Source: Lachnospiraceae bacterium (GTDB lineage Bacteria > Bacillota > Clostridia > Lachnospirales > Lachnospiraceae). From it: a stretch of 58,517 nucleotides of DNA. Location: contig JAFZNO010000044.1 of NCBI GenBank assembly GCA_017552985.1, forward strand, positions 1 through 58,517, in the 5' to 3' direction. The translations under genes and the position numbers were made by a program. This document shows, one piece after another, positions 1-58,517 of this stretch (its first letter is position 1; every line of letters starts with the position of its first letter). Below the pieces are notes generated by a model that was given only the letters and a program-made list of their open reading frames with translations, was not told where the DNA came from and ran no database searches.

Positions 1-170
1 CCTCAGGCATATTTGCCAAGCGTCGGTACTTAGGTGGCGCATACCGAAGGAGGGGCCCACGAAGTGGGAAGATTCCTTCGGTTTTATTGCGGCACCTTAG
101 TACCGATACGCTGCAAGTATAGCGCGAGCGTGCCTGAGGGACACTATCAAGCCTCGGCCCCGAGTTTTTT
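1..170 (+). ncRNA. Unidentified long fold-back, possible structured RNA with terminator
   Basis: Bases 1-139 form one long imperfect hairpin. The outer arms are CCTCAGGCA (1-9) and TGCCTGAGG (131-139). Inside an asymmetric internal loop, about 20 bp pair between 20-41 and 89-111, then ACCGAAGGA (43-51) pairs with TCCTTCGGT (74-82), and a tip hairpin is formed by CCCAC (56-60) and GTGGG (64-68). A short GC-rich stem (CTCGG 153-157, CCGAG 160-164) followed by six T ends it like a terminator. I see no ORF in it. The overall shape (closing stem, bubble, long stem) recalls 6S RNA but I recognise no family sequence. It could also be a fold-back DNA repeat, or the 3' part of something that begins left of the window. 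Confidence 0.35.
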
Positions 171-180
171 AAGTTTGTTA

Positions 181-207
181 ACGTGTCAGTAGACACGTCC
201 CCGTGAC
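181..207. repeat. Copy 1 (partial) of a dispersed hairpin repeat
   Basis: ACGTGTC (181-187) and GACACGT (192-198) form a 7-bp stem with a 4-base loop. The right half (192-207) is GACACGTCCCCGTGAC, the same core as at 2308-2323, 54596-54611 and, diverged, 42488-42503. The outer left arm present in the other copies is missing here. It lies just before the ribosome site of the GH5 gene. Confidence 0.6.
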
Positions 208-228
208 ACGTAAGTGAGGGGATCGTTC

Positions 229-2289
229 ATGAGTAAGATAGTTTTAAGGATTGCCGTCGGAGTCATGGCGGTGGTCGTTTTGATTTTATTTGCAATACTT
301 TTATGGCCGAAGGGTGATAAGAAAAGTGACAGGGCAAAGTTTACACTGGAGTCGCCGATCATTGATGACGGATCCATGGATGAGGCTGGAAAAGCCGTGG
401 CTAAGGCTTCAGAATCCAGCGATTTACCCAATGCTTTATCAGAAGAAGCGAGCGATGAGGCTTCAACGGAGGAGGTAACCGATGAAGCAACAGAGGATGA
501 GGATGCTCAAGCCACGGAATCAAATGTGCCTGACGAGGAAGAATCCTCAGAAGAGTCTTCTGATGCAGCCACGGAGGAATCGCCAAAATCTTCCGCTTAC
601 GTACTGACCTACTCCGAGGAGGGCTCTTGGGAGGATGGCGGTGCAAAGATGCGGACGCTGAATCTGTCACTCTTCAATCAAACGAGTGAAAGCGTTAAAA
701 ACTGGACCTTGGTTCTTACGATCGAGGGGCTGAAAAACGTTAGCGGCTGGAATGGTTCTTACGTGATCAGCGGCAATGACCTGACCGTCACTCCCGCAGA
801 TTACAATGCGGAGCTGTTTGCCGACGGTACGCTCTATCTCGGGTGCAATCTCGGAACGGCCTCCAACCTGAAGATCACCAAGGCGACTTTGAACGGCAAG
901 GAATGCGAGATCCAAAGCGGCAAGGTGGATCAAAACGCACAGAATGCCAAGAATGACAAGCCCTCCGGGAAACAGGACAAGAACGGGAAAGACAACAAAG
1001 ATAACAAGAATGGAAAGACGGAAAATCAGCAGGGAAATAATGACGTGGAAGCAATCTTAAAAAGAGCTGAAAAGGCAGAACAGGGCGACGATTGGCTCCA
1101 TACCGACGGCCGCCGCATTTTGGACAAGGACGGCAAGGAGGTCTGGCTCACCGGCGTCAACTGGTTTGGATATAATACCGGCACCAACGTTTTCGACGGC
1201 CTATGGAATTCCAAGCTGGATTCCACCGTCAAAGCCGTTGCGGACCATGGTTTCAACCTGATCCGCGTGCCCATGAGCGCCCAGCTCATTAACGAGTGGG
1301 CCGCCGGGAAATACCCCCAGGCAAACTACAATCAGGCCTACAACGCCGCCCTGACGAAAATGAATTCCCTGGAAATCTTCGAGTATTTCCTAACATTGGC
1401 AGAGGGGAACGGCATCAAGGTCATGATCGACGTACACAGCGCCGAAACGGATCCCTCCGGCCACAACGTCAATCTATGGTATACCGGCAAGGTTTCCGTT
1501 GAAAAGTATTATGCGGCTCTGGAATGGATGGCGGCGCGTTACAAAAACAACGATACCATCATTGCCTATGACTTAAAAAACGAGCCTCACGGCAAGCCCT
1601 ATGAGGGCGACGCCGCGGCCATCTGGAATGACTCGAAGAAGGCGAACAACTGGAAATACGTGGCAGAAACTGCCGCATCGAAGGTACTGGCCAAGAACCC
1701 GAACGTGCTGATCATGGTGGAAGGCACGGAGATCTACCCCAAGAATTCCAAGGGAGATTACTCTTCCAAGGATGACAAGGACTATTATTTCAACTGGTGG
1801 GGCGGAAACCTTCGGGCAGTCAAGGACTTTCCCATCGATCTTGGAAAGTATCAGGACAAGCTGGTCTACTCTCCTCATGACTACGGTCCCACCGTGTATG
1901 AGCAGCCTTGGTTCAAGGGAAATTATGATTATGATTCCCTGATGCGGGACTGCTGGCACGACAACTGGTTTTATATCTATGAGGACAATACGGCTCCCCT
2001 TCTGATCGGAGAATGGGGCGGCTTCATGCGGGAACCGAATCTCAAGTGGATGACCTGCATGCGAAAGCTGATTTCGACCTATCACTTAAACCACACCTTC
2101 TGGTGTCTGAATGCCAATTCCGGCGACACCGGAGGCCTTCTTCTGGATGACTTCACGACTTGGGACGCGGAAAAATATAACTTCGTCAAGGAAGTCCTCT
2201 GGCAGGAAAACGGAAAGTTCGTTGGCCTCGACCATAAGATCCCCCTCGGTGACAACGGCATCTCGCTTGGAACCGCGAAGGGAAGATAA
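229..2289 (+). CDS. Membrane-anchored GH5 family endoglucanase
   Basis: Probable beta-1,4-glucanase acting on cellulose or related glucans outside the cell. An N-terminal hydrophobic segment (about residues 5-27) followed by Lys residues has no clear lipobox or cleavage site, so it may remain as an anchor. Next come an acidic Ser/Glu/Asp-rich linker (about 35-120), a beta-rich module with NWT and GWNG (about 123-232) that resembles a family 2 carbohydrate-binding module, a Lys/Asn/Asp-rich linker, and a GH5 barrel. Catalytic residues are visible: acid/base Glu452 in DLKNEPHG and nucleophile Glu595 in LLIGEWGG. ATG at 229 is preferred over GTG at 214 because GAGGGG (216-221) lies 7 bases upstream. 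The gene stands alone and ends at a shared terminator. GH5 is secure; the binding-module family and the anchoring are inferred. Confidence 0.9.
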   Translation: MSKIVLRIAVGVMAVVVLILFAILLWPKGDKKSDRAKFTLESPIIDDGSMDEAGKAVAKASESSDLPNALSEEASDEASTEEVTDEATEDEDAQATESNVPDEEESSEESSDAATEESPKSSAYVLTYSEEGSWEDGGAKMRTLNLSLFNQTSESVKNWTLVLTIEGLKNVSGWNGSYVISGNDLTVTPADYNAELFADGTLYLGCNLGTASNLKITKATLNGKECEIQSGKVDQNAQNAKNDKPSGKQDKNGKDNKDNKNGKTENQQGNNDVEAILKRAEKAEQGDDWLHTDGRRILDKDGKEVWLTGVNWFGYNTGTNVFDGLWNSKLDSTVKAVADHGFNLIRVPMSAQLINEWAAGKYPQANYNQAYNAALTKMNSLEIFEYFLTLAEGNGIKVMIDVHSAETDPSGHNVNLWYTGKVSVEKYYAALEWMAARYKNNDTIIAYDLKNEPHGKPYEGDAAAIWNDSKKANNWKYVAETAASKVLAKNPNVLIMVEGTEIYPKNSKGDYSSKDDKDYYFNWWGGNLRAVKDFPIDLGKYQDKLVYSPHDYGPTVYEQPWFKGNYDYDSLMRDCWHDNWFYIYEDNTAPLLIGEWGGFMREPNLKWMTCMRKLISTYHLNHTFWCLNANSGDTGGLLLDDFTTWDAEKYNFVKEVLWQENGKFVGLDHKIPLGDNGISLGTAKGR

Positions 2290-2294
2290 AACTA

Positions 2295-2336
2295 GGGCAG
2301 GGATTGGGACACGTCCTCGTGACTCAATTCCTGCCC
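2295..2336. terminator. Bidirectional terminator, copy 2 of the hairpin repeat
   Basis: GGGCAGG (2295-2301) pairs with CCTGCCC (2330-2336), and the stem continues inward through ATTG/CAAT. The centre contains GACACGTCCTCGTGAC (2308-2323), one base different from the repeat core. It separates the convergent GH5 gene and the response regulator gene, so it probably ends both transcripts. Confidence 0.7.
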
Positions 2337-2341
2337 TACAA

Positions 2342-2965
2342 TTACGTATTCCCGGCCAATGCCACCACAAGCTTTACCCTGTCGTGGATGCCCGTCTTGT
2401 CATAGATGGAGGAAATGTAATTCTTCACCGTCCCCTCCGAAATATAAAGCTTATCGGCGATCTGGCGGTTGGTCAGGCCCTCCGCGAGGAGCGTTGCGAT
2501 CTCGCGCTCCCGCTCCGTCATCTCCTCGCACAGATCCACCGTTTTGTTCTTGTTCATCAATGCCGTCAGGCGCATCATGACCTTCGGATCGAGCACGCTA
2601 ACGCCGTTCATGATCTGCGCCACGGCCCCAAGGATTGCGTCCTTGCCGCTGTCCTTTAGAAGATACCCGTCCGCGCCGTTGCTGATGGCGTCCGTGATGT
2701 TCCTGTCATCATAAAAGGTTGTGAGCACAAGGATTTTGATCTTCGGATAACTACGCTTTAAGTGGCCGATCAGTTCAATGCCACCCATCCCCTTCATGTT
2801 CAGGTCCACCAGCGCAACGTCGCACGCCTGTCCGCCGCGCAACACGTCCAAGGCTTCCCTGCCGTCATGCGCCTTCCCGACGATCTCCATGTCGTTCAGG
2901 GAAAGAATGATCTCCAGGCTTTCCAGCAACATATTTTCATCATCCACCAACAATACCTTATACAT
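2342..2965 (-). CDS. NarL/LuxR-type response regulator
   Basis: DNA-binding response regulator, 207 residues, the usual length of the family. The receiver domain (about 1-120) shows the acidic pair in VDDE, the phospho-acceptor Asp54 in VALVDLN and Lys104 in LLKDS. The C-terminal LuxR-type helix-turn-helix (about 145-207) reads TEREREIATLLAEGLTNRQI, typical of NarL/FixJ regulators. It lies 18 bp after the histidine kinase gene and is the last gene of the seven-gene operon, ending at the shared terminator. Its targets cannot be read from the sequence; by analogy with similar loci it may control the upstream ABC transporter and peptidase genes. Confidence 0.92.
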   Translation of the reverse strand: MYKVLLVDDENMLLESLEIILSLNDMEIVGKAHDGREALDVLRGGQACDVALVDLNMKGMGGIELIGHLKRSYPKIKILVLTTFYDDRNITDAISNGADGYLLKDSGKDAILGAVAQIMNGVSVLDPKVMMRLTALMNKNKTVDLCEEMTEREREIATLLAEGLTNRQIADKLYISEGTVKNYISSIYDKTGIHDRVKLVVALAGNT

Positions 2966-2983
2966 ATTCCGTCCTCCGAATAA

Positions 2984-4228
2984 CTAGTTCTGCGCCCGGA
3001 TCGGCAGTTCGATCATGCTGCGGAACCCTTCCTCGTTTTGGAAGGATGCAGACCCGCCGCAGCGCTCTGCATAGGAGATCAGCTTTTTTAAACCAAAACC
3101 ATTCCTGATCAGCTCCTCGCCATTTTCGTCATCAAACTGGCTCTTGCCGTTATCCTTTATTTCCAGCCGCACGTGAGCGACGTCTCCGGAAAGCTTCACG
3201 ACAAAATGCGACGCGGCGCCATGCTTCACGCCGTTCGTCAGGCACTCTTCCAGCGCTCCCGTCAGAAACTCCGCGTGCTCCCGCGGCAGTTGCGTCTCCA
3301 GGTCATAAAACTCATACAGCCTGTCGCACGTCCGCTCCGTGTCCATCAAGAACTCATTTAAAATATTATCAAAATAGCAGATCAGATCCTTCACTGCCAC
3401 GTCACTGGCCTCTTCATCCAAAGCCCTCACGGCGCTTCGGATGGCACCTAGGCTTCCGCGGATGCGATCCGCTGCGTCATTCATCTTCTGATGGGCCTCT
3501 TCCGGTTTTTTGTCGAATAATGCATCCGCCGCATCCAGCGTCATGATGGCAGCCGTGATGGAATGCCCGACGCTGTTGTGAATGTTGCGGCTGATGTTCT
3601 CCCGTTCCACAAGCCGGGCGTTTTTATCCGCATAAAAATTCTGCCGCGCAAGTTCTTTGTTCTTTTGGATTTCCTGCATCTCGCGAAGGCTGTAGCCTTG
3701 CATTCTCAGCTTGTCATTTTCTTTCTTTAATTCCCATTTTCTGATCAGATGACGCGAAAGCAGAATGACGCCGCAGATGACGTTAGCAATCAAAATTCTG
3801 ACAAGCCACTCCGCCAGAATTTTCTCAGGCCGGTATTCATAATGCGTTGGGTGACCATCAAGACTCGTCGGAAAACCACAGAGGCTCTCCGAGAGTTCCG
3901 CCGCAATCTTTCCCGCATGCAGGCAGATGACCGTCAACACCGCATATATTGCGTCCATGATCAAAAACGTTTGCAAAGCCTTCAGCCAAATCAAACACGC
4001 GAAAACAAGAAAGCTCCACCAATTTCCAGCAAAAATTGCAAAAAAGACCGCTAAGGAAAACTGCAAAAAACGAAGCTGTTTTCCCTCGCCGCCTTTTACG
4101 TATTCTGCCGTAACGCATCCGAGCAGCATGCCGCCCAGAAACAACACCATGGCCGGATAATCCGTCGTCCCCAAGGACAGAATCGATAGCATTATCAAAA
4201 TTGCATCCGATACGATCACGTTGATCAT
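2984..4228 (-). CDS. Sensor histidine kinase, HisKA_3 type
   Basis: Membrane sensor kinase of 414 residues. About five hydrophobic segments fill residues 1-165, with no sizeable external sensor domain, so it may sense the membrane or a partner protein. A coiled-coil-like linker (about 165-210) leads to the dimerisation and phospho-acceptor segment ENISRNIHNSVGHS with His217, then a HATPase_c domain with N-box EECLTNGVKH, DNGKSQ and GFGLKKL. The start codon overlaps the stop of the S41 peptidase gene (ATGA, 4225-4228), so translation is probably coupled. It pairs with the response regulator immediately downstream. Confidence 0.92.
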   Translation of the reverse strand: MINVIVSDAILIMLSILSLGTTDYPAMVLFLGGMLLGCVTAEYVKGGEGKQLRFLQFSLAVFFAIFAGNWWSFLVFACLIWLKALQTFLIMDAIYAVLTVICLHAGKIAAELSESLCGFPTSLDGHPTHYEYRPEKILAEWLVRILIANVICGVILLSRHLIRKWELKKENDKLRMQGYSLREMQEIQKNKELARQNFYADKNARLVERENISRNIHNSVGHSITAAIMTLDAADALFDKKPEEAHQKMNDAADRIRGSLGAIRSAVRALDEEASDVAVKDLICYFDNILNEFLMDTERTCDRLYEFYDLETQLPREHAEFLTGALEECLTNGVKHGAASHFVVKLSGDVAHVRLEIKDNGKSQFDDENGEELIRNGFGLKKLISYAERCGGSASFQNEEGFRSMIELPIRAQN

Positions 4229-5793
4229 AAATTATCTAACAGTACCTCCAATGCTTTTTCTTCCGGACATACCAGATCAGGAATCAGCGGTTCCTGATTC
4301 TTCGAAGGATCCACCCTGTACCACTTTGTCGTTGACGTTTGGAAATAAAATCCCGTCTTCGGAAGCACAAAGCTTGTCACCTGGCCGCAGCTTCCCGGCA
4401 GATTCCCGCAGGGCTGCCCCACAAGCTTGCCGATGCCATTATCCTGGATGAGCATCGCAAAATCCATGGCGGAGCTGTACGTCCGCACGCCCGTCAGCAC
4501 GTAGACGCTCCCCGTAAATACCGGGCTCTTCTTTGGATTCTTTACCGTTCTTCCGCCCATGGGAATCAGCAGAGGACCCACGCGAAGTTCACAGCCCCAC
4601 TCCTTATAGGCGTCGACGTCCAGATACTTGATAAACTCATTTGCTACCAGAGAGCTTCCGCCGCCATTACTTCTAAGGTCCACGCAGACGTTTTGGATGC
4701 CCTTCTCACGTATCTCTTCAAACATCTTCGCTACCGTATCCTTGTAGACCTGATTACAACGGCAGTTGGTAAGCGTCAGAATGGCCAGGTCATGCTCCGC
4801 GTCAACGTCATAATAGACGAATCCCCGGTCCTCTTCGGCCGTCAGATCATCTCCCGTAACGCTCATTACGTAGGCATTATACTCCTCCGGTGCAAGGAAG
4901 TCCTCAGCCGTTACGGTCTCCGTGACTGACTCTCCGTCCTCCGTAAGATAATTATACTTGATTTTTCCGGAAATATCTATCCCCAGATATTTTAATCCTT
5001 CCAGGTTGCTGACGCGGTTCTTGATCATTCTCACGCCATAGCTGACCGTCTCATAGCTGTCAACGTCCGGATGCAGGGCGAGGAACTCTTCAAACGGGAC
5101 GTCATTGATCCCAATCAGCACGTGCCCAGCCTTATTATGCTCATAGACGTGCTTCATGACGTGATAGACGTCATAATCCTCCTCTACCGCAGTGTGGCCA
5201 TCGCCAAGCAAAGAGAGAATGCTCTCGAGCTTCCTCGCAAGCACGTATCCCTCGATCTGCTCCTGCCCCTCGATCCATTCCCGCACTTCCTTCGCGCGGG
5301 TTTCCACTTCCCCGGGAAGTCCGCCGTGGGTGAGCGGATGGATTTTCTTCAAATACTTCATCATGAACTCATAGTCCGTCAGGGCATCCTTTTTTGAAAA
5401 AACTTTGGAACCATTCTCCTCCCAAGTCAGGTTCTTTCGAAAGACAGAGCTGTTCCAATACGGGCTAAACTGCGTCGCCACGATCATAACGAGAACGATC
5501 ACCACGTCTAGCACTGCAAAGAAAATCTTTCCGTTGCGTACCTTCGCAGTCCTAGCTTTTCCATGCTTTTCATCCTTGTCGCCGCTTGTCACGCTTACGC
5601 CAAAATCCTTGGCATCCTTTCTCCTTCCGTCAGTCACAACGCGTTCCATGACCCGCACGCCCGCGATCCAGGCGATGGTCAGCGCTATCGCCGCCCACTC
5701 ATTGATCATCACGTAACTGAGATCCAGCCAGATGATGCCCAGCACGATCCCATGCAATGTCATTCTTCCCACAAATCCAAGAATCTTCTTCAT
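4225..5793 (-). CDS. Membrane-anchored S41 family peptidase
   Basis: About 522 residues. Two hydrophobic segments near the N terminus and a third near residue 90-105 put the rest outside the cell. The external part has S41 (C-terminal processing peptidase/TSP) features: LLGDGHTAV, VDLRSNGGGSS, and TYSSAMDFAM with the likely nucleophile Ser, followed by GKLVGQPCGN with a Lys about 20 residues later. I see no clear PDZ domain. ATG at 5793 is chosen because GGGAG lies about 8 bases upstream; a GTG at 5823 that overlaps the previous stop is an alternative. It lies in one operon with an ABC transporter, a lipoprotein and a two-component system. The substrate is unknown; cleavage of a peptide handled by the transporter is one possibility. 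Confidence 0.8.
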   Translation of the reverse strand: MKKILGFVGRMTLHGIVLGIIWLDLSYVMINEWAAIALTIAWIAGVRVMERVVTDGRRKDAKDFGVSVTSGDKDEKHGKARTAKVRNGKIFFAVLDVVIVLVMIVATQFSPYWNSSVFRKNLTWEENGSKVFSKKDALTDYEFMMKYLKKIHPLTHGGLPGEVETRAKEVREWIEGQEQIEGYVLARKLESILSLLGDGHTAVEEDYDVYHVMKHVYEHNKAGHVLIGINDVPFEEFLALHPDVDSYETVSYGVRMIKNRVSNLEGLKYLGIDISGKIKYNYLTEDGESVTETVTAEDFLAPEEYNAYVMSVTGDDLTAEEDRGFVYYDVDAEHDLAILTLTNCRCNQVYKDTVAKMFEEIREKGIQNVCVDLRSNGGGSSLVANEFIKYLDVDAYKEWGCELRVGPLLIPMGGRTVKNPKKSPVFTGSVYVLTGVRTYSSAMDFAMLIQDNGIGKLVGQPCGNLPGSCGQVTSFVLPKTGFYFQTSTTKWYRVDPSKNQEPLIPDLVCPEEKALEVLLDNL

Positions 5794-5819
5794 TTCCAAA
5801 ACTCCCGTCACGTAAGCGA

Positions 5820-6221
5820 TCACTTGATCTCAAACTTAAACTTCCCGCTCTCACATTTTCCGTCCGTCTCAAGGATCAAATACAACTTTCCCTTTTTCCC
5901 GATGACAACGCTTCCCTCTTTGTTCTCGCCGCCCTTTACGGTAAAGAGCTCCTTCTTCGTGCCATCCTCATCATAATATACGGTGATGCTTCCTTCCACG
6001 AGCTTGCCACTATATTCCAGCGTCACTCCGTCCTCTTTCGTCTTCATCTGCAAAGTCTTCGTCCCCTTTAGGGTTGAGAATTCAACAGAGGAAGAGTTTG
6101 CCGTATTCGATGAGATCAATACCGTTGCCTGGAAGCTCGACGCATACCCGCTGCATCCGGCAAGCCCCATGCACAACACCATACATAACACAATGACCCA
6201 CGTCATTCTTTTTTGCTTCAT
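5820..6221 (-). CDS. Small lipoprotein of unknown function
   Basis: 133 residues with a lipoprotein signal peptide: positive N terminus MKQKR, a hydrophobic core and lipobox LAGC, so Cys23 should carry the lipid after cleavage. The mature part (about 110 residues) is mostly predicted beta strands (SITVYYDEDGTK, GSVVIGKKGKLYLILE). I recognise no named family. The gene lies between the second permease and the S41 peptidase gene, whose alternative GTG start overlaps its stop. A substrate-binding or accessory role for the transporter or peptidase is inference from position only. Confidence 0.8.
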   Translation of the reverse strand: MKQKRMTWVIVLCMVLCMGLAGCSGYASSFQATVLISSNTANSSSVEFSTLKGTKTLQMKTKEDGVTLEYSGKLVEGSITVYYDEDGTKKELFTVKGGENKEGSVVIGKKGKLYLILETDGKCESGKFKFEIK

Positions 6222-6272
6222 TTCTTATTTCCTCCTAACAATCTCTTTTCGTCATAAACCCGTTTCTTACCC

Positions 6273-7364
6273 TTAAAACTCCGTCACGTCTGAGCGGCTC
6301 ATGCTGCGGCCCTTAAGCAGGATCGTCGGAATCACGACCAGCAGATTCGATGCGAGAAATGCATAGAGCCCCATCCATGAGAAATACGGCAAAAACTTGC
6401 CCTCCGGCACGTAACGTAATTCATTCATCAGAAATACGTACAGGAAAATGACCACCGCTCCAAGGACAATTGCGATCGCGTCCATCGTAAGGATCTCCGC
6501 CGCACACTTCTTGTAGATTTCACGCCTCGTAAGTCCAATGGCCCGGTATACGCCAAACTCATAGGTTCTTGCAACGTACTGGCCCGTGAGGACGGAATTT
6601 ACGATCACGGCAAGTACCAAAGAAAGAAGTACGATGCCCACGCCAAAGATCAACTTAAACGGCACAAACTGCTCTTCAATGCCCGCCCTGACCGGCAGGT
6701 CCACGTGAGCCTTATAACCTCCCTGCCGCCGGATCAGTTCGTCTCTCAACGCCTGTCCCGTAAGCTCCTTGCTCATCACGTGCATCCTAAGGGGCTCATC
6801 GGTATGATCCACGTAAAACAAGATATAACTGTCGTCCTCGAGGATTGCGTCAACGGGATGACTTCCGTTGATATTTTTATAGACGGAGGAGTTCACCACG
6901 TCCCCTTTCTTTAGTCCGTACTGCCTTGCCAGTGCGGAGGAGAGACATACGCTGCCATCCTTCACGTCAGAAAGGTCCGCCTTGATCCCAAGTCTCTCAA
7001 AACAATCCTTCATGTCCTCCGGGCTGTTAAATACCATGGAAGCGCTTCCCATTTCAAATCCCAGCGTACAAATCCAGGGCAGTCCCGAATACCCATAGGC
7101 CGATACGTCATAGACGATCAGACTGTCATCTTTTTTCAGTTCCTCGCGGAATTTCGCATAGTCCTGAAAGTTCTCATCCGAGGAGATGGCCCCGATCGTA
7201 CACACCCTGTCGGAATACTCCATTACCCTGTCCCAGTAATAATATACGCTATCGATATAATTTCCCGCCAGGAAGAGAAGCGTCGTGAAAAAGAGCAAAA
7301 AGATCACGATCCCGGCCCTTCCCTTATTCTCCTTGACGTAAGTTGTTGCAGACAATGGTTTCAT
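6273..7364 (-). CDS. FtsX-like ABC transporter permease
   Basis: 363 residues with the MacB/FtsX topology: one transmembrane helix near the N terminus (about 18-38), an external domain of roughly 180 residues, then three C-terminal helices. The segment TYEFGVYRAIGLTRREIYKK between the first two C-terminal helices is the conserved coupling loop of FtsX permeases. Its start overlaps the stop of the ATPase gene by 4 bases (7361-7364). Together with the permease at 8040-9200 and the ATPase it should form a heterodimeric transporter of the type used for lipoprotein, peptide or antibiotic export or resistance. The substrate is not determined. Confidence 0.87.
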   Translation of the reverse strand: MKPLSATTYVKENKGRAGIVIFLLFFTTLLFLAGNYIDSVYYYWDRVMEYSDRVCTIGAISSDENFQDYAKFREELKKDDSLIVYDVSAYGYSGLPWICTLGFEMGSASMVFNSPEDMKDCFERLGIKADLSDVKDGSVCLSSALARQYGLKKGDVVNSSVYKNINGSHPVDAILEDDSYILFYVDHTDEPLRMHVMSKELTGQALRDELIRRQGGYKAHVDLPVRAGIEEQFVPFKLIFGVGIVLLSLVLAVIVNSVLTGQYVARTYEFGVYRAIGLTRREIYKKCAAEILTMDAIAIVLGAVVIFLYVFLMNELRYVPEGKFLPYFSWMGLYAFLASNLLVVIPTILLKGRSMSRSDVTEF

Positions 7365-8017
7365 CGGCTAATCTCCCCATCCCACATCTCTATGATCCGG
7401 TCCGCATCCTTTAGGATGCTCCGGTCATGCGTCACCACAAGCACCAGCCTGTCTTCCGAATACTTTTTCAGGATCTTCATGACGTTAAACGCATTTTCAT
7501 GATCCAGGCTCGCCGTGGGTTCATCCGCAAAAATGACTTTGGGATCGTTGATCATGGCCCTTGCCACGGCAACCCTCTGGCACTGTCCGCCGGAGAGCTT
7601 TGCAGGCTTCTTGTTCCATTCCTTCTCCGCAAGCCCCAGATCCCGGAAGAACGCTTCTGCCTTCTTCTGCGCCTCAGTTCCCTTTTGCACTGCTGCCACG
7701 AGACAGTTTTCCATGGCAGTCATGTAGGGTACCAGATAGTGCTTTTGAAAGATAAACCCAAATTCCTTTCTCCTGAGCCTCTCCTTCTCCGTATTTCCAA
7801 TGGCCGTAAGCTCCGTGCCGTTATAGACTATGCTTCCGTCCGTGGGCGTCTTTAGCGTCGAAAGGCAATACATGAGCGTGCTTTTTCCGCTTCCCGACGG
7901 ACCGATGATCCCAATCAGCCCCTTGTCCGGCAGTGAAAGGTCAAACCCTTTCAGCGCATGGGTCTTTACGTCCGTATTCATGTCATAGATCATGCAGATA
8001 TTCTTTACCTCAAACAA
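7361..8017 (-). CDS. ABC transporter ATP-binding protein, MacB/LolD type
   Basis: 218 residues, a single nucleotide-binding domain of the usual length. Visible motifs: Walker A GPSGSGKST (about 39-47), Q-loop FIFQKHYLVPYMT, signature LSGGQCQRVAVAR, Walker B KVIFADEPTASLD and switch VTHD. It lies between two FtsX-like permease genes, 22 bp after the first and overlapping the second by 4 bases, so the three should form one transporter. Confidence 0.93.
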   Translation of the reverse strand: MFEVKNICMIYDMNTDVKTHALKGFDLSLPDKGLIGIIGPSGSGKSTLMYCLSTLKTPTDGSIVYNGTELTAIGNTEKERLRRKEFGFIFQKHYLVPYMTAMENCLVAAVQKGTEAQKKAEAFFRDLGLAEKEWNKKPAKLSGGQCQRVAVARAMINDPKVIFADEPTASLDHENAFNVMKILKKYSEDRLVLVVTHDRSILKDADRIIEMWDGEISR

Positions 8018-8039
8018 TGCTTCTTCCTCCTAAATCTAT

Positions 8040-9200
8040 TTAATCCTCAATGGCGTCAATGGTTTTGATCCTGTGCAGTCCGAACAGTACGGGGATCTGC
8101 AGCACTCCCATCAGAAAGACGTAGGTTCCCAGAATCCTTTGGATATGTCCTCCGTAAACCACGTGTCCGATCAGGCCTTTGGGTTCGATGACCGTTACGT
8201 TCAGAAGATACGCCGTGCCAAGGGAAACCAGAAGTCCCATGACTGCACCAAGTCCAAAGAGGATCATCATCTCCCTCAGCATCATGCCGTAGATCTCCCC
8301 GCGCCCATAACCGATGGATGCGTAGAGGCAATATTCCTTTATGCGGTTTCGCATGAAGGAGACGTACGCCACGAGAACTAAAATTGCCAGGAACGTCATC
8401 ACGATCACGAAAAGCGTCGTCACCACCATGTCTATGGTATCTCCCACGTCCTTGCGATAGGCCTCGTAATATGCCTTTGCGTCCCAAACCTGATCTCCGT
8501 CTCCCAGCGTGATCCCGTTTTCCTTTAAGATCGCCGCCAGATCCGTGGCCGTCTCGTCATTGTAGACAACGATATACCAGCCATTGTTTGTGTAACCGTT
8601 GGGGACTCCCACGGAAACAAGGCTCTTGGACTGAATGGTACCCACGATTCGGAAGGTTTCTCCATATATGTTTTTTTGATACCAGTCGCCCAATTCATAA
8701 CCGCCGTTTTTCATGATGGTCTCATCCACCAGAACGTCTCCGGCATCCTTTGGCATGCTTCCCCGTACAAGCTTCGCTTCCACGTGATCCAGGAATCCCT
8801 GCACCTGCCCTGGCTCCATCAGGGGCATTTCAAAGGAATAGCCTCCCATGACCGCCTGATACGTGCTCGAGATGATCTGGGTGTAAAAGGCATCCTCGAT
8901 TCCCGGATGCTTTTTCAGGCTTTCGACCAGATCCGTCTGTTTCTTGTCATAGGCCGCCAACAGTTCTTCGTTCGTCTCATAATCGTTCCCCTTCAAGCCA
9001 TAAGCCTTGCCGCCCAGGGACGCATAAGAGACTTTTTTCGGCATCTCGGTCATCACCGTCTCAAAGCTTTCCGACGTGGTGATGAGAAGCACGTAGGCCG
9101 CATACATCGCCATAAAGGAAAGCGCCAGCGCCGTGACCAGCACCGCAACCGTCCGTTTATTATTCTTTACGTAAGTCCAAGCCGATAATTTTGATTTCAT
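8040..9200 (-). CDS. FtsX-like ABC transporter permease
   Basis: About 386 residues. One N-terminal helix (about 16-38), an external domain and three C-terminal helices, with NRIKEYCLYASIGYGRGEIY matching the FtsX coupling segment. The start at 9200 (MKSKLSAWTYVKNNKRT) is chosen because AGAGG lies just upstream and because the open frame further upstream runs through a terminator hairpin; this N terminus also matches that of the partner permease (TYVKENKGR). It is the first gene of the operon that runs down to the response regulator at 2342. I see no convincing promoter in 9201-9329. Confidence 0.87.
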   Translation of the reverse strand: MKSKLSAWTYVKNNKRTVAVLVTALALSFMAMYAAYVLLITTSESFETVMTEMPKKVSYASLGGKAYGLKGNDYETNEELLAAYDKKQTDLVESLKKHPGIEDAFYTQIISSTYQAVMGGYSFEMPLMEPGQVQGFLDHVEAKLVRGSMPKDAGDVLVDETIMKNGGYELGDWYQKNIYGETFRIVGTIQSKSLVSVGVPNGYTNNGWYIVVYNDETATDLAAILKENGITLGDGDQVWDAKAYYEAYRKDVGDTIDMVVTTLFVIVMTFLAILVLVAYVSFMRNRIKEYCLYASIGYGRGEIYGMMLREMMILFGLGAVMGLLVSLGTAYLLNVTVIEPKGLIGHVVYGGHIQRILGTYVFLMGVLQIPVLFGLHRIKTIDAIED

Positions 9201-9329
9201 TTCCGTTCCTCTCTTAACTTCCTGCCGCCCTACTTCCCGCACTGCATTACCTCTTCCTTTTTTGCGGGCGTAAGGACGCTGACCTTTCGAACTTGAACTC
9301 ATCTTAGCGCTTTTCCGGATATAAGAAAA

Positions 9330-9374
9330 GTGACCGTGGTCATGATTTTCTTCCAAAACCATGACCACGGTCAC
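9330..9374 (-). terminator. Strong hairpin terminator
   Basis: GTGACCGTGGTCATG (from 9330) pairs with CATGACCACGGTCAC (to 9374), and TTTT/AAAA extends the stem around a short loop. On the minus strand it is followed by TTTTCTTAT. It ends transcription from the 14598-9408 locus before the next operon begins. Confidence 0.8.
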
Positions 9375-9407
9375 GTAACTTGAGTTCACCCTGGCTTATG
9401 ACATTAA

Positions 9408-11019
9408 TTACCTATCGGTTTCACTTATATATAGTCTAACTCTGTTTTGAATAACATTGCACACCTCTTCTGCTGCTTTTTCACCAGCATAAAAGGCTTT
9501 AGCTTCTTCACTCACAATATTCAAAACTATTTGATCCGTCATACCCTCTCCGTCGTCAGTCTCTTCCATTATTTTCATTAAGAGAAGTAAATCTTCTTTG
9601 GCAAACTCCTTTGTCTTCCCATTTTGGGGAACCTTATCTGCTGCATCCATCACTTGTTTCATCTGTTCATCAAAAATGCTCCTTTTGGCTGAAAACCCAT
9701 TTTCAAACTCCTTTTCCCAATCTGATACATAGTATTGCATAAAAGAAAAGGCCAATTCCTTTTCTTTACAGTTACGTAGCATTGCTATTCCGCTTTTTGC
9801 ATGCATGACGTGTCCTTTTTCTCCTGCTTTTGTCGGATAGCCGATCGCACAAACGGCATCCTTTCCAAATACCCTTTGCTTCCATCTCGTAAGATCCGTA
9901 AAATCTGTAATACTGATCAAAGCAGCCATTATCTTACCCGTATCATACGCTTCCAACACTTGATTTCCTACCAGATTATCCGGATTCAAATACTCCTTTT
10001 TCGTTAATTCTAATAACCCCAAAAGCAGGTCCTAAAACAATCATACATTCGTTTCTGTTTTCTACACAATAAATTGTAATCATTCCGCTTGCGGACATCC
10101 CACAATAACGGATGCAATCGGAAAAAATATCCTCATCAATCCAGGAGCACAATTCAGCCCAACTGTTTTCCATTTCTGAAAACATAAATAATTTAGTATC
10201 ATTCCATACTAATACTTTGCCTTCTCCGGCGATTGCGAGGTTGTAAAAATCATCCCGGACTGCCATGATTTGTATCAATTTATTTCCAACAAGCTTTTTT
10301 AGATTTGTTCCCGCCTCTCCTAATTCGATGAAATAGAATCCTTCTCCCCGATCACCACATAAAGCAAGCAACATATTTCCCAATTCTTGCTTACCACAAA
10401 ACTTACCATGAGAGTTAAAAAAATAGAGTGTACCAGAAGAATGAAGTGCTATATTTTCTTTCCCGTCTACGGCAAGCGTTCCTGGAACTATTTGTTGATC
10501 CAATAACGTTTGAATTAAAAGCTTGCCGTTCGCATTGATTTTAAAAAGCGAGTACCGGTTTTCCAACCCAAACAGTGTTTCCGAACTCATCATAGTGCAC
10601 CAAACATCACCTGCCACAGTTACCACTGCTTCCAGGATATATCCGTCAGTTTCAAAAAGACACTCTTCAGATGATATTGCACTATCTGAAATCTTTTGCT
10701 TCCAGATTTTTGTTTTAACTCTTAACAGACTATAATCCTCAAACTCTTCATCATAATCTTCCCAGGTTATTTTGTGACCATCATAAATATATTCTCTCTC
10801 AAACGTATACAGGCAATCCCTGTCACATATCCAGTCTGCATCTAAAATCCAATCCCGGGTGTTCTCTTCATACCGCCTTCCAGTATATTTTATCTGGCTT
10901 TCCCAGACTTTCTCTTCCTTCTTAACTACTGTAACTCCTTCCCCCTTACTACATGCTGCTAATATGAAACATGTCATGAACGCGATCAGCAACCTAGTGA
11001 AGTATACGCCAGACTTCAT
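9408..11019 (-). pseudogene. Decayed extracellular solute-binding lipoprotein
   Basis: Two overlapping frames together look like one broken gene. The first (from 11019, MKSGVYFTRLLIAF, stop 9976) encodes a lipoprotein with lipobox LAAC and about 330 residues of propeller-like sequence, ending soon after CMIVLGPAFG. The second, a different frame open from a TTG at 10022 to 9408, encodes what looks like the C-terminal half of a sugar-type solute-binding domain (AMLRNCKEKELAFSFMQYYVSDW). The middle of a binding domain, around 200 residues, is absent between them. I infer an internal deletion with a frame change near 10000-10030. AGGAGGGG lies about 14 bases before 11019. It is the last gene of the AT-rich locus and ends at the 9330-9374 terminator. 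The family assignment is from general likeness only. Confidence 0.55.
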
Positions 11020-11057
11020 AAATAGTGTTTCTTCCCCTCCTGCATTCATACCTCTTG

Positions 11058-12182
11058 TTAAGCTGCCTCAATGTTTGCCTGCGTAGGCTCTGTTTTCATC
11101 AATTTTATGAGCCGTAAACCAAATAAAGCCGTTTGTAAAAATATCGCCAACAATATGGCAAACACAATGATTAGTAAAATTTGATACAAAAAATAGTTGC
11201 CCACTGGCATATACCCAATTACGGTCATTTCTATGAAGGTCGCCAAAGTAGCCGCTATCAAAATAATCGTTCCGGACTCTTTCATTACGGACCAAAGGAT
11301 ACTGAAAAAACCACAGCCAAGCATTCTTTTGATCAATAATTCACGCTTTCGCCTTGCAAACCAAACCTCTGAAATAAAATACAGACTATAAATACCCAAA
11401 ATCAGCATCGCGAAGTAAAAATGCTTCATTCTCGAGGACATATAACGTTGAACCAAGGTAAAGCTCTCTTCATAATTCCATGATTTATCAAGATTTCCAA
11501 TTCTTTCTATAAATATATTTTCAAAGCTCACAATTTCATTTTGAAATGGTTTTTTGCTTTCTATAATAAAACCATATGCACACTCTTCGTCATTTTCATA
11601 AATTGGCTGGCATACGGACAGGATACTGTTTTTGTGTTCTTCATCCAAATTCTTCCAATTTACGTGAACTTCCTGCGCCACGTATTCGCGTTCATTGATT
11701 ACTTGATACGCAATGTATTCCATTCCATTTATTTCAATGTAATCTGCTCCATTCCCGTGATATATCTCTTTTTTTAGCTGTCCTTCCACAAGAACGGCAT
11801 TCGGAGTCCCATTCCACTCATTAAGATTAATCCCCTTTTCCTTTGCCATCGCCTCCGCAGAAAAATAAAGGATTGCACCTTTAACGTCCAAAACATCCCC
11901 CACCATAACCGTTAGGTCTCTAGCCATGCAATTATCTCCGGCACCTTCAAATATGTCACAAATCTCATCAAATTGTTCTTTCGTCCACGCACCAAGCGGC
12001 AAATACTCTTTATGATAAGAATAAATAAGCTTTATGGCATTTTTATATGCAAAATCAGCCCTAATTAGGCTCATGCACAAAAAGAACAAAAGTGTAAGTC
12101 CAACCATCAATAAAATTGAATCATAATATTTTTGAGTCAACTCCGACAGGGAACTACAAAACCGTTGCTTATTCTGTTTCAC
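11058..12182 (-). CDS. Permease-like membrane protein of an ABC locus
   Basis: 374 residues, GTG start with GGAG 7 bases upstream. One helix near the N terminus (about 22-42), an external domain of roughly 210 residues, then three helices (about 255-275, 300-320, 330-355), so it has the FtsX-type layout although conserved motifs are weak. RRKRELLIKRMLGCGFFSIL resembles the coupling segment of such permeases. It lies 22 bp after the ATPase gene at 12205 and is probably the second permease of that transporter. The assignment rests on topology and context. Confidence 0.7.
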   Translation of the reverse strand: MKQNKQRFCSSLSELTQKYYDSILLMVGLTLLFFLCMSLIRADFAYKNAIKLIYSYHKEYLPLGAWTKEQFDEICDIFEGAGDNCMARDLTVMVGDVLDVKGAILYFSAEAMAKEKGINLNEWNGTPNAVLVEGQLKKEIYHGNGADYIEINGMEYIAYQVINEREYVAQEVHVNWKNLDEEHKNSILSVCQPIYENDEECAYGFIIESKKPFQNEIVSFENIFIERIGNLDKSWNYEESFTLVQRYMSSRMKHFYFAMLILGIYSLYFISEVWFARRKRELLIKRMLGCGFFSILWSVMKESGTIILIAATLATFIEMTVIGYMPVGNYFLYQILLIIVFAILLAIFLQTALFGLRLIKLMKTEPTQANIEAA

Positions 12183-12204
12183 GTTAATTCTCCATTATTT
12201 GGGA

Positions 12205-12861
12205 TTATTGTTGCAAAACTCCGTCCTCCATTCGGACAATACGCTTGCAACACTTAGCGACCTCATCATCATGCGTAGCTATGATAATTGTTTTTCCTTC
12301 CATATTTAGCTTACAAAATAAATCCATAATCTCCTTGGTAGTCTTACTGTCAAGTGCACCTGTTGGCTCATCACATAAAAGCAAACTGCAACCCGTCATC
12401 AGCGCCCTGCCAATCGCACAACGCTGTTGCTGTCCGCCAGACAAATTCAACGGCAAACTTTTCGCCCGTTCCGCAAGTCCCAATTGTTCCAAACAATCCA
12501 TGATTCTTTTCTTATAATGCCTTTGATTTCTTGCGAGCAATGGAATTTCCAAATTTTCATATACCGTTTGTCTGTTTAACAATGCAAAATTTTGAAAAAC
12601 AAAACCAATATGGTTTTTACGAAACAGATGTAACTTATGCGGACCAAAAGATGCTATGTCTTCATCTTCAAAATAGTAATGCCCTGACGTTAGCCGATCC
12701 ATCCCTCCTAGAATATTCAAAAGCGTACTTTTGCCACAACCGCTCGTTCCCATCACGGCCACCATCTCGCCTGCCTGAATTGTCATAGACGTATGGTTTA
12801 ATGCTAAAATCTCATTACTTTGACTATTATACTTTTTTGTAGCATCGACCAATTTTATCAT
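12205..12861 (-). CDS. ABC transporter ATP-binding protein, MacB/bacteriocin-export type
   Basis: 218 residues with Walker A GTSGCGKST, Q-loop and following segment IGFVFQNFALLNRQTVYENL, signature LSGGQQQRCAIGRAL, Walker B SLLLCDEPTGALD and switch THDDE. The segment around FQNFALL resembles ATPases described next to lactococcin-972-type bacteriocins, but this likeness is from memory and not tested. GAGG lies 8 bases before the start, and the gene is 4 bp after the permease gene at 12866. The pair of flanking permease genes completes the transporter. Confidence 0.9.
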   Translation of the reverse strand: MIKLVDATKKYNSQSNEILALNHTSMTIQAGEMVAVMGTSGCGKSTLLNILGGMDRLTSGHYYFEDEDIASFGPHKLHLFRKNHIGFVFQNFALLNRQTVYENLEIPLLARNQRHYKKRIMDCLEQLGLAERAKSLPLNLSGGQQQRCAIGRALMTGCSLLLCDEPTGALDSKTTKEIMDLFCKLNMEGKTIIIATHDDEVAKCCKRIVRMEDGVLQQ

Positions 12862-12865
12862 GTCA

Positions 12866-14143
12866 TCATCCTCTGTTATCCAACAATAATTCTGACGGCT
12901 TGCTGTTTTGTATAATAAGAATCGGTATCACGGCAGATAGAAAAAAAAGAATCGTCGATAATGCCAGCATTTCTGGAAGCGCGTAGCCGTTAAGCCATCG
13001 AAAAATACTTTGATTATAAGCTCCCGCGTTGGAATATTGTCTATTGCAATACCATTTCAATACCAACCATGCGCAACCCGTTCCCGCTACAAATTCAGCC
13101 ATGATTTGAAACAGCCATACCCTTATCACGTCTGTTTTTGTCATACCAAACGCAATGTAAATGCCCATGATTTGCTTATTCGAAATGATTCGCATAATGA
13201 TAATGCACAGATTCACGATTAAGCAGACAATTAAAAGAGTCCGATACAACTCCCTGTCAACCATTTCAACGTCGCGATTGTAAATCTTTTGCAATACAAA
13301 TCCATCCTGCAAGGATGCAAAATCGACGGAAAGGTTCAATTCCTTTGCCCTCTTTTCTAGGAAAGATCTCGCCTCATCTAATCCTACCCCTTCCGATACA
13401 TTAAAAATCCACGCCGTATCTTTATTCCCATCCGTCACGCCTGGTTCCATTACAATCATCACCAATCCATCTAAACACACAATTGATTGCGAACCATTTC
13501 CCTCTCCTAATGTTTTTACCTCATCTGCCAGGATGTGTTGTCCTTTTTCCAAGAACCCTATAACTTCATATTCCTTTTGATGCCCACCTTTCGACGTCTC
13601 TACGTATACGGTACCAAGAGGAATGTTTTTGAACTCAGCTCCTAAATAAATACCTTGCCAATCCGGATTTTTCCATTTTTCTTCGGGTATGTCCACTTGC
13701 CTCGAAAACTGCAAATTGCAAATTTCTAATGCCGTCCTATCGATAAAACAACTCATCACAATATCATCTCGATAGATCCCTCCCCCATCTGGAAAAACAT
13801 CTGGAAAGGTATGTTGTATTTTAGCAAGATCAACCTCCCAAATCTTGCCCCCGAAAACCCAAGTCCCAATACCCTTGATCTTTCCGGAGGCCATGGCTTC
13901 CTTCTTTAACTGGAGTGCTTCCTTCTTGTCATAATCAAGCATGCGCATTAATCCGGTTCCTGCCATTCCGCTTGTCAGCACGGCATTACACTCCCGCTTC
14001 ACTATTTCGTAATCATTTAGGAAGAGACGATAATACCCCACGCAAAAGATACTAATTCCAATCATCAAGACCGAAAAGAGAAATCTGTTTTGGGGACGAA
14101 TGATATGCCTAAGCGCAATTCGCAACACATATTTTGAATTCAT
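12866..14143 (-). CDS. FtsX-like ABC transporter permease
   Basis: 425 residues. One N-terminal helix (about 20-42), a large external domain of roughly 240 residues, then three C-terminal helices (about 300-320, 345-365, 395-415). SNKQIMGIYIAFGMTKTDVIRVW matches the FtsX coupling loop. GGAG lies 6 bases upstream of the ATG. It follows the small secreted protein gene by 15 bp and precedes the ATPase gene, so all are probably cotranscribed. The base composition is clearly richer in A and T than that of the operon at 2-9 kb. Confidence 0.85.
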   Translation of the reverse strand: MNSKYVLRIALRHIIRPQNRFLFSVLMIGISIFCVGYYRLFLNDYEIVKRECNAVLTSGMAGTGLMRMLDYDKKEALQLKKEAMASGKIKGIGTWVFGGKIWEVDLAKIQHTFPDVFPDGGGIYRDDIVMSCFIDRTALEICNLQFSRQVDIPEEKWKNPDWQGIYLGAEFKNIPLGTVYVETSKGGHQKEYEVIGFLEKGQHILADEVKTLGEGNGSQSIVCLDGLVMIVMEPGVTDGNKDTAWIFNVSEGVGLDEARSFLEKRAKELNLSVDFASLQDGFVLQKIYNRDVEMVDRELYRTLLIVCLIVNLCIIIMRIISNKQIMGIYIAFGMTKTDVIRVWLFQIMAEFVAGTGCAWLVLKWYCNRQYSNAGAYNQSIFRWLNGYALPEMLALSTILFFLSAVIPILIIQNSKPSELLLDNRG

Positions 14144-14158
14144 GACATTCTCCGTAAT

Positions 14159-14598
14159 TTATCTGGTTTTCGCAGTTATGTCAATATCACATTTGCCAGC
14201 CGCATATATATTAACATGAGAAGATATGGTAGTTAAAAAAAATTTAAACTCTTTCTTAAATTCATCATCATGCGCGTAATCACCCCGGTTTTTAACCAAA
14301 CGGCATGTAATATCTCCATTCGATGACCCACCTTTAATAGTCGTACTGCCTTTTTTGAATTCGTAGTAAGGACTACTGGTTGGATTATAATCCATAAATT
14401 CCTGAATTCCGTATACGTCAAATGACCATGCCATTTCCGTTCCATCTACGGTTACACAAACGCCAGCCGTCACCTTTTTATTCGAAATATAGTTGATAGA
14501 TCCACTGCCTGAAGCGTAATCTGTGCCAGCCATAACACTGGTGCCAATCATTAATACCATAACGGAAACAATCGTCAGAAAACATAATGCTTTTTCAT
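14159..14598 (-). pseudogene. Small secreted protein, frameshifted in the signal peptide
   Basis: The mature part (from about 14520 to 14159) is about 120 residues beginning AGTDYASGSGS, with two Cys, and matches no family I know. A well-formed ribosome site (GGAGGGG) and ATG at 14598 start the gene, but after ATG and five A the frame hits TGA within eight codons. With one more A the sequence would read MKKALCFLTIVSVMVLMIG, a perfect signal peptide that continues in frame into the body. In the present sequence the first in-frame ATG is at 14560, which leaves a truncated signal. This can be a real deletion, a phase-variable run or a sequencing error. It is the first gene of the ABC locus, so it may have been the exported or protective product. 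Confidence 0.6.
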
Positions 14599-14642
14599 AC
14601 TAATACCCCTCCTATTTTTGTTATATACATCACGATATCTAC

Positions 14643-14670
14643 GTTATCACATCCAACTGGAAACTGTCAA
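14643..14670 (-). promoter_or_regulatory. Probable promoter of the 14598-9408 locus
   Basis: On the minus strand, TTGACA (14665-14670) and GATAAC (14643-14648) are 16 bp apart, about 45 bases before the start codon at 14598. The -35 box is perfect and the -10 box matches four of six positions. Confidence 0.55.
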
Positions 14671-14753
14671 TGCGACAATTGACTTTTTCGACTAATTTTG
14701 GGGTTCATTCCGGAAACTGCATGTGAAAGAGTACCATGCATAAACCATCGTCA

Positions 14754-14782
14754 TTGATTTACGAAAACTATCGTGATAGAAT
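14754..14782 (+). promoter_or_regulatory. Probable promoter of the ABC-class ATPase gene
   Basis: TTGATT (14754-14759) and TAGAAT (14777-14782) are separated by 17 bp and lie 40 bases before the ATG at 14822. It is divergent from the promoter at 14643-14670. Confidence 0.5.
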
Positions 14783-14821
14783 AAACACGGTATCTAAAGC
14801 AATCAGAAAAGAGGATTTATC

Positions 14822-16555
14822 ATGAGAAGATTGGAACAGCTCCTTCGTGAGAATGATCATAAGCCATATCCGGCATACAAAAGCTTAAAGGGCCGTTATA
14901 TGTTTCAGGGCTACATGCTCTCCATCGATCACGTGCAGGGTGATCCCTTCGCGGCGCCCTCGTCCTTAAGCATCCACGTGGCGGCAAACCAGCACGGTCT
15001 TCCCAAGGAGTTTTACGCAGAGCCCCATCGCCGCGTCATGCTGCAGGACTTCCTTCTTCGCGGCTTTTATAAGGAGCTTGGGCGCTTTAGCCATAAGGCA
15101 GGCGGCTCCGGAAAATCAGGGACCCTCTCCGTCAGTTCCTGCGGACAGGAGGTCCTGGAGCGTTCCGCCCTGACCATCAACCCCAACGATGGAAGCCTCG
15201 TGCTCCGTTTCTCCGCGGGTTTTCCTGCCGCAGGACGCACGACCCTGGCAATGGAGCTGAAGAAAATGCTCTTTGAGTACGTGCCAGCGTGCGCGGCAAA
15301 AGCGCTTCGCTACGCCGCCATAGACAAAACCGAGATTCAAAGGTGGATCGCCCTCTCAGACGACCAGAAGGCCATCCGTGAACAGCTTGCCGGTAAAGGG
15401 CTCGTCGCATTTGTGGCAGACGGCGCCATTCTGCCCAGAAAGAGCGGGGTGGACGACAGACCCATGCAAGGCGCCGTTGCATTCGTAAGTCCTTCTGAAG
15501 ATGCCGTGACTCTCTCCCTGCCTGGCGGACGGACCATCACCGGTCTTGGCATCAGAAAGGGCATCACTCTCATCGTTGGCGGCGGCTATCACGGCAAATC
15601 CACGCTCCTAAAGGCCCTAGAGCGCGGCGTCTATAACCACGTGCCCGGGGACGGACGCGAGTACGTCATCACGGAAGACACGGCGATGAAGCTTCGCAGC
15701 GAGGACGGCCGAAGCGTAAAGCAGGTCGACGTCAGCGCCTTCATCCGAAACCTTCCCAGCAAGCGCGACACCAAGTGCTTTTCCACCGAGGACGCCAGCG
15801 GCAGCACCTCGCAGGCTGCCTGCACCGTGGAAGCCATCCTCTCCGGCAGCAAGACCCTGCTCATCGACGAGGATACCAGCGCCACGAATTTTATGGTGCG
15901 GGACGCATTGATGCAAAAGGTCATTCATTCCGGTGAGGAACCCATCATTCCGTTCCTTTCGAGAATGCGCCAGCTCTATGAAGAATTGGGAATTTCTACG
16001 ATCCTGGTTGCCGGAAGCTCCGGTGCCTTCTTCGAGGTTTCCGACCTGATCCTGCAAATGAAGGAATACAAGCCCTTCGACGTTACCATAAAAGCAAAAG
16101 AAGCCGCCGAAGCAACTTCCGATAAAATAGAAACACCTGATAAATTAGTGATTTCCGCGGATCAGCGCATCCCCTCCCCCAACCGTGAGGTGACGGAAAG
16201 CCGGAAGGTCAAGGTGCGCGGAAACGGCACGGACGCCGTCTCCATTAATCATGAATCCGTGGAGTTACGCTTTGTGGAGCAGGTCGTGGACAATGAACAG
16301 ACCAATCTCCTTGGCGCCTTGCTCCGCACGCTGGAGGAACAGTATTTTAACGGCAGGGATCCTCTGCCCAAATGCGTGAATACATTGTACGACAGGCTTT
16401 CAAAACAAGGCTTCGCGGCCTGCACCCAAGGCGGTCGCGGCGACGACGGCCGCGGCAATGCATCCGGTTCCATCCCCGGAAACCTCGCCATGGTGCGCCC
16501 ACAGGAGCTCTGGGCCATGGTAAACCGCTACAGAGGATTAAGGCTGGGAAGATAA
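14822..16555 (+). CDS. Predicted ATPase of the ABC class
   Basis: 577 residues, the typical length of the family of stand-alone 'ABC-class' P-loop ATPases, whose cellular role is not established. Seen: Walker A-like GGGYHGKSTLLKALERGVYNH (about 252-272), SGSTSQAA as a signature-like segment, Walker B-like TLLIDEDTSATNFM, and ILVAGSSGAF near the switch position. A low-complexity linker rich in Ala, Lys and Glu (about 420-450) precedes the C-terminal part. AGAGG lies just before the ATG. It is a single-gene unit with its own promoter and a terminator that overlaps its stop. A stretch of 27 bases in the linker region recurs at 23240-23266. Confidence 0.88.
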   Translation: MRRLEQLLRENDHKPYPAYKSLKGRYMFQGYMLSIDHVQGDPFAAPSSLSIHVAANQHGLPKEFYAEPHRRVMLQDFLLRGFYKELGRFSHKAGGSGKSGTLSVSSCGQEVLERSALTINPNDGSLVLRFSAGFPAAGRTTLAMELKKMLFEYVPACAAKALRYAAIDKTEIQRWIALSDDQKAIREQLAGKGLVAFVADGAILPRKSGVDDRPMQGAVAFVSPSEDAVTLSLPGGRTITGLGIRKGITLIVGGGYHGKSTLLKALERGVYNHVPGDGREYVITEDTAMKLRSEDGRSVKQVDVSAFIRNLPSKRDTKCFSTEDASGSTSQAACTVEAILSGSKTLLIDEDTSATNFMVRDALMQKVIHSGEEPIIPFLSRMRQLYEELGISTILVAGSSGAFFEVSDLILQMKEYKPFDVTIKAKEAAEATSDKIETPDKLVISADQRIPSPNREVTESRKVKVRGNGTDAVSINHESVELRFVEQVVDNEQTNLLGALLRTLEEQYFNGRDPLPKCVNTLYDRLSKQGFAACTQGGRGDDGRGNASGSIPGNLAMVRPQELWAMVNRYRGLRLGR

Positions 16556-16570
16556 CTTCCCAGCTTTTTT
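16543..16570 (+). terminator. Rho-independent terminator overlapping the stop codon
   Basis: GCTGGGAAG (16543-16551) and CTTCCCAGC (16556-16564) form a 9-bp stem with loop ATAA, followed by six T. The TAA stop of the ATPase gene lies in the loop region. Confidence 0.88.
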
Positions 16571-16574
16571 CGAG

Positions 16575-18356
16575 TTACAGATCATAATTAGCTCTTTGCG
16601 CATCCCACATCTCCTTATACAATCCGCCTCTCCTCAGCAGATCGGCATGCTCTCCTTGCTCCTCTAACTTAGAATTATGAAAAACCAAAATTCTGTTACA
16701 GAAAGAGCAACTCGAAAGCCTATGTGATATAAACAGAAATATGGAATGCTTTTGTTTCTCGGCAAACTCGTTAAAGTGATCGTATAATTCCTTTTCCGCT
16801 TTGGGATCCAGTGAAGCCGTAGGTTCATCCATCACGTAGACTTCCGCTGATTTGTACAGCATGCGGGCCGTTGCAAGTTTCTGTCTTTGTCCCCCTGATA
16901 ATTCAATGCCACCCTTGTCAAACTGTTTCCCGATAATCGTGTTATCATTGAAAGGCAGATCTTTTACAACTTCCTCAAATCCCGAATTCATCATGGCGTT
17001 TTGATATTGATCTTGATCGATCTTTCTGCCTATGGATATATTATCAGATACTTTTCCCACGGGAAGAAAAAAGTCCTGAAAAATAGCTGTCATTTTCCTC
17101 CTAAGTCCTTCGGCATCATACTCCCGCATATCCCGTCCATTCACCAGAATCTCCCCGGAATCAGGACGGAAAAAACCAAAAAGCAATTTAACAATTGTTG
17201 TCTTTCCGGCACCGTTCGTTCCTACTATCGCTATTCGCTCCCCCGCCTGAATACTAAATGAAACATCATCCAACACCCTTTTGTCAACCCCTTTATATGA
17301 GAAGGAAACATTCCTAAACTCAATGGTTTTGATATCTTCACACTCTCTTTTCCCCTGATGTTCCTGATCATTTACTTCATTTATGAATTCCCGTTGAAAT
17401 ATAACGAAATCCTCCAGATACACACATTTTTCCAGCAATGTTATAACTGCCGCCACCAACTCTGACGCCGCTCCCGCAAGTTGAACCATTGCACTTACGT
17501 ACATGGTCAATTGTCCAATAAGTATTCTGCCAAGTATGGCTAGTCGTGCAACGTAAATATAGCTTACCATCATTTGCAAAACACTGCTAAGCTTTCCTAT
17601 GCAGTTATATTTGGCAGATTTCGCACATACCGTTTTTAAGGTTTGATAACTCTTTTCATTATATTGGCCAACCTTTTCACTGAGCATTGGCTCCGCATCA
17701 AAAAACCGGATGTCCTTAGCCCACTTAAAATCAGTAATCATTCGTATGTAATACGTAAACTTACGGTTAATCGGCTGCAGTTCTTTTGAAAATTGAATTG
17801 TTACGTCTGCCAGTTTCTTATGACACCAGCAGTATATACCTATCGTCAACATAAAAAATAGAGATATCCATATACTTAAAAGTGATAGAATGTAGATAAG
17901 TCCAATTAGCCGGATAACACAAATAAAAATAGATACAATCTGATCAAAAAAGCTTTTGATAATGTTTTGTCTAACAATCGGAAACATCGCTTTGGCCTCA
18001 AGGTCCAAAAAACTAGCCGTCTCCAGTTTTTCATAACTTACAGATGCCAGATTATCTGAAACCAGCGCCTGAACCTTTTGTGTCACCACTTCAGCCTTCA
18101 GTTGAATGGAACGCTCCAAAAAGCCTTTAAAGAAAAACAACGTGACGTCCAAGGCAATCATAATGATCGTGTTTTCTAAGATGTTTTGAATGTTTTTCCC
18201 GGTACTCAATTCATTTACAATTATCATTGGAAAATAGATGTTGACAAACGGCATCACGGCAGAGGTCATGACAAAAAAAAGTAGCATTACACAATACTTT
18301 TTATCCATTTCCCATATGATCTTGAAAAAGGAAATAATCAACTTAAGTTTCTTCAT
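16575..18356 (-). CDS. ABC exporter half-molecule (membrane plus ATPase domain), RiPP cluster
   Basis: About 593 residues: six predicted helices in residues 1-320, then a nucleotide-binding domain with Walker A GTNGAGKTT, Q-loop FQDFFLPVG, signature LSGGQRQKLATAR, Walker B VYVMDEPTASLDP and switch FISHR. No C39 peptidase domain is present, so it cannot itself remove the leader peptide. The start at 18356 has GGGAG 5 bases upstream and overlaps the preceding exporter gene by 14 bases, which indicates tight coupling and a heterodimer. It is the last gene of the cluster. Peptide export is inferred from the neighbouring precursor and maturase genes. Confidence 0.9.
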   Translation of the reverse strand: MKKLKLIISFFKIIWEMDKKYCVMLLFFVMTSAVMPFVNIYFPMIIVNELSTGKNIQNILENTIIMIALDVTLFFFKGFLERSIQLKAEVVTQKVQALVSDNLASVSYEKLETASFLDLEAKAMFPIVRQNIIKSFFDQIVSIFICVIRLIGLIYILSLLSIWISLFFMLTIGIYCWCHKKLADVTIQFSKELQPINRKFTYYIRMITDFKWAKDIRFFDAEPMLSEKVGQYNEKSYQTLKTVCAKSAKYNCIGKLSSVLQMMVSYIYVARLAILGRILIGQLTMYVSAMVQLAGAASELVAAVITLLEKCVYLEDFVIFQREFINEVNDQEHQGKRECEDIKTIEFRNVSFSYKGVDKRVLDDVSFSIQAGERIAIVGTNGAGKTTIVKLLFGFFRPDSGEILVNGRDMREYDAEGLRRKMTAIFQDFFLPVGKVSDNISIGRKIDQDQYQNAMMNSGFEEVVKDLPFNDNTIIGKQFDKGGIELSGGQRQKLATARMLYKSAEVYVMDEPTASLDPKAEKELYDHFNEFAEKQKHSIFLFISHRLSSCSFCNRILVFHNSKLEEQGEHADLLRRGGLYKEMWDAQRANYDL

Positions 18357-20139
18357 TGTTTCTCCCACCATAGTATTGTGATTGAATCCGAAACATTTCT
18401 GCATATATTCCGCCCAATTGGATCAGTTCTTTATGAGTGCCCTGCTCGCATACGCATCCCTTTTTTAGAACAATGATTTTATCGCAAAACCGTGTGCTTG
18501 ACAGACGATGAGAAATGTATATGGATGCATTGTTGTCTGAAATTCCGTTATATGCTTCATATATTTCTTTTTCTGCGAGAGGATCAAGCGATGAAGTTGG
18601 CTCATCCATCATTAGAAAGCTTGCCTGCCGATAGTCTCCCCTCGCGATTACTAGTTTTTGTGCTTCACCGCCAGATAAATAAATTCCATTCTCATCTATG
18701 CTTTTCCCTATAAAGGTGTCCCCTTGATTCTCAAAAGAAGAAAATTTTTCATATAAACCGACATGTTCTAAGGCTTTATCGCAAAGGCGCTCGTCCAAAA
18801 AGCTCCTGGATTTCATTGCCACGTTCTCCCGGATTGAAAAATCAAGTACGTTCACGTCTTGAAAGACGGCGGATATGCATGCTTGCATGGATTTTTTATC
18901 AATGTTTTGAATTGGCACTCCATTTAGATAAATGCATCCCGACGTCGGCTTATAAAAACCACAAATCAATTTAATTAGCGTCGTTTTTCCTGATCCGTTT
19001 TCTCCAACAAGCCCTGTCTTTTCCCCTTTTTTTATTGAAATATTAATATTGTTTAACGTATTTTCCGTGGCCCCGGGATATTTGAAACAAACATTTTCAA
19101 ATCTTAACTCAAAGTCCTCCGGCAGAACTTGCGTCTTTTCCTCTTCAGTACTTGAGCCTTCAATAAACACGCGAAATCTTGTCATTTTTTTGTTTTCTTC
19201 ACTTAATGCCGCGCAATTATTTGAACACCGTATTACCGAGTTTGTAAACTGCATCATTAACAACAGAAAAAAGGCAAAATCCCCAATCAGCATTCTGCCA
19301 GTGATCACTTCACATATAAGATAGCCATAGATAACTGCCTCACGAACGCATAAAAAAATGGCATCAACAAAATTTGTAAAACCATCCCTTCGCATAATTT
19401 GCTTTATTACTTTAGAATACCTGCGGATGCTCTCATTCATCTGACCGAGCAACCAACTCTTCATGTCAAATAAGCGAATGTCCTTTCCATTGGAATCTTT
19501 CGCAAAAAGAGTCTCATAATACTGTATTTTCCTTTGAATGCCGTTTAATTCCGGTTCTTTTGACAATTCATATTGATACTGTGCCTTATGAACAAGGAAA
19601 TGCGTGATTCCGCACGCAGCAAGTATAACCAAAAGCCAATTCTGCAAAGAAACCAAAAGCCCCAGCGCAACAAGAATAAAGATGAAATCGATCGCCGTCT
19701 CCAGGCATTTTTTTATATATATCGCCAGGCCCTTCTGCGAAGAACCCGTAAACGTACAGGACTGTTCAATTCCATCCAAGACTTCAGGTGATTCCAACCG
19801 TTCAAATTCAATTAGCATGACCCGCTTGTAAAACTTGGCTAAATACTTAAAGCGAACATACGTGATCTTGGAATCATGTATGGATACTACGTACTCCTTT
19901 AACAGTTCCAAAACCGTCACAAGCCCAAAAAGGACAATCAGTAATTTAACAATATTGCCCCATTCGTTTTTTTGCATTACTTGATTAATAATATATCGCG
20001 GGATTAAAACGTTAATTAGCGGAACAAAAGCGTGCGCAAGAACATAAAGCAGAAAGAAGGACAAAATACCCCTATCCCACTCGCTCACGTCTTTTAATAT
20101 ATATCGAATATTATTTATCACCGAAAACTTATTCTTCAT
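18343..20139 (-). CDS. ABC exporter half-molecule (membrane plus ATPase domain), RiPP cluster
   Basis: 598 residues with an N-terminal membrane domain of about six helices and a C-terminal ATPase domain: Walker A GENGSGKTT, FQDVNVLDFS, signature LSGGEAQKLVIARGDY, Walker B FLMMDEPTSSLDP, switch YISHR. The start codon at 20139 lies only 6 bases after one arm of the 22-base inverted repeat, and the only ribosome-site-like bases (GAGAA) are inside that arm, so pairing of the arms could limit translation. It should dimerise with the product of the next gene. No peptidase domain is visible. Confidence 0.9.
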   Translation of the reverse strand: MKNKFSVINNIRYILKDVSEWDRGILSFFLLYVLAHAFVPLINVLIPRYIINQVMQKNEWGNIVKLLIVLFGLVTVLELLKEYVVSIHDSKITYVRFKYLAKFYKRVMLIEFERLESPEVLDGIEQSCTFTGSSQKGLAIYIKKCLETAIDFIFILVALGLLVSLQNWLLVILAACGITHFLVHKAQYQYELSKEPELNGIQRKIQYYETLFAKDSNGKDIRLFDMKSWLLGQMNESIRRYSKVIKQIMRRDGFTNFVDAIFLCVREAVIYGYLICEVITGRMLIGDFAFFLLLMMQFTNSVIRCSNNCAALSEENKKMTRFRVFIEGSSTEEEKTQVLPEDFELRFENVCFKYPGATENTLNNINISIKKGEKTGLVGENGSGKTTLIKLICGFYKPTSGCIYLNGVPIQNIDKKSMQACISAVFQDVNVLDFSIRENVAMKSRSFLDERLCDKALEHVGLYEKFSSFENQGDTFIGKSIDENGIYLSGGEAQKLVIARGDYRQASFLMMDEPTSSLDPLAEKEIYEAYNGISDNNASIYISHRLSSTRFCDKIIVLKKGCVCEQGTHKELIQLGGIYAEMFRIQSQYYGGRNNEET

Positions 20140-20145
20140 AATTAA

Positions 20146-20167
20146 TTCTCATATGGCAGACTATTAT
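20146..20167. repeat. Inverted repeat, arm on the exporter side
   Basis: 22 bases starting TTCTCATATGG. Its reverse complement matches the arm at 20371-20392 at 20 of 22 positions; one of the two differences would be a G-U pair in RNA. The arm begins 6 bases before the start codon of the exporter gene (minus strand). Confidence 0.85.
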
Positions 20168-20216
20168 TGTTACAGTGTTTTTGAGTTGCTTAAAACAATA
20201 TTGGTAAAAAAGTTAA

Positions 20217-20348
20217 TTATTGAGCCAGCGAGGGGCCATAGCAATCCCCACAATGAGTGCAAACAACGATCTGCTTAATTCCAGCCTTCTCAAGCGTTAC
20301 TTCTTCAAACTTAATCTCAACGTTCTTTTCATTCTTCTCAGTCTTCAT
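20217..20348 (-). CDS. Precursor peptide of a radical-SAM RiPP
   Basis: A 43-residue ORF that short-ORF filters miss. The N-terminal part is highly charged (MKTEKNEKNVEIKFEEVTLE), as expected of a leader, and the C-terminal part CTHCGDCYGPSLAQ has three Cys (positions 30, 33 and 36; CxxCxxC) and would be the core. GGAGGG (20356-20361) lies 7 bases before the ATG and supports translation. It sits between the second radical SAM/SPASM gene and the ABC exporter genes, the usual place for a RiPP precursor. Such enzymes often make Cys thioether bonds (sactipeptides, ranthipeptides); which bond is made here is not known. It resembles no precursor family that I can name. The gene lies exactly inside a 22-base inverted repeat. 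Confidence 0.85.
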   Translation of the reverse strand: MKTEKNEKNVEIKFEEVTLEKAGIKQIVVCTHCGDCYGPSLAQ

Positions 20349-20370
20349 TCTTTTACCCTCCAATTTTATC

Positions 20371-20392
20371 ATAATAGTCTGCCCTATAAGAA
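20371..20392. repeat. Inverted repeat, arm on the maturase side
   Basis: 22 bases starting ATAATAGTCTGCC. It begins 1 base after the stop codon of the second radical SAM gene (minus strand) and ends about 10 bases before the precursor's ribosome site. Partner arm: 20146-20167. Confidence 0.85.
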
Positions 20393-20393
20393 G

Positions 20394-21725
20394 TTAAAGA
20401 ATAAATTCTTTAACCAAAAACGAAAATACTCTTTTTTCCAATTCACAACCTTCCGGATCGCCTTCATCTTCTGCGTTCTCAGCTGAAATTGCTTCCGCAA
20501 CGCATCCGCCTCCGCAATAACTTGCGATTGGACACCCTTTGCACTTATTCACTATATCCGCATTGCGCGTCGCCAGAAAAATATACTCGGGTTTTGAAAA
20601 TAATTGCATGCCTTCGTCAATTGTGCCAAATGCGCTCTGCGCAGCTCCACAGCCATATATGTTTCCCTCTGGGCTCACACATAGTTCAAATCCATTTCCT
20701 CCGCAATGCCGGCCATTATTCCCATGCATCATATTGTTGAAGATCATAAACGTATTGCCGCCGGAAAGGTCTAGGTTTCTTTTTTTTGCATACTCTATTG
20801 CCTCAAAGAAATAATTCAAGCGCTCATCAAGACTTTTTTCAACTATTCCTGACTTATTGCAGATGTGAACGTTATTGAGGCTTAGTTTGCATTCAAAATC
20901 ATAACTTGATTTCTTCTCCGCAACATAATCAATCAATTCCTTCAGATGAGAAAAATTCTGATCCGTCATGACCGTGGTTAACGCCGTGATGCATCCATTT
21001 GCAGCAAGCAAATCTATGCTTTGGTTCACTTTTTCAAAACTACCCGTGCCATTTTTATATCTTCGGTTAACGTCATGCTGCTCTTTGAGTCCGTCAATGC
21101 TCAAAATTACGATCACGTGGTATTCTTTGAAAAAACGGCACATTTCATCCGTGATCAAGGTTCCATTGGTATTAACGACGTAGCTTTTATCAATATACTC
21201 CGGAAAAGTATTCTCAATATACTCGATGCATTCTTTCATCAAGGGATAATTTATGAGAGGCTCTCCGCCAAAAAAACGAATCATGCATTGCGGGGATTTG
21301 TTTTTGATAAGGACCTCCCTAAAAAAATCCATGGCTTTTCTTGCTACGCTGAAATCCATATTTTTTCTGTGAATTGTGTGATTTGTTACTCTTTCATAAC
21401 AATATGAGCAATCTAAATTGCACATTTCACTAATGTTTAATCGCAGTGATTTTATTAATCCTCCGCCCTTAATAAAATCAATGTCATATCCTAATGCTTC
21501 TTGCTCATTCCGCTGAGATTTCACTAACTCAAGTTTTCTTAGCATGTCATATAAGCCCGGGTAATCCGATGCCATCTCTTCTTCCGTAACCGTTCCCTGT
21601 TCAGCCCCTGTCAATATGTCCTTAACGACCTTGCTGCATTTAATCTTTTTCCCATTTCTGCTGTTATATAGAAAAATATCCTTTTCGCCTTCAATCATGC
21701 AGAGACTTGAATCCAGATATCCCAT
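20394..21725 (-). CDS. Radical SAM/SPASM peptide maturase
   Basis: 443 residues. An N-terminal segment (about 1-90, with IFLYNSRNGKKIKC) resembles the precursor-binding part of such maturases. The radical SAM core has the iron-sulfur motif CNLDCSYC (Cys102, 106, 109) and FFGGEPL. The C-terminal SPASM domain binds auxiliary clusters through CGGNGFELC, GNIYGCG, CKGCPIASYCGGGC and the Cys near the end. It shares length and layout with the product of the preceding gene 46 bp away, so the two are probably old duplicates. The precursor gene follows directly. Expected role: modification of the Cys-rich core, probably with the companion enzyme. The exact chemistry cannot be read from the sequence. 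Confidence 0.93.
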   Translation of the reverse strand: MGYLDSSLCMIEGEKDIFLYNSRNGKKIKCSKVVKDILTGAEQGTVTEEEMASDYPGLYDMLRKLELVKSQRNEQEALGYDIDFIKGGGLIKSLRLNISEMCNLDCSYCYERVTNHTIHRKNMDFSVARKAMDFFREVLIKNKSPQCMIRFFGGEPLINYPLMKECIEYIENTFPEYIDKSYVVNTNGTLITDEMCRFFKEYHVIVILSIDGLKEQHDVNRRYKNGTGSFEKVNQSIDLLAANGCITALTTVMTDQNFSHLKELIDYVAEKKSSYDFECKLSLNNVHICNKSGIVEKSLDERLNYFFEAIEYAKKRNLDLSGGNTFMIFNNMMHGNNGRHCGGNGFELCVSPEGNIYGCGAAQSAFGTIDEGMQLFSKPEYIFLATRNADIVNKCKGCPIASYCGGGCVAEAISAENAEDEGDPEGCELEKRVFSFLVKEFIL

Positions 21726-21771
21726 GTCATACCCCTTTTGACATTTTCTTGAAATGTCTATTTTTTCACTT

Positions 21772-23097
21772 CTATGATAAAAGATATTCCCGCACTAACT
21801 CTTGAAACAACAATACTTGGAACTTCCGGTCTCGGCACGTATTTGGGGGTTTCCCATCATCAGACATATAATCCGCGTAACACCCTCCGGCGCAATAATA
21901 CTCTATTTCACACCCATGACATTTTTTCTCAAACCCGCAAGTTCTCCGTAACAGATTCGTATATTCGTCACTTCTCAAGGCTTGATCTATCGCGTCTATC
22001 GAACCTAATTCAATCTGTAATCCATCACATGGATAGATTTTTCCGTCCGGCATTACGCTTAATTCTGCTCCCAAGCACACGCAATGCCGCCCCCCATTGG
22101 GTGACATCATGTTTTGGAAAACTTGATGCGTAAAACCTCCATAACAATTCACGCCGCGTTGTCTGGCCTTCTTAATTGCTTCCATGATCTTTAAAACTCT
22201 GTCCGCACTCTTGGTTTTAGTCTCCTCATGTGTGATGTGCACGTAGCTTAACGCTAGTCCGCACTCGCAAAAAAACTTTGCGTTCAAATCACAAACATAA
22301 TCAACTATTTCTCCTAACAAATTAAGATTCGACTCATTAACAACCGTTGCTATGTCTACGGAGCAATGATGCATCAATAAACAACGTAAACCCCGATCTA
22401 CTCTTTCAAAAGAACCCTTGCCGTCCCTGTCAATCCGATAATAATCATTTGTTATTCCAACCCCGTCCATGCTGACCACGACTTGAATGTCATTTTCGCA
22501 GAAATATTCAGCCATTTCATCCGTTATCAGCGTTCCATTCGTATTTACAATATAACGGATTTGCATGTCAGCAGGCTTAGTACTCTTTACGTAATTAACC
22601 AAATAGACAATCAACGGATAATTCAGCAGAGGCTCACCGCCGAAGAATCTAACATTTCCTTCATTTCTTCCATTCTTCTTTAATAATTGCAAAAATATGT
22701 CTATCGCCTTTTGCGCGGTTTCCCTGTCCATTGTTTGATGGCCCATATACTGCTTAGAATTGCTTTCAAAACAATATGAACAACATAAATTGCAATTATG
22801 CGTGACGTTTAATCGAAGATTTGAAATATGGATGCCCGTTCTTGCTTTTTCCAACATGGCTTCCGTGGGCGGATAATAATGGCAATCGTTCTTTGCCTCT
22901 TTTGTCGCCCCCTCGATCATTCCTTTTTCGAAGAACCAGTTTAGCTGTTTCTTCGCGTCAGTTTCCTCTTCTTTCAAGGCGAATAACAAATTATGATAAT
23001 TCTCCCATGACAATTTGCATTTTTCGCCATTTACGGAGTTATACATAAAAACACCGGTTTTGCCCTCTATTACATGCGTACGTTCCGATAATCTCAC
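21772..23097 (-). CDS. Radical SAM/SPASM peptide maturase
   Basis: 441 residues. The N-terminal segment carries VFMYNSVNGEKCKL, parallel to its neighbour. The core cluster motif is CNLCCSYC (Cys102, 106, 109, at the same positions as in the neighbour), followed by RFFGGEPLLNYPL. The SPASM domain shows HCVCLGAELSV, KIYPCDG, CGFEKKCHGCEIEYYCAGGC and a last Cys in NTCRDRK. It is the first gene of the cluster, with promoter and repeat motifs upstream (23138-23240). Two maturases for one short precursor suggest two reactions, or a heterodimer in which one partner binds the leader. Sequence divergence between the two argues against a recent duplication. Confidence 0.93.
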   Translation of the reverse strand: MRLSERTHVIEGKTGVFMYNSVNGEKCKLSWENYHNLLFALKEEETDAKKQLNWFFEKGMIEGATKEAKNDCHYYPPTEAMLEKARTGIHISNLRLNVTHNCNLCCSYCFESNSKQYMGHQTMDRETAQKAIDIFLQLLKKNGRNEGNVRFFGGEPLLNYPLIVYLVNYVKSTKPADMQIRYIVNTNGTLITDEMAEYFCENDIQVVVSMDGVGITNDYYRIDRDGKGSFERVDRGLRCLLMHHCSVDIATVVNESNLNLLGEIVDYVCDLNAKFFCECGLALSYVHITHEETKTKSADRVLKIMEAIKKARQRGVNCYGGFTHQVFQNMMSPNGGRHCVCLGAELSVMPDGKIYPCDGLQIELGSIDAIDQALRSDEYTNLLRRTCGFEKKCHGCEIEYYCAGGCYADYMSDDGKPPNTCRDRKFQVLLFQELVREYLLS

Positions 23098-23137
23098 TTG
23101 TTAACATCCTTTGCATAATTACTTATTTATTGTTTTC

Positions 23138-23166
23138 AGTATTACATATGCCATACTCAAGAACAA
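23138..23166 (-). promoter_or_regulatory. Candidate promoter of the RiPP cluster
   Basis: On the minus strand, TTGTTC (23161-23166) and AATACT (23138-23143) are 17 bp apart, with TG one base before the -10 box (extended type). It lies about 40 bases before the first maturase gene. The weak -35 box would fit a promoter that needs an activator. Confidence 0.45.
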
Positions 23167-23240
23167 CAAGATTTGGATGAACGACATATTTTTTTGATGA
23201 ACAACATTTTTTTATCGTTCTTCGCAGAAAAGCGAACAAC
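23161..23240. promoter_or_regulatory. Repeated GAACRAC motifs upstream of the RiPP cluster
   Basis: GAACAAC or GAACGAC occurs at 23161, 23179, 23199 and 23234 on the plus strand. The middle two are part of longer direct repeats (GATGAACRACAT at 23176-23187 and 23196-23207) exactly 20 bp apart, each followed by a T run. Spacing of two helical turns next to a weak -35 box is typical of activator sites, but no regulator gene for it is recognised nearby. Confidence 0.4.
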
Positions 23241-23295
23241 AAAAGAAGCCGCCGAAGCGACTTCCGTAAAAATCCCTGACAAAATTTTATGCTAA
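23239..23295 (+). pseudogene. Relic of the ABC-class ATPase gene
   Basis: Read on the plus strand this encodes TKEAAEATSVKIPDKILC and a stop, close to KEAAEATSDKIETPDKLV in the ATPase at 14822-16555. At DNA level 23240-23266 matches 16095-16121 at 26 of 27 bases. No further homology is seen on either side. It lies just outside the RiPP cluster on the side opposite the intact gene. Confidence 0.55.
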
Positions 23296-23314
23296 CCAAT
23301 AATGAGGATGAAAC

Positions 23315-23644
23315 CTACAAAAACCAAACTCCCGCCAGTAATCCAAGGTGAATTACAAGGCGGATCACGTGATGCAGGTAATTGGGCTTTTTCTTGAGTA
23401 CAAATCCATTATGGTACGCGCACGCCGAGATGGTCAGCAAATCCAGCACCAGCAGCAAGATTCCTAAGACTTCCCTGTCAAAAAGGAAGGCCGGAAGGGA
23501 AAGAAGCCCAAGAAGAAGCGCTACGTAGTACAGGGCTTTCTTCCATGCGGTAATCCCTTCCGCCTTACTCTTGTGAACGGAAAAACAATTCAGTATGTTA
23601 TACAAAATGATGATAACAATAAAAACCATCTTCCCCCAGCTCAA
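23315..23644 (-). CDS. Small membrane protein of unknown function
   Basis: About 109 residues with four hydrophobic segments (VFIVIIILYNIL, ALYYVALLLGLLSLPAF, LGILLLVLDLLTI, VIRLVIHLGLLAGVW), so an integral membrane protein. I recognise no family. The start is uncertain: TTG at 23644 has GGGAGG 8 bases upstream and is preferred over a TTG at 23683 or ATG at 23629. It follows the GGDEF gene closely and is probably the last gene of that operon. Confidence 0.6.
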   Translation of the reverse strand: MSWGKMVFIVIIILYNILNCFSVHKSKAEGITAWKKALYYVALLLGLLSLPAFLFDREVLGILLLVLDLLTISACAYHNGFVLKKKPNYLHHVIRLVIHLGLLAGVWFL

Positions 23645-23694
23645 TTGGCTTTCCTCCCATCGCGTTTTTCCGCAATTTCCCAAGCATCCTGCAC

Positions 23695-25116
23695 TCAGCG
23701 GTATTTCTTTTCAGGATATTTCTGATAGTATCTCTCCTTGTCCTCATACATGCGCTTGTCGGCCAGGCTCATGTCCTTCAGGACGTCGATCTGCCCATTG
23801 TCAAAGCTGTATCCCACGGAGAAGCTGACTTCCCCGTCCTGTTCACAAATCTCCTGAAGGCGTGCGATCCGGGCCATCAGTTTCTCCAAGGTGTCCTCCA
23901 GGCAAAGAATCATGAATTCATCGCCGCCGGCGCGGTAGATCTCATCCTCCGGAAATACCATGCGCAAAATGATAGCGGCCTTTTTCAAAAGGCGGTCGCC
24001 AGAGGCATGTCCCTCGTGATCGTTTATGACCTTTAGTCCGTTGAGGTCGGCAAAGATGACGCTCAAACTCCTTGGCTTTACAAAATTAGGATTCTCAAAC
24101 TCTGCCACCCTGTTATTCATGGCATTTCTGTTCTTGCTGCCCGTCAAAAGGTCGATGGTGCTCAGCGTCTCCAGACGCTTCACCAACTGATGGTTTTCGA
24201 TCTCAGAGGCAATAAAGAACGTCGTCAACTCCAAAACACCCTTGATCTTTAACACGTTCTTCACGTCAAAGTTGGAAGCCCAGATATAGCCCAGCAGTTT
24301 CTCATTATCCTTTAGCGGGAAAAGTACCAGCGTCTCCACCGCCACTCTCTGCAGGGACTGATACCAGTCCGGGTTCCGCTTCTTTAGCATCTGCCTGTCC
24401 TGCTCGTTTTTGATGATCAAACAGGAATCATTTCCGAGCGTGTCTTTCCAAGAGCTCACCACGTGGTAAAACTCCGTGTTCATACTCTCCCGCGTGCGGG
24501 TCGCCACGTAACCCTCGCGCACGGAATCGCCGAGAACCGTGCAGGTTCCCGCTTCTTCATCCACCATGAGGATGCAGCAGCGCCTCGCGTCACAGATCAG
24601 CCGGATGTCCGTGATGACTTCACTTATGCATTCCTCAAAACCCTTTGTCCCGTGCAATTTGATACAGGAATCCAGCACGGCTGACGCCACCTCCGGTGCC
24701 ACGTCCGTCCTGGTGGTCGCGCTGGTCTTCGGTCGCAGATTATAGGAATAAACGCAATACCCGACGTTTTCCTGGTCCGATCTAAGCGGCAGCATGTAAA
24801 CCTCCAGCCAAAAACCAAGTTCGGCCAGATCCACGTAGGAATGACGCTGTTCGTGCAAAATGGCGCTCCTGTAGCAGTCATCCTCGAAGGTCAGGTTTTT
24901 CTGGAAGCATTCCTCATACGGAACGTCCTTTTGGAACGCATGTCCCCGCACGTTCTGAATTCTTTCGGCATGACCGCAGTTTCCCGCAACCACGCGGATA
25001 TTCCCGTAACTTCCGTCAGGATAGGTCTCCACGGACATCACGCACGCCATGCATTCATAACTATCCACTAAGCTTTGAAAATCCATGATTATCTGAAGCA
25101 CTCCTTTCAGATTCAT
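23695..25116 (-). CDS. GAF-GGDEF diguanylate cyclase
   Basis: 473 residues. The N-terminal part (about 1-150) is a possible sensor region, the middle (about 155-300) looks like a GAF domain (CILMVDEEAGTC), and the C-terminal third is a GGDEF domain with intact AGGDEF in YRAGGDEFMILC, expected to make cyclic di-GMP. I see no RxxD inhibitory site directly before it. No membrane segment is predicted. The start codon at 25116 overlaps the stop of the upstream MutS-like gene (ATGA); a second ATG at 25086 also has an AAAGGAG in front, though 14 bases away. Confidence 0.85.
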   Translation of the reverse strand: MNLKGVLQIIMDFQSLVDSYECMACVMSVETYPDGSYGNIRVVAGNCGHAERIQNVRGHAFQKDVPYEECFQKNLTFEDDCYRSAILHEQRHSYVDLAELGFWLEVYMLPLRSDQENVGYCVYSYNLRPKTSATTRTDVAPEVASAVLDSCIKLHGTKGFEECISEVITDIRLICDARRCCILMVDEEAGTCTVLGDSVREGYVATRTRESMNTEFYHVVSSWKDTLGNDSCLIIKNEQDRQMLKKRNPDWYQSLQRVAVETLVLFPLKDNEKLLGYIWASNFDVKNVLKIKGVLELTTFFIASEIENHQLVKRLETLSTIDLLTGSKNRNAMNNRVAEFENPNFVKPRSLSVIFADLNGLKVINDHEGHASGDRLLKKAAIILRMVFPEDEIYRAGGDEFMILCLEDTLEKLMARIARLQEICEQDGEVSFSVGYSFDNGQIDVLKDMSLADKRMYEDKERYYQKYPEKKYR

Positions 25117-26765
25117 TCAAATCGCAAAACTTCATCATACAATTCCAGTCCGAAACTCGTCATTTCGGGCGCATGCGGAAGGATCTTGTAGGTTCGCGTC
25201 CCATCCTCAAGGCGCTGTGCGCTCAGGAAGGAGACGTCAGACCACGCCGCATCTGATTTCAGCGTTTGGCCGTCATCACGTGCCTGCGACTCTTCATATA
25301 CGCGCTGCGCGAAGGATAACAGATGCGTTACCGTAAGGATCCGGACGCCCTCCTCCTTCAGCGCGCGGATAATGCCGTAAGCGATCTCGGAGCCTTCCTT
25401 TTCCGTCGTGGTGGCAAAGGATTCATTTAATAAAAGCAGGGAATCCTTTCCAAGATTGCTGACGATCTGATCCATCCTGCGCAGCTCCTCGTCCAGTCTT
25501 CCGCTGTTCATGGCACTGTCCTCGCGCCTTGTAAAGTGCGTAAAGAAGTTGGGATACAGGCCGCTGCAATATTGCTTTGCAGGTACCATGAGTCCGCACT
25601 GCATCATCACCTGCGCGATCCCGACGCTTCGAAGGAAGGTGGACTTACCGCCCTGATTGGCTCCCGTGACGATCACCAGCGCCTTACCATCCAGCTTCTC
25701 GTCATTGCCGACGGTTTCCCCCTTTTGCTTCATGCTCATGACCATTTCCTTTAGGTCTTCGAAGTGAAGGCTCTCCTGCCCTCCCACCTCCGGGAAGCAA
25801 TAATCCAATTTATGTCGCTGCATCTGATATTTGATATTAATGGCTCCCAGGTAAAAGGCAATCTGGAAGCGAAGCTGGTCGAAAAACTGTCCTAAGGAAT
25901 TTGCCACGCTGCTGCAACACGCATACACGTAATTCACGGCCTCAAATTCCAGCTGCGCCGCGTCCTCCCGCATCGCCTGGTCCTTATACAGCGCGATCAC
26001 GCCGGGCGTCAGACTGTTCACCTGTCCCTGGATTTTCGCTTTGATGCCATAGGGATTGCTGTATTTCTTTTCGATGGTCTCAACGTCATTTAGTTTTAGG
26101 CTGCCGATCTTTAATCCGTCCTCCAAGCCGCACTCCATCCGGATGCGCGGACTGTAGGAATAAAAGACATTGCGTTTGGGCTGGCGAACGGTCACGTCCG
26201 TATAGAACGACAGATCCTGCAGGATCTTTTCCAGATTCTGGCGTCTGTCTTCCGAAAACTCGATTTCCAAACGGTCATACAGATCGCGGAAACCCTTGGA
26301 GTGCAAGTTTTCTTTGTACTCCCTGAGGATTTCCTTCACCTTCTGCATGCCGGAAGTAAGGAGCCGGAGCACTTGAAGATCCGTGATCAGCTCCGCCTTG
26401 GTGTCACGGATCCCCGTGCCGCCGCGCTTTCTGCCCAGCCTGTCCCACTTTTCCAGAATCTGGCCGGCATGCTGATACAGCTTCCCAACAAAGTCCTCAT
26501 TCACCAGGCAATCCTGCAAAATCTCCTGGCGGTACCTCACTTCTTCCTTGGTTTTTAAGGGAACGCACGCAACCCTTTTCACGGCAAAGCCAACGTAAGC
26601 ATCCTCATGCTCCGCAAAGACAACCCTGCTTGACTGCACGATGCTGTCCTGTCTTGCGGCCCAGAACAGCGTGTCCAGCCCCAGGTCCGTCACCATGCTT
26701 GCCCAGTCAAAATAGGGATTGACCGGCGTCCACTCCTTATAATCATATAATAAGCCTACGTTCAT
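25113..26765 (-). CDS. MutS-like ATPase, second of a pair
   Basis: 550 residues. The C-terminal third is a MutS-type ATPase domain: Walker A TGANQGGKST (about 367-376), Walker B SLLLLNES, and VTHLLSF. The N-terminal part is helical and corresponds to the lever/clamp region. The mismatch-recognition domain of MutS (with its Phe-x-Glu) and the connector are missing, and there is no Smr nuclease domain as in MutS2. Its start overlaps the stop of the sister gene (26762-26765, ATGA), which points to a stable pair. Function is unknown; MutS-type ATPases work as dimers, so a heterodimer is a fair inference. Confidence 0.85.
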   Translation of the reverse strand: MNVGLLYDYKEWTPVNPYFDWASMVTDLGLDTLFWAARQDSIVQSSRVVFAEHEDAYVGFAVKRVACVPLKTKEEVRYRQEILQDCLVNEDFVGKLYQHAGQILEKWDRLGRKRGGTGIRDTKAELITDLQVLRLLTSGMQKVKEILREYKENLHSKGFRDLYDRLEIEFSEDRRQNLEKILQDLSFYTDVTVRQPKRNVFYSYSPRIRMECGLEDGLKIGSLKLNDVETIEKKYSNPYGIKAKIQGQVNSLTPGVIALYKDQAMREDAAQLEFEAVNYVYACCSSVANSLGQFFDQLRFQIAFYLGAINIKYQMQRHKLDYCFPEVGGQESLHFEDLKEMVMSMKQKGETVGNDEKLDGKALVIVTGANQGGKSTFLRSVGIAQVMMQCGLMVPAKQYCSGLYPNFFTHFTRREDSAMNSGRLDEELRRMDQIVSNLGKDSLLLLNESFATTTEKEGSEIAYGIIRALKEEGVRILTVTHLLSFAQRVYEESQARDDGQTLKSDAAWSDVSFLSAQRLEDGTRTYKILPHAPEMTSFGLELYDEVLRFE

Positions 26766-28249
26766 GAGAATCTCTCCTTCAGCTGCTCATAGGTCAACCT
26801 GTACTTCTCCACCTGCCGGTTTGCTCCGGCGAGTTCCTCCGCTTCGCTTCTACTGATCTGATAAGTCAGCTTCTGATTCTCATCCACGCCCGCGCGCAGG
26901 CTCACGACGCCGTCGCAGGCCTTTGAGAGCTCCCCAAGATGGGTCACGTAGATTCCCTTGCACTGCTCCCCGATAAAGTACTCCAGCACCCTTTTTCCCA
27001 TGACGTTCGCATCAAAATTGGCTGCTGTGGTGAAAAGCTCGTTGATCACGACAAATGCATTCTCCTGGCCCTTCTCCATCATGGGTTTTAAGCGGACAAG
27101 TTCATCCATGAGCTTGCCCCGTCCCGTCTCCGTGCTCTCCTCCACGGAAAAATGCGTCCAGAGATTCCCGTAATACGGAACCTCCGCAAACCGCGCCGGC
27201 ACGTCGAGCCCCATCTTTGTGAAATAAATGAGTTGTCCAAGACTCCTGGCGTACGTTGTTTTCCCGCCCTGGTTCGGGCCCGTCAGCACAAAGAAGCTCT
27301 CCTCCTGCGCCAGGTAGGCGTCATTGGCAACAACGGTTTTTCCGGATTCGGAATTGACATATGCCAGCGCAAGGTCATATAACCCCTTTGTGGACAACAC
27401 GTTTGAGACCTTGGGCGTACTGAAGACTAGCCCGCGTCCCTCCATTTTCCTCTGAAACTGCGCATATGCAAGATAGTATCCCATCTCCGTCGCAAGGCGC
27501 GCCATTTCAGCGTGAACGTACTTAAATTGCTTTTTATAAAATGCCCCCAGCTTCTCGAAAAAGTCTTTGTGCTTTTTTCGAAACAGCCGGACGATCTCTT
27601 CTTCTAATCTCGAGAAATCCTCATCTGCCTGAAAGGGACTTTTGAAGGTCTTGCCGTGCTCTGGAAAGCTCTCTTCCAAAAAGGCTTCATAATCTCCCTT
27701 TTCCTTCCCCTCTGCAAGCGTAAAACGCTCCTTCTCATAGGTGAGGGTCACGCGAAAGCCTGACAATTCCTGCCAAAGCGCAGATACCTCAGCGCTAAAC
27801 TCCTGAAACGCCTTGTCGGAAAGGAACTTCGCAAGCAGGTCCTTTAGTCCCTTCAAACCTTCTGACTGAAACGTTGCCTTCCCAAGCGCGGCATGCAAGG
27901 CCTCCAGGGAAGCCACGTAAAGCTGCGCCTCGCGAAGGTACCACGCCTGTTGTTGCGCTTCATCCTCCGCTTTCTCCCTGCGTGCCGCGAACAGAGAACG
28001 CTCACGGATGCTCCGCTCGAAGTCCATCATGGCAGCAAAGACTTCCTCCTGCTTTACGTCGCCGTAAATGGCCCTCCGGTATTCCTCTGATGCCGGATCC
28101 GATGGGAAGGATTCATAAAGCCTTCTTACTTCATCGTTCCAATCCTCCGTCACCTTCGCCATGATCTGGTCCAGATTCAGGTCCGTAAAGAAGACCGGAG
28201 CCGAAGCATTTCGTTCTTTCGGTTCACTCAAATTCAACAAACTAAACAT
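26762..28249 (-). CDS. MutS-like ATPase, first of a pair
   Basis: 495 residues. It has a helical N-terminal region rich in Glu and Lys (about 60-290) and a C-terminal MutS-type ATPase domain with Walker A TGPNQGGKTT, Walker B NAFVVINELFTT and YVTHLGEL. It lacks the mismatch-recognition and connector domains of canonical MutS and a MutS2 Smr domain. The gene overlaps the end of mfd by 16 bases and the next MutS-like gene by 4, so all three are translated from one message. Association with mfd suggests DNA repair or transcription-repair coupling, but this is only context. Confidence 0.85.
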   Translation of the reverse strand: MFSLLNLSEPKERNASAPVFFTDLNLDQIMAKVTEDWNDEVRRLYESFPSDPASEEYRRAIYGDVKQEEVFAAMMDFERSIRERSLFAARREKAEDEAQQQAWYLREAQLYVASLEALHAALGKATFQSEGLKGLKDLLAKFLSDKAFQEFSAEVSALWQELSGFRVTLTYEKERFTLAEGKEKGDYEAFLEESFPEHGKTFKSPFQADEDFSRLEEEIVRLFRKKHKDFFEKLGAFYKKQFKYVHAEMARLATEMGYYLAYAQFQRKMEGRGLVFSTPKVSNVLSTKGLYDLALAYVNSESGKTVVANDAYLAQEESFFVLTGPNQGGKTTYARSLGQLIYFTKMGLDVPARFAEVPYYGNLWTHFSVEESTETGRGKLMDELVRLKPMMEKGQENAFVVINELFTTAANFDANVMGKRVLEYFIGEQCKGIYVTHLGELSKACDGVVSLRAGVDENQKLTYQISRSEAEELAGANRQVEKYRLTYEQLKERFS

Positions 28250-31200
28250 TTTATCATTGCCCTCAAAACCGATTCCGTCTTTTCCAAAAGGAGTGCCTCG
28301 TCCGTCTCCACTAGGCCCGTGCGCTGATATTTCAGGGTCAGGTACGGATTCCCGTAAGCAGTGAAGGTAAGTTCTTTCTTAAACTGCGCAAGGAGCGTCG
28401 GAATGCCGGCGGGATCGATGCCTGCGTCAGGGCGGAAGGTGAAGGTCACCTGCCCCGGCCGACCCTTTACGTCCGTGAGGAACAGCTTGTGAGCCGTCTC
28501 ACGGATCAAAGCGATACGCAGAAGGTTGTTTGCGCTGGTGGGGATGTCTCCAAAGCGATCCAGAAGTTCATCCTTCATCTCATCCCGTTCCTTCTCGCTC
28601 TCGATGCCGGCGATGCGCTTGTAAATGTCAAGCTTTTGCTCTTCGTTGACAATGTATTCGGGCGGGATAAAGGCATCGACTTCCAGATCCACCTGTGTCG
28701 TGAAATCGCCTTCGGACTCACGCGTGGGTTCGCCCTTTAGCCTTCGCACGGCATCGTTGAGCATCTTACAGTAAAGTTCATATCCCACGGCCTCCATGTG
28801 CCCGTGCTGCGTTGTTCCAAGAAGGTTGCCCGCGCCGCGGATCTCCAGGTCCCGCATGGCGATCTTAAATCCGCTGCCAAGATCCGTAAACTCGCGGATG
28901 GCGGCAAGGCGCTTTTCCGCAACCTCGCTGAGCATGCGGTCCCTCCGGTACATGAGGAACGCATATGCCGTGCGGTTAGAACGTCCAACGCGTCCGCGCA
29001 GCTGGTACATCTGGGAAAGGCCAAGGCGTTCCGGCTCATGGATGATCATGGTGTTGACGTTGGGAATGTCCAGGCCGGTCTCGATGATGGTGGTGCTCAC
29101 AAGGACGTCGATCTCGCCGGAGACGAAATCGTACATGATGCGCTCCAGCTCGGCTTCCTTCATCTGGCCGTGGGCAAACGCCACGTTCGCCTCCGGGAGC
29201 ATCTCCTGCAGGCGTCTCGTGATTTCTGCGATGTTATTGACTTTATTGTACACGTAATAGACCTGTCCGCCGCGGGCAAGTTCTCTCGAAACCGCCTCAC
29301 GGACAAGCTCTTCATTGTATTCACAGACAAAGGTCTGGATCGGCAGGCGGTCCTCCGGTGCCTCCTCCAGAACGCTCATGTCGCGAATGCCCACAAGGCT
29401 CATGTGAAGGGTTCTCGGGATGGGCGTTGCCGTCAGCGTCAGCACGTCCACGTTCTCACGGAGTTTCTTGATCTTCTCCTTGTGGGCCACGCCAAAGCGC
29501 TGTTCCTCGTCGATGACGAGGAGTCCCAAATCCTTATATTGCACGTCTGCGGAAAGGAGCCTGTGGGTTCCGATCACAATGTCCACAAGACCTTTCTTTA
29601 GGTCCGTAATGGTCTTTTTCTGCTCTCCTGCCGTGCGGAAACGGGACAGGAGCTCTACGCGCACGGGGAAATCCTTCATGCGCTGCGCGAAGGTGTTATA
29701 ATGCTGCTGGGCAAGGATCGTCGTCGGAACGAGGTAGGCCACCTGCTTTCCCTCCTGCACGGCCTTGAACGCCGCACGGATGGCGATCTCCGTCTTTCCG
29801 TAGCCCACGTCGCCGCAGATCAGGCGATCCATGATCTTGCGGCTCTCCATGTCTGCCTTTGTGTCCGCAATGGCTGCAAGCTGGTCCTCCGTCTCCTCGA
29901 AGGGAAACATCTCCTCAAATTCCTTCTGCCAGACGGTATCCTTCCCATAGACAAAGCCTTGGGCCTCCTGGCGGGCGGCATAGAGCTCCACGAGATCCTT
30001 TGCAACCTCCGCCACGGCGCCCCGCACCTTTTCCTTGGTCTTCGTCCATTCCTTACCGCCAAGCTTATTGAGCTTCGGCAACTTTGCGCCCTCAGAGGAC
30101 GCATATTTCTGGATGACGTGAAGGCCCGTGGCGGGAATGTAGAGATGCCCGCCGTCGCGGTACTCGATCTTTACGTAATCCTTTGAGATCCCTTCGGAAG
30201 AGATCTTCTCGATGCCCTGGTATATGCCTAGGCCATAGCTCTCATGCACCACGTAGTCGCCGACCTTCAGATCGTCAAAGCCTCCGATCTTCTGGCCCTG
30301 ATAGAGCTTTTTGCGCTTCTTCTTTTTCTTTTCCGCGCCGAAAATGTCCGTCTCCGCAAGAACGACAAACTTCTGGAGGGGATACTCGAATCCGCGCTCC
30401 ACGTGACCATACGCGGTCAAGACCTCCCCGGGCTGGATCTCGCGCATGGAATTTTCGCTGTATACGGCCGTGAGCTCCTGATCCCAAAGGTCCTGCGCCA
30501 GGCGCTGCGCCCTGGTTCTGGAACCCGAGAGAAGAAGCACCCGGTAACCTTTTTTCTTATAATTCTTCAGATCCTTTACCAGCGTCTCAAAACTTCCGTT
30601 ATAAGGCGCCACATTTCTGACGTTCACGTCACATTTGAAGGACGGTTGGAAATACCCACCCTTGTTATCCATGGCCGCCAAGGTCACGATGCGTCCCTGG
30701 GGCAGGCGCGACGCCGCCTCTTCCCCCGAATACAGGAGCTTCATCTGACTGGGCAGCACGTAGCCCTTCTCCGCCCTCTGGGTCATGCTCTCGCGGAATT
30801 CAAGCTCCACTGCTTCAGCCTGCTCCTTGACCCGCATGGGCTCCTCAAGGAAGTACGCAACTTGGGGCTTGGCTTCCTTCGCTCCCGCGCCCGTGGTTCC
30901 GGTTTTCTCGCCGGCATTTGCGCCCGTGGTTCCGGTTTTCTCGCCGGCGGCGTAACGCTCGATCATCTCAGGAAGCGTCACCGTGTCCTCATAAAAGTAA
31001 TTCAAATAACTTTCCAGATTGACGGCGCCCCGCAGCTCCAGCTTATCGGCAAATTCCTTCGCCAAAGACTTAACCCTGTGGGCTTCCTCCGTCAGAAACT
31101 GATCCCGGAATTTCTTTTCCTGCTTCTCCGCTTCCTTTTCCAGTCTGGCTAGGCCTTCCTGGATCCTATCGTCCGAGAGAACAAATTCCGTTGCGGGAAA

Positions 31201-31857
31201 AATGCTGATGCTCTCCAGTTTTTCCACGGAGCGCTGGCTCAGCACGTCGAAGCTGCGGATGGAGTCCACCTCATCTCCCCAAAGCTCGATACGGTAAGGG
31301 TTCTCCTCCGTCAGGTCGAAGACGTCAAGGATGCCGCCGCGAACGGAGAATTGCCCCGGTGCCTCCACCTGATAGGAGCGCTCATAGCCCATGTCTACAA
31401 GGCGTCTCGTCAATGTCTTCTCTTCCAGGACGCCGCCCTTGCTGATTTTTATGACGTCTCTGTCAGGATTGATCATGGCCTGCGGCGCCATCAGCGCGGC
31501 AAACGTGGTCACGATGGTCGTGCTCTTTCGCTCCATCAGCCTGCGCAGGGTTTTGATCCGCTCCCGGATGAGCTGGTTGCCGTGAATGTCTGCCTGAAAG
31601 AAGATCAGGTCCTTCGCGGGGTATAAAGTGACGTTTTTGTCATAAAATTTGTATTCTTCGTACAGTTCCTTCGCTTTTAAGTCACTGTAAGTAACAATGA
31701 CTTTCACGCGCCAGCCATCGCTAAGTCCATAGATCATATGCAGTTTTTGGGATTGTACGCATCCAGTGAGCGCCACGGGGCCAAGGCCCTTCCGGAGCTT
31801 CTCCCGGATCTGCTCATACTCCGCCAATTCCCTTAGCGGTGCCAACATCGCCTGCAT
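28234..31857 (-). CDS. mfd: Transcription-repair coupling factor Mfd
   Basis: 1207 residues, close to the usual length. Mfd removes stalled RNA polymerase and recruits UvrA. In order: UvrB-like N-terminal domains (KLHMIYGLSDGW, FFQADIHGNQLIRERI), the RNA-polymerase-interacting domain (LKVGDYVVHESYGLGIYQGI), and a RecG-like translocase with Walker A ICGDVGYGKTEIA, VIDEEQRFG (DEEQ box), TATPIPRTLHMS and QLRGRVGRS; then a C-terminal domain. A lineage-specific insert near residues 305-330 consists of a duplicated segment (GEKTGTTGA twice). It lies 56 bp after pth. The start has GGAGG about 11 bases upstream. Confidence 0.97.
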   Translation of the reverse strand: MQAMLAPLRELAEYEQIREKLRKGLGPVALTGCVQSQKLHMIYGLSDGWRVKVIVTYSDLKAKELYEEYKFYDKNVTLYPAKDLIFFQADIHGNQLIRERIKTLRRLMERKSTTIVTTFAALMAPQAMINPDRDVIKISKGGVLEEKTLTRRLVDMGYERSYQVEAPGQFSVRGGILDVFDLTEENPYRIELWGDEVDSIRSFDVLSQRSVEKLESISIFPATEFVLSDDRIQEGLARLEKEAEKQEKKFRDQFLTEEAHRVKSLAKEFADKLELRGAVNLESYLNYFYEDTVTLPEMIERYAAGEKTGTTGANAGEKTGTTGAGAKEAKPQVAYFLEEPMRVKEQAEAVELEFRESMTQRAEKGYVLPSQMKLLYSGEEAASRLPQGRIVTLAAMDNKGGYFQPSFKCDVNVRNVAPYNGSFETLVKDLKNYKKKGYRVLLLSGSRTRAQRLAQDLWDQELTAVYSENSMREIQPGEVLTAYGHVERGFEYPLQKFVVLAETDIFGAEKKKKKRKKLYQGQKIGGFDDLKVGDYVVHESYGLGIYQGIEKISSEGISKDYVKIEYRDGGHLYIPATGLHVIQKYASSEGAKLPKLNKLGGKEWTKTKEKVRGAVAEVAKDLVELYAARQEAQGFVYGKDTVWQKEFEEMFPFEETEDQLAAIADTKADMESRKIMDRLICGDVGYGKTEIAIRAAFKAVQEGKQVAYLVPTTILAQQHYNTFAQRMKDFPVRVELLSRFRTAGEQKKTITDLKKGLVDIVIGTHRLLSADVQYKDLGLLVIDEEQRFGVAHKEKIKKLRENVDVLTLTATPIPRTLHMSLVGIRDMSVLEEAPEDRLPIQTFVCEYNEELVREAVSRELARGGQVYYVYNKVNNIAEITRRLQEMLPEANVAFAHGQMKEAELERIMYDFVSGEIDVLVSTTIIETGLDIPNVNTMIIHEPERLGLSQMYQLRGRVGRSNRTAYAFLMYRRDRMLSEVAEKRLAAIREFTDLGSGFKIAMRDLEIRGAGNLLGTTQHGHMEAVGYELYCKMLNDAVRRLKGEPTRESEGDFTTQVDLEVDAFIPPEYIVNEEQKLDIYKRIAGIESEKERDEMKDELLDRFGDIPTSANNLLRIALIRETAHKLFLTDVKGRPGQVTFTFRPDAGIDPAGIPTLLAQFKKELTFTAYGNPYLTLKYQRTGLVETDEALLLEKTESVLRAMIKCLVC
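30887..30948. repeat. Tandem repeat inside mfd
   Basis: Two identical 29-base units (30887-30915 and 30920-30948, period 33 bases) code for the duplicated GEKTGTTGA segment. The period is a multiple of three, so copy-number changes keep the frame. Confidence 0.8.
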
Positions 31858-31912
31858 TTATTTACCATCCTCCAAGGGCTCCCTCACGATCCTGTTCCTG
31901 CACCATAACCGG

Positions 31913-32500
31913 TTATTTCGCTTCCGGTGCCTTCACGGATGCATTAAAGGAGTTCATTGCGGCGTCAGGGCCTTGCTCCATGATCATGCGAATGCAATCC
32001 GCGCCGCGCTTGGCCGCCTCATCGATCAGCTTCTTGTCATCGCCGGTGAAATGCCCCAGCACGTAATCCTTCATGTCATATGCCGCAGGCTTTTCACCAA
32101 CGCCCATCCGGAGCCTGATAAACTGGTCATGCCCAAGGTGCTGGATAATGTTTTTCAGACCGTTGTGTCCGCCCGCGCTTCCCTTTTTGCGGACGCGAAG
32201 CTGTCCGGGCGGCAGGCTTACGTCATCGGAAATGATGATCAGCTCCGCCGTCTCATCGATCTTGTAAAAATCAACAAGCTCGCGAACGCTCTCGCCGCTC
32301 AGGTTCATGTAGGTCATGGGCTTCGCCAAAACCACCTTTTTCCCGTCGATCATGCCCTTGCCAATCAACGCCTTGTGCTTTTTCTCCAGTATGTCGATCC
32401 CGCCAGCCTTTGCCAACTGATCCAACGTCATAAATCCAACGTTGTGTCTTGTGTTTTCATATTCCCTGCCTGGATTTCCCAGGCCTACGATAATATACAT
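31913..32500 (-). CDS. pth: Peptidyl-tRNA hydrolase
   Basis: 195 residues from ATG at 32500, the normal Pth length. The enzyme releases tRNA from prematurely dropped peptidyl-tRNA. Seen: MYIIVGLGNPGREYENTRHN with the catalytic His of the family, PMTYMNLSGESV, SDDVSLPPGQLRVRKKGSAGGHNGLK and MGVGEKP. The open frame extends upstream to 32653, but that part overlaps the HD gene and has no Pth similarity. The ribosome site (AGGG) is weak and close. It probably shares an operon with mfd. Confidence 0.95.
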   Translation of the reverse strand: MYIIVGLGNPGREYENTRHNVGFMTLDQLAKAGGIDILEKKHKALIGKGMIDGKKVVLAKPMTYMNLSGESVRELVDFYKIDETAELIIISDDVSLPPGQLRVRKKGSAGGHNGLKNIIQHLGHDQFIRLRMGVGEKPAAYDMKDYVLGHFTGDDKKLIDEAAKRGADCIRMIMEQGPDAAMNSFNASVKAPEAK

Positions 32501-32582
32501 ATGCCCTGTTTCAACTTCCTTTTCCTTTGTTTGGCCATTATTTTCATAGCCATTACTGCCTAGGCTTTTATCATCTTGGCTT

Positions 32583-33176
32583 TTACTCCGCGCACGGCAT
32601 AAAATGCTCTTTATCCACTGCTTCATAAAGATCCATTCCCATCTTCTTCTCAAAATAGTCCTTCAGCGCCAAATTGGCATCCCATTTTTCCTGGTCATAA
32701 TCGCCATAGCGCCGCTTAACGTCGCTCATCCTGTCAATAATGTCCATCACGCCCTCCGCGCCGGAGATGGCATCGCAAAGCTGGATCAGCCTGTCATAAT
32801 CATCCGTCTGGACTTCCTGCAACTTGGTCTTGATAAGGAGCGTCTCTTCTTCCGTCGTGTCAAAATTGCCGACGTAAGCCTCCAGCTTACCCTGGTTAAA
32901 GGAATGGGTCAGACAGATCCTGGCCGCGTCATCATATCCAAGGGACGTCATGTAGGAATACCCGTCGGAAACGTGCCCGAGATGCCGTTTCCCAAAGCGC
33001 CTGCCGATGTCATGCAACAGCCCCAGCACGTAGGCCTTCTCGGCATCCATGCCACAGCGGGCCGCAATGCTTTCCGCACAATGTGCGACCGTGCGGCTGT
33101 GATCCCCCCACGGGCCGGGATTCCTAGGCTCCGCCTCCCTTAATAATTCTATGGCTTCTTCTCTTGTTGGATACAT
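32583..33176 (-). CDS. HD-domain hydrolase
   Basis: 197 residues. An HD-type metal-dependent phosphohydrolase domain is indicated by PWGDHSRTVAHCAESIA (His), GLLHDIGRRFG (the HD pair), and DRLIQLCDAIS (distal Asp). Such small stand-alone HD proteins act on nucleotides or phosphoesters; the substrate is not clear here. AGGAGG lies 5 bases before the ATG. The intergenic region to the CPBP gene holds a 7-bp inverted repeat next to this ribosome site. Confidence 0.8.
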   Translation of the reverse strand: MYPTREEAIELLREAEPRNPGPWGDHSRTVAHCAESIAARCGMDAEKAYVLGLLHDIGRRFGKRHLGHVSDGYSYMTSLGYDDAARICLTHSFNQGKLEAYVGNFDTTEEETLLIKTKLQEVQTDDYDRLIQLCDAISGAEGVMDIIDRMSDVKRRYGDYDQEKWDANLALKDYFEKKMGMDLYEAVDKEHFMPCAE

Positions 33177-33218
33177 TTAAACCTCCTGCGTCATGAACCT
33201 AACTTGTTTTCTGACGCA

Positions 33219-34115
33219 TTATTTGAAATCATCGTACGTTGGCACTTCCCCTAACGCACGTTTATAAAGCTTTGTCCGCGTAAAAATAAGGTAAAACAGC
33301 ACGTCGATCACAATCTCAACGGGAACTACCACAATGGCATAGGTATCACTAAACGGATAAATCATTGCTCCCGTTAGGATGATATTCTTAAACATGTGTA
33401 GAAAGAAGATTGGAAAGACCTTTCTTTTTGCGATAACGTAAATCGCCGAATACGTTAACGCCGCACTCATGCAGCTTACAATAAAAGCCAATCCCAAAAC
33501 CGGGTTTATCATAAACCAATCATGCTGAATCTGCGCGGGATAAAAGTACAAAGGAAAATGCCAGACTCCCCAGATGAATCCGATCAGCAAGGACGTCTGA
33601 AACACTTTCTTTTGATCAAACAGGCAATCCGTAAGGAATCCACGCCATCCAAATTCCTCAGAAAACGGTCCGGAAATAATTCCCCAAAACAAAAAATAGA
33701 ACAAATACAAAGGATTCTGAAATATTAACTTCAGCCCTTCAAAGCCCAAGGCAGCTGCACCAAGCCCCTTTGAGATCAACTGGGTCACTGCCACTTCAAA
33801 ACAAACCAAACTAAGTGAGATCAAAATAGCCGTAACGCATTCTTTATTTGGAAGAAAGCATCTTTTCAAGAAATTCTTGATGCCTTCCTTTGTATAAAAA
33901 ACAAAAGCAAAAATCACCCCTATCAAAGTGGGCATGACTCCGCCAATCCCAAAAAAGACTGAGGCATAGTCAAATGACGAAATCGACGTGTTTTCGACGT
34001 TTAACCCCATCAATATGGGCATAAACTGACATAGCCACGTCAGCGATATCGTGATCACCAGATATCGTATGGCTATTTTTACTTTCTTCTTTGATTTTTC
34101 GAGTTCCATAATCAT
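33219..34115 (-). CDS. CPBP family intramembrane protease
   Basis: About 298 residues with eight or so hydrophobic segments. The conserved motifs of the CPBP/Abi family are present: EEFGWRGFL (EExxxR) and GVWHFPLYF (the second motif with His). Members cleave membrane proteins; some in Gram-positives protect against bacteriocins. The ATG at 34115 (or 34109) is preferred over a TTG at 34154 because the likely promoter -10 box is at 34166-34171 and would leave almost no leader for the TTG. No partner gene is evident. Confidence 0.85.
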   Translation of the reverse strand: MIMELEKSKKKVKIAIRYLVITISLTWLCQFMPILMGLNVENTSISSFDYASVFFGIGGVMPTLIGVIFAFVFYTKEGIKNFLKRCFLPNKECVTAILISLSLVCFEVAVTQLISKGLGAAALGFEGLKLIFQNPLYLFYFLFWGIISGPFSEEFGWRGFLTDCLFDQKKVFQTSLLIGFIWGVWHFPLYFYPAQIQHDWFMINPVLGLAFIVSCMSAALTYSAIYVIAKRKVFPIFFLHMFKNIILTGAMIYPFSDTYAIVVVPVEIVIDVLFYLIFTRTKLYKRALGEVPTYDDFK

Positions 34116-34165
34116 GCCAAAATTCCGATCCACAAATTTATCATCCGCATTCAAAGGACTTAATC

Positions 34166-34195
34166 ATTATACCAATTTTCTCACGAAAAAAGCAA
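34166..34195 (-). promoter_or_regulatory. Promoter of the CPBP gene
   Basis: On the minus strand, a perfect TATAAT (34166-34171) is preceded, 18 bp upstream, by TTGCTT, which lies in the end of the spoVG terminator stem and its T run. Confidence 0.55.
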
Positions 34196-34223
34196 GAGGA
34201 GAACGGTTTTCATCTCCTCTTGC
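34184..34223 (-). terminator. Terminator of spoVG
   Basis: GCAAGAGGAG (34192-34201) and CTCCTCTTGC (34214-34223) form a 10-bp perfect stem. Read on the minus strand it is followed by a run of six T. Confidence 0.88.
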
Positions 34224-34276
34224 CTCATAATTCCATCCTTTTATAAGCTGGGCGCGCCATGGCTCGCCGTGACCCA

Positions 34277-34558
34277 TTATTCAGCGTCAACGGTGTCGGG
34301 CTCTAAGAGTGCCTGCTCATACTTTTCCATGATGATCTTCTGGATGCTGTCTCTGGTGGCAGAATTGATGGGATGGGCAATGTCGCGATATTCGCCGTCC
34401 GTCGCCTTCTTGCTGGGCATGGCGATAAACAAGCCCTTCTCTCCTTCGATCACCTTGATGTCGTGAACAACGAAAACATTGTCAATGGTAATGGAAACGA
34501 TGGCCTTCATCTTTCCTTCCTTTGATAATTTGCGAACCCGTACGTCTGTTATCTGCAT
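34277..34558 (-). CDS. spoVG: Septation/sporulation regulator SpoVG
   Basis: 93 residues, the family length. The sequence is a clear Spo[13 protein letters not shown] at the start, [42 protein letters not shown]. SpoVG is a small nucleic-acid-binding protein that affects sporulation, septation and other processes in Firmicutes. GGAGGG precedes the ATG by 7 bases. It has its own terminator at 34184-34223. I saw no convincing promoter in the short space after the glgD end. Confidence 0.96.
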
Positions 34559-34631
34559 GTTTTTGCCCTCCTTGTCTATGTCTGTCCCCTCTTTGGCAAG
34601 CGTCGCCGCCTGACGGCTCCTCGCCTGATGA

Positions 34632-34721
34632 TTAGATCACGTATCTTTCATTCTTTTCCAATACGATCTCAATTCCATTCTCACCCACGTATCTGGAATC
34701 TGCCTTGATGGTGCCGTGGCT
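34632..34721 (-). other. In-frame continuation of glgD after an amber codon
   Basis: After the TAG at 34722-34724 the same frame stays open for 29 more codons (SHGTIKADSRYVGENG onward, ending ERYVI) to a TAA at 34632-34634. This has the character of the normal GlgD C terminus. With it the protein would be about 372 residues, the usual length. Confidence 0.75.
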
Positions 34722-35750
34722 CTACACGATGCAGTTTTCAATGTAGGAATTGTCCCCAATGTACACGTCGTTGAGGATAATGGAATTCTTGATCACGCAG
34801 TTGTTGCCAATATAGCTCTTCTTGAAGATCACGGAATTCTCAACCACGCCATTGATGATGCAGCCGCTGGTGATCAGGCTGTTCTTTACGTTGGCGCCCA
34901 TGTTGTACTTCGCGGGCGGAAGGTCGTCCACCTTGGAATAGATGTCGGGGTACTGCTTGAAGAAGTAGTCCCGTACCTCAGGCTTTAAGAATTCCATGTT
35001 GGTGTTGAAGTAATCGTCGACGGAGGCGATGTTGCGCCAGTAATCCGTCATCATGTAACCAACGATCCTCTTCACGCCCTTGTAACGCACCAGGATGTCA
35101 CGCACGAAATCGTAGTTACCTTCCTCTGCACATTTCTCGATAAGCTCGATCAAGAGACGTCTGCGGATCACGTAGATACCGCAGGAAATCACGTGGCTCT
35201 TTGCCTGAATGGGTTTCTCCTCGAACTCTTCGATCACGCTGTCCTCGTTCAGGCGAACGGTTCCGTAACGCTCCACGCAAACGTCGTTGGGCATCTCCCT
35301 ACAAACGACAGTAATGTCAGCTTTCTTATCGATGTGAAATTCCAGTACTTTGCCGAAATCCATCTTGTAGATGCAGTCGCCGGAAGCGATCACTACGTAA
35401 GGCTCATGACTGTTCTTCAAGAAATTCAGGTTCTGATAAATGGCATCCGCGGTTCCGCGATACCAGTTGCTGTTGGAGGCCGTTACCACGGGGGTCCTGA
35501 CTTCCAGGCCGCCCTGTTTACGACCGAAATCCCACCATTTGGAGGAATTCAGATGTTCGTTCAAACTTCTTGCATTGTATTGCGTGAGCACTGCCACCTT
35601 CTGGATGTGGGAGTTGGACATGTTGCTCAGGGTAAAGTCAATGCTTCGATAACTTCCCGCCACGGGCATCGCACAGATGGCGCGCTTCTGGGATAATTCT
35701 CTCATTCTGCGATTGTTACCGCCTGCCAAAATAATACCTATTGCTCTCAC
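34722..35750 (-). CDS. glgD: Glycogen synthesis protein GlgD, ended early by an amber codon
   Basis: GlgD is the partner or regulatory subunit of ADP-glucose pyrophosphorylase in Firmicutes. The 342 residues before the stop include the nucleotidyltransferase domain (GIILAGGNNRRM, SIDFTLSNMSNS, SGDCIYKMDF) and most of the left-handed beta-helix (NSLITSGCIINGVVENS). The frame then meets TAG at 34722 in the helix end (NCIV-stop-SHGTIK); GAG would be a one-base change. The GTG start overlaps the TAG stop of glgC by one base, with an AGGTGAAG ahead, so the two are coupled. Whether the shortened protein is stable, or the stop is an error or is read through, cannot be told. Confidence 0.92.
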   Translation of the reverse strand: MRAIGIILAGGNNRRMRELSQKRAICAMPVAGSYRSIDFTLSNMSNSHIQKVAVLTQYNARSLNEHLNSSKWWDFGRKQGGLEVRTPVVTASNSNWYRGTADAIYQNLNFLKNSHEPYVVIASGDCIYKMDFGKVLEFHIDKKADITVVCREMPNDVCVERYGTVRLNEDSVIEEFEEKPIQAKSHVISCGIYVIRRRLLIELIEKCAEEGNYDFVRDILVRYKGVKRIVGYMMTDYWRNIASVDDYFNTNMEFLKPEVRDYFFKQYPDIYSKVDDLPPAKYNMGANVKNSLITSGCIINGVVENSVIFKKSYIGNNCVIKNSIILNDVYIGDNSYIENCIV

Positions 35751-37021
35751 TATTCTTCACCTGCCTTAATCAAAGTTTTGCCGCTTGCAAGATAGGAATT
35801 TTCATAATCAGCAGCCGTTGTAGCGCCAAAGATCACGGAGTTCTTACCCACGGTGATGCCGTCAGGGATCACGCTCTTCTCACCGATGGTGACGATGCCC
35901 TGGTTATAAATGTGAGGCGCAGTCTCATTGGGTGCTTCATCGCCGATGCCAAGCTTTACGCCATTTCCGATCTCGGCATTCTCCGCTATGATGGCCTTAT
36001 GCATCTCGCAATTCTCACCGATCTTGGTGTGGTTCATGATGATGGAATCCCGGACAACCGTGCCCGCGCCAATGGTGACGCCGCAACCGATGACGGAATT
36101 GTATACCTCACCGTAAACCTCGGTTCCCTCGCCGATGATGCTTCTCTCAACCTTACTGTCCGCTGCCAGGTACTGAGGCGGCTGGATCTCGCTCTTGGTA
36201 TAGATCTTCCAGTACTCCTCGTACAGGTTGAACTCGGGAACGATGTCGATGAGCTCCATGTTGGCCTCCCAATAGGAGCTTAAGGTTCCAACGTCCTTCC
36301 AATAGCCCGTGAATTCGTAAGCGTACAGAGGCGCTCCATTCTCATGGCAATACGGGATCACGTGCTTACCGAAATCCAGTGCAGGCTGATCGGCGTTCTT
36401 GATCAGGGCTTCCTTTAAGGTCTTCCAGTTGAAGATGTAGATACCCATGCTGGCCAGATTGCTTCTGGGATTTGCAGGCTTCTCCTCAAAGTCGGTGATG
36501 CGCTTTTGATCATCCGTGATCATGATGCCGAAACGGCTTGCCTCTTCCCAGGGAACAGGCATAACGGCGATCGTCACTTCGGCATTGTTTGCCTTGTGGA
36601 ACTCCAGCATCACTTCGTAGTCCATCTTATATATGTGGTCACCGGAAAGGATCAATACGTACTCCGGATTGAAACTTTCCATGTATTCCAAGTTTTGATA
36701 AATGGCATTTGCGGTACCCGTGTACCATTCGCTGTTCGTGCTCTTCTCATACGGAGGAAGCACGGTCACGCCACCGATGTTCCTGTCCAGATCCCAGGGA
36801 ATACCAATGCCGATGTGCGTATTCAGCCTAAGGGGCTGATACTGCGTAAGGACACCAACCGTGTCCACGCCCGAATTGATACAGTTTGACAAAGGGAAAT
36901 CAATGATGCGATATTTCCCCCCAAATGCAACGGCAGGTTTCGCAACCTTTGACGTCAGCACGCCAAGTCTGCTTCCCTGTCCTCCAGCCAATAGCATGGC
37001 TATCATTTCTTTCTTGATCAT
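35750..37021 (-). CDS. glgC: Glucose-1-phosphate adenylyltransferase
   Basis: 423 residues. GlgC makes ADP-glucose from ATP and glucose-1-phosphate for glycogen synthesis. Visible: pyrophosphorylase signature [66 protein letters not shown], and a C-terminal left-handed beta-helix with hexapeptide pattern ([19 protein letters not shown]). It is intact and of normal length. It is the first gene of glgCD with a clear promoter at 37094-37122. Confidence 0.97.
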
Positions 37022-37093
37022 GTCATCACCTCTTCCAGCCTATTGAGCAGAAATCCCCAAAAGGGGATAAAAAGTTTATTCTACTCTTTGTCC

Positions 37094-37122
37094 ATTATAG
37101 CACAGTGTTTTGTTAAAGTGAA
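37094..37122 (-). promoter_or_regulatory. Promoter of glgCD
   Basis: Minus strand: TTCACT (37117-37122), 17 bp, TATAAT (37094-37099), about 72 bases before the glgC start. Confidence 0.6.
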
Positions 37123-37290
37123 TAAGAAATTGCAATTTTTTTCCACTTTTTTCAACTTTTTTCACGAAATTATTTTATTTTTCCCTCAATTTTGTTGGAA
37201 GTTTTGTAAATATCCGTCACTTTTTTGAAATATCACACATTTTTTATCGACAGTTTCACCAATTGCGTTTACCGCTTTTTGAAATTGTAT
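37123..37290. other. AT-rich divergent intergenic region between glgC and murC
   Basis: Part of the 340-bp gap between glgC and murC. It is rich in T runs (for example around 37136-37195) and holds no ORF or clear hairpin that I can support; it separates the two divergent promoters. Confidence 0.5.
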
Positions 37291-37319
37291 TTGTTTTTTT
37301 AACGCACATTGATTATAAT
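37291..37319 (+). promoter_or_regulatory. Promoter of murC
   Basis: TTGTTT (37291-37296), 17 bp, perfect TATAAT (37314-37319), 42 bases before the murC ATG. Confidence 0.6.
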
Positions 37320-37361
37320 AGGATAGAATTCTTACTTTGAAAGTTTGAAAGGAATCATGCC

Positions 37362-38777
37362 ATGTATCAGATTGATTTTCATCATCCCGTCTCCATTTAT
37401 TTTGTCGGCATTGGCGGCGTCAGCATGAGCGGCCTTGCGGAAATCTTGGCAAACGCGGGATTTCAAGTGTCTGGCTCCGACCGCGCTCCCAGCGATCTCT
37501 GCACCCATTTGGAACAGCTCGGGATCAAGGTTTTTTACGGACAGAAAAAAGAAAACGTCACGGAAGACATAGACCTCGCCGTATTGACGGCGGCCATCCG
37601 TCCGGACAATCCGGAGTACGTGGCACTTCAGGAGATGGGAATCCCCACGCTGACCAGAGGCCAGCTCCTCGGACAACTCATGAAAAACTATCAGATGCCC
37701 GTGGCAGTCAGCGGCACCCACGGAAAGACCACCACGACTTCCATGATCAGCGAGATCCTGCTGGAGGCAGACGCGGATCCCACGCTCAGCATCGGAGGCA
37801 TTTATCCCAGGATCCACAGCAATACGCGCGTTGGCGGAAAGGATTACTTTGTCCTGGAAGCGTGCGAATACACCAATTCCTTCCTTAGTTTCTTCCCCAA
37901 GATCAGCGTCATCCTGAACGTGGAAGCGGATCATCTGGATTTCTTTAAGGATCTGGCGGACGTCCGCCATTCCTTCCGGAAATTTGCGGAGCTTTTGCCA
38001 GCAGACGGCGCGCTTGTCATTAATGCCGAGATCGATAACGTAAATGAGATTGCGGGGGGCCTTGCATGCCCCGTCATCACCTACCGCGGCTATCATGAAA
38101 CTGCTGCAGGCGCTGCCACTCCGGAGGCTTCCGCTGATTATTATGCAAAGGACGTTAGCTTTAACGCCGCCGGATGCGCAAGCTTTACCGCATGTTGTTC
38201 CAAGAAGCCGGACCGCAAGATCTCTCTGAGTGCCCCCGGCGCGCACAACGTTGGGAATGCCCTCGCCGCCATTGCCGTGGCAGATCTTCTGGGCGTGGAA
38301 GATTCCAAGATCGCCATTGCCCTGCGTTCCTATTCCGGTACTGACAGACGCTTCGAACACAAGGGAAGCTTTCACGGCGTGACCGTCATTGATGACTATG
38401 CGCATCATCCGACGGAAATCCGCGCGACGCTCTCTACTGCGCAAAAGGTGAAAACGGGAACGCTTTGGTGCGTATTCCAGCCCCACACGTATTCCCGCAC
38501 AAAATCCTTTATGAAGGACTTTGCAAAGGCACTTGCCCTGGCTGACAAAGTGGTACTTGCCGACGTTTATGCAGCCCGTGAAACCGATAATCTTGGGATC
38601 TCCTCGGAAACTCTGCAGAAGGAAATCCAAGCCCTCGGAAAGGAATGCCACTATTTCCCTTCCTTCGAGAAGATTGAGAAATTTCTCCTAGAAAATTGCA
38701 CAAAGGATGACACGTTGATAACTATGGGGGCGGGAGACGTCTATAAAATCGGGGAATCCTTGGTAAAAATAGAATAA
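37362..38777 (+). CDS. murC: UDP-N-acetylmuramate--L-alanine ligase
   Basis: 471 residues, the usual length. MurC adds L-Ala to UDP-MurNAc in peptidoglycan synthesis in the cytoplasm. Motifs: IYFVGIGGVSMSGLAEIL (N-terminal nucleotide-sugar binding), ATP-binding GTHGKTTTTSMI, EACEYTNSFL, LNVEADHLDFF, DDYAHHPTEI and FQPHTYSRT. AAAGGA lies 8 bases before the ATG at 37362. It is a single-gene unit with its own promoter and terminator. Confidence 0.97.
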   Translation: MYQIDFHHPVSIYFVGIGGVSMSGLAEILANAGFQVSGSDRAPSDLCTHLEQLGIKVFYGQKKENVTEDIDLAVLTAAIRPDNPEYVALQEMGIPTLTRGQLLGQLMKNYQMPVAVSGTHGKTTTTSMISEILLEADADPTLSIGGIYPRIHSNTRVGGKDYFVLEACEYTNSFLSFFPKISVILNVEADHLDFFKDLADVRHSFRKFAELLPADGALVINAEIDNVNEIAGGLACPVITYRGYHETAAGAATPEASADYYAKDVSFNAAGCASFTACCSKKPDRKISLSAPGAHNVGNALAAIAVADLLGVEDSKIAIALRSYSGTDRRFEHKGSFHGVTVIDDYAHHPTEIRATLSTAQKVKTGTLWCVFQPHTYSRTKSFMKDFAKALALADKVVLADVYAARETDNLGISSETLQKEIQALGKECHYFPSFEKIEKFLLENCTKDDTLITMGAGDVYKIGESLVKIE

Positions 38778-38945
38778 TCCACGTTATCCACAAATCTCGA
38801 CAAAGATTTTACCTGTCGGATTTGTGGATATTTCTTTTTTCGACGTGGAAAACTCCCTTGAGCTCAAAGCCCACGTCTCCCTAAGTTTTCCGCGATTTTT
38901 ATAATGTACTTACCAAGGTTATCCACGTATCCCGTTTTATCCACG
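38775..38945. promoter_or_regulatory. Cluster of DnaA-box-like sites upstream of primosome genes
   Basis: A perfect TTATCCACA is at 38784-38792. Near matches: TAATCCACG 38775-38783, TGTGGATAT 38823-38831 (reverse), TTATCCACG 38919-38927 and TTATCCACG 38937-38945. Two of these form the arms of the murC terminator. The others lie free in the 330-bp gap before the DnaD-like gene. DnaA binding is a hypothesis. Confidence 0.4.
38786..38840 (+). terminator. Terminator of murC
   Basis: TATCCACAAATC (38786-38797) pairs with GATTTGTGGATA (38819-38830), and CGACA/TGTCG extends the stem inward to about 17 bp, followed by TTTCTTTTTT. The arms contain DnaA-box-like sequence. Confidence 0.85.
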
Positions 38946-39107
38946 TTTTATCATGAAATTCGGCTCTCCGACCGTTTCGACGTTTTTACCATTTCCTTTT
39001 CCGAAAGGCCATGCTATACTTTGACTTACTCAAAGGTACCTCCCGGGGTAAGGGATGATCTCGGGACGGGATTCGGCAGAAAAGAAATGACAGAGGGTTG
39101 TGGGGAT

Positions 39108-40214
39108 ATGGCAAAGCTTACGTTGTACAAGGACAGTTGCGTGGATTTCACGGTAGTTTCTAATCTTTTTATCGACAAATACATGAAGGACGCAAATGAC
39201 GCCCAGTTAAAGGTATATCTCTATTTGATCCGCATGCTGAATGCCAATCTGGTGACCAGCGTGTCTGACATTGCGGACAAGTTTAACCACACGGAAAAAG
39301 ACGTCATGAAATCCCTGCGCTATTGGGAAAAGCAGGGCGTACTTACTTTGGAATATGATTCCGGCAAGAATCTGTCCGGCATCAGGCTGAACAATCTGTC
39401 GTCAGAGAATGATGACGAGATCCAGCCCCAGTTTTCCAGACCCATCCAGCTTTCCGTCGAGAGCGTTGCCCCCTTCCGTCCTGAAGCGGAGGTGCGCCTG
39501 CCTGAGAGAAATCTTTCCCGCGGGTCCCTGCCGGAAGAAGCCGAGGACGTGCCCGTTTTCACGAAGCCTTCCTATACCACGGAGCAGCTCCGGGAGTTTA
39601 AGAAGCGGGAGAACGTATCCGAATTATTATTTGCAGCGCAGCAATATTTTGGCAGAACGCTCAGTCCTACCGAGATCAAGACCATCCTCTTCTTTATGGA
39701 CGAGCTTCACTTCTCAGACGACCTGATCGATCATCTGCTCCAGTATTGCGTAGAACGCGACAAAAAGGATTTCAAGTACATAGAAAAGGTTGCCATCAAT
39801 TGGGCCGAGCAAGGCATCACCACCTGGGAACAGGCAAAGGAAACCATCGGAAAATATGACCGCAACACCTACGTCATCATGAACGAGCTTGGCAAAAGCG
39901 GTTCCCCCACCCGCAAGGAAATGGAATTCATCAATCGCTGGGTAAAGGATTACCTCTTCCCCATGGAAGTGATCGTGGAAGCCTGCCAGCGTACCGTGCT
40001 CGCAACGGATTCCCACCGTTTTGAATATGCGGACAGGATCTTAAAGAGTTGGAAGGACCAGAACGTACGGCAGGAATCTGACATTCTCCGTGCGGACGAG
40101 CTGCATCAAAGGAACAAGAAGGCCGTAAGTAAGACCGTTTCCAATAAATTTAACCAGTTCACCCAGAACGATTATGACTTCGACGACTTGGAAAAGAAAC
40201 TGATCAGCAACTAA
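39108..40214 (+). CDS. DnaD-like replication initiation protein
   Basis: About 368 residues from ATG at 39108, where GGGG and AGAGGG lie upstream; the open frame before this has no recognisable protein. The N-terminal part (about 20-100) is a winged-helix domain (DAQLKVYLYLIRMLNAN, DIADKFNHTEKDVMKSLRYWEKQGVL), a flexible linker follows (about 105-175), and two DnaD/DnaB_2 domains occupy about 190-340 (YFGRTLSPTEIKTILFFMDEL, INRWVKDYLFPMEVIVEAC). DnaD proteins help load the replicative helicase in Firmicutes. The helicase-loader gene follows 48 bp downstream, which supports the role. Confidence 0.9.
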   Translation: MAKLTLYKDSCVDFTVVSNLFIDKYMKDANDAQLKVYLYLIRMLNANLVTSVSDIADKFNHTEKDVMKSLRYWEKQGVLTLEYDSGKNLSGIRLNNLSSENDDEIQPQFSRPIQLSVESVAPFRPEAEVRLPERNLSRGSLPEEAEDVPVFTKPSYTTEQLREFKKRENVSELLFAAQQYFGRTLSPTEIKTILFFMDELHFSDDLIDHLLQYCVERDKKDFKYIEKVAINWAEQGITTWEQAKETIGKYDRNTYVIMNELGKSGSPTRKEMEFINRWVKDYLFPMEVIVEACQRTVLATDSHRFEYADRILKSWKDQNVRQESDILRADELHQRNKKAVSKTVSNKFNQFTQNDYDFDDLEKKLISN

Positions 40215-40262
40215 TTTGCAGAATAATATCGCACAGCGATTTAATTACAGAAAGGAAATGAC

Positions 40263-41243
40263 ATGTCCCTTTCCCCTTCTCAGCATCAGGAGATCATGCG
40301 GGGTTACGAGATCACCCGTGATCAAAACAGAATTCTATTAGAAGAGCGTCGGGAACGGATCTATCATGAAATTCCCGAATTCAAAGACTTGGATGCGGCC
40401 CTTGGCACCTATGCCACACACCGCGTCCGTCTTCTTTTGGAGGACTCTCCCTCTTCATCCGAAGAAATGGAGAATCCCATTCCCCGCATCATCCAGCGCA
40501 AGAAGGCTCTCCTTCAGGCCGCCGGATATCCCGCGGATTATCTAGAACCCATTTATAGCTGTCCCGCCTGCAAGGATACCGGTTACGTCCTTTTGGGAAG
40601 CGGGCTTCGTGAAAAGTGTCAGTGTTTTAAGAAGCAGGAACTCACCTATCTTTACGAGCAGTCCAATTTACAGGGCATCCTGCATACAGACCGTTTTGAG
40701 AACGTTTCCTATGGATACTGTCAGGGCGAAGATCAGGAACGTCTTCGCGGCGCAGTGAGGATTTCCAAGGAGTTCGCGGAAACTTTCCCCTGCGGCAAAA
40801 ATCTTCTTTTTTACGGAACCGTGGGAACCGGCAAGAGTTTTCTGTCTGGTTGCATTGCCAATTGTCTTTTGGAAAAAGGCTTTTCCGTCGTTTATTTCAG
40901 TGCCGTAAGCCTGTTTGAGACCTTGGCGCGTTATTCTTTCGACGGAAACGCAAAAGAAACACTTTACAATTTCTGCAAAGACCTATACAATTATGATTTG
41001 GTAATCGTGGATGATTTAGGCACGGAGGTGCTCAGCAGCTTTGTCACCTCACAGCTCTTCTCTCTCCTAAACGAGCGGGAAATGCGCCGCCGGTCCACCA
41101 TTATCTCGACCAACCTGAACCTGAGCGAACTGCGGGATCGCTATTCCGACCGCGTCTTTTCCAGAGTATCCAAGAGTTTTGTACTCTGTAAGCTGACCGG
41201 CCCCGACGTTCGCATGTGTCAGAAATTAAACGCAATACCGTAA
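40263..41243 (+). CDS. DnaC/DnaI-like helicase loader ATPase
   Basis: 326 residues. An N-terminal region has a Cys4 zinc-binding motif (CPACKDTG and KCQC, about residues 99-120), and a C-terminal AAA+ domain has Walker A YGTVGTGKS, Walker B LVIVDDLGTE and sensor 1 STNLNLSEL with an Arg finger-like DRVFSR. Such loaders place the DnaB-type helicase on DNA. The DnaD-like gene is directly upstream, so the two form a primosome unit. The prs gene follows 23 bp downstream. Confidence 0.92.
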   Translation: MSLSPSQHQEIMRGYEITRDQNRILLEERRERIYHEIPEFKDLDAALGTYATHRVRLLLEDSPSSSEEMENPIPRIIQRKKALLQAAGYPADYLEPIYSCPACKDTGYVLLGSGLREKCQCFKKQELTYLYEQSNLQGILHTDRFENVSYGYCQGEDQERLRGAVRISKEFAETFPCGKNLLFYGTVGTGKSFLSGCIANCLLEKGFSVVYFSAVSLFETLARYSFDGNAKETLYNFCKDLYNYDLVIVDDLGTEVLSSFVTSQLFSLLNEREMRRRSTIISTNLNLSELRDRYSDRVFSRVSKSFVLCKLTGPDVRMCQKLNAIP

Positions 41244-41266
41244 AGAAAAGAAAGTGAGGTTTTCTC

Positions 41267-42454
41267 ATGGCAAGCCGTGAAGAGAAAAGAAACTTGGAAA
41301 CCATACCCGTAGGCTCCCTGGGGATCATCTCCCTGGAAGGATGCCGCAGTCTCGGGGAAAAAGTAGACAAGTATTTGGTGAAATGGAGAGAGGAACGCGA
41401 AAGCGAGCACAAGGATTCCCTTGCATTTTCCGGTTATCAGAGGGCTTCTTATCTGATCGACACGAAGATTCCCCGTTTTGGTTCCGGCGAGGCCAAGGGC
41501 ATGATCATGGAATCCGTTCGCGGATATGATCTCTACCTCTTGGTTGACGTCTGCAACTACTCCATGACCTACTCCCTCTGCGGACATGAGAATCACATGT
41601 CTCCTGACGATCATTATCAGGATTTAAAGAGAATCATCGCTGCCGTAGGCGGTAAGGCAAGACGCATCACCGTGATCATGCCCTTCCTCTACGAAAGCCG
41701 CCAGCACAAGCGCACTTCCCGCGAGTCCTTAGACTGTGCATTGGCCCTTCAGGAGCTCGTACACATGGGCGTCGACAACATCATCACCTTTGACGCACAT
41801 GACCCTAGAGTACAGAATGCCATTCCCCTGCACGGTTTCGAGACCGTACAGCCCGCATATCAGTTCATCAAAGGCCTCTTAAAGAACGTAAAGGGTCTGC
41901 AGATCGATTCCGATCACATGATGGTGATCAGCCCGGATGAGGGCGGCATGAAGCGTGCCATCTACATCGCCAACGTGCTCGGTCTGGACATGGGCATGTT
42001 CTATAAGAGAAGGGATTACACCCAGATCGTGGACGGCAGGAACCCCATCGTCGCTCATGAATTCCTTGGTTCCAGCGTGGAAGGCAAGGACATGATCATC
42101 ATCGATGACATGATCTCCTCCGGCGAATCCGTTCTGGAGGTTGCCTCCGCCTTAAAGGAGCGCAAGGCGAGAAACATCTTCGTCTTCTCCACCTTCGGAC
42201 TCTTCACCAGCGGCCTTGACAAGTTCGACAAAGCCTATGAGAGCGGCATTATCAGCAGGATCCTTACCACGAACCTGATCTACCAGACTCCCGAGCTTTT
42301 GCAGAGAGAATGGTATATCAGTTGCGATCTGAGCAAATACATCGCTTACATCATCGACACCTTAAACCACGACAGTTCCATCAGTGATCTCCTCAACCCC
42401 AGCGAGAGAATCCAGAACATCGTGGCGCGCTACGTAAGCGGCGAACTCAACTAA
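41267..42454 (+). CDS. prs: Ribose-phosphate pyrophosphokinase
   Basis: 395 residues, longer than the usual 315, as in a group of clostridial PRPP synthetases. It makes PRPP from ribose-5-phosphate and ATP for nucleotide, His and Trp synthesis. Seen: MPFLYESRQHKRTSRESLD, VDNIITFDAHDP (divalent-metal region), SPDEGGMKRA and the PRPP-binding loop IIIDDMISSGES. The N-terminal 90 residues diverge from the short form. Terminator-like hairpin at 42468-42503 follows. Confidence 0.93.
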   Translation: MASREEKRNLETIPVGSLGIISLEGCRSLGEKVDKYLVKWREERESEHKDSLAFSGYQRASYLIDTKIPRFGSGEAKGMIMESVRGYDLYLLVDVCNYSMTYSLCGHENHMSPDDHYQDLKRIIAAVGGKARRITVIMPFLYESRQHKRTSRESLDCALALQELVHMGVDNIITFDAHDPRVQNAIPLHGFETVQPAYQFIKGLLKNVKGLQIDSDHMMVISPDEGGMKRAIYIANVLGLDMGMFYKRRDYTQIVDGRNPIVAHEFLGSSVEGKDMIIIDDMISSGESVLEVASALKERKARNIFVFSTFGLFTSGLDKFDKAYESGIISRILTTNLIYQTPELLQREWYISCDLSKYIAYIIDTLNHDSSISDLLNPSERIQNIVARYVSGELN

Positions 42455-42467
42455 TGAATTCCATTGG

Positions 42468-42503
42468 ATCACTGAGACGTGTCTATTGACACATCCCAGT
42501 GAT
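42468..42503 (+). terminator. Terminator of prs, copy 3 (diverged) of the hairpin repeat
   Basis: A 16-bp stem with two mismatches (ATCACTG at 42468, CAGTGAT ending 42503) around loop TATT. The right arm GACACATCCCAGTGAT differs from the repeat core at three positions. T-rich sequence follows. Confidence 0.7.
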
Positions 42504-42520
42504 CTATTATTTTGCGCTAT

Positions 42521-42573
42521 TTGTTAACCATGTGGCGTCATGGGTTGACAATTCTTTTCTCGCGCGTTATACT
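42521..42573 (+). promoter_or_regulatory. bioY promoter with BirA-type biotin operator
   Basis: TTGTTAACC (42521-42529) and GGTTGACAA (42543-42551) form an inverted repeat with the spacing known for Gram-positive BirA operators (8-base half-sites 15 bases apart). The right half contains the -35 box TTGACA (42545-42550), and TATACT (42568-42573) is 17 bp further. A biotin-bound BirA would therefore block this promoter. Confidence 0.75.
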
Positions 42574-42611
42574 ATGTCCTGGCATGAACGTGATGGCAGG
42601 AGGTAGGTATC

Positions 42612-43154
42612 ATGAAATTCACATCCAAGGAAATGGCCGTAACGGCCGTAATGACGGCTCTGATTTGCATTCTTGGCCCCTGGGCCATTCAGATTCCCAT
42701 AAGTCCGGTTCCCATCACGCTCTGCACCATGGGCATATATTTCGCGCTCTACGTGCTGGGCATGAAGCTTGGCATCGTAAGCGTCGTACTTTATGTTTTA
42801 CTTGGGGCGATCGGCGTGCCGGTCTTTACAAACTTTAGCGGCGGCATTGGGAAGCTTTTGGGGCCAACGGGAGGCTATATCCTCGGTTATCTCTTCCTCG
42901 CCGTGATCTGTGGCTTCTTCCTGTCAAAATTCCCGGAAAAGCTCCCAATGCACGTGGCCGGCTTCGTCTTGGGAACCCTTGTGCTTTACCTGTTTGGCAC
43001 CCTATGGCTTCAATATCAGTTGAAGTTAACCTTTCCGACAGCGCTCATGGCAGGCGTCATCCCATATATTCCCGGTGACGCCGCGAAGCTCTTCATCGCG
43101 ATCGCCGTGGGTCTGCCCCTAAAGAAACGCCTAAAAAAAGCGAGACTCCTGTGA
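42612..43154 (+). CDS. bioY: Biotin transporter BioY
   Basis: 180 residues with six hydrophobic segments; the substrate-binding S component of an ECF-type biotin importer. Typical features: LGPWAIQIPISPVPITLCTMGIYF near the N terminus, LLGAIGVPVFTNFSGGIGKLLGPTGGYILGY and IPYIPGDAAKLFIAIAVG. GGAGGTAGGT lies just before the ATG. Energy-coupling genes are not next to it, as is common for BioY. Probably repressed by BirA and biotin. Confidence 0.96.
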   Translation: MKFTSKEMAVTAVMTALICILGPWAIQIPISPVPITLCTMGIYFALYVLGMKLGIVSVVLYVLLGAIGVPVFTNFSGGIGKLLGPTGGYILGYLFLAVICGFFLSKFPEKLPMHVAGFVLGTLVLYLFGTLWLQYQLKLTFPTALMAGVIPYIPGDAAKLFIAIAVGLPLKKRLKKARLL

Positions 43155-43173
43155 TCACGGAAGTCTCGCTTTT
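43136..43173. terminator. Bidirectional terminator between bioY and the GH9 gene
   Basis: GCGAGACT (43140-43147) pairs with AGTCTCGC (43162-43169). A run is present on both sides: TTTT after it on the plus strand, and seven T on the minus strand. Confidence 0.85.
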
Positions 43174-43181
43174 CCATTTGC

Positions 43182-44936
43182 TTAATGAATCTCTTTAGAA
43201 GTCAGATATGCCAAAGTAAATACGGCAGGGCTGTTCCAGTAAATGGTGATCTCATTTAAGGAATATGCCTCATATTCGTCGGCGAAGCTCTTCATGCTGG
43301 GCGTTCCTTCTGGAATCACTTCCTTCGCCTTTGCATCCTGCCTGTGCCGGTTCGGGCCGCCGCTGACCATGCCCGGCATGCACTCCTCGATCCCGTCTGC
43401 ATGCGCAGGACGAAGATGCGGGTAGCGATAGGCGTTCTCACCATTACCGGTAACGTAACTGATTCCCAGGGCATTGCATCCCATCAGATAATCCAGCTCC
43501 GCCGCCGCGTGATCGCGCATGCTCCAGCCACGCTTCTCCCTGGGCCCCTGCACGTAAGGCTCCACGGGATGCCCGGGCCAGACAAATCTCTCCGGCATGC
43601 CAATCGTCTTGGCAGCCTCCTTCACCTTCTCTTCCAATCCGAAATAATCCGCAATGGCAAAGCTCATGCCATGTCTCATGACACCCATGTTGCTGCCCCA
43701 GCCATACTCCCACTCCGCCAAGGCAACGCCGTAACCGCACTCTTCCGACGTGCGCACGCGCTGCGCCGCGTCCTTTACGATCTCCTGGAAGAACCTCGCC
43801 ATGAGATCCGCGGATTTCCCCTGCTTGGAAAGCAGGTACGCCAAGATGCCAAAACCGCCCACTTCCCCATAGCCAAGCGCCATTAGCGGGAATTTCTTTT
43901 CATGCAGGAACATCTTCAAATCATCGTGATAGCTCTTTTCTCCCGTCAGGGAATACATCTCTGCCGCAGCCCAGAAGCGGTTGGATCCGTCATCCCACTC
44001 ACCATACTCTCCCGTGCCGCACCCCGGAGGATTGCGGAATCCCAGGAATTCCGGATGCGCCTTCAGCCATCCGTAAGATCTCTTCGCTGCCTTTTCCAGT
44101 CTTGCGGAAAACTCTGCGTCATAAGGCCGGTAAGTCGTTGCCGCCATGGCACAGATGGCCGCATGGTCTGCCGTGGCCGACGAAGATACCGGCAGTGCAT
44201 AGAGCTGTTTCAAATCCTCCTCCGGCATCACAAACGCCGCATGTCTTGCCGTCGTCAGCTTGTGATAAACGCCGCCGTCCGCGCGCTGCATCTTCAGGAA
44301 CCACTCCAGCTCATAGCGGCACTCATTTAACACGTCGGGAACCCCATTGCCGCTCTCCGGAATGTCATAACTCTTCCCCTCAAACGCCTCGGGATACATG
44401 CGCCATGCGTAGAGCAGATGCGCCAGCGCGCAGGCTCCTGCCGTAATATATCTGCCGTAATCTCCCGCGTCATGCCAGCCGCCGGTTGCCTCAATGACGG
44501 CATCGTGGTCCTCCCAGAGCACCGTCTTTCCAACGTGACATGCCTTATGTACGTAAGGCCCCGCATATTCTTCCGTCAGGTCGCATCCGCAGCGCAGGTA
44601 ATAATATGCCTTCATCAAGTCATGCCCGAGCTTGTCATACACCTGAGGTCCGATCTCAAACCAGGGAGAATACTCTACCGAGACGCTCTTTTGGTCAGAC
44701 TCCGCAACTGCCCTGGCCGCCTTCACGCGATATTTTCCCGGAGTGGTGAACGCCGTGAAATCCGCCACCGTCACCTGATCGCCGGAAGCCTTGTCATAGC
44801 CAAACTCCCTCGTCTCCCCTTCATGGCAAATCTCGCCCGCCTCATTGATCAGCCAAAACTGCCTGCACTCAAAGGGAAGGATTGCCCTCTTCTCTCCCCG
44901 TTCATAATATCCCAATTGATTTACAAAAACCGACAT
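43182..44936 (-). CDS. GH9 family glycoside hydrolase without signal peptide
   Basis: About 584 residues. An N-terminal Ig-like CelD_N domain (about 1-95, beginning MSVFVNQLGYYERGEKRAIL) precedes the (alpha/alpha)6 GH9 barrel. The paired Asp are in GGWHDAGDYGRY (Asp156 and Asp159) and the general acid Glu in LNEITIYWNSP. There is no signal peptide, lipobox or binding module, so it should act in the cytoplasm on imported cellodextrins, as proposed for related enzymes. ATG at 44936 is chosen because GGAGGG lies 4 bases upstream. It may have its own promoter, with a TATAAT-like box about 55 bases upstream. Confidence 0.93.
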   Translation of the reverse strand: MSVFVNQLGYYERGEKRAILPFECRQFWLINEAGEICHEGETREFGYDKASGDQVTVADFTAFTTPGKYRVKAARAVAESDQKSVSVEYSPWFEIGPQVYDKLGHDLMKAYYYLRCGCDLTEEYAGPYVHKACHVGKTVLWEDHDAVIEATGGWHDAGDYGRYITAGACALAHLLYAWRMYPEAFEGKSYDIPESGNGVPDVLNECRYELEWFLKMQRADGGVYHKLTTARHAAFVMPEEDLKQLYALPVSSSATADHAAICAMAATTYRPYDAEFSARLEKAAKRSYGWLKAHPEFLGFRNPPGCGTGEYGEWDDGSNRFWAAAEMYSLTGEKSYHDDLKMFLHEKKFPLMALGYGEVGGFGILAYLLSKQGKSADLMARFFQEIVKDAAQRVRTSEECGYGVALAEWEYGWGSNMGVMRHGMSFAIADYFGLEEKVKEAAKTIGMPERFVWPGHPVEPYVQGPREKRGWSMRDHAAAELDYLMGCNALGISYVTGNGENAYRYPHLRPAHADGIEECMPGMVSGGPNRHRQDAKAKEVIPEGTPSMKSFADEYEAYSLNEITIYWNSPAVFTLAYLTSKEIH

Positions 44937-45280
44937 GACACCCTCCAAAATCACACAAATCCTTTATTATATGAATCATTATACTCCCTTTCCGAAAATT
45001 AGAAATGGAGTATCAAGGGAAAGAAATGTGTTTTTTTGTTCCTCCGCGGCGGCTCATGTTTACGTTTTGTTCACAATTCTTTTAAGAATCGTTTAATTTA
45101 CGCACATTGTTTCTTCATGAACGGCCTATATACTAAAATCATAGAGAAGCACGAAACATGTAAATGCCACAGTTGCTTTAATTATAACTTTTTCATAATA
45201 CATGCCAAGGAACCAAGTTCCTTGGCATCCTCCCTTTTAAACGGCAAATTCGCCGTTCCCGCCAGAAATCACGCAAACAA
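44937..45280. other. Intergenic region with two hairpins
   Basis: No gene is supported in these 344 bases. ATGCCAAGGAAC (45202-45213) and its exact complement (45217-45228) form a 12-bp hairpin with loop CAA; AACGGC/GCCGTT (45239-45256) form a smaller one. Neither is followed by a T run that would make it a clear terminator. The promoter of the GH9 gene should lie at the left end. Confidence 0.5.
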
Positions 45281-45321
45281 AAAGAAAAACCCGACGTACC
45301 GCTGGCACGCCGGGTTTCATT
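45281..45321 (-). terminator. Terminator of fba
   Basis: AACCCGACGT (45288-45297) and ACGCCGGGTT (45307-45316) form a stem with one mismatch. On the minus strand it is followed by TTTTTCTTTTT. Confidence 0.85.
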
Positions 45322-45365
45322 TTTATTCATTTCTCGGATTCCCTAAGGGGATCCCTTCCAAAGTC

Positions 45366-46229
45366 TCAGGCCTTGCCTACGCTTCCGAAGAGCTCCATCT
45401 TCTCCTTAACGGTAGCCTTGATTGCCTCAAAGCCAGGAGCCAGAAGCTTACGGGGATCGAAGCCCTTGCCCTCAAGATCCTTGCCAGCCTCAACGTACTT
45501 ACGGGTAGCAGCTGCAAATGCCAGCTGGCACTCGGTGTTAACGTTGATCTTTGCAACGCCAAGAGAAATTGCCTTCTTGATCATGTCAGCAGGAATTCCG
45601 GTGCCGCCGTGAAGAACCAGGGGAAGATCTCCGGTGAGCTGCTGAACTGCATCCAGAGTCTCAAAGGAAAGACCCTTCCAGTTTGCAGGATATTTGCCGT
45701 GGATGTTGCCGATGCCTGCTGCCAGGAAGTCAACGCCAAGATCAGCGATTGCCTTGCACTCCTTGGGATCTGCGCACTCGCCCATGCCGATTACGCCGTC
45801 CTCTTCACCGCCGATGGAACCAACCTCAGCCTCGATGGACATTCCCTTGCCGTGAGCCTTTGCAACCAGCTCGGTGGTCTTCTGAACGTTCTCGTCCAGA
45901 GCGTAATGAGAACCGTCAAACATAATGGAGGAGAAACCTGCCTCGATACATTTGTTACAGCCTTCAACGGTACCATGATCCAGATGCAGTGCTACGGGAA
46001 CGTCGATGTCAAGATCCTTTAACAGACCGTTTACCATGCCAACGACTACGTCATAGCCGCCCATGTACTTGCCGGCTCCCTCGGATACGCCGAGAATAAC
46101 GGGGCTCTTTAATTCCTTAGCGGTCAGAAGGATTGCCTTCGTCCACTCCAGGTTGTTGATGTTGAACTGGCCTACTGCATAATGACCAGCTTTTGCTTTC
46201 TTCAGCATTTCAGTTGCAGAAACTAACAT
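45366..46229 (-). CDS. fba: Class II fructose-bisphosphate aldolase
   Basis: About 287 residues. Zinc-dependent aldolase of glycolysis and gluconeogenesis. Visible: HLDHGTVEGC (catalytic Asp and zinc His), EAEVGSIGGEEDGV, AAGIGNIHGKYP (zinc His), VLHGGTGIP (zinc His) and KINVNTE. The start at 46229 has GGAGGG 7 bases upstream. Codon use is strongly biased to the preferred set, as for a highly expressed gene. It is probably a single-gene unit ending at 45281-45321. Confidence 0.97.
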   Translation of the reverse strand: MLVSATEMLKKAKAGHYAVGQFNINNLEWTKAILLTAKELKSPVILGVSEGAGKYMGGYDVVVGMVNGLLKDLDIDVPVALHLDHGTVEGCNKCIEAGFSSIMFDGSHYALDENVQKTTELVAKAHGKGMSIEAEVGSIGGEEDGVIGMGECADPKECKAIADLGVDFLAAGIGNIHGKYPANWKGLSFETLDAVQQLTGDLPLVLHGGTGIPADMIKKAISLGVAKINVNTECQLAFAAATRKYVEAGKDLEGKGFDPRKLLAPGFEAIKATVKEKMELFGSVGKA

Positions 46230-46423
46230 GTACTTACCCTCCATATAAATATTTTATCATTATTCAGGCTCTGCCATCCTCACAAATCGGAATGCGCGCC
46301 CGCCCGAACCTCATTCTTTACAAATATAGCATACTTCTTTTCAAAAGAAAAGATAAATCGTAAAATTCAGCCATTATCAACGTCTTTTCTCAAAAACTGA
46401 AGGAATCACCGCAAAATCCACTC

Positions 46424-47323
46424 TTATTCTGCGCCCTCATCCACGCGGATCACCACGGTCTTGTGCAGATTCTTGATCTCCGCCACCTTGTGCATGCCGC
46501 CGTTCTCCCCGTCAAGGGTCCAGGCGATCGGCTCCTTGGCCTCCACAGTGAGTTCCGATGCGCGGAAGCAATACATCATCTCCGAATCGATGTCACGGTT
46601 CAAAAGAGAACCCATGATGCTGCTCAGCTCCGCGGGATTGGTCGGCATCTTGATCAGCGTCACCTCAAACAGTCCGTCATCCATCTGAACGTTTTTGCCC
46701 GTAATGTTCTTAAATCCGCCAACGGACCGGGAATTGGTGATCATGCCAAAGACAAACTCGTCCTCGATCACCCGGTCGCCGCACGTCACCTTCATCGGGA
46801 AGGATCTCACGTTGGAGAGACGCTTCATTCCCTCCAGAATATACGCCATGTGGCCCAATACGTTCTTCACGGCCTGGTCCGTCTCATAAGAAACGTCCGT
46901 AAACAATCCAAAGGCCGCGATGTATACAAACACGTCGTCGTTAAAGCTTCCCATGTCGCAGGCAAAATCTTTCCCTTCCATCGCCGTTTCCGCAGCCTGC
47001 ACCATATTTTTCGAAAGCCCCAGACTCTCGCCGTAATCATTTGTGCTTCCCGCGGGAATGTAGCCCACGGTCGTACGGAAACCGCTCTGGATCATGCCCG
47101 TCACGGTCTCGTCCAGCGTGCCGTCACCGCCGCTGCAGACCACCAGGTCATAATCCCTGCTTCTGTCCCTCACGACCTCCCGCGCCTCGTCCTTCCTTCG
47201 CGTCGGCACCACCGTCAGGTCATAATCATGCGCCGCGAACACGTCCAGCACGTCAGCCAGATTCTCCCGGATTTTCTCCTTGCCCGCCTTTGGGTTATAC
47301 ACAAACAACAGTTTTTTCTTCAT
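46424..47323 (-). CDS. Diacylglycerol kinase family lipid kinase
   Basis: 299 residues of the DagK/YegS type. The nucleotide-binding region shows VYNPKAGK, VCSGGDGTLDETV and GYIPAGSTNDYGESL; the C-terminal beta-sandwich follows (KNVQMDDGLFEVTLIKMP). Members phosphorylate diacylglycerol, or related lipids or sphingoid bases, at the membrane; the substrate here is not clear. It lies after the crh-like gene's terminator and before fba. Confidence 0.88.
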   Translation of the reverse strand: MKKKLLFVYNPKAGKEKIRENLADVLDVFAAHDYDLTVVPTRRKDEAREVVRDRSRDYDLVVCSGGDGTLDETVTGMIQSGFRTTVGYIPAGSTNDYGESLGLSKNMVQAAETAMEGKDFACDMGSFNDDVFVYIAAFGLFTDVSYETDQAVKNVLGHMAYILEGMKRLSNVRSFPMKVTCGDRVIEDEFVFGMITNSRSVGGFKNITGKNVQMDDGLFEVTLIKMPTNPAELSSIMGSLLNRDIDSEMMYCFRASELTVEAKEPIAWTLDGENGGMHKVAEIKNLHKTVVIRVDEGAE

Positions 47324-47340
47324 GCTTCACTCCCGCTAAA

Positions 47341-47377
47341 TAGAAAAGGCAGAACCAACGCCCCCATTGGCTCTGCC
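47341..47377 (-). terminator. Terminator after the crh-like gene
   Basis: GGCAGAACCAA (47348-47358) pairs with TTGGCTCTGCC (47367-47377) with one G-T pair. On the minus strand it is followed by TTTTCTATTT. It ends the hprK to crh series. Confidence 0.82.
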
Positions 47378-47407
47378 GTACCCTCCAATCTCTCTGCCAC
47401 GGACATC

Positions 47408-47662
47408 TTATTTGCCGCTCAGAAAATGCTCAATCCCCTTTACGGCTACCTGCTCGTCATCACCGTCAGCCGATACCTCCAACGTTTCTCCGTTGTCCAG
47501 TGCAAGCGTCATCATTCCCATGATGCTCTTCGCATTTACGCGGCGATCCTTGGACTGGATATAGATCTTGCTGTCGTACTTGCTGGCTTCCTGTACCAGA
47601 AGTGCGATCGGTCTAGCTTCCAATCCATGTTCAAGATTTACCAGGATGTCCTTTACTACCAT
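47408..47662 (-). CDS. Crh-like HPr-family protein with Glu at position 15
   Basis: 84 residues from ATG at 47662 (AAAGGAG upstream). The HPr fold is clear, but the active-site segment reads GLEARP in place of GLHARP: position 15 is Glu, so PTS phosphoryl transfer from Enzyme I is not possible. Ser46 in AKSIMGMM, the target of HPr kinase, is kept. This is the pattern of Bacillus Crh (Gln15, Ser46), and the position after whiA and rapZ is the same as in Bacillus. The kinase gene hprK is about 4 kb upstream in the same direction. Likely role: a catabolite-control cofactor or metabolic regulator with no transport function. Confidence 0.88.
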   Translation of the reverse strand: MVVKDILVNLEHGLEARPIALLVQEASKYDSKIYIQSKDRRVNAKSIMGMMTLALDNGETLEVSADGDDEQVAVKGIEHFLSGK

Positions 47663-47697
47663 GTTACTGCTCCTTTCAAAACACAAACCAAAAAGTT

Positions 47698-48564
47698 CTA
47701 ATTTCTGACTGACTCTGCAAGTTCGCTGAGTTTTCGCAGCCTGTGATTCACGCCGGATTTTCCAACGGGCGGATCCAAAAGCTGCCCAAGATCCTTCAGC
47801 GGTGCATCCGGATTCTCCAACCGCACCTGCGCCATCTCTTGCAATTGCGCCGGCAACCGGGACAATCCGTAATGATCTCTCAGGAATTCGATGTCGCTGA
47901 TCTGTCTCGAGGATGCGCTCACGGTCTTGTTAATGTTTGCCGTTTCACAGTTCACCCTTCTGTTGATGGAATTTCTCATTTCCTTCAAAATCCGGAGATT
48001 CTCCAAATTCATCAGGGAGACGTGAGCCTCCATCACGTTGAGCAGATCTACGATTCCCGCTCCTTCTTTCAAATAGACAACGTGATACTTCTTTCGAAGC
48101 ACGATCTTCGCCGGCACGTCAAATCCCACCATCACGGCCTGCAATTGCTCCGCCTTCGCCTCCGTAGGACACACAAATTCCAAATGGTATGCCTTACTCG
48201 GGTCGCTGATGGAACCCACGCTTAGGAAAGCCCCGCGCAGGAATGCCCTTTGACAACAGGCATTTTTCAAGAGCAGCGCACTCACGGTTTCCTCCGGATC
48301 ACCAATCTTTTGAAAGAGAGAAAGCATTTGTTCTTCACCGATCCAGTTGTCCGTTTCTATATTAAATGTTTTTTTCAGTAATGTAAAGCATTTTCTTACA
48401 ATCATTTCATTTTCCGTCTGAAGCCCTATGGCATAACGCCCTTCCGCGTCCCTGCCAAACTCTCCGCAAAAATGAAGGATTGCCGCCAACTCTGCCAGCT
48501 GACAATGCCTTGCGGGACTGATGCGCCCGCATAATTCCTGCTTTACTTCGCTTGAAAACGACAT
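47698..48564 (-). CDS. whiA: DNA-binding protein WhiA
   Basis: 288 residues, slightly shorter than usual. WhiA combines a LAGLIDADG-like N-terminal region with a C-terminal helix-turn-helix and affects cell division and chromosome segregation in Gram-positives. Seen: MSFSSEVKQELC at the start, RAFLRGAFLSVGSISDPSKAYHLEF, and C-terminal LGQLLDPPVGKSGVNHRLRKLSELA. It lies 17 bp after rapZ and 35 bp before the crh-like gene. Confidence 0.95.
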   Translation of the reverse strand: MSFSSEVKQELCGRISPARHCQLAELAAILHFCGEFGRDAEGRYAIGLQTENEMIVRKCFTLLKKTFNIETDNWIGEEQMLSLFQKIGDPEETVSALLLKNACCQRAFLRGAFLSVGSISDPSKAYHLEFVCPTEAKAEQLQAVMVGFDVPAKIVLRKKYHVVYLKEGAGIVDLLNVMEAHVSLMNLENLRILKEMRNSINRRVNCETANINKTVSASSRQISDIEFLRDHYGLSRLPAQLQEMAQVRLENPDAPLKDLGQLLDPPVGKSGVNHRLRKLSELAESVRN

Positions 48565-48581
48565 TTCATTACCTCACGTCA

Positions 48582-49448
48582 TTATCCACGTTTATTATAA
48601 ATATCCCTGTGATCAAGCTTGATCCCATACTCGCCCTTGTCTTTCAGACGGTCATACAGGGCATTCGCCAGGGTCACGCTCCTGTGCCTGCCTCCCGTAC
48701 ATCCGATGGCTATGACAAGGCGGTACTTTCCTTCCTTGACGTAATTGGGGATCAGGAACTGTACCATGTCCGTCAGCTTGTCCAAAAACTCTCCGGATTC
48801 CGGATGACTCATCACGAAATCCTGTATTTCCTTGTCATTTCCCGTCTTGCTCCTCAGCCCGTCTATGTAATAAGGGTTTGGCAGGAATCTTACGTCAAAC
48901 ACCAGGTCCGCGTCATTGGGAATGCCATACTTAAAACCAAAGGAGGTTACTGTCACCATCAGACTGTTGTATGTCTCATTCTGGACAAAGATGCGGTCAA
49001 GCTCTGCCTTCAGTTCCCTGGTCAGCAGGTTTGTGGTATCCAGCACGTAATCCGCATCCTTCCGGAGGTCCTCCAGGATCTCCCTCTCCTTTGCAACGCC
49101 ATCCTCCACGCGGCCATAGGGCGCCAGGGGATGCAGTCTTCTCGTCTCCTTATAGCGATTGATCAGGCTGTTGTCATCACTGTCGAGGAAGAGGATTTCC
49201 AGCGGAACACCCTTTTCCTTCAAAGATTTCAGGATCTCATGAGCCTCCTCAAAGTGAAGGTCGGCACGCACGTCCAGTCCAAGAACCATCTTATCAATTT
49301 CATTTTCCGGCATTGCGATGAGTTCCACGAACTTTTCCACCAAAGTCAGCGGAATGTTATCCACGCAATAAAAACCTGCATCCTCAAGCATTTTCAGGGC
49401 AGTCGTTTTACCGCTGCCGCTCATGCCAGTCACAATAATGAGTCTCAC
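48582..49448 (-). CDS. rapZ: RNase adapter RapZ family nucleotide-binding protein
   Basis: 288 residues. Walker A GMSGSGKTTALKMLEDAGFYCVDN, and a C-terminal region with GCTGGRHRSV, typical of the RapZ/YvcJ family. In Gram-positives (YvcJ) it hydrolyses nucleotides; in E. coli RapZ guides RNase E to a small RNA. The role here is not known. It lies 82 bp after murB and directly before whiA. The yvcK gene that separates them in Bacillus is absent. Confidence 0.95.
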   Translation of the reverse strand: MRLIIVTGMSGSGKTTALKMLEDAGFYCVDNIPLTLVEKFVELIAMPENEIDKMVLGLDVRADLHFEEAHEILKSLKEKGVPLEILFLDSDDNSLINRYKETRRLHPLAPYGRVEDGVAKEREILEDLRKDADYVLDTTNLLTRELKAELDRIFVQNETYNSLMVTVTSFGFKYGIPNDADLVFDVRFLPNPYYIDGLRSKTGNDKEIQDFVMSHPESGEFLDKLTDMVQFLIPNYVKEGKYRLVIAIGCTGGRHRSVTLANALYDRLKDKGEYGIKLDHRDIYNKRG

Positions 49449-49530
49449 GCGATCACCTCCTCAAACCTCAGGGCTTGTCAAGACGCGCCCCAAGCTTCCA
49501 AGAATGTCATAAACTCCAAAAAATTATGCA

Positions 49531-50451
49531 TTAAAAATCTCCCAGGAAGATCACTTCCGGTTCCAGCTCCACGTCAAAAGCTTCCACAACGGTCGCCTGA
49601 ACGTGGCGGATCAGCTTCATCACGTCGGCCGCAGTGGTAATGCCTGGCTGCACGTTGACCACAAAACCGCAATGCTTCTCCGAAACCATTGCGCCTCCAA
49701 CGGCATATCCCCGAAGACCCGCGTCCTGAATGAGCTTGCCCGCGAAATGCCCCTCCGGGCGCTTGAACGTGCTGCCGGCACTGGGATACTCCAGCGGCTG
49801 CTTTTCCCGGCGCTGCGCCGCCAGGGAATCCATCGTCGCCTTGATTCTCTCGGGATCACCCTCCGAAAGCTCCATCTCCACTTCCGTCACCACGTAATCT
49901 TTTCCCTTGATGCTGCTGGTGCGGTACCCAAATTCCATGGTTTCGTTGTCCAGATTCCAGAACTCACCGTCACTGCTAAGGACCTCAACGCTCGTCACCA
50001 CCTGCCGCATCTCTCCGCCGTAGGCGCCGGCATTCATGATCACGCCGCCGCCAATGGTTCCCGGAATGCCGGAGGCAAACTCCAGTCCCGTCAAGCCGTT
50101 CTCCATTGCAACCCTTGCAACCTGCGCCATGGTGGCGCCGGCCTGTGCAATGATGCGTTTTCCTTCCACGCGGACCTGATTCATGCCGGATTGTACCTTC
50201 AAAACCACGCCGCGAAAACCCTTGTCGCTCACCAAAAGATTGCTTCCGTTCCCCATGATGAACGTGGGCATGCCCGTCAACCTCAAATATTTGCAGATCT
50301 TTTTTAACTCTTCCTTATCGCGGACGTCCAAAAGACAATCTGCCGGACCTCCCACGCGAAAGGTCGTATGGTTACTCATTGGCTCTCCAAGATGAATGTT
50401 TTCCTCATTTGTATAGCCTTTTAACGTCTGAATCACAGTCTCACTAACCAT
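49531..50451 (-). CDS. murB: UDP-N-acetylenolpyruvoylglucosamine reductase
   Basis: 306 residues. FAD-dependent reductase of the second step of UDP-MurNAc synthesis. Motifs: MSNHTTFRVGGPADCLL, GNGSNLLVSDKGFRGVVL, GIPGTIGGGVIMNAGAYGGEM, and PSAGSTFKRPEGHFAGKLI with the active-site Ser, as in the shorter type of MurB. It is 59 bp after glk and 82 bp before rapZ. Confidence 0.96.
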   Translation of the reverse strand: MVSETVIQTLKGYTNEENIHLGEPMSNHTTFRVGGPADCLLDVRDKEELKKICKYLRLTGMPTFIMGNGSNLLVSDKGFRGVVLKVQSGMNQVRVEGKRIIAQAGATMAQVARVAMENGLTGLEFASGIPGTIGGGVIMNAGAYGGEMRQVVTSVEVLSSDGEFWNLDNETMEFGYRTSSIKGKDYVVTEVEMELSEGDPERIKATMDSLAAQRREKQPLEYPSAGSTFKRPEGHFAGKLIQDAGLRGYAVGGAMVSEKHCGFVVNVQPGITTAADVMKLIRHVQATVVEAFDVELEPEVIFLGDF

Positions 50452-50510
50452 GCTGCCAACCTTTCTGCATCAAATCCGTCTCATCATGAAACGTCCCGTC
50501 TGTTACAAGC

Positions 50511-51443
50511 TTACTTTAAGATCAATGCCGCCGCGCCAAAGATGCCGGCGTCATTTCCCAGCGTTGCAAGCTTAAACTCTGCCTTGCCGCAGGGATAAAA
50601 TACGTACTTTGCAAACGCAGGCTTTACGTACGAAAGCAGGATCTCCCCCGCCTTAGATACGCCGCCGCCTATTACGAACACCTCGGGATTTACGACGGCC
50701 GCAACTGCCGCAAGGCCCTTGCCAAGATAATCCCCGAACTGCTCTGCGATCTCGATCGCCACTGCGTCCCCGGCCTTCACCGCGTCAAACACGGTCTTTG
50801 CGGAAACCTCGCCGCCGCGAAGCGCGCTCGGCGCGTCATCCTTGGCAAGCCTTCTGTTCGCGAGCCGCACGATGCCGGTTGCGGAAGCATATTGCTCAAG
50901 ACAGCCCTTCTTCTTGCAGCCGCAGCTTTCCGTCTCATTGTCCTCCAGGTGAATGTGACCGATCTCTCCGCCCGCGCCGGTTGCGCCGGTCAGAATCTTG
51001 CCGTTCACGATGATGCCGCCGCCAACGCCGGTTCCCAGCGTCACGGCCACCATGTTGGAATAGCCCTTGCCGCCGCCCTGCCACATCTCTCCAAGTGCAG
51101 CAACGTTTGCGTCATTATTTGCCTTCACGGGCACGTCGATAAACTTATGCAAAATCTCCGGAATGTTGAGTACGCCCCATCCCAGGTTCACTGCGCCGCC
51201 CACCATGGTGCCTTCCTCGTCCACGGCTCCGGGGGCGCCAACGCCAATGCCCTTCACCTGATCAGCGGTGATGCCCTTTTCCTCCATCTTGGAAAGGATG
51301 GCCTTCGCCACGTCCGGAAGAATCGCCTCGCCGCCGTTTTCCTTTCTCGTGGGGATCTCCCACTTATCCAGAACGTTTGCGTCCTGGTCAAACAATCCCA
51401 TTTTTACGGTAGTGCCACCGATGTCCACGCCAAATGCGTACAT
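50511..51443 (-). CDS. ROK family glucokinase
   Basis: About 310 residues from ATG at 51443, with GGAGG 8 bases upstream. It phosphorylates glucose with ATP. N-terminal ATP-binding DIGGTTVKMG, NNDANVAALGE with the catalytic Asp, TLGTGVGGGI, and the ROK zinc site GHIHLEDNETESCGCKKKGCLEQYAS. It is the only sugar kinase in the window and lies 17 bp after hprK. Confidence 0.93.
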   Translation of the reverse strand: MYAFGVDIGGTTVKMGLFDQDANVLDKWEIPTRKENGGEAILPDVAKAILSKMEEKGITADQVKGIGVGAPGAVDEEGTMVGGAVNLGWGVLNIPEILHKFIDVPVKANNDANVAALGEMWQGGGKGYSNMVAVTLGTGVGGGIIVNGKILTGATGAGGEIGHIHLEDNETESCGCKKKGCLEQYASATGIVRLANRRLAKDDAPSALRGGEVSAKTVFDAVKAGDAVAIEIAEQFGDYLGKGLAAVAAVVNPEVFVIGGGVSKAGEILLSYVKPAFAKYVFYPCGKAEFKLATLGNDAGIFGAAALILK

Positions 51444-51460
51444 GTCATTTTCCTCCAATC

Positions 51461-52426
51461 TTATTCCCCGTTCTCAAAAAAGTCCTCGTCCTCTTCGTCG
51501 CGACGCTTTGCCAGAGACTGCTGCACTCTTGCATAGAGCTCCTGCGCAGCGTTGTAACCCATCTTCTTCTGACGATGGTTAACTGCCGCCGACTCACAGA
51601 TGACCGCAAGATTCCGTCCGGGACGGATCGGAATGTTGTGGCAAACCACCTTATTACCAAGATATTCCGTATAATTCTCTTCCAGTCCAAGACGATCGTA
51701 ATCCTTATCCTTATCCCAATCCTCCAATCGGATCACGAGGTCAATGCTCTGCGTGTCCTTTACGGAGGAAGCACCGAAGAGTGCCTTCACGTCGACAATG
51801 CCGATGCCGCGAAGCTCGATAAAGTGCTTCGTGATGTCCGGTGCGGAACCGATGAGCGTGTCGTCACTGACCTTCCGAAGTTCCACCACGTCATCCGTCA
51901 CAAGACGGTGACCACGCTTGATCAGCTCAAGCGCCGCCTCGGACTTACCGATGCCGCTCTCACCCGTGATCAGCACGCCCTCGCCGTATACGTCCACCAG
52001 AACGCCGTGCACGGAAATGCAGGGTGCCAGCTTTACGTTCAGCCAACGGATGATCTCCGCCATAAACGCGGAAGTCGATTTCTTCGTCACAAACACGGGA
52101 ATCTTATGCTTATTCGCCATTTCCAGGAAGATTTCGTCCGGCTGCAGCTCCCTGCAGAAAACGACGCCGGGAATGGTCTCATAGCTCAGGAGCTGGTCAT
52201 AAACCTCCCTCTTGCGCTCGTCAGACAATCCTCCCATGTAAGAATATTCCACAAATCCAATGACCTGAAGTCGCGCCGCGTCAAAATGCTCGAAATATCC
52301 GGTCATCTGCAATGCCGGTCTGTTGATGTCCGGCTGCGTCACCTTGATCTTCCGGACGTCGATTTCCGGCGTGACGTTTTCCAGTTTCATTTTCTCGATC
52401 ACGCGAGTTAAACTTACGCTTGCCAT
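51461..52426 (-). CDS. hprK: HPr kinase/phosphorylase
   Basis: 321 residues. It phosphorylates Ser46 of HPr and Crh in response to glycolytic intermediates. N-terminal domain about 1-130; C-terminal kinase domain with P-loop GESGIGKSEAALELIKRGHRLVTDD and the conserved segment near IELRGIGIVDVKALFGASSV. TGGGAGGACATT lies before the ATG. It is the first gene of the hprK-glk-murB-rapZ-whiA-crh series, which ties it to the crh-like target. Confidence 0.96.
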   Translation of the reverse strand: MASVSLTRVIEKMKLENVTPEIDVRKIKVTQPDINRPALQMTGYFEHFDAARLQVIGFVEYSYMGGLSDERKREVYDQLLSYETIPGVVFCRELQPDEIFLEMANKHKIPVFVTKKSTSAFMAEIIRWLNVKLAPCISVHGVLVDVYGEGVLITGESGIGKSEAALELIKRGHRLVTDDVVELRKVSDDTLIGSAPDITKHFIELRGIGIVDVKALFGASSVKDTQSIDLVIRLEDWDKDKDYDRLGLEENYTEYLGNKVVCHNIPIRPGRNLAVICESAAVNHRQKKMGYNAAQELYARVQQSLAKRRDEEDEDFFENGE

Positions 52427-52540
52427 AATGTCCTCCCAATTTATATTTTATGATAACCCGAATTGCTCCGTTTCTTCGAAACTCTTGCAATTCTTCGGTC
52501 ATTCGGAATCCGCTGATTCTGAGACTCTGTCATCATCGTA

Positions 52541-54472
52541 TCACACTCTTCTAAAATAGGCTAGTATTTCCTGTGCCACTTTTTCATTTAATTCAGGGAT
52601 CTCCAGCAACTGCTCCAGCGTGGCATTCTTGATCTCTTCCAGACTTCCAAAGCTTCGCATCAGTGCCTTTCTTCTTGAAGGCCCAACGCCCGGGATCTCC
52701 TCAAGCACCGACCGCACCTGCGTTTTCCCGCGGAGCGACCTGTGATACTCGATCGCGAAACGGTGCGCCTCGTCCTGCACCCTGGTGATCAGCTTAAACC
52801 CTTCTGAACGCACGTCGATGGGCATCTCCACGTTGTTAAAGTAGAGGCCTCGCGTGTGATGGCTGTCGTCCTTGACCATGCCGCAGACCGGAACGTTGAC
52901 TCCCAGCTTCTTTAGCACCTCCAGCGCGACGTTGACCTGTCCGCGTCCGCCGTCCATCATGAGAAGGTCTGGGAATCTCGTAAAACTTCCCAGCTTTTCG
53001 TCCATGCCCTTTTTCCTAAGCTCCTCCGCTTCCTCTAGGCCATGCGTAAAGCGCCTGGTCAGCGCCTCCCTCATGCAGGCATAATCATCCGGTCCCGCCA
53101 CGGTCTTGATCCGGAATTTCCTGTAATCACTAGGCTTCGGCTTTCCTTTCTCAAACACTACCATGGATGCCACGTTCTCAAACCCGTTGGTGTTCGAGAT
53201 GTCGAAGGCCTCCATCCTCTCTATGCCGGAGAGTCCAAGGATCCCCGCGATCTCCTTCACGGCGCCGATCGTCCGTCCTTCCTCACGCTTTAAGTGCTCG
53301 CGGTCCTGGTCCAGGATCAGCTTCGCATTCTGCGCCGCAAGCTCCACGAGCTTTTCCTTGCTGCCAATCTTCGGCACCCGAAGGTATACCCTCGCGCCCT
53401 TTCGTCCCGTCAGCCACTGCTCGATCAGCTCCAGATCTTCCACCTCATACTGTATCATGATCTCCCGCGGGATAAACGGCGTCCCGGCATAGAACTGCTG
53501 CAGGAACTGACGCAGCGTCTCAGCCTTAACCTTCCGCCTCGCCTCTTGAAACTTGGCGTATTCCTCTTCTTCCCCCACGTCAAACAGCTCCTCACCTGGC
53601 AGTTCCGACACGTGTGTCATATAGTAATGTTCCCGGCCGATGAGCTTGCCGTCGCGCACAAAGAACACCTGCACCACGGCCTCATTCCCCTCCTGATGCA
53701 AGGCGATGACGTCCTTGTCCTCTCCGCCGGAATCCGTGATCTTTTGCTTTTGCGCAACGGACTTCACGCTATTATACAGATCCCTATATCTCGCCGCCTC
53801 TTCAAATTCCAATTCTTCGGCAGCCTTTTTCATCTTCTGCTCCAGATCCTTTAGGATCGGCGCATAATTGCCATTCAAAAACTCCAGCGCTCCGTTCACC
53901 TGGGCGCGATACGCCTTCTCATCCACGAACCCCTGACAAGGCGCAAGGCACTGCTTTATGTGGTGATTTAAACACGGCCTTTCCACTCCAATGTCCTTCG
54001 GCAAGTTCTTATTACAGGTCCGTAGCTGATAAAGCTTATTCAAAAGATCGATGGTATCCTTTACCGCAGCCGCGCTGGTATAGGGTCCAAAATATTTGGA
54101 CTTATCCTTCTTCATGCTGCGCGAAAACAGGATCCGCGGGAACGGCTCCCCCAGCGTTACCTTTACGTACGGATAGGTTTTGTCATCCTTTAGTAGCGTA
54201 TTGTATTTCGGGGAATGCTCCTTGATCAGGTTATTTTCCAGCACCAGCGCCTCTAATTCCGAGTCCGTCACAATGTATTCAAACCTGGCGATCAGCGACA
54301 CCATCTTGTCGATGGCCGGTCCCCGCCCGATATTCTCACGAAAATAAGACCGCACCCTGTTGTGGAGATTTTTTGCCTTCCCCACGTACAGGATCCCGTC
54401 TGCCTTATCCCGCATCACGTACACTCCCGGCTTTTTCGGAAGCTTCTTTAACTCTTCTTCGATCTGAAACAC
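52541..54472 (-). CDS. uvrC: Excinuclease ABC subunit C
   Basis: 643 residues. UvrC makes both cuts in nucleotide excision repair. N-terminal GIY-YIG domain ([23 protein letters not shown]), UVR motif (about 205-240, [20 protein letters not shown]), RNase H-like endonuclease region ([23 protein letters not shown]), and C-terminal helix-hairpin-helix repeats ([13 protein letters not shown]). GTG start at 54472 with AAGG 4-5 bases upstream. It may share a message with hprK, 114 bp downstream. Confidence 0.96.
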
Positions 54473-54575
54473 GGCACCTTCCCCGCTTCAGTTTTACTTT
54501 GTCCGTTCCTATGCCAAATTATAGTATAACCCCTACGCTGAATACAAGAGCTTTCTTGAGATTACGTAAAAATGA

Positions 54576-54611
54576 GTCACGGGGCAGTGCCTGCTGACAC
54601 GTCCCCGTGAC
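54576..54611 (-). terminator. Terminator, copy 4 of the hairpin repeat
   Basis: GTCACGGGG (54576-54584) and CCCCGTGAC (54603-54611) form a 9-bp perfect stem that continues inward. The right arm is GACACGTCCCCGTGAC (54596-54611), identical to 192-207. On the minus strand it is followed by TCATTTTTACG, so it ends the surface protein gene. Confidence 0.78.
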
Positions 54612-54652
54612 CCAAAACCATGCCGCCATTCGCGACTAAGTTACAACCTCAA

Positions 54653-57600
54653 TTATTCCGTTAAGGATTCCAAGTAATCTGCGGCTGAGTCGCCATAACG
54701 CATCATCGCGTCAAGCAATTCTGCCAAGTGAGGGATCTCCTTGTCCTTCATCGACGCTGCGTAGGACTCAATGCTGTAGCGGTAAGTGTTGCTGACTGCC
54801 TGATCGCCCTTCATCACCGTTGCGTAAACAGTCTTTCTCATCTCGCTGGCGTTCAGCTTGCTTACGTCTACGTAATACAGACCGTTATCGTCTATTTGGT
54901 TAGCCTTTGCCGCATACTCTGCGATCACGTTCGTGCACGTCTCATTATCCGTGATCACCACGCGAAGATCTGAAACGTCATTCGCGCTAAACTTAAACCG
55001 GATGTTAACTGCCGCTTCAAGGTACAGTGCCGCCTTTTCAATGCTTGCCAGTGCGTTCTCTGCGCTCACCAGCCCATAGACCGGCTCCTTGACCGACTCA
55101 TACTCCATCTTCTTCGTTACGTCGGTTCCCATGGCAAGCAGCCCTTCCGTAAGGTCACACGTCGGCAGCAATTCCGTCTTGTAATTCGCGTAAATCTGTG
55201 CCGCGTCACCATACCGCAAAATGTCCACGAGGAGTCTTCTAAACTCAGCGTATGCAGCACTCTGATACTTATCCTTGTAAAGCATGTTGTAGCAGTATTC
55301 AATCACCGAATAGCTAAACTCTGCACCCGTTACGTCCTTTCCGTCCGCGTTCGTCGCGTGCGGCACGGCCGTCACGACGTCAGTCATTTGGTGCGGCGCC
55401 ACACGATACGTAAAGATCAAGAAATCGTTATCCTCGTAATAATCCGACAACTTCGTCTCTACGTCATTCTGCGTCACCATAAGATAAGGATCCTGATACC
55501 CTTCGACTGCCGATGCCGGCACCTTAAAGTCGATGGCAATGGTATCCTGGAGTCTTAAGGACTTCTTGGTTATCATCAGATTCTCATCCGTCAGGATTTC
55601 TTCCCCATAAACGGACACGTCATCCAGCAACAGCATGAACATGTCCGATATGTTATAATGGCGGAAACCAATATAGATCGTTTCTCCGGCATATTTTGAA
55701 AGATCCACCTCATACTTCGCATATGCGGGAGCTCCAACGTAATCGGCTCCCACCTTTACCATGTCATCCAAATTTGTTGAAGAACCAACGTAAACAGCCA
55801 TTATCTCGGCTGCGTAGTTAGGATCACATCCCTTGATGCCAAAGGATAAAACAGCATTCACGGGTACCTTAATGGCAGGCGTGATGGCCCAGTTGTCAGG
55901 ATACAATACACTAAATTCAAACCAAGAATAGGAACCAAGAGGATTGGGCTCAGACAGAACTAAAGGATTTCCTTTATCGTCAGTTTTCCGGTTAAGATTA
56001 ATAATCTCCCATCCAAATCCGTCGCCATCCGCGTCAACTAACGTCCATCCGTCAAGTGCCCCTTCTTCGTCAAACGTCTCATAGAAGACATAGTCCCGTT
56101 CAACAAACGTGACGTCAACGTCAACGTTTCCTTCAGGCATGACAAAAGTATACGTCGTTTCATCCACCTGCTCATAATCAATGATTTCACTGCCCTGTTT
56201 GAGGATCAATTCATCCAGCTGATAGCGACTTTTTGCACAAACCTTCAGAGTGATTTTTTTCCCTGCTTCAGTCACCTCCGCATCGCTTGATACGGTGCCG
56301 CCAACTATATTTTGGGGAATGAAAACTCCATATTTGCCAGTATCTGTCCGTACGTTATCAATGCAGACGCCAATGCTTTCGAATTCCACTGACTGAAATC
56401 CAATTTCAACGTCTGTGGTTTTTGCTTCCTCGGGAAGAAACACGTCTGCGTGCGTCCAAGAATCATGGGCAGTGGTAAAACTCTTCAATTCCTGCCACTC
56501 ACCTTCGCCAACGCGATAACATACTTTTAATTCAAAACACCCGCCGTTATATCCAGGATTTACATAATCAAAACCAAGTATGCAGTTCCCTGATACGCCT
56601 CTTAAATCCAACTTCGGCGTAACCAGCCACGCGGATCCGTTGCTATTTCCGCTGAACGTTACGACTGCACAATGTGGTTGAAATATATTTTGCTCAACAT
56701 CGTTAACAAACCAACCGTTTCCCTTATCATCGTAGATTACGCTCCAACCCACGGGAATCCCGTATTGTTCAAAATCTTCGTCTAGGGAAGTATAGTACCC
56801 CACCCACTGTGCGTATAAATACATGCCACCCTTCACCATGATCTTGTTTCCTGGCTTATAGTTCTCTCCGGTGCCATCTGGCGCGGTATTCCAACCTCCA
56901 AACCAAGTATCCGGTAGTGCGACGTAATCACATTCAGGCACGGTTGCCAACGTCCAATCCATGTAATGTTCAGAATAAAAACCGTTGCCGCCGTTTGGAT
57001 CGTAGACCAACTCATGTGTCACTTCATTTTCAGCATTTTGGATCAAGACTTCATCCAAACCAATGCCAGGGCCAGAGAAATTCTCAGCGCGGAATCCAAA
57101 TTGAACTTTTACCGCATTGCAGACCTCAGGCAAAATGATCACGTTCTTACACCAATCATTATGATATTGCGACGTCACGCCAAGCTTCTGCCATCCGCCG
57201 CCATTCACGCGATAAAAAACCCCCAATCCAGAAAACGCCCCATTATTACTTCTGTTCACGTACCAAAAGCTCAGTACAACCTCTTTCCCTGCAGCTTTAC
57301 TTAAGTCCAGCGCAGGCGTAATAAGCCATGCATATTGTCCGGTATAAAATTGTACGTTCCCTATCGATGCATTTCTTTCTCCGGACCATGCACTCAAGTC
57401 AGTACCATCTACACCCTCGCCAACAAACCAATTAAAACCCTCCGTGTTTGTTTCCGTCGTCCAGCCCGCTGGAATCCCCTCGTTTTCAAAGCCTTCAGAC
57501 AAGTATATTCCTGGTCCTAAGTCTGGCAACGGCGTCTCCGGATCCGTTACTGGCTCTATCGGAGCCGACGTTACCCATGGAGCCGATGTTACCTGCGGCT

Positions 57601-57724
57601 CTCCCGTCTCTTCCGGAATCAGCAATTCAGCCTGAGTAAAGGCCTGAACGTCCGTACCCGTCAGCGAAAAAGCCAAGGCAAAAGCAACCACCTTAGCCAA
57701 CCACCTGCGTGTTTCTCGTTTCAT
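54653..57724 (-). CDS. Large secreted multidomain surface protein
   Basis: About 1023 residues with a signal peptide (MKRETRRWLAKVVAFALAFS, cleavage near VQA-F). A Thr/Pro-rich linker is followed by two choice-of-anchor/MAM-like beta modules (SEGFENEGIPAGWTTETN, DEDFEQYGIPVGWSV), with an InlB-type repeat (YDPNGGNGFY to LYAQW) between them, a small beta domain ending MPEGNVDVDVTF, and a third module (YETFDEEGALDGWTLVDADG). The C-terminal 300 residues, partly helical, are shared with the product of the next gene upstream. No LPXTG motif or transmembrane tail is seen. Probably a binding or adhesion protein; no catalytic residues are recognised. ATG at 57724 has AGGGG upstream. Confidence 0.85.
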   Translation of the reverse strand: MKRETRRWLAKVVAFALAFSLTGTDVQAFTQAELLIPEETGEPQVTSAPWVTSAPIEPVTDPETPLPDLGPGIYLSEGFENEGIPAGWTTETNTEGFNWFVGEGVDGTDLSAWSGERNASIGNVQFYTGQYAWLITPALDLSKAAGKEVVLSFWYVNRSNNGAFSGLGVFYRVNGGGWQKLGVTSQYHNDWCKNVIILPEVCNAVKVQFGFRAENFSGPGIGLDEVLIQNAENEVTHELVYDPNGGNGFYSEHYMDWTLATVPECDYVALPDTWFGGWNTAPDGTGENYKPGNKIMVKGGMYLYAQWVGYYTSLDEDFEQYGIPVGWSVIYDDKGNGWFVNDVEQNIFQPHCAVVTFSGNSNGSAWLVTPKLDLRGVSGNCILGFDYVNPGYNGGCFELKVCYRVGEGEWQELKSFTTAHDSWTHADVFLPEEAKTTDVEIGFQSVEFESIGVCIDNVRTDTGKYGVFIPQNIVGGTVSSDAEVTEAGKKITLKVCAKSRYQLDELILKQGSEIIDYEQVDETTYTFVMPEGNVDVDVTFVERDYVFYETFDEEGALDGWTLVDADGDGFGWEIINLNRKTDDKGNPLVLSEPNPLGSYSWFEFSVLYPDNWAITPAIKVPVNAVLSFGIKGCDPNYAAEIMAVYVGSSTNLDDMVKVGADYVGAPAYAKYEVDLSKYAGETIYIGFRHYNISDMFMLLLDDVSVYGEEILTDENLMITKKSLRLQDTIAIDFKVPASAVEGYQDPYLMVTQNDVETKLSDYYEDNDFLIFTYRVAPHQMTDVVTAVPHATNADGKDVTGAEFSYSVIEYCYNMLYKDKYQSAAYAEFRRLLVDILRYGDAAQIYANYKTELLPTCDLTEGLLAMGTDVTKKMEYESVKEPVYGLVSAENALASIEKAALYLEAAVNIRFKFSANDVSDLRVVITDNETCTNVIAEYAAKANQIDDNGLYYVDVSKLNASEMRKTVYATVMKGDQAVSNTYRYSIESYAASMKDKEIPHLAELLDAMMRYGDSAADYLESLTE

Positions 57725-57810
57725 AGTTCTTCCCCTTTCCTTCGGTAACTTTCCATTACCGCCCATACTTCAACTATACGCTTCCCGTTTCCCTCCGTCA
57801 ACTTAAAACG

Positions 57811-57851
57811 GCAATAAAACAACGAGGAAACCTCATTGAAGTTTCCTCGTT
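57811..57851 (-). terminator. Terminator of the right-edge gene
   Basis: AACGAGGAAAC (57821-57831) and GTTTCCTCGTT (57841-57851) form an 11-bp perfect stem. On the minus strand it is followed by GTTTTATT. Confidence 0.88.
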
Positions 57852-57874
57852 TCTCAGTAGTCTTTTCTTATGTC

Positions 57875-58517
57875 TTAATTCCTGCCCGCAAATGCGGTTG
57901 CGCTGTCGCCATAACGCATCATCGCGTCAAGCAGCTTGTCAAGCTTTGTGGTGCCGTTGGTCCTCATGGATTCCACGTAGGATTCGATACTGTAGCGATA
58001 GGTGTTGCTGACCTTCTTGTTGTCCTGCATCACCGTCGCGTAAACCGTCTTCTTCATCTGGCACGCGTTCAGGCCGCCAAAGGTTACGTAATAACGACCC
58101 TTGGAATCGATCAGGCTTCCGTCCGCCGCGTATTCGCCAAGCACGTCCGTTCCGGCCGCGTCCCCGGTAACCACCACGCGAAGTCCGTCAAGGTTGCCGG
58201 CCGTGTACTTAAACTGAATGTTTACCGCTGCCTCAAGGTAGAGCGTTGCCGCCTCCATGCTTGCCAGCTCGTCGTCCGCACTCACCGTCGCAAAGAGCTT
58301 TTCCTTTACCGTATGGTAGTCCACCGCGGCATTTGCCGCAGTTCCCATCGCGCGTTGCTCAGCCGTAAGGAACCCGCTGACAAGGTTGTCCGTCTTGTAG
58401 TTCACGTAAACCTGTGCCGCCTCGCCGTAGATCAGGATGTCCACCAGAAGTCTTCTCAGGTTCACGTAATCATTCGTCTGGTATTTCTCGTTTCCTAACA
58501 TGTTTTGGCAGTAGTCC
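57875..58517 (-). CDS. C-terminal part of a second secreted surface protein (partial)
   Basis: Open to the right edge of the window, so its start is missing; an apparent ATG at 58501 is internal, because the residues before it (DYCQN) match EYCYN in the neighbour. About 214 residues are visible. They are homologous to the C-terminal domain of the protein at 54653-57724: NMLGNEKYQTNDY and NMLYKDKYQSAAY, RRLLVDIL, LYLEAAVNIQFKY, MKKTVYATVM, SNTYRYSIESY, LLDAMMRYGDSA. The two genes lie in tandem, so this looks like a duplicated secretion or surface module attached to different proteins. Confidence 0.85.
   Translation of the reverse strand, partial: DYCQNMLGNEKYQTNDYVNLRRLLVDILIYGEAAQVYVNYKTDNLVSGFLTAEQRAMGTAANAAVDYHTVKEKLFATVSADDELASMEAATLYLEAAVNIQFKYTAGNLDGLRVVVTGDAAGTDVLGEYAADGSLIDSKGRYYVTFGGLNACQMKKTVYATVMQDNKKVSNTYRYSIESYVESMRTNGTTKLDKLLDAMMRYGDSATAFAGRN

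Follow-up and report, generated by a model that had tools for sequence, protein, structure and literature searches.

A five-gene radical SAM peptide cluster behind a LytTR-type box at a putative cargo exchange site in Lachnospiraceae

A stretch of 58,517 nucleotides from a presumably gut-living Lachnospiraceae bacterium (assembly GCA_017552985.1, contig JAFZNO010000044.1), hereafter the window, carries two radical SAM genes, a gene for a 43-residue peptide and two ABC half-transporter genes in a compact cluster (Table 1). This layout had been proposed from the sequence of the window in an original prediction, and all five minus-strand reading frames were recovered by an ORF check. The genes run in the same direction, and gaps of 45-77 bp separate the maturase and precursor genes from one another and from the first exporter gene. 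The GC content of the cluster is 39.2%, compared with 56.9% in the neighbouring gene 14822-16555 and 53.8% in the region 23695-31857, which bears out the earlier description of the cluster as AT-rich relative to its surroundings. Two maturases, a short Cys-rich ORF and exporters are compatible with the RiPP logic that had been claimed for the gene set; the product, regulation and mobility of the cluster discussed below are predictions from sequence, and the peptide may have an antibacterial or signalling role.

Table 1. Coordinates of the cluster, its signals and its flanks in the window.
Feature	Position	Strand	Remark
Five-gene cluster	16575-23097	(-)	two radical SAM genes, 43-residue peptide gene, two ABC half-transporter genes
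Radical SAM/SPASM maturase A, 441 aa	21772..23097	(-)	GTG start, AAGGA 9 nt upstream
Radical SAM maturase B, 443 aa	20394..21725	(-)	paralogue of A, SPASM-type cysteines by alignment
5' arm of 22-nt inverted repeat	20371..20392	(-)	encloses precursor gene with 3' arm
Candidate precursor peptide, 43 aa, C-terminal CTHCGDCYGPSLAQ	20217..20348	(-)	no family above cut-off
3' arm of 22-nt inverted repeat	20146..20167	(-)	immediately before ABC 1 start codon
ABC half-transporter 1, 598 aa, without C39	18343..20139	(-)	canonical nucleotide-binding motifs
ABC half-transporter 2, 609-aa ORF, without C39	16575..18404	(-)	canonical motifs; likely start 18356
Segment replaced by different cluster in sister G787	16565..23175	(-)	flank alignment
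Candidate promoter	23139..23166	(-)	-35 TTGTTC from 10 nt past repeat 2; -10 region TAATAC/AATACT
LytTR-type direct repeat GTTGTTCAT-11 bp-GTCGTTCAT	23176..23205	(-)	repeats 23205-23197, 23185-23177
122-aa protein, flank gene	23315..23683	(-)	kept in G787 and G689; no Pfam match

Maturases A and B are paralogues with 37% identity, and both possess a CX3CX2C motif at residue 102 and a GGEP motif at residue 153. The Pfam Radical_SAM model is passed by both proteins (67.8 bits for A and 76.5 bits for B; cut-off 29.5), whereas the Pfam SPASM model is passed by A (22.4 bits; cut-off 21.5) and is absent from the matches of B, whose C-terminal cysteines nevertheless align with those of A. The claim of two radical SAM/SPASM maturases thus holds for the radical SAM domain of both enzymes and for the SPASM domain of A, while for B it holds by aligned cysteines and not by a Pfam domain. 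By motif and alignment together, A and B each possess the CX3CX2C motif, the GGEP motif and the SPASM-type cysteines of a radical SAM/SPASM RiPP maturase. No PqqD match, as a sign of an RRE leader-binding domain, is present in the N-terminal 95 aa of either enzyme.

The top NCBIfam model for both enzymes is the PapB ranthipeptide maturase (NF047865), at scores well under its cut-off (161.4 for A and 166.3 for B against 340), and the SCIFF model TIGR03974 scores 132 and 124 bits, respectively, against a cut-off of 425. Among solved structures, chains of 8vpo and 5wgg come closest, the latter of which we take to be CteB. The PapB-type likeness makes Cys-based thioether chemistry plausible here; the window differs, however, in having two enzymes, in scores that fall short of the at least 340 expected of a member, and in a precursor without the six repeated CX3D/E motifs, which places it outside the PapB family. 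PapB accepts Cys-Xn-Asp with n from 0 to 6 (PMC9413430, in the part of the text available), and the sole Asp of the candidate precursor, D35, forms C30-x4-D35 and C33-x-D35 with two of its three cysteines. The likeness to SCIFF/CteB consists of 5wgg among the nearest structures and of a distant maturase match, in genome G536, that adjoins a SCIFF-like peptide; the SCIFF peptide has six cysteines whereas that of the window has three, and the cluster does not belong to that family.

From sequence, A and B would cross-link the 43-aa precursor via Cys30, Cys33 and Cys36; its calculated mass before modification is 4809.385 Da, and every thioether formed would lower this by 2.016 Da. Two radical SAM enzymes per pathway, as in the window, are also described for thuricin CD (PMC12093266) and ruminococcin C (PMC8188230), both sactipeptide systems with precursors other than that of the window, according to the excerpts available of the two reports. 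The thuricin CD enzymes TrnC and TrnD associate tightly and need each other to work effectively (PMC12093266, same excerpt). A and B might likewise work as one complex, in which one subunit is mainly catalytic and the other supporting, and not as two link-specific enzymes; we put this forward tentatively, at a little below even odds. The two paralogues are adjacent within one operon, as such a complex would have it, but the window offers a single candidate precursor where thuricin CD has two, and both enzymes retain CX3CX2C. The latter feature does not separate the two readings, because activity is likewise found in both TrnC and TrnD.

The ABC ORFs overlap by 62 bp as called, and by 14 bp if ABC 2 starts at position 18356, which is probably its start given the GGGAGA before the ATG; the exporter genes therefore overlap as had been described. 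The absence of a C39 domain was likewise upheld, with no Pfam Peptidase_C39 match in either ABC protein; the cluster, having neither this domain nor a GG leader, is not a C39/double-glycine exporter system. Walker, signature and H-loop motifs are canonical in both proteins, and therefore no degenerate site marks a heterodimer; the gene order suggests that the two proteins pair, and as a pair they would export the modified peptide. Such exporters are widespread within the genus, occurring in 91 of 138 genomes, that of the window included (E 1e-75), and so an exporter alone does not mark a RiPP. Exporter kinship was rejected as a RiPP predictor: among 20 regions picked from the better relatives, some of them shortened by contig ends, in one (L166 of G763) the ABC pair is accompanied by radical SAM and S8 genes, and in one other (L172) a weak radical SAM match lies more than 5 kb away. 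The L166 cluster (8366-16956) combines two ABC genes with two radical SAM genes and an S8 protease, and its small ORFs include an ACP-looking 83-aa ORF and a 32-aa ORF ending in GNCAFC.

No homologous cluster was found in overlapping samples of 299, 391, 61, 138, 79 and 398 genomes. Maturase searches covered the family (299 genomes; E 1e-40), the class (391; 1e-35) and the phylum (398; 1e-45), with at most four or five first-look candidates per genome scored among the matches listed, as well as the genus (61 genomes at 1e-20 with maturase B, and 138 at 1e-38 with maturase A) and the genus of G207 (79 genomes at 1e-50). All samples include the window genome save that of the G207 genus, which was run without a positive control. 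Under the strict limits, the sole match beyond the window genome, among the matches listed, is the G536 protein in the class sample (31%). At 1e-20, 59 of the 61 genus genomes, that of the window included, match maturase B, at 27-33% over the full length and at up to 39% in shorter pieces; the looser matches of about 30% are taken to be SCIFF-type or other maturases. Plasmids and phages yielded distant radical SAM proteins only, viral contigs yielded four distant radical SAM matches with an alignment and none with single proteins, and a scan of the genomes' contigs yielded one locus, which is unrelated.

The cluster lies next to the flank gene 14822-16555, with a terminator at about 16564. This gene is present in 89 other genomes of the genus, and the site was fetched in the 10 sisters in which its identity is at least 74%, G777 excepted; G777 and 78 genomes at about 50-58% lay outside the comparison. 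Cargo is present in four of the 10 sisters fetched: G787, G689, G794 and G723. In G787, the match to the window ends past the terminator and resumes at 23176, thus taking in the LytTR-type box, and 6.1 kb (38.4% GC) stand where the window has 6.6 kb (39.0%). The G787 cargo encodes a C39 transporter (PF03412), two short peptides, which by our reading carry GG, a solute-binding-like protein and one protein without a Pfam match. In G794, a lasso cluster (lasso leader at 20.6 bits, just above the cut-off of 19; Asn_synthase; PqqD), accompanied by a radical SAM gene, lies between the flank gene and an 87.7% identical orthologue of the window's 1207-aa protein, and in G723 a C39 cluster and a radical SAM/S8/two-ABC cluster are seen with one flank only. 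G689 is without window positions 16541-23304, and its cargo, which encodes an M16 peptidase, a nucleotidyltransferase and further proteins, lies on the opposite side of the 122-aa gene, so the insertion point differs. Some G689 proteins look kinase-like from one weak P-loop hint below the cut-off, and a peptide cluster in G689 is the weakest of these readings. The products of all sister clusters are predictions.

In the remaining sisters, G776 has regulator genes and no cargo, G696 and G744 pass directly from the flank gene to genes from beyond the cluster, the ORF lists of G715 and G700, where the flank gene alone matches, include no peptide cluster, and the G778 site runs into a contig end. 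The window and four of 10 sisters thus show cargo that varies while site and box type are shared, the clean swap being that of G787. The earlier suggestion that the region could be transferred, and its acquisition as a block, are compatible with a site that is empty or differently filled in the sisters.

Several further observations were made at these sites. In G689 (L049 12434-14182), the flank gene continues past the missing cluster with a changed C-terminus, and so this site may be a deletion at the microhomology GGATTAA/GGATGAA and not an untouched empty site. An S8 protease in G723 (L099 11110-12894) resembles QhpE (98.1 bits; cut-off 165), and its C-terminal part resembles TIGR04066 (99.5; cut-off 200) and DUF1611. 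Beyond the flank gene, on the side away from the cluster, the window carries a second AT-rich operon (9408-14560, minus strand; 39% GC) for a secreted-looking 133-aa protein, FtsX-like permeases and an ABC ATPase resembling lactococcin-972 transporters (225.4 bits; cut-off 254.85); this operon is found in G689 and G787, with the 133-aa protein 100% identical, and is unmatched in G696 and G744. At 25113-28249 on the minus strand, two neighbouring ORFs that share 4 bases encode MutS domain V proteins (495 and 550 aa) with relatives in several sister stretches.

The box that bounds the G787 swap lies upstream of maturase A and consists of 9-bp repeats with an 11-bp gap, giving a period of 20; the pattern with a period of 21 had no matches. 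The original prediction had mentioned neither this box, nor the putative exchange locus, nor the inverted repeat that encloses the precursor gene. Published LytTR repeats are mostly separated by 12 and in some cases by 11 bp, and they strongly favour a position 10 bp upstream of the -35 element (PMC6193735, available in part). Judged by sequence only, the window conforms to what is expected of a LytTR-controlled promoter, namely 9-bp direct repeats with a gap of 11-12 bp, lying some 10 bp ahead of the -35. In 184 records (1.30 Mb), with ten repeat loci excluded from the count, GTTCAT pairs were counted 10 times at a spacer of 14 (8 distinct), once at 15 and not at any other spacer within 8-21. 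The reversed hexamer TACTTG, as a control, gave 0 at 14 and 1 at 16 but also had a peak of its own, with 7 at 18, some of which may come from overlapping loci; this peak counts against the box reading. A scored scan of 14 stretches from the ten sisters returned 10 boxes (16-18/18) in six stretches of five sisters and none in the other eight stretches. A TTG stands exactly 10 nt past repeat 2 in 10 of 11 boxes, that of the window included, against a background of 1.9%, although the boxes are related sites and the count is therefore not independent. Boxes precede the cargo operons of all four cargo-bearing sisters (G787, G689, G723 and G794), and so recur before unrelated peptide operons, and in G794, G776 and G723 they also adjoin genes for LytTR or GHKL regulators. 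A G723 stretch (L183 762-1457) has three boxes, of which two stand back to back and one lacks a -35, beside a LytTR regulator and a receiver-less LytTR fragment. A single site reaches 18/18 in the window and the 1.36 Mb sampled from its genome, and the runner-up scores 15/18.

LytTR-domain (PF04397) regulators are encoded in G723, no more than about 15 kb from the flank gene, and in G794, on the far side of the cargo; that of G776 was assigned by 47% identity, and GHKL kinases (PF14501) are present in G794 and G776. A search of the window and of 1.36 of the 3.86 Mb of its genome gave no close relative of these regulators; the best one there has 28% identity and may or may not serve the window box. 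A regulator encoded elsewhere in the genome would, in our reading, switch the cluster on in trans from the box at 23205-23176; activation by a LytTR-type regulator is probable from the sequence, and it would place the cluster under cell-signal control. We favour, at a probability of roughly two in three, the reading that the radical SAM RiPP pathway is one alternative cargo at an exchange locus beside gene 14822-16555, where the cargo would be exchanged and the switch retained. The distant regulator, the lower -10 score of the window, the deviating insertion point in G689 and the lack of a homologous cluster in the samples searched count against it.

An ordinary chromosomal RiPP cluster that is expressed constitutively, with the upstream repeats left over from an earlier cargo and without action on the cluster, would account for a box that is part of the flank common to G787, for the lack of a cognate regulator in the sampled sequence and for the poorer -10 of the window, which scores 4/6 where nine of the ten other box sites score 5/6. 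It fits poorly, however, with a TTG retained exactly 10 nt past repeat 2 while the sequence downstream varies between cargoes, and we consider it unlikely.

The reading as an exchangeable RiPP pathway also assumes that the 43-aa ORF is the substrate of A and B, as its sequence and position suggest. Its gene has a GGAGG 8 nt upstream of the ATG, and the 43-residue candidate with CxxCxxC is present as described. The peptide lacks a double-glycine leader; the original prediction had the leader cleaved off by an enzyme from elsewhere in the genome, but it may also stay uncleaved. Neither Pfam nor PHROGs gave a match, and NCBIfam gave LysW at E 0.09 only, in agreement with the claim that the precursor lies outside known families. 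Within a 7.4-kb region, no other ORF of 30-100 aa carries CxxCxxC in the C-terminal half; such an ORF arose in 4 of 100 order-1 Markov shuffles, and one with a ribosome site in 0 of 100, in a test set up once the motif had already been noticed. That the maturases act on another peptide, with the small ORF a chance occurrence or a metal-binding peptide, gains from the lack of relatives in which ORF and maturases could be seen to co-occur; we consider it improbable, given the shuffles with motif and ribosome site, the placement of the ORF between maturase and exporter genes, and the inverted repeat that encloses it.

The arms of this repeat pair at 20 of 22 positions, a value reached by 0 of 60 shuffles, and they can close an RNA stem around the precursor message that masks the stretch upstream of the ABC 1 start (z = -1.77). 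An RNA element separating precursor from exporter expression is the favoured reading, on little evidence. The 13-nt core common to both arms has no exact copy elsewhere in the assembly, and a dispersed element was rejected, as copies of the core with one mismatch number 8 besides the two exact ones, equal to the control (8). An invertible precursor gene with on/off variation of the product would suit the near-perfect 22-nt arms and their singular core, but the five genes include no recombinase and the arms also fit the RNA stem, modest as its fold score is; we consider inversion very improbable.

Returning to the exchangeable cargo, streptococci already provide examples of radical SAM RiPPs linked to cell signalling (PMC13361665); those quorum-sensing-linked RaS-RiPPs go with Rgg/SHP regulators, whereas the window has a LytTR-type box, and the two are likened by description from the available part of that report and not by sequence. 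The pneumococcal blp locus, whose bacteriocin immunity region is variable (PMC6422914, likewise available in part), offers a comparison in its way of working and not in membership: a changeable peptide cargo stands under a quorum-sensing regulator, and two-component genes lie at the site in some of the present sisters. Unlike at blp, whole pathways of different chemistry (lasso, C39/GG and radical SAM) appear to alternate here, and in the window genome no regulator accompanies the locus. Among the matches listed from open-licence literature, in the text portions available, no exchangeable peptide locus behind a LytTR-type box in Lachnospiraceae was found.

Whether these sites amount to a genus-wide system is evenly balanced in our judgement. 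In such a system, a fixed site by a LytTR-type box would dock complete pathways with their own enzymes (radical SAM, lasso, double-glycine or M16/kinase-like) under one cell-signal regulator, and the window cluster, with its new precursor, would so far be a unique cargo. If this is true, a short DNA box would predict hidden peptide antibiotics or signals of any chemistry in these bacteria and would show one regulator taking over newly acquired pathways. With the cluster itself comes a small candidate substrate on which its two paralogous radical SAM enzymes can be tested.
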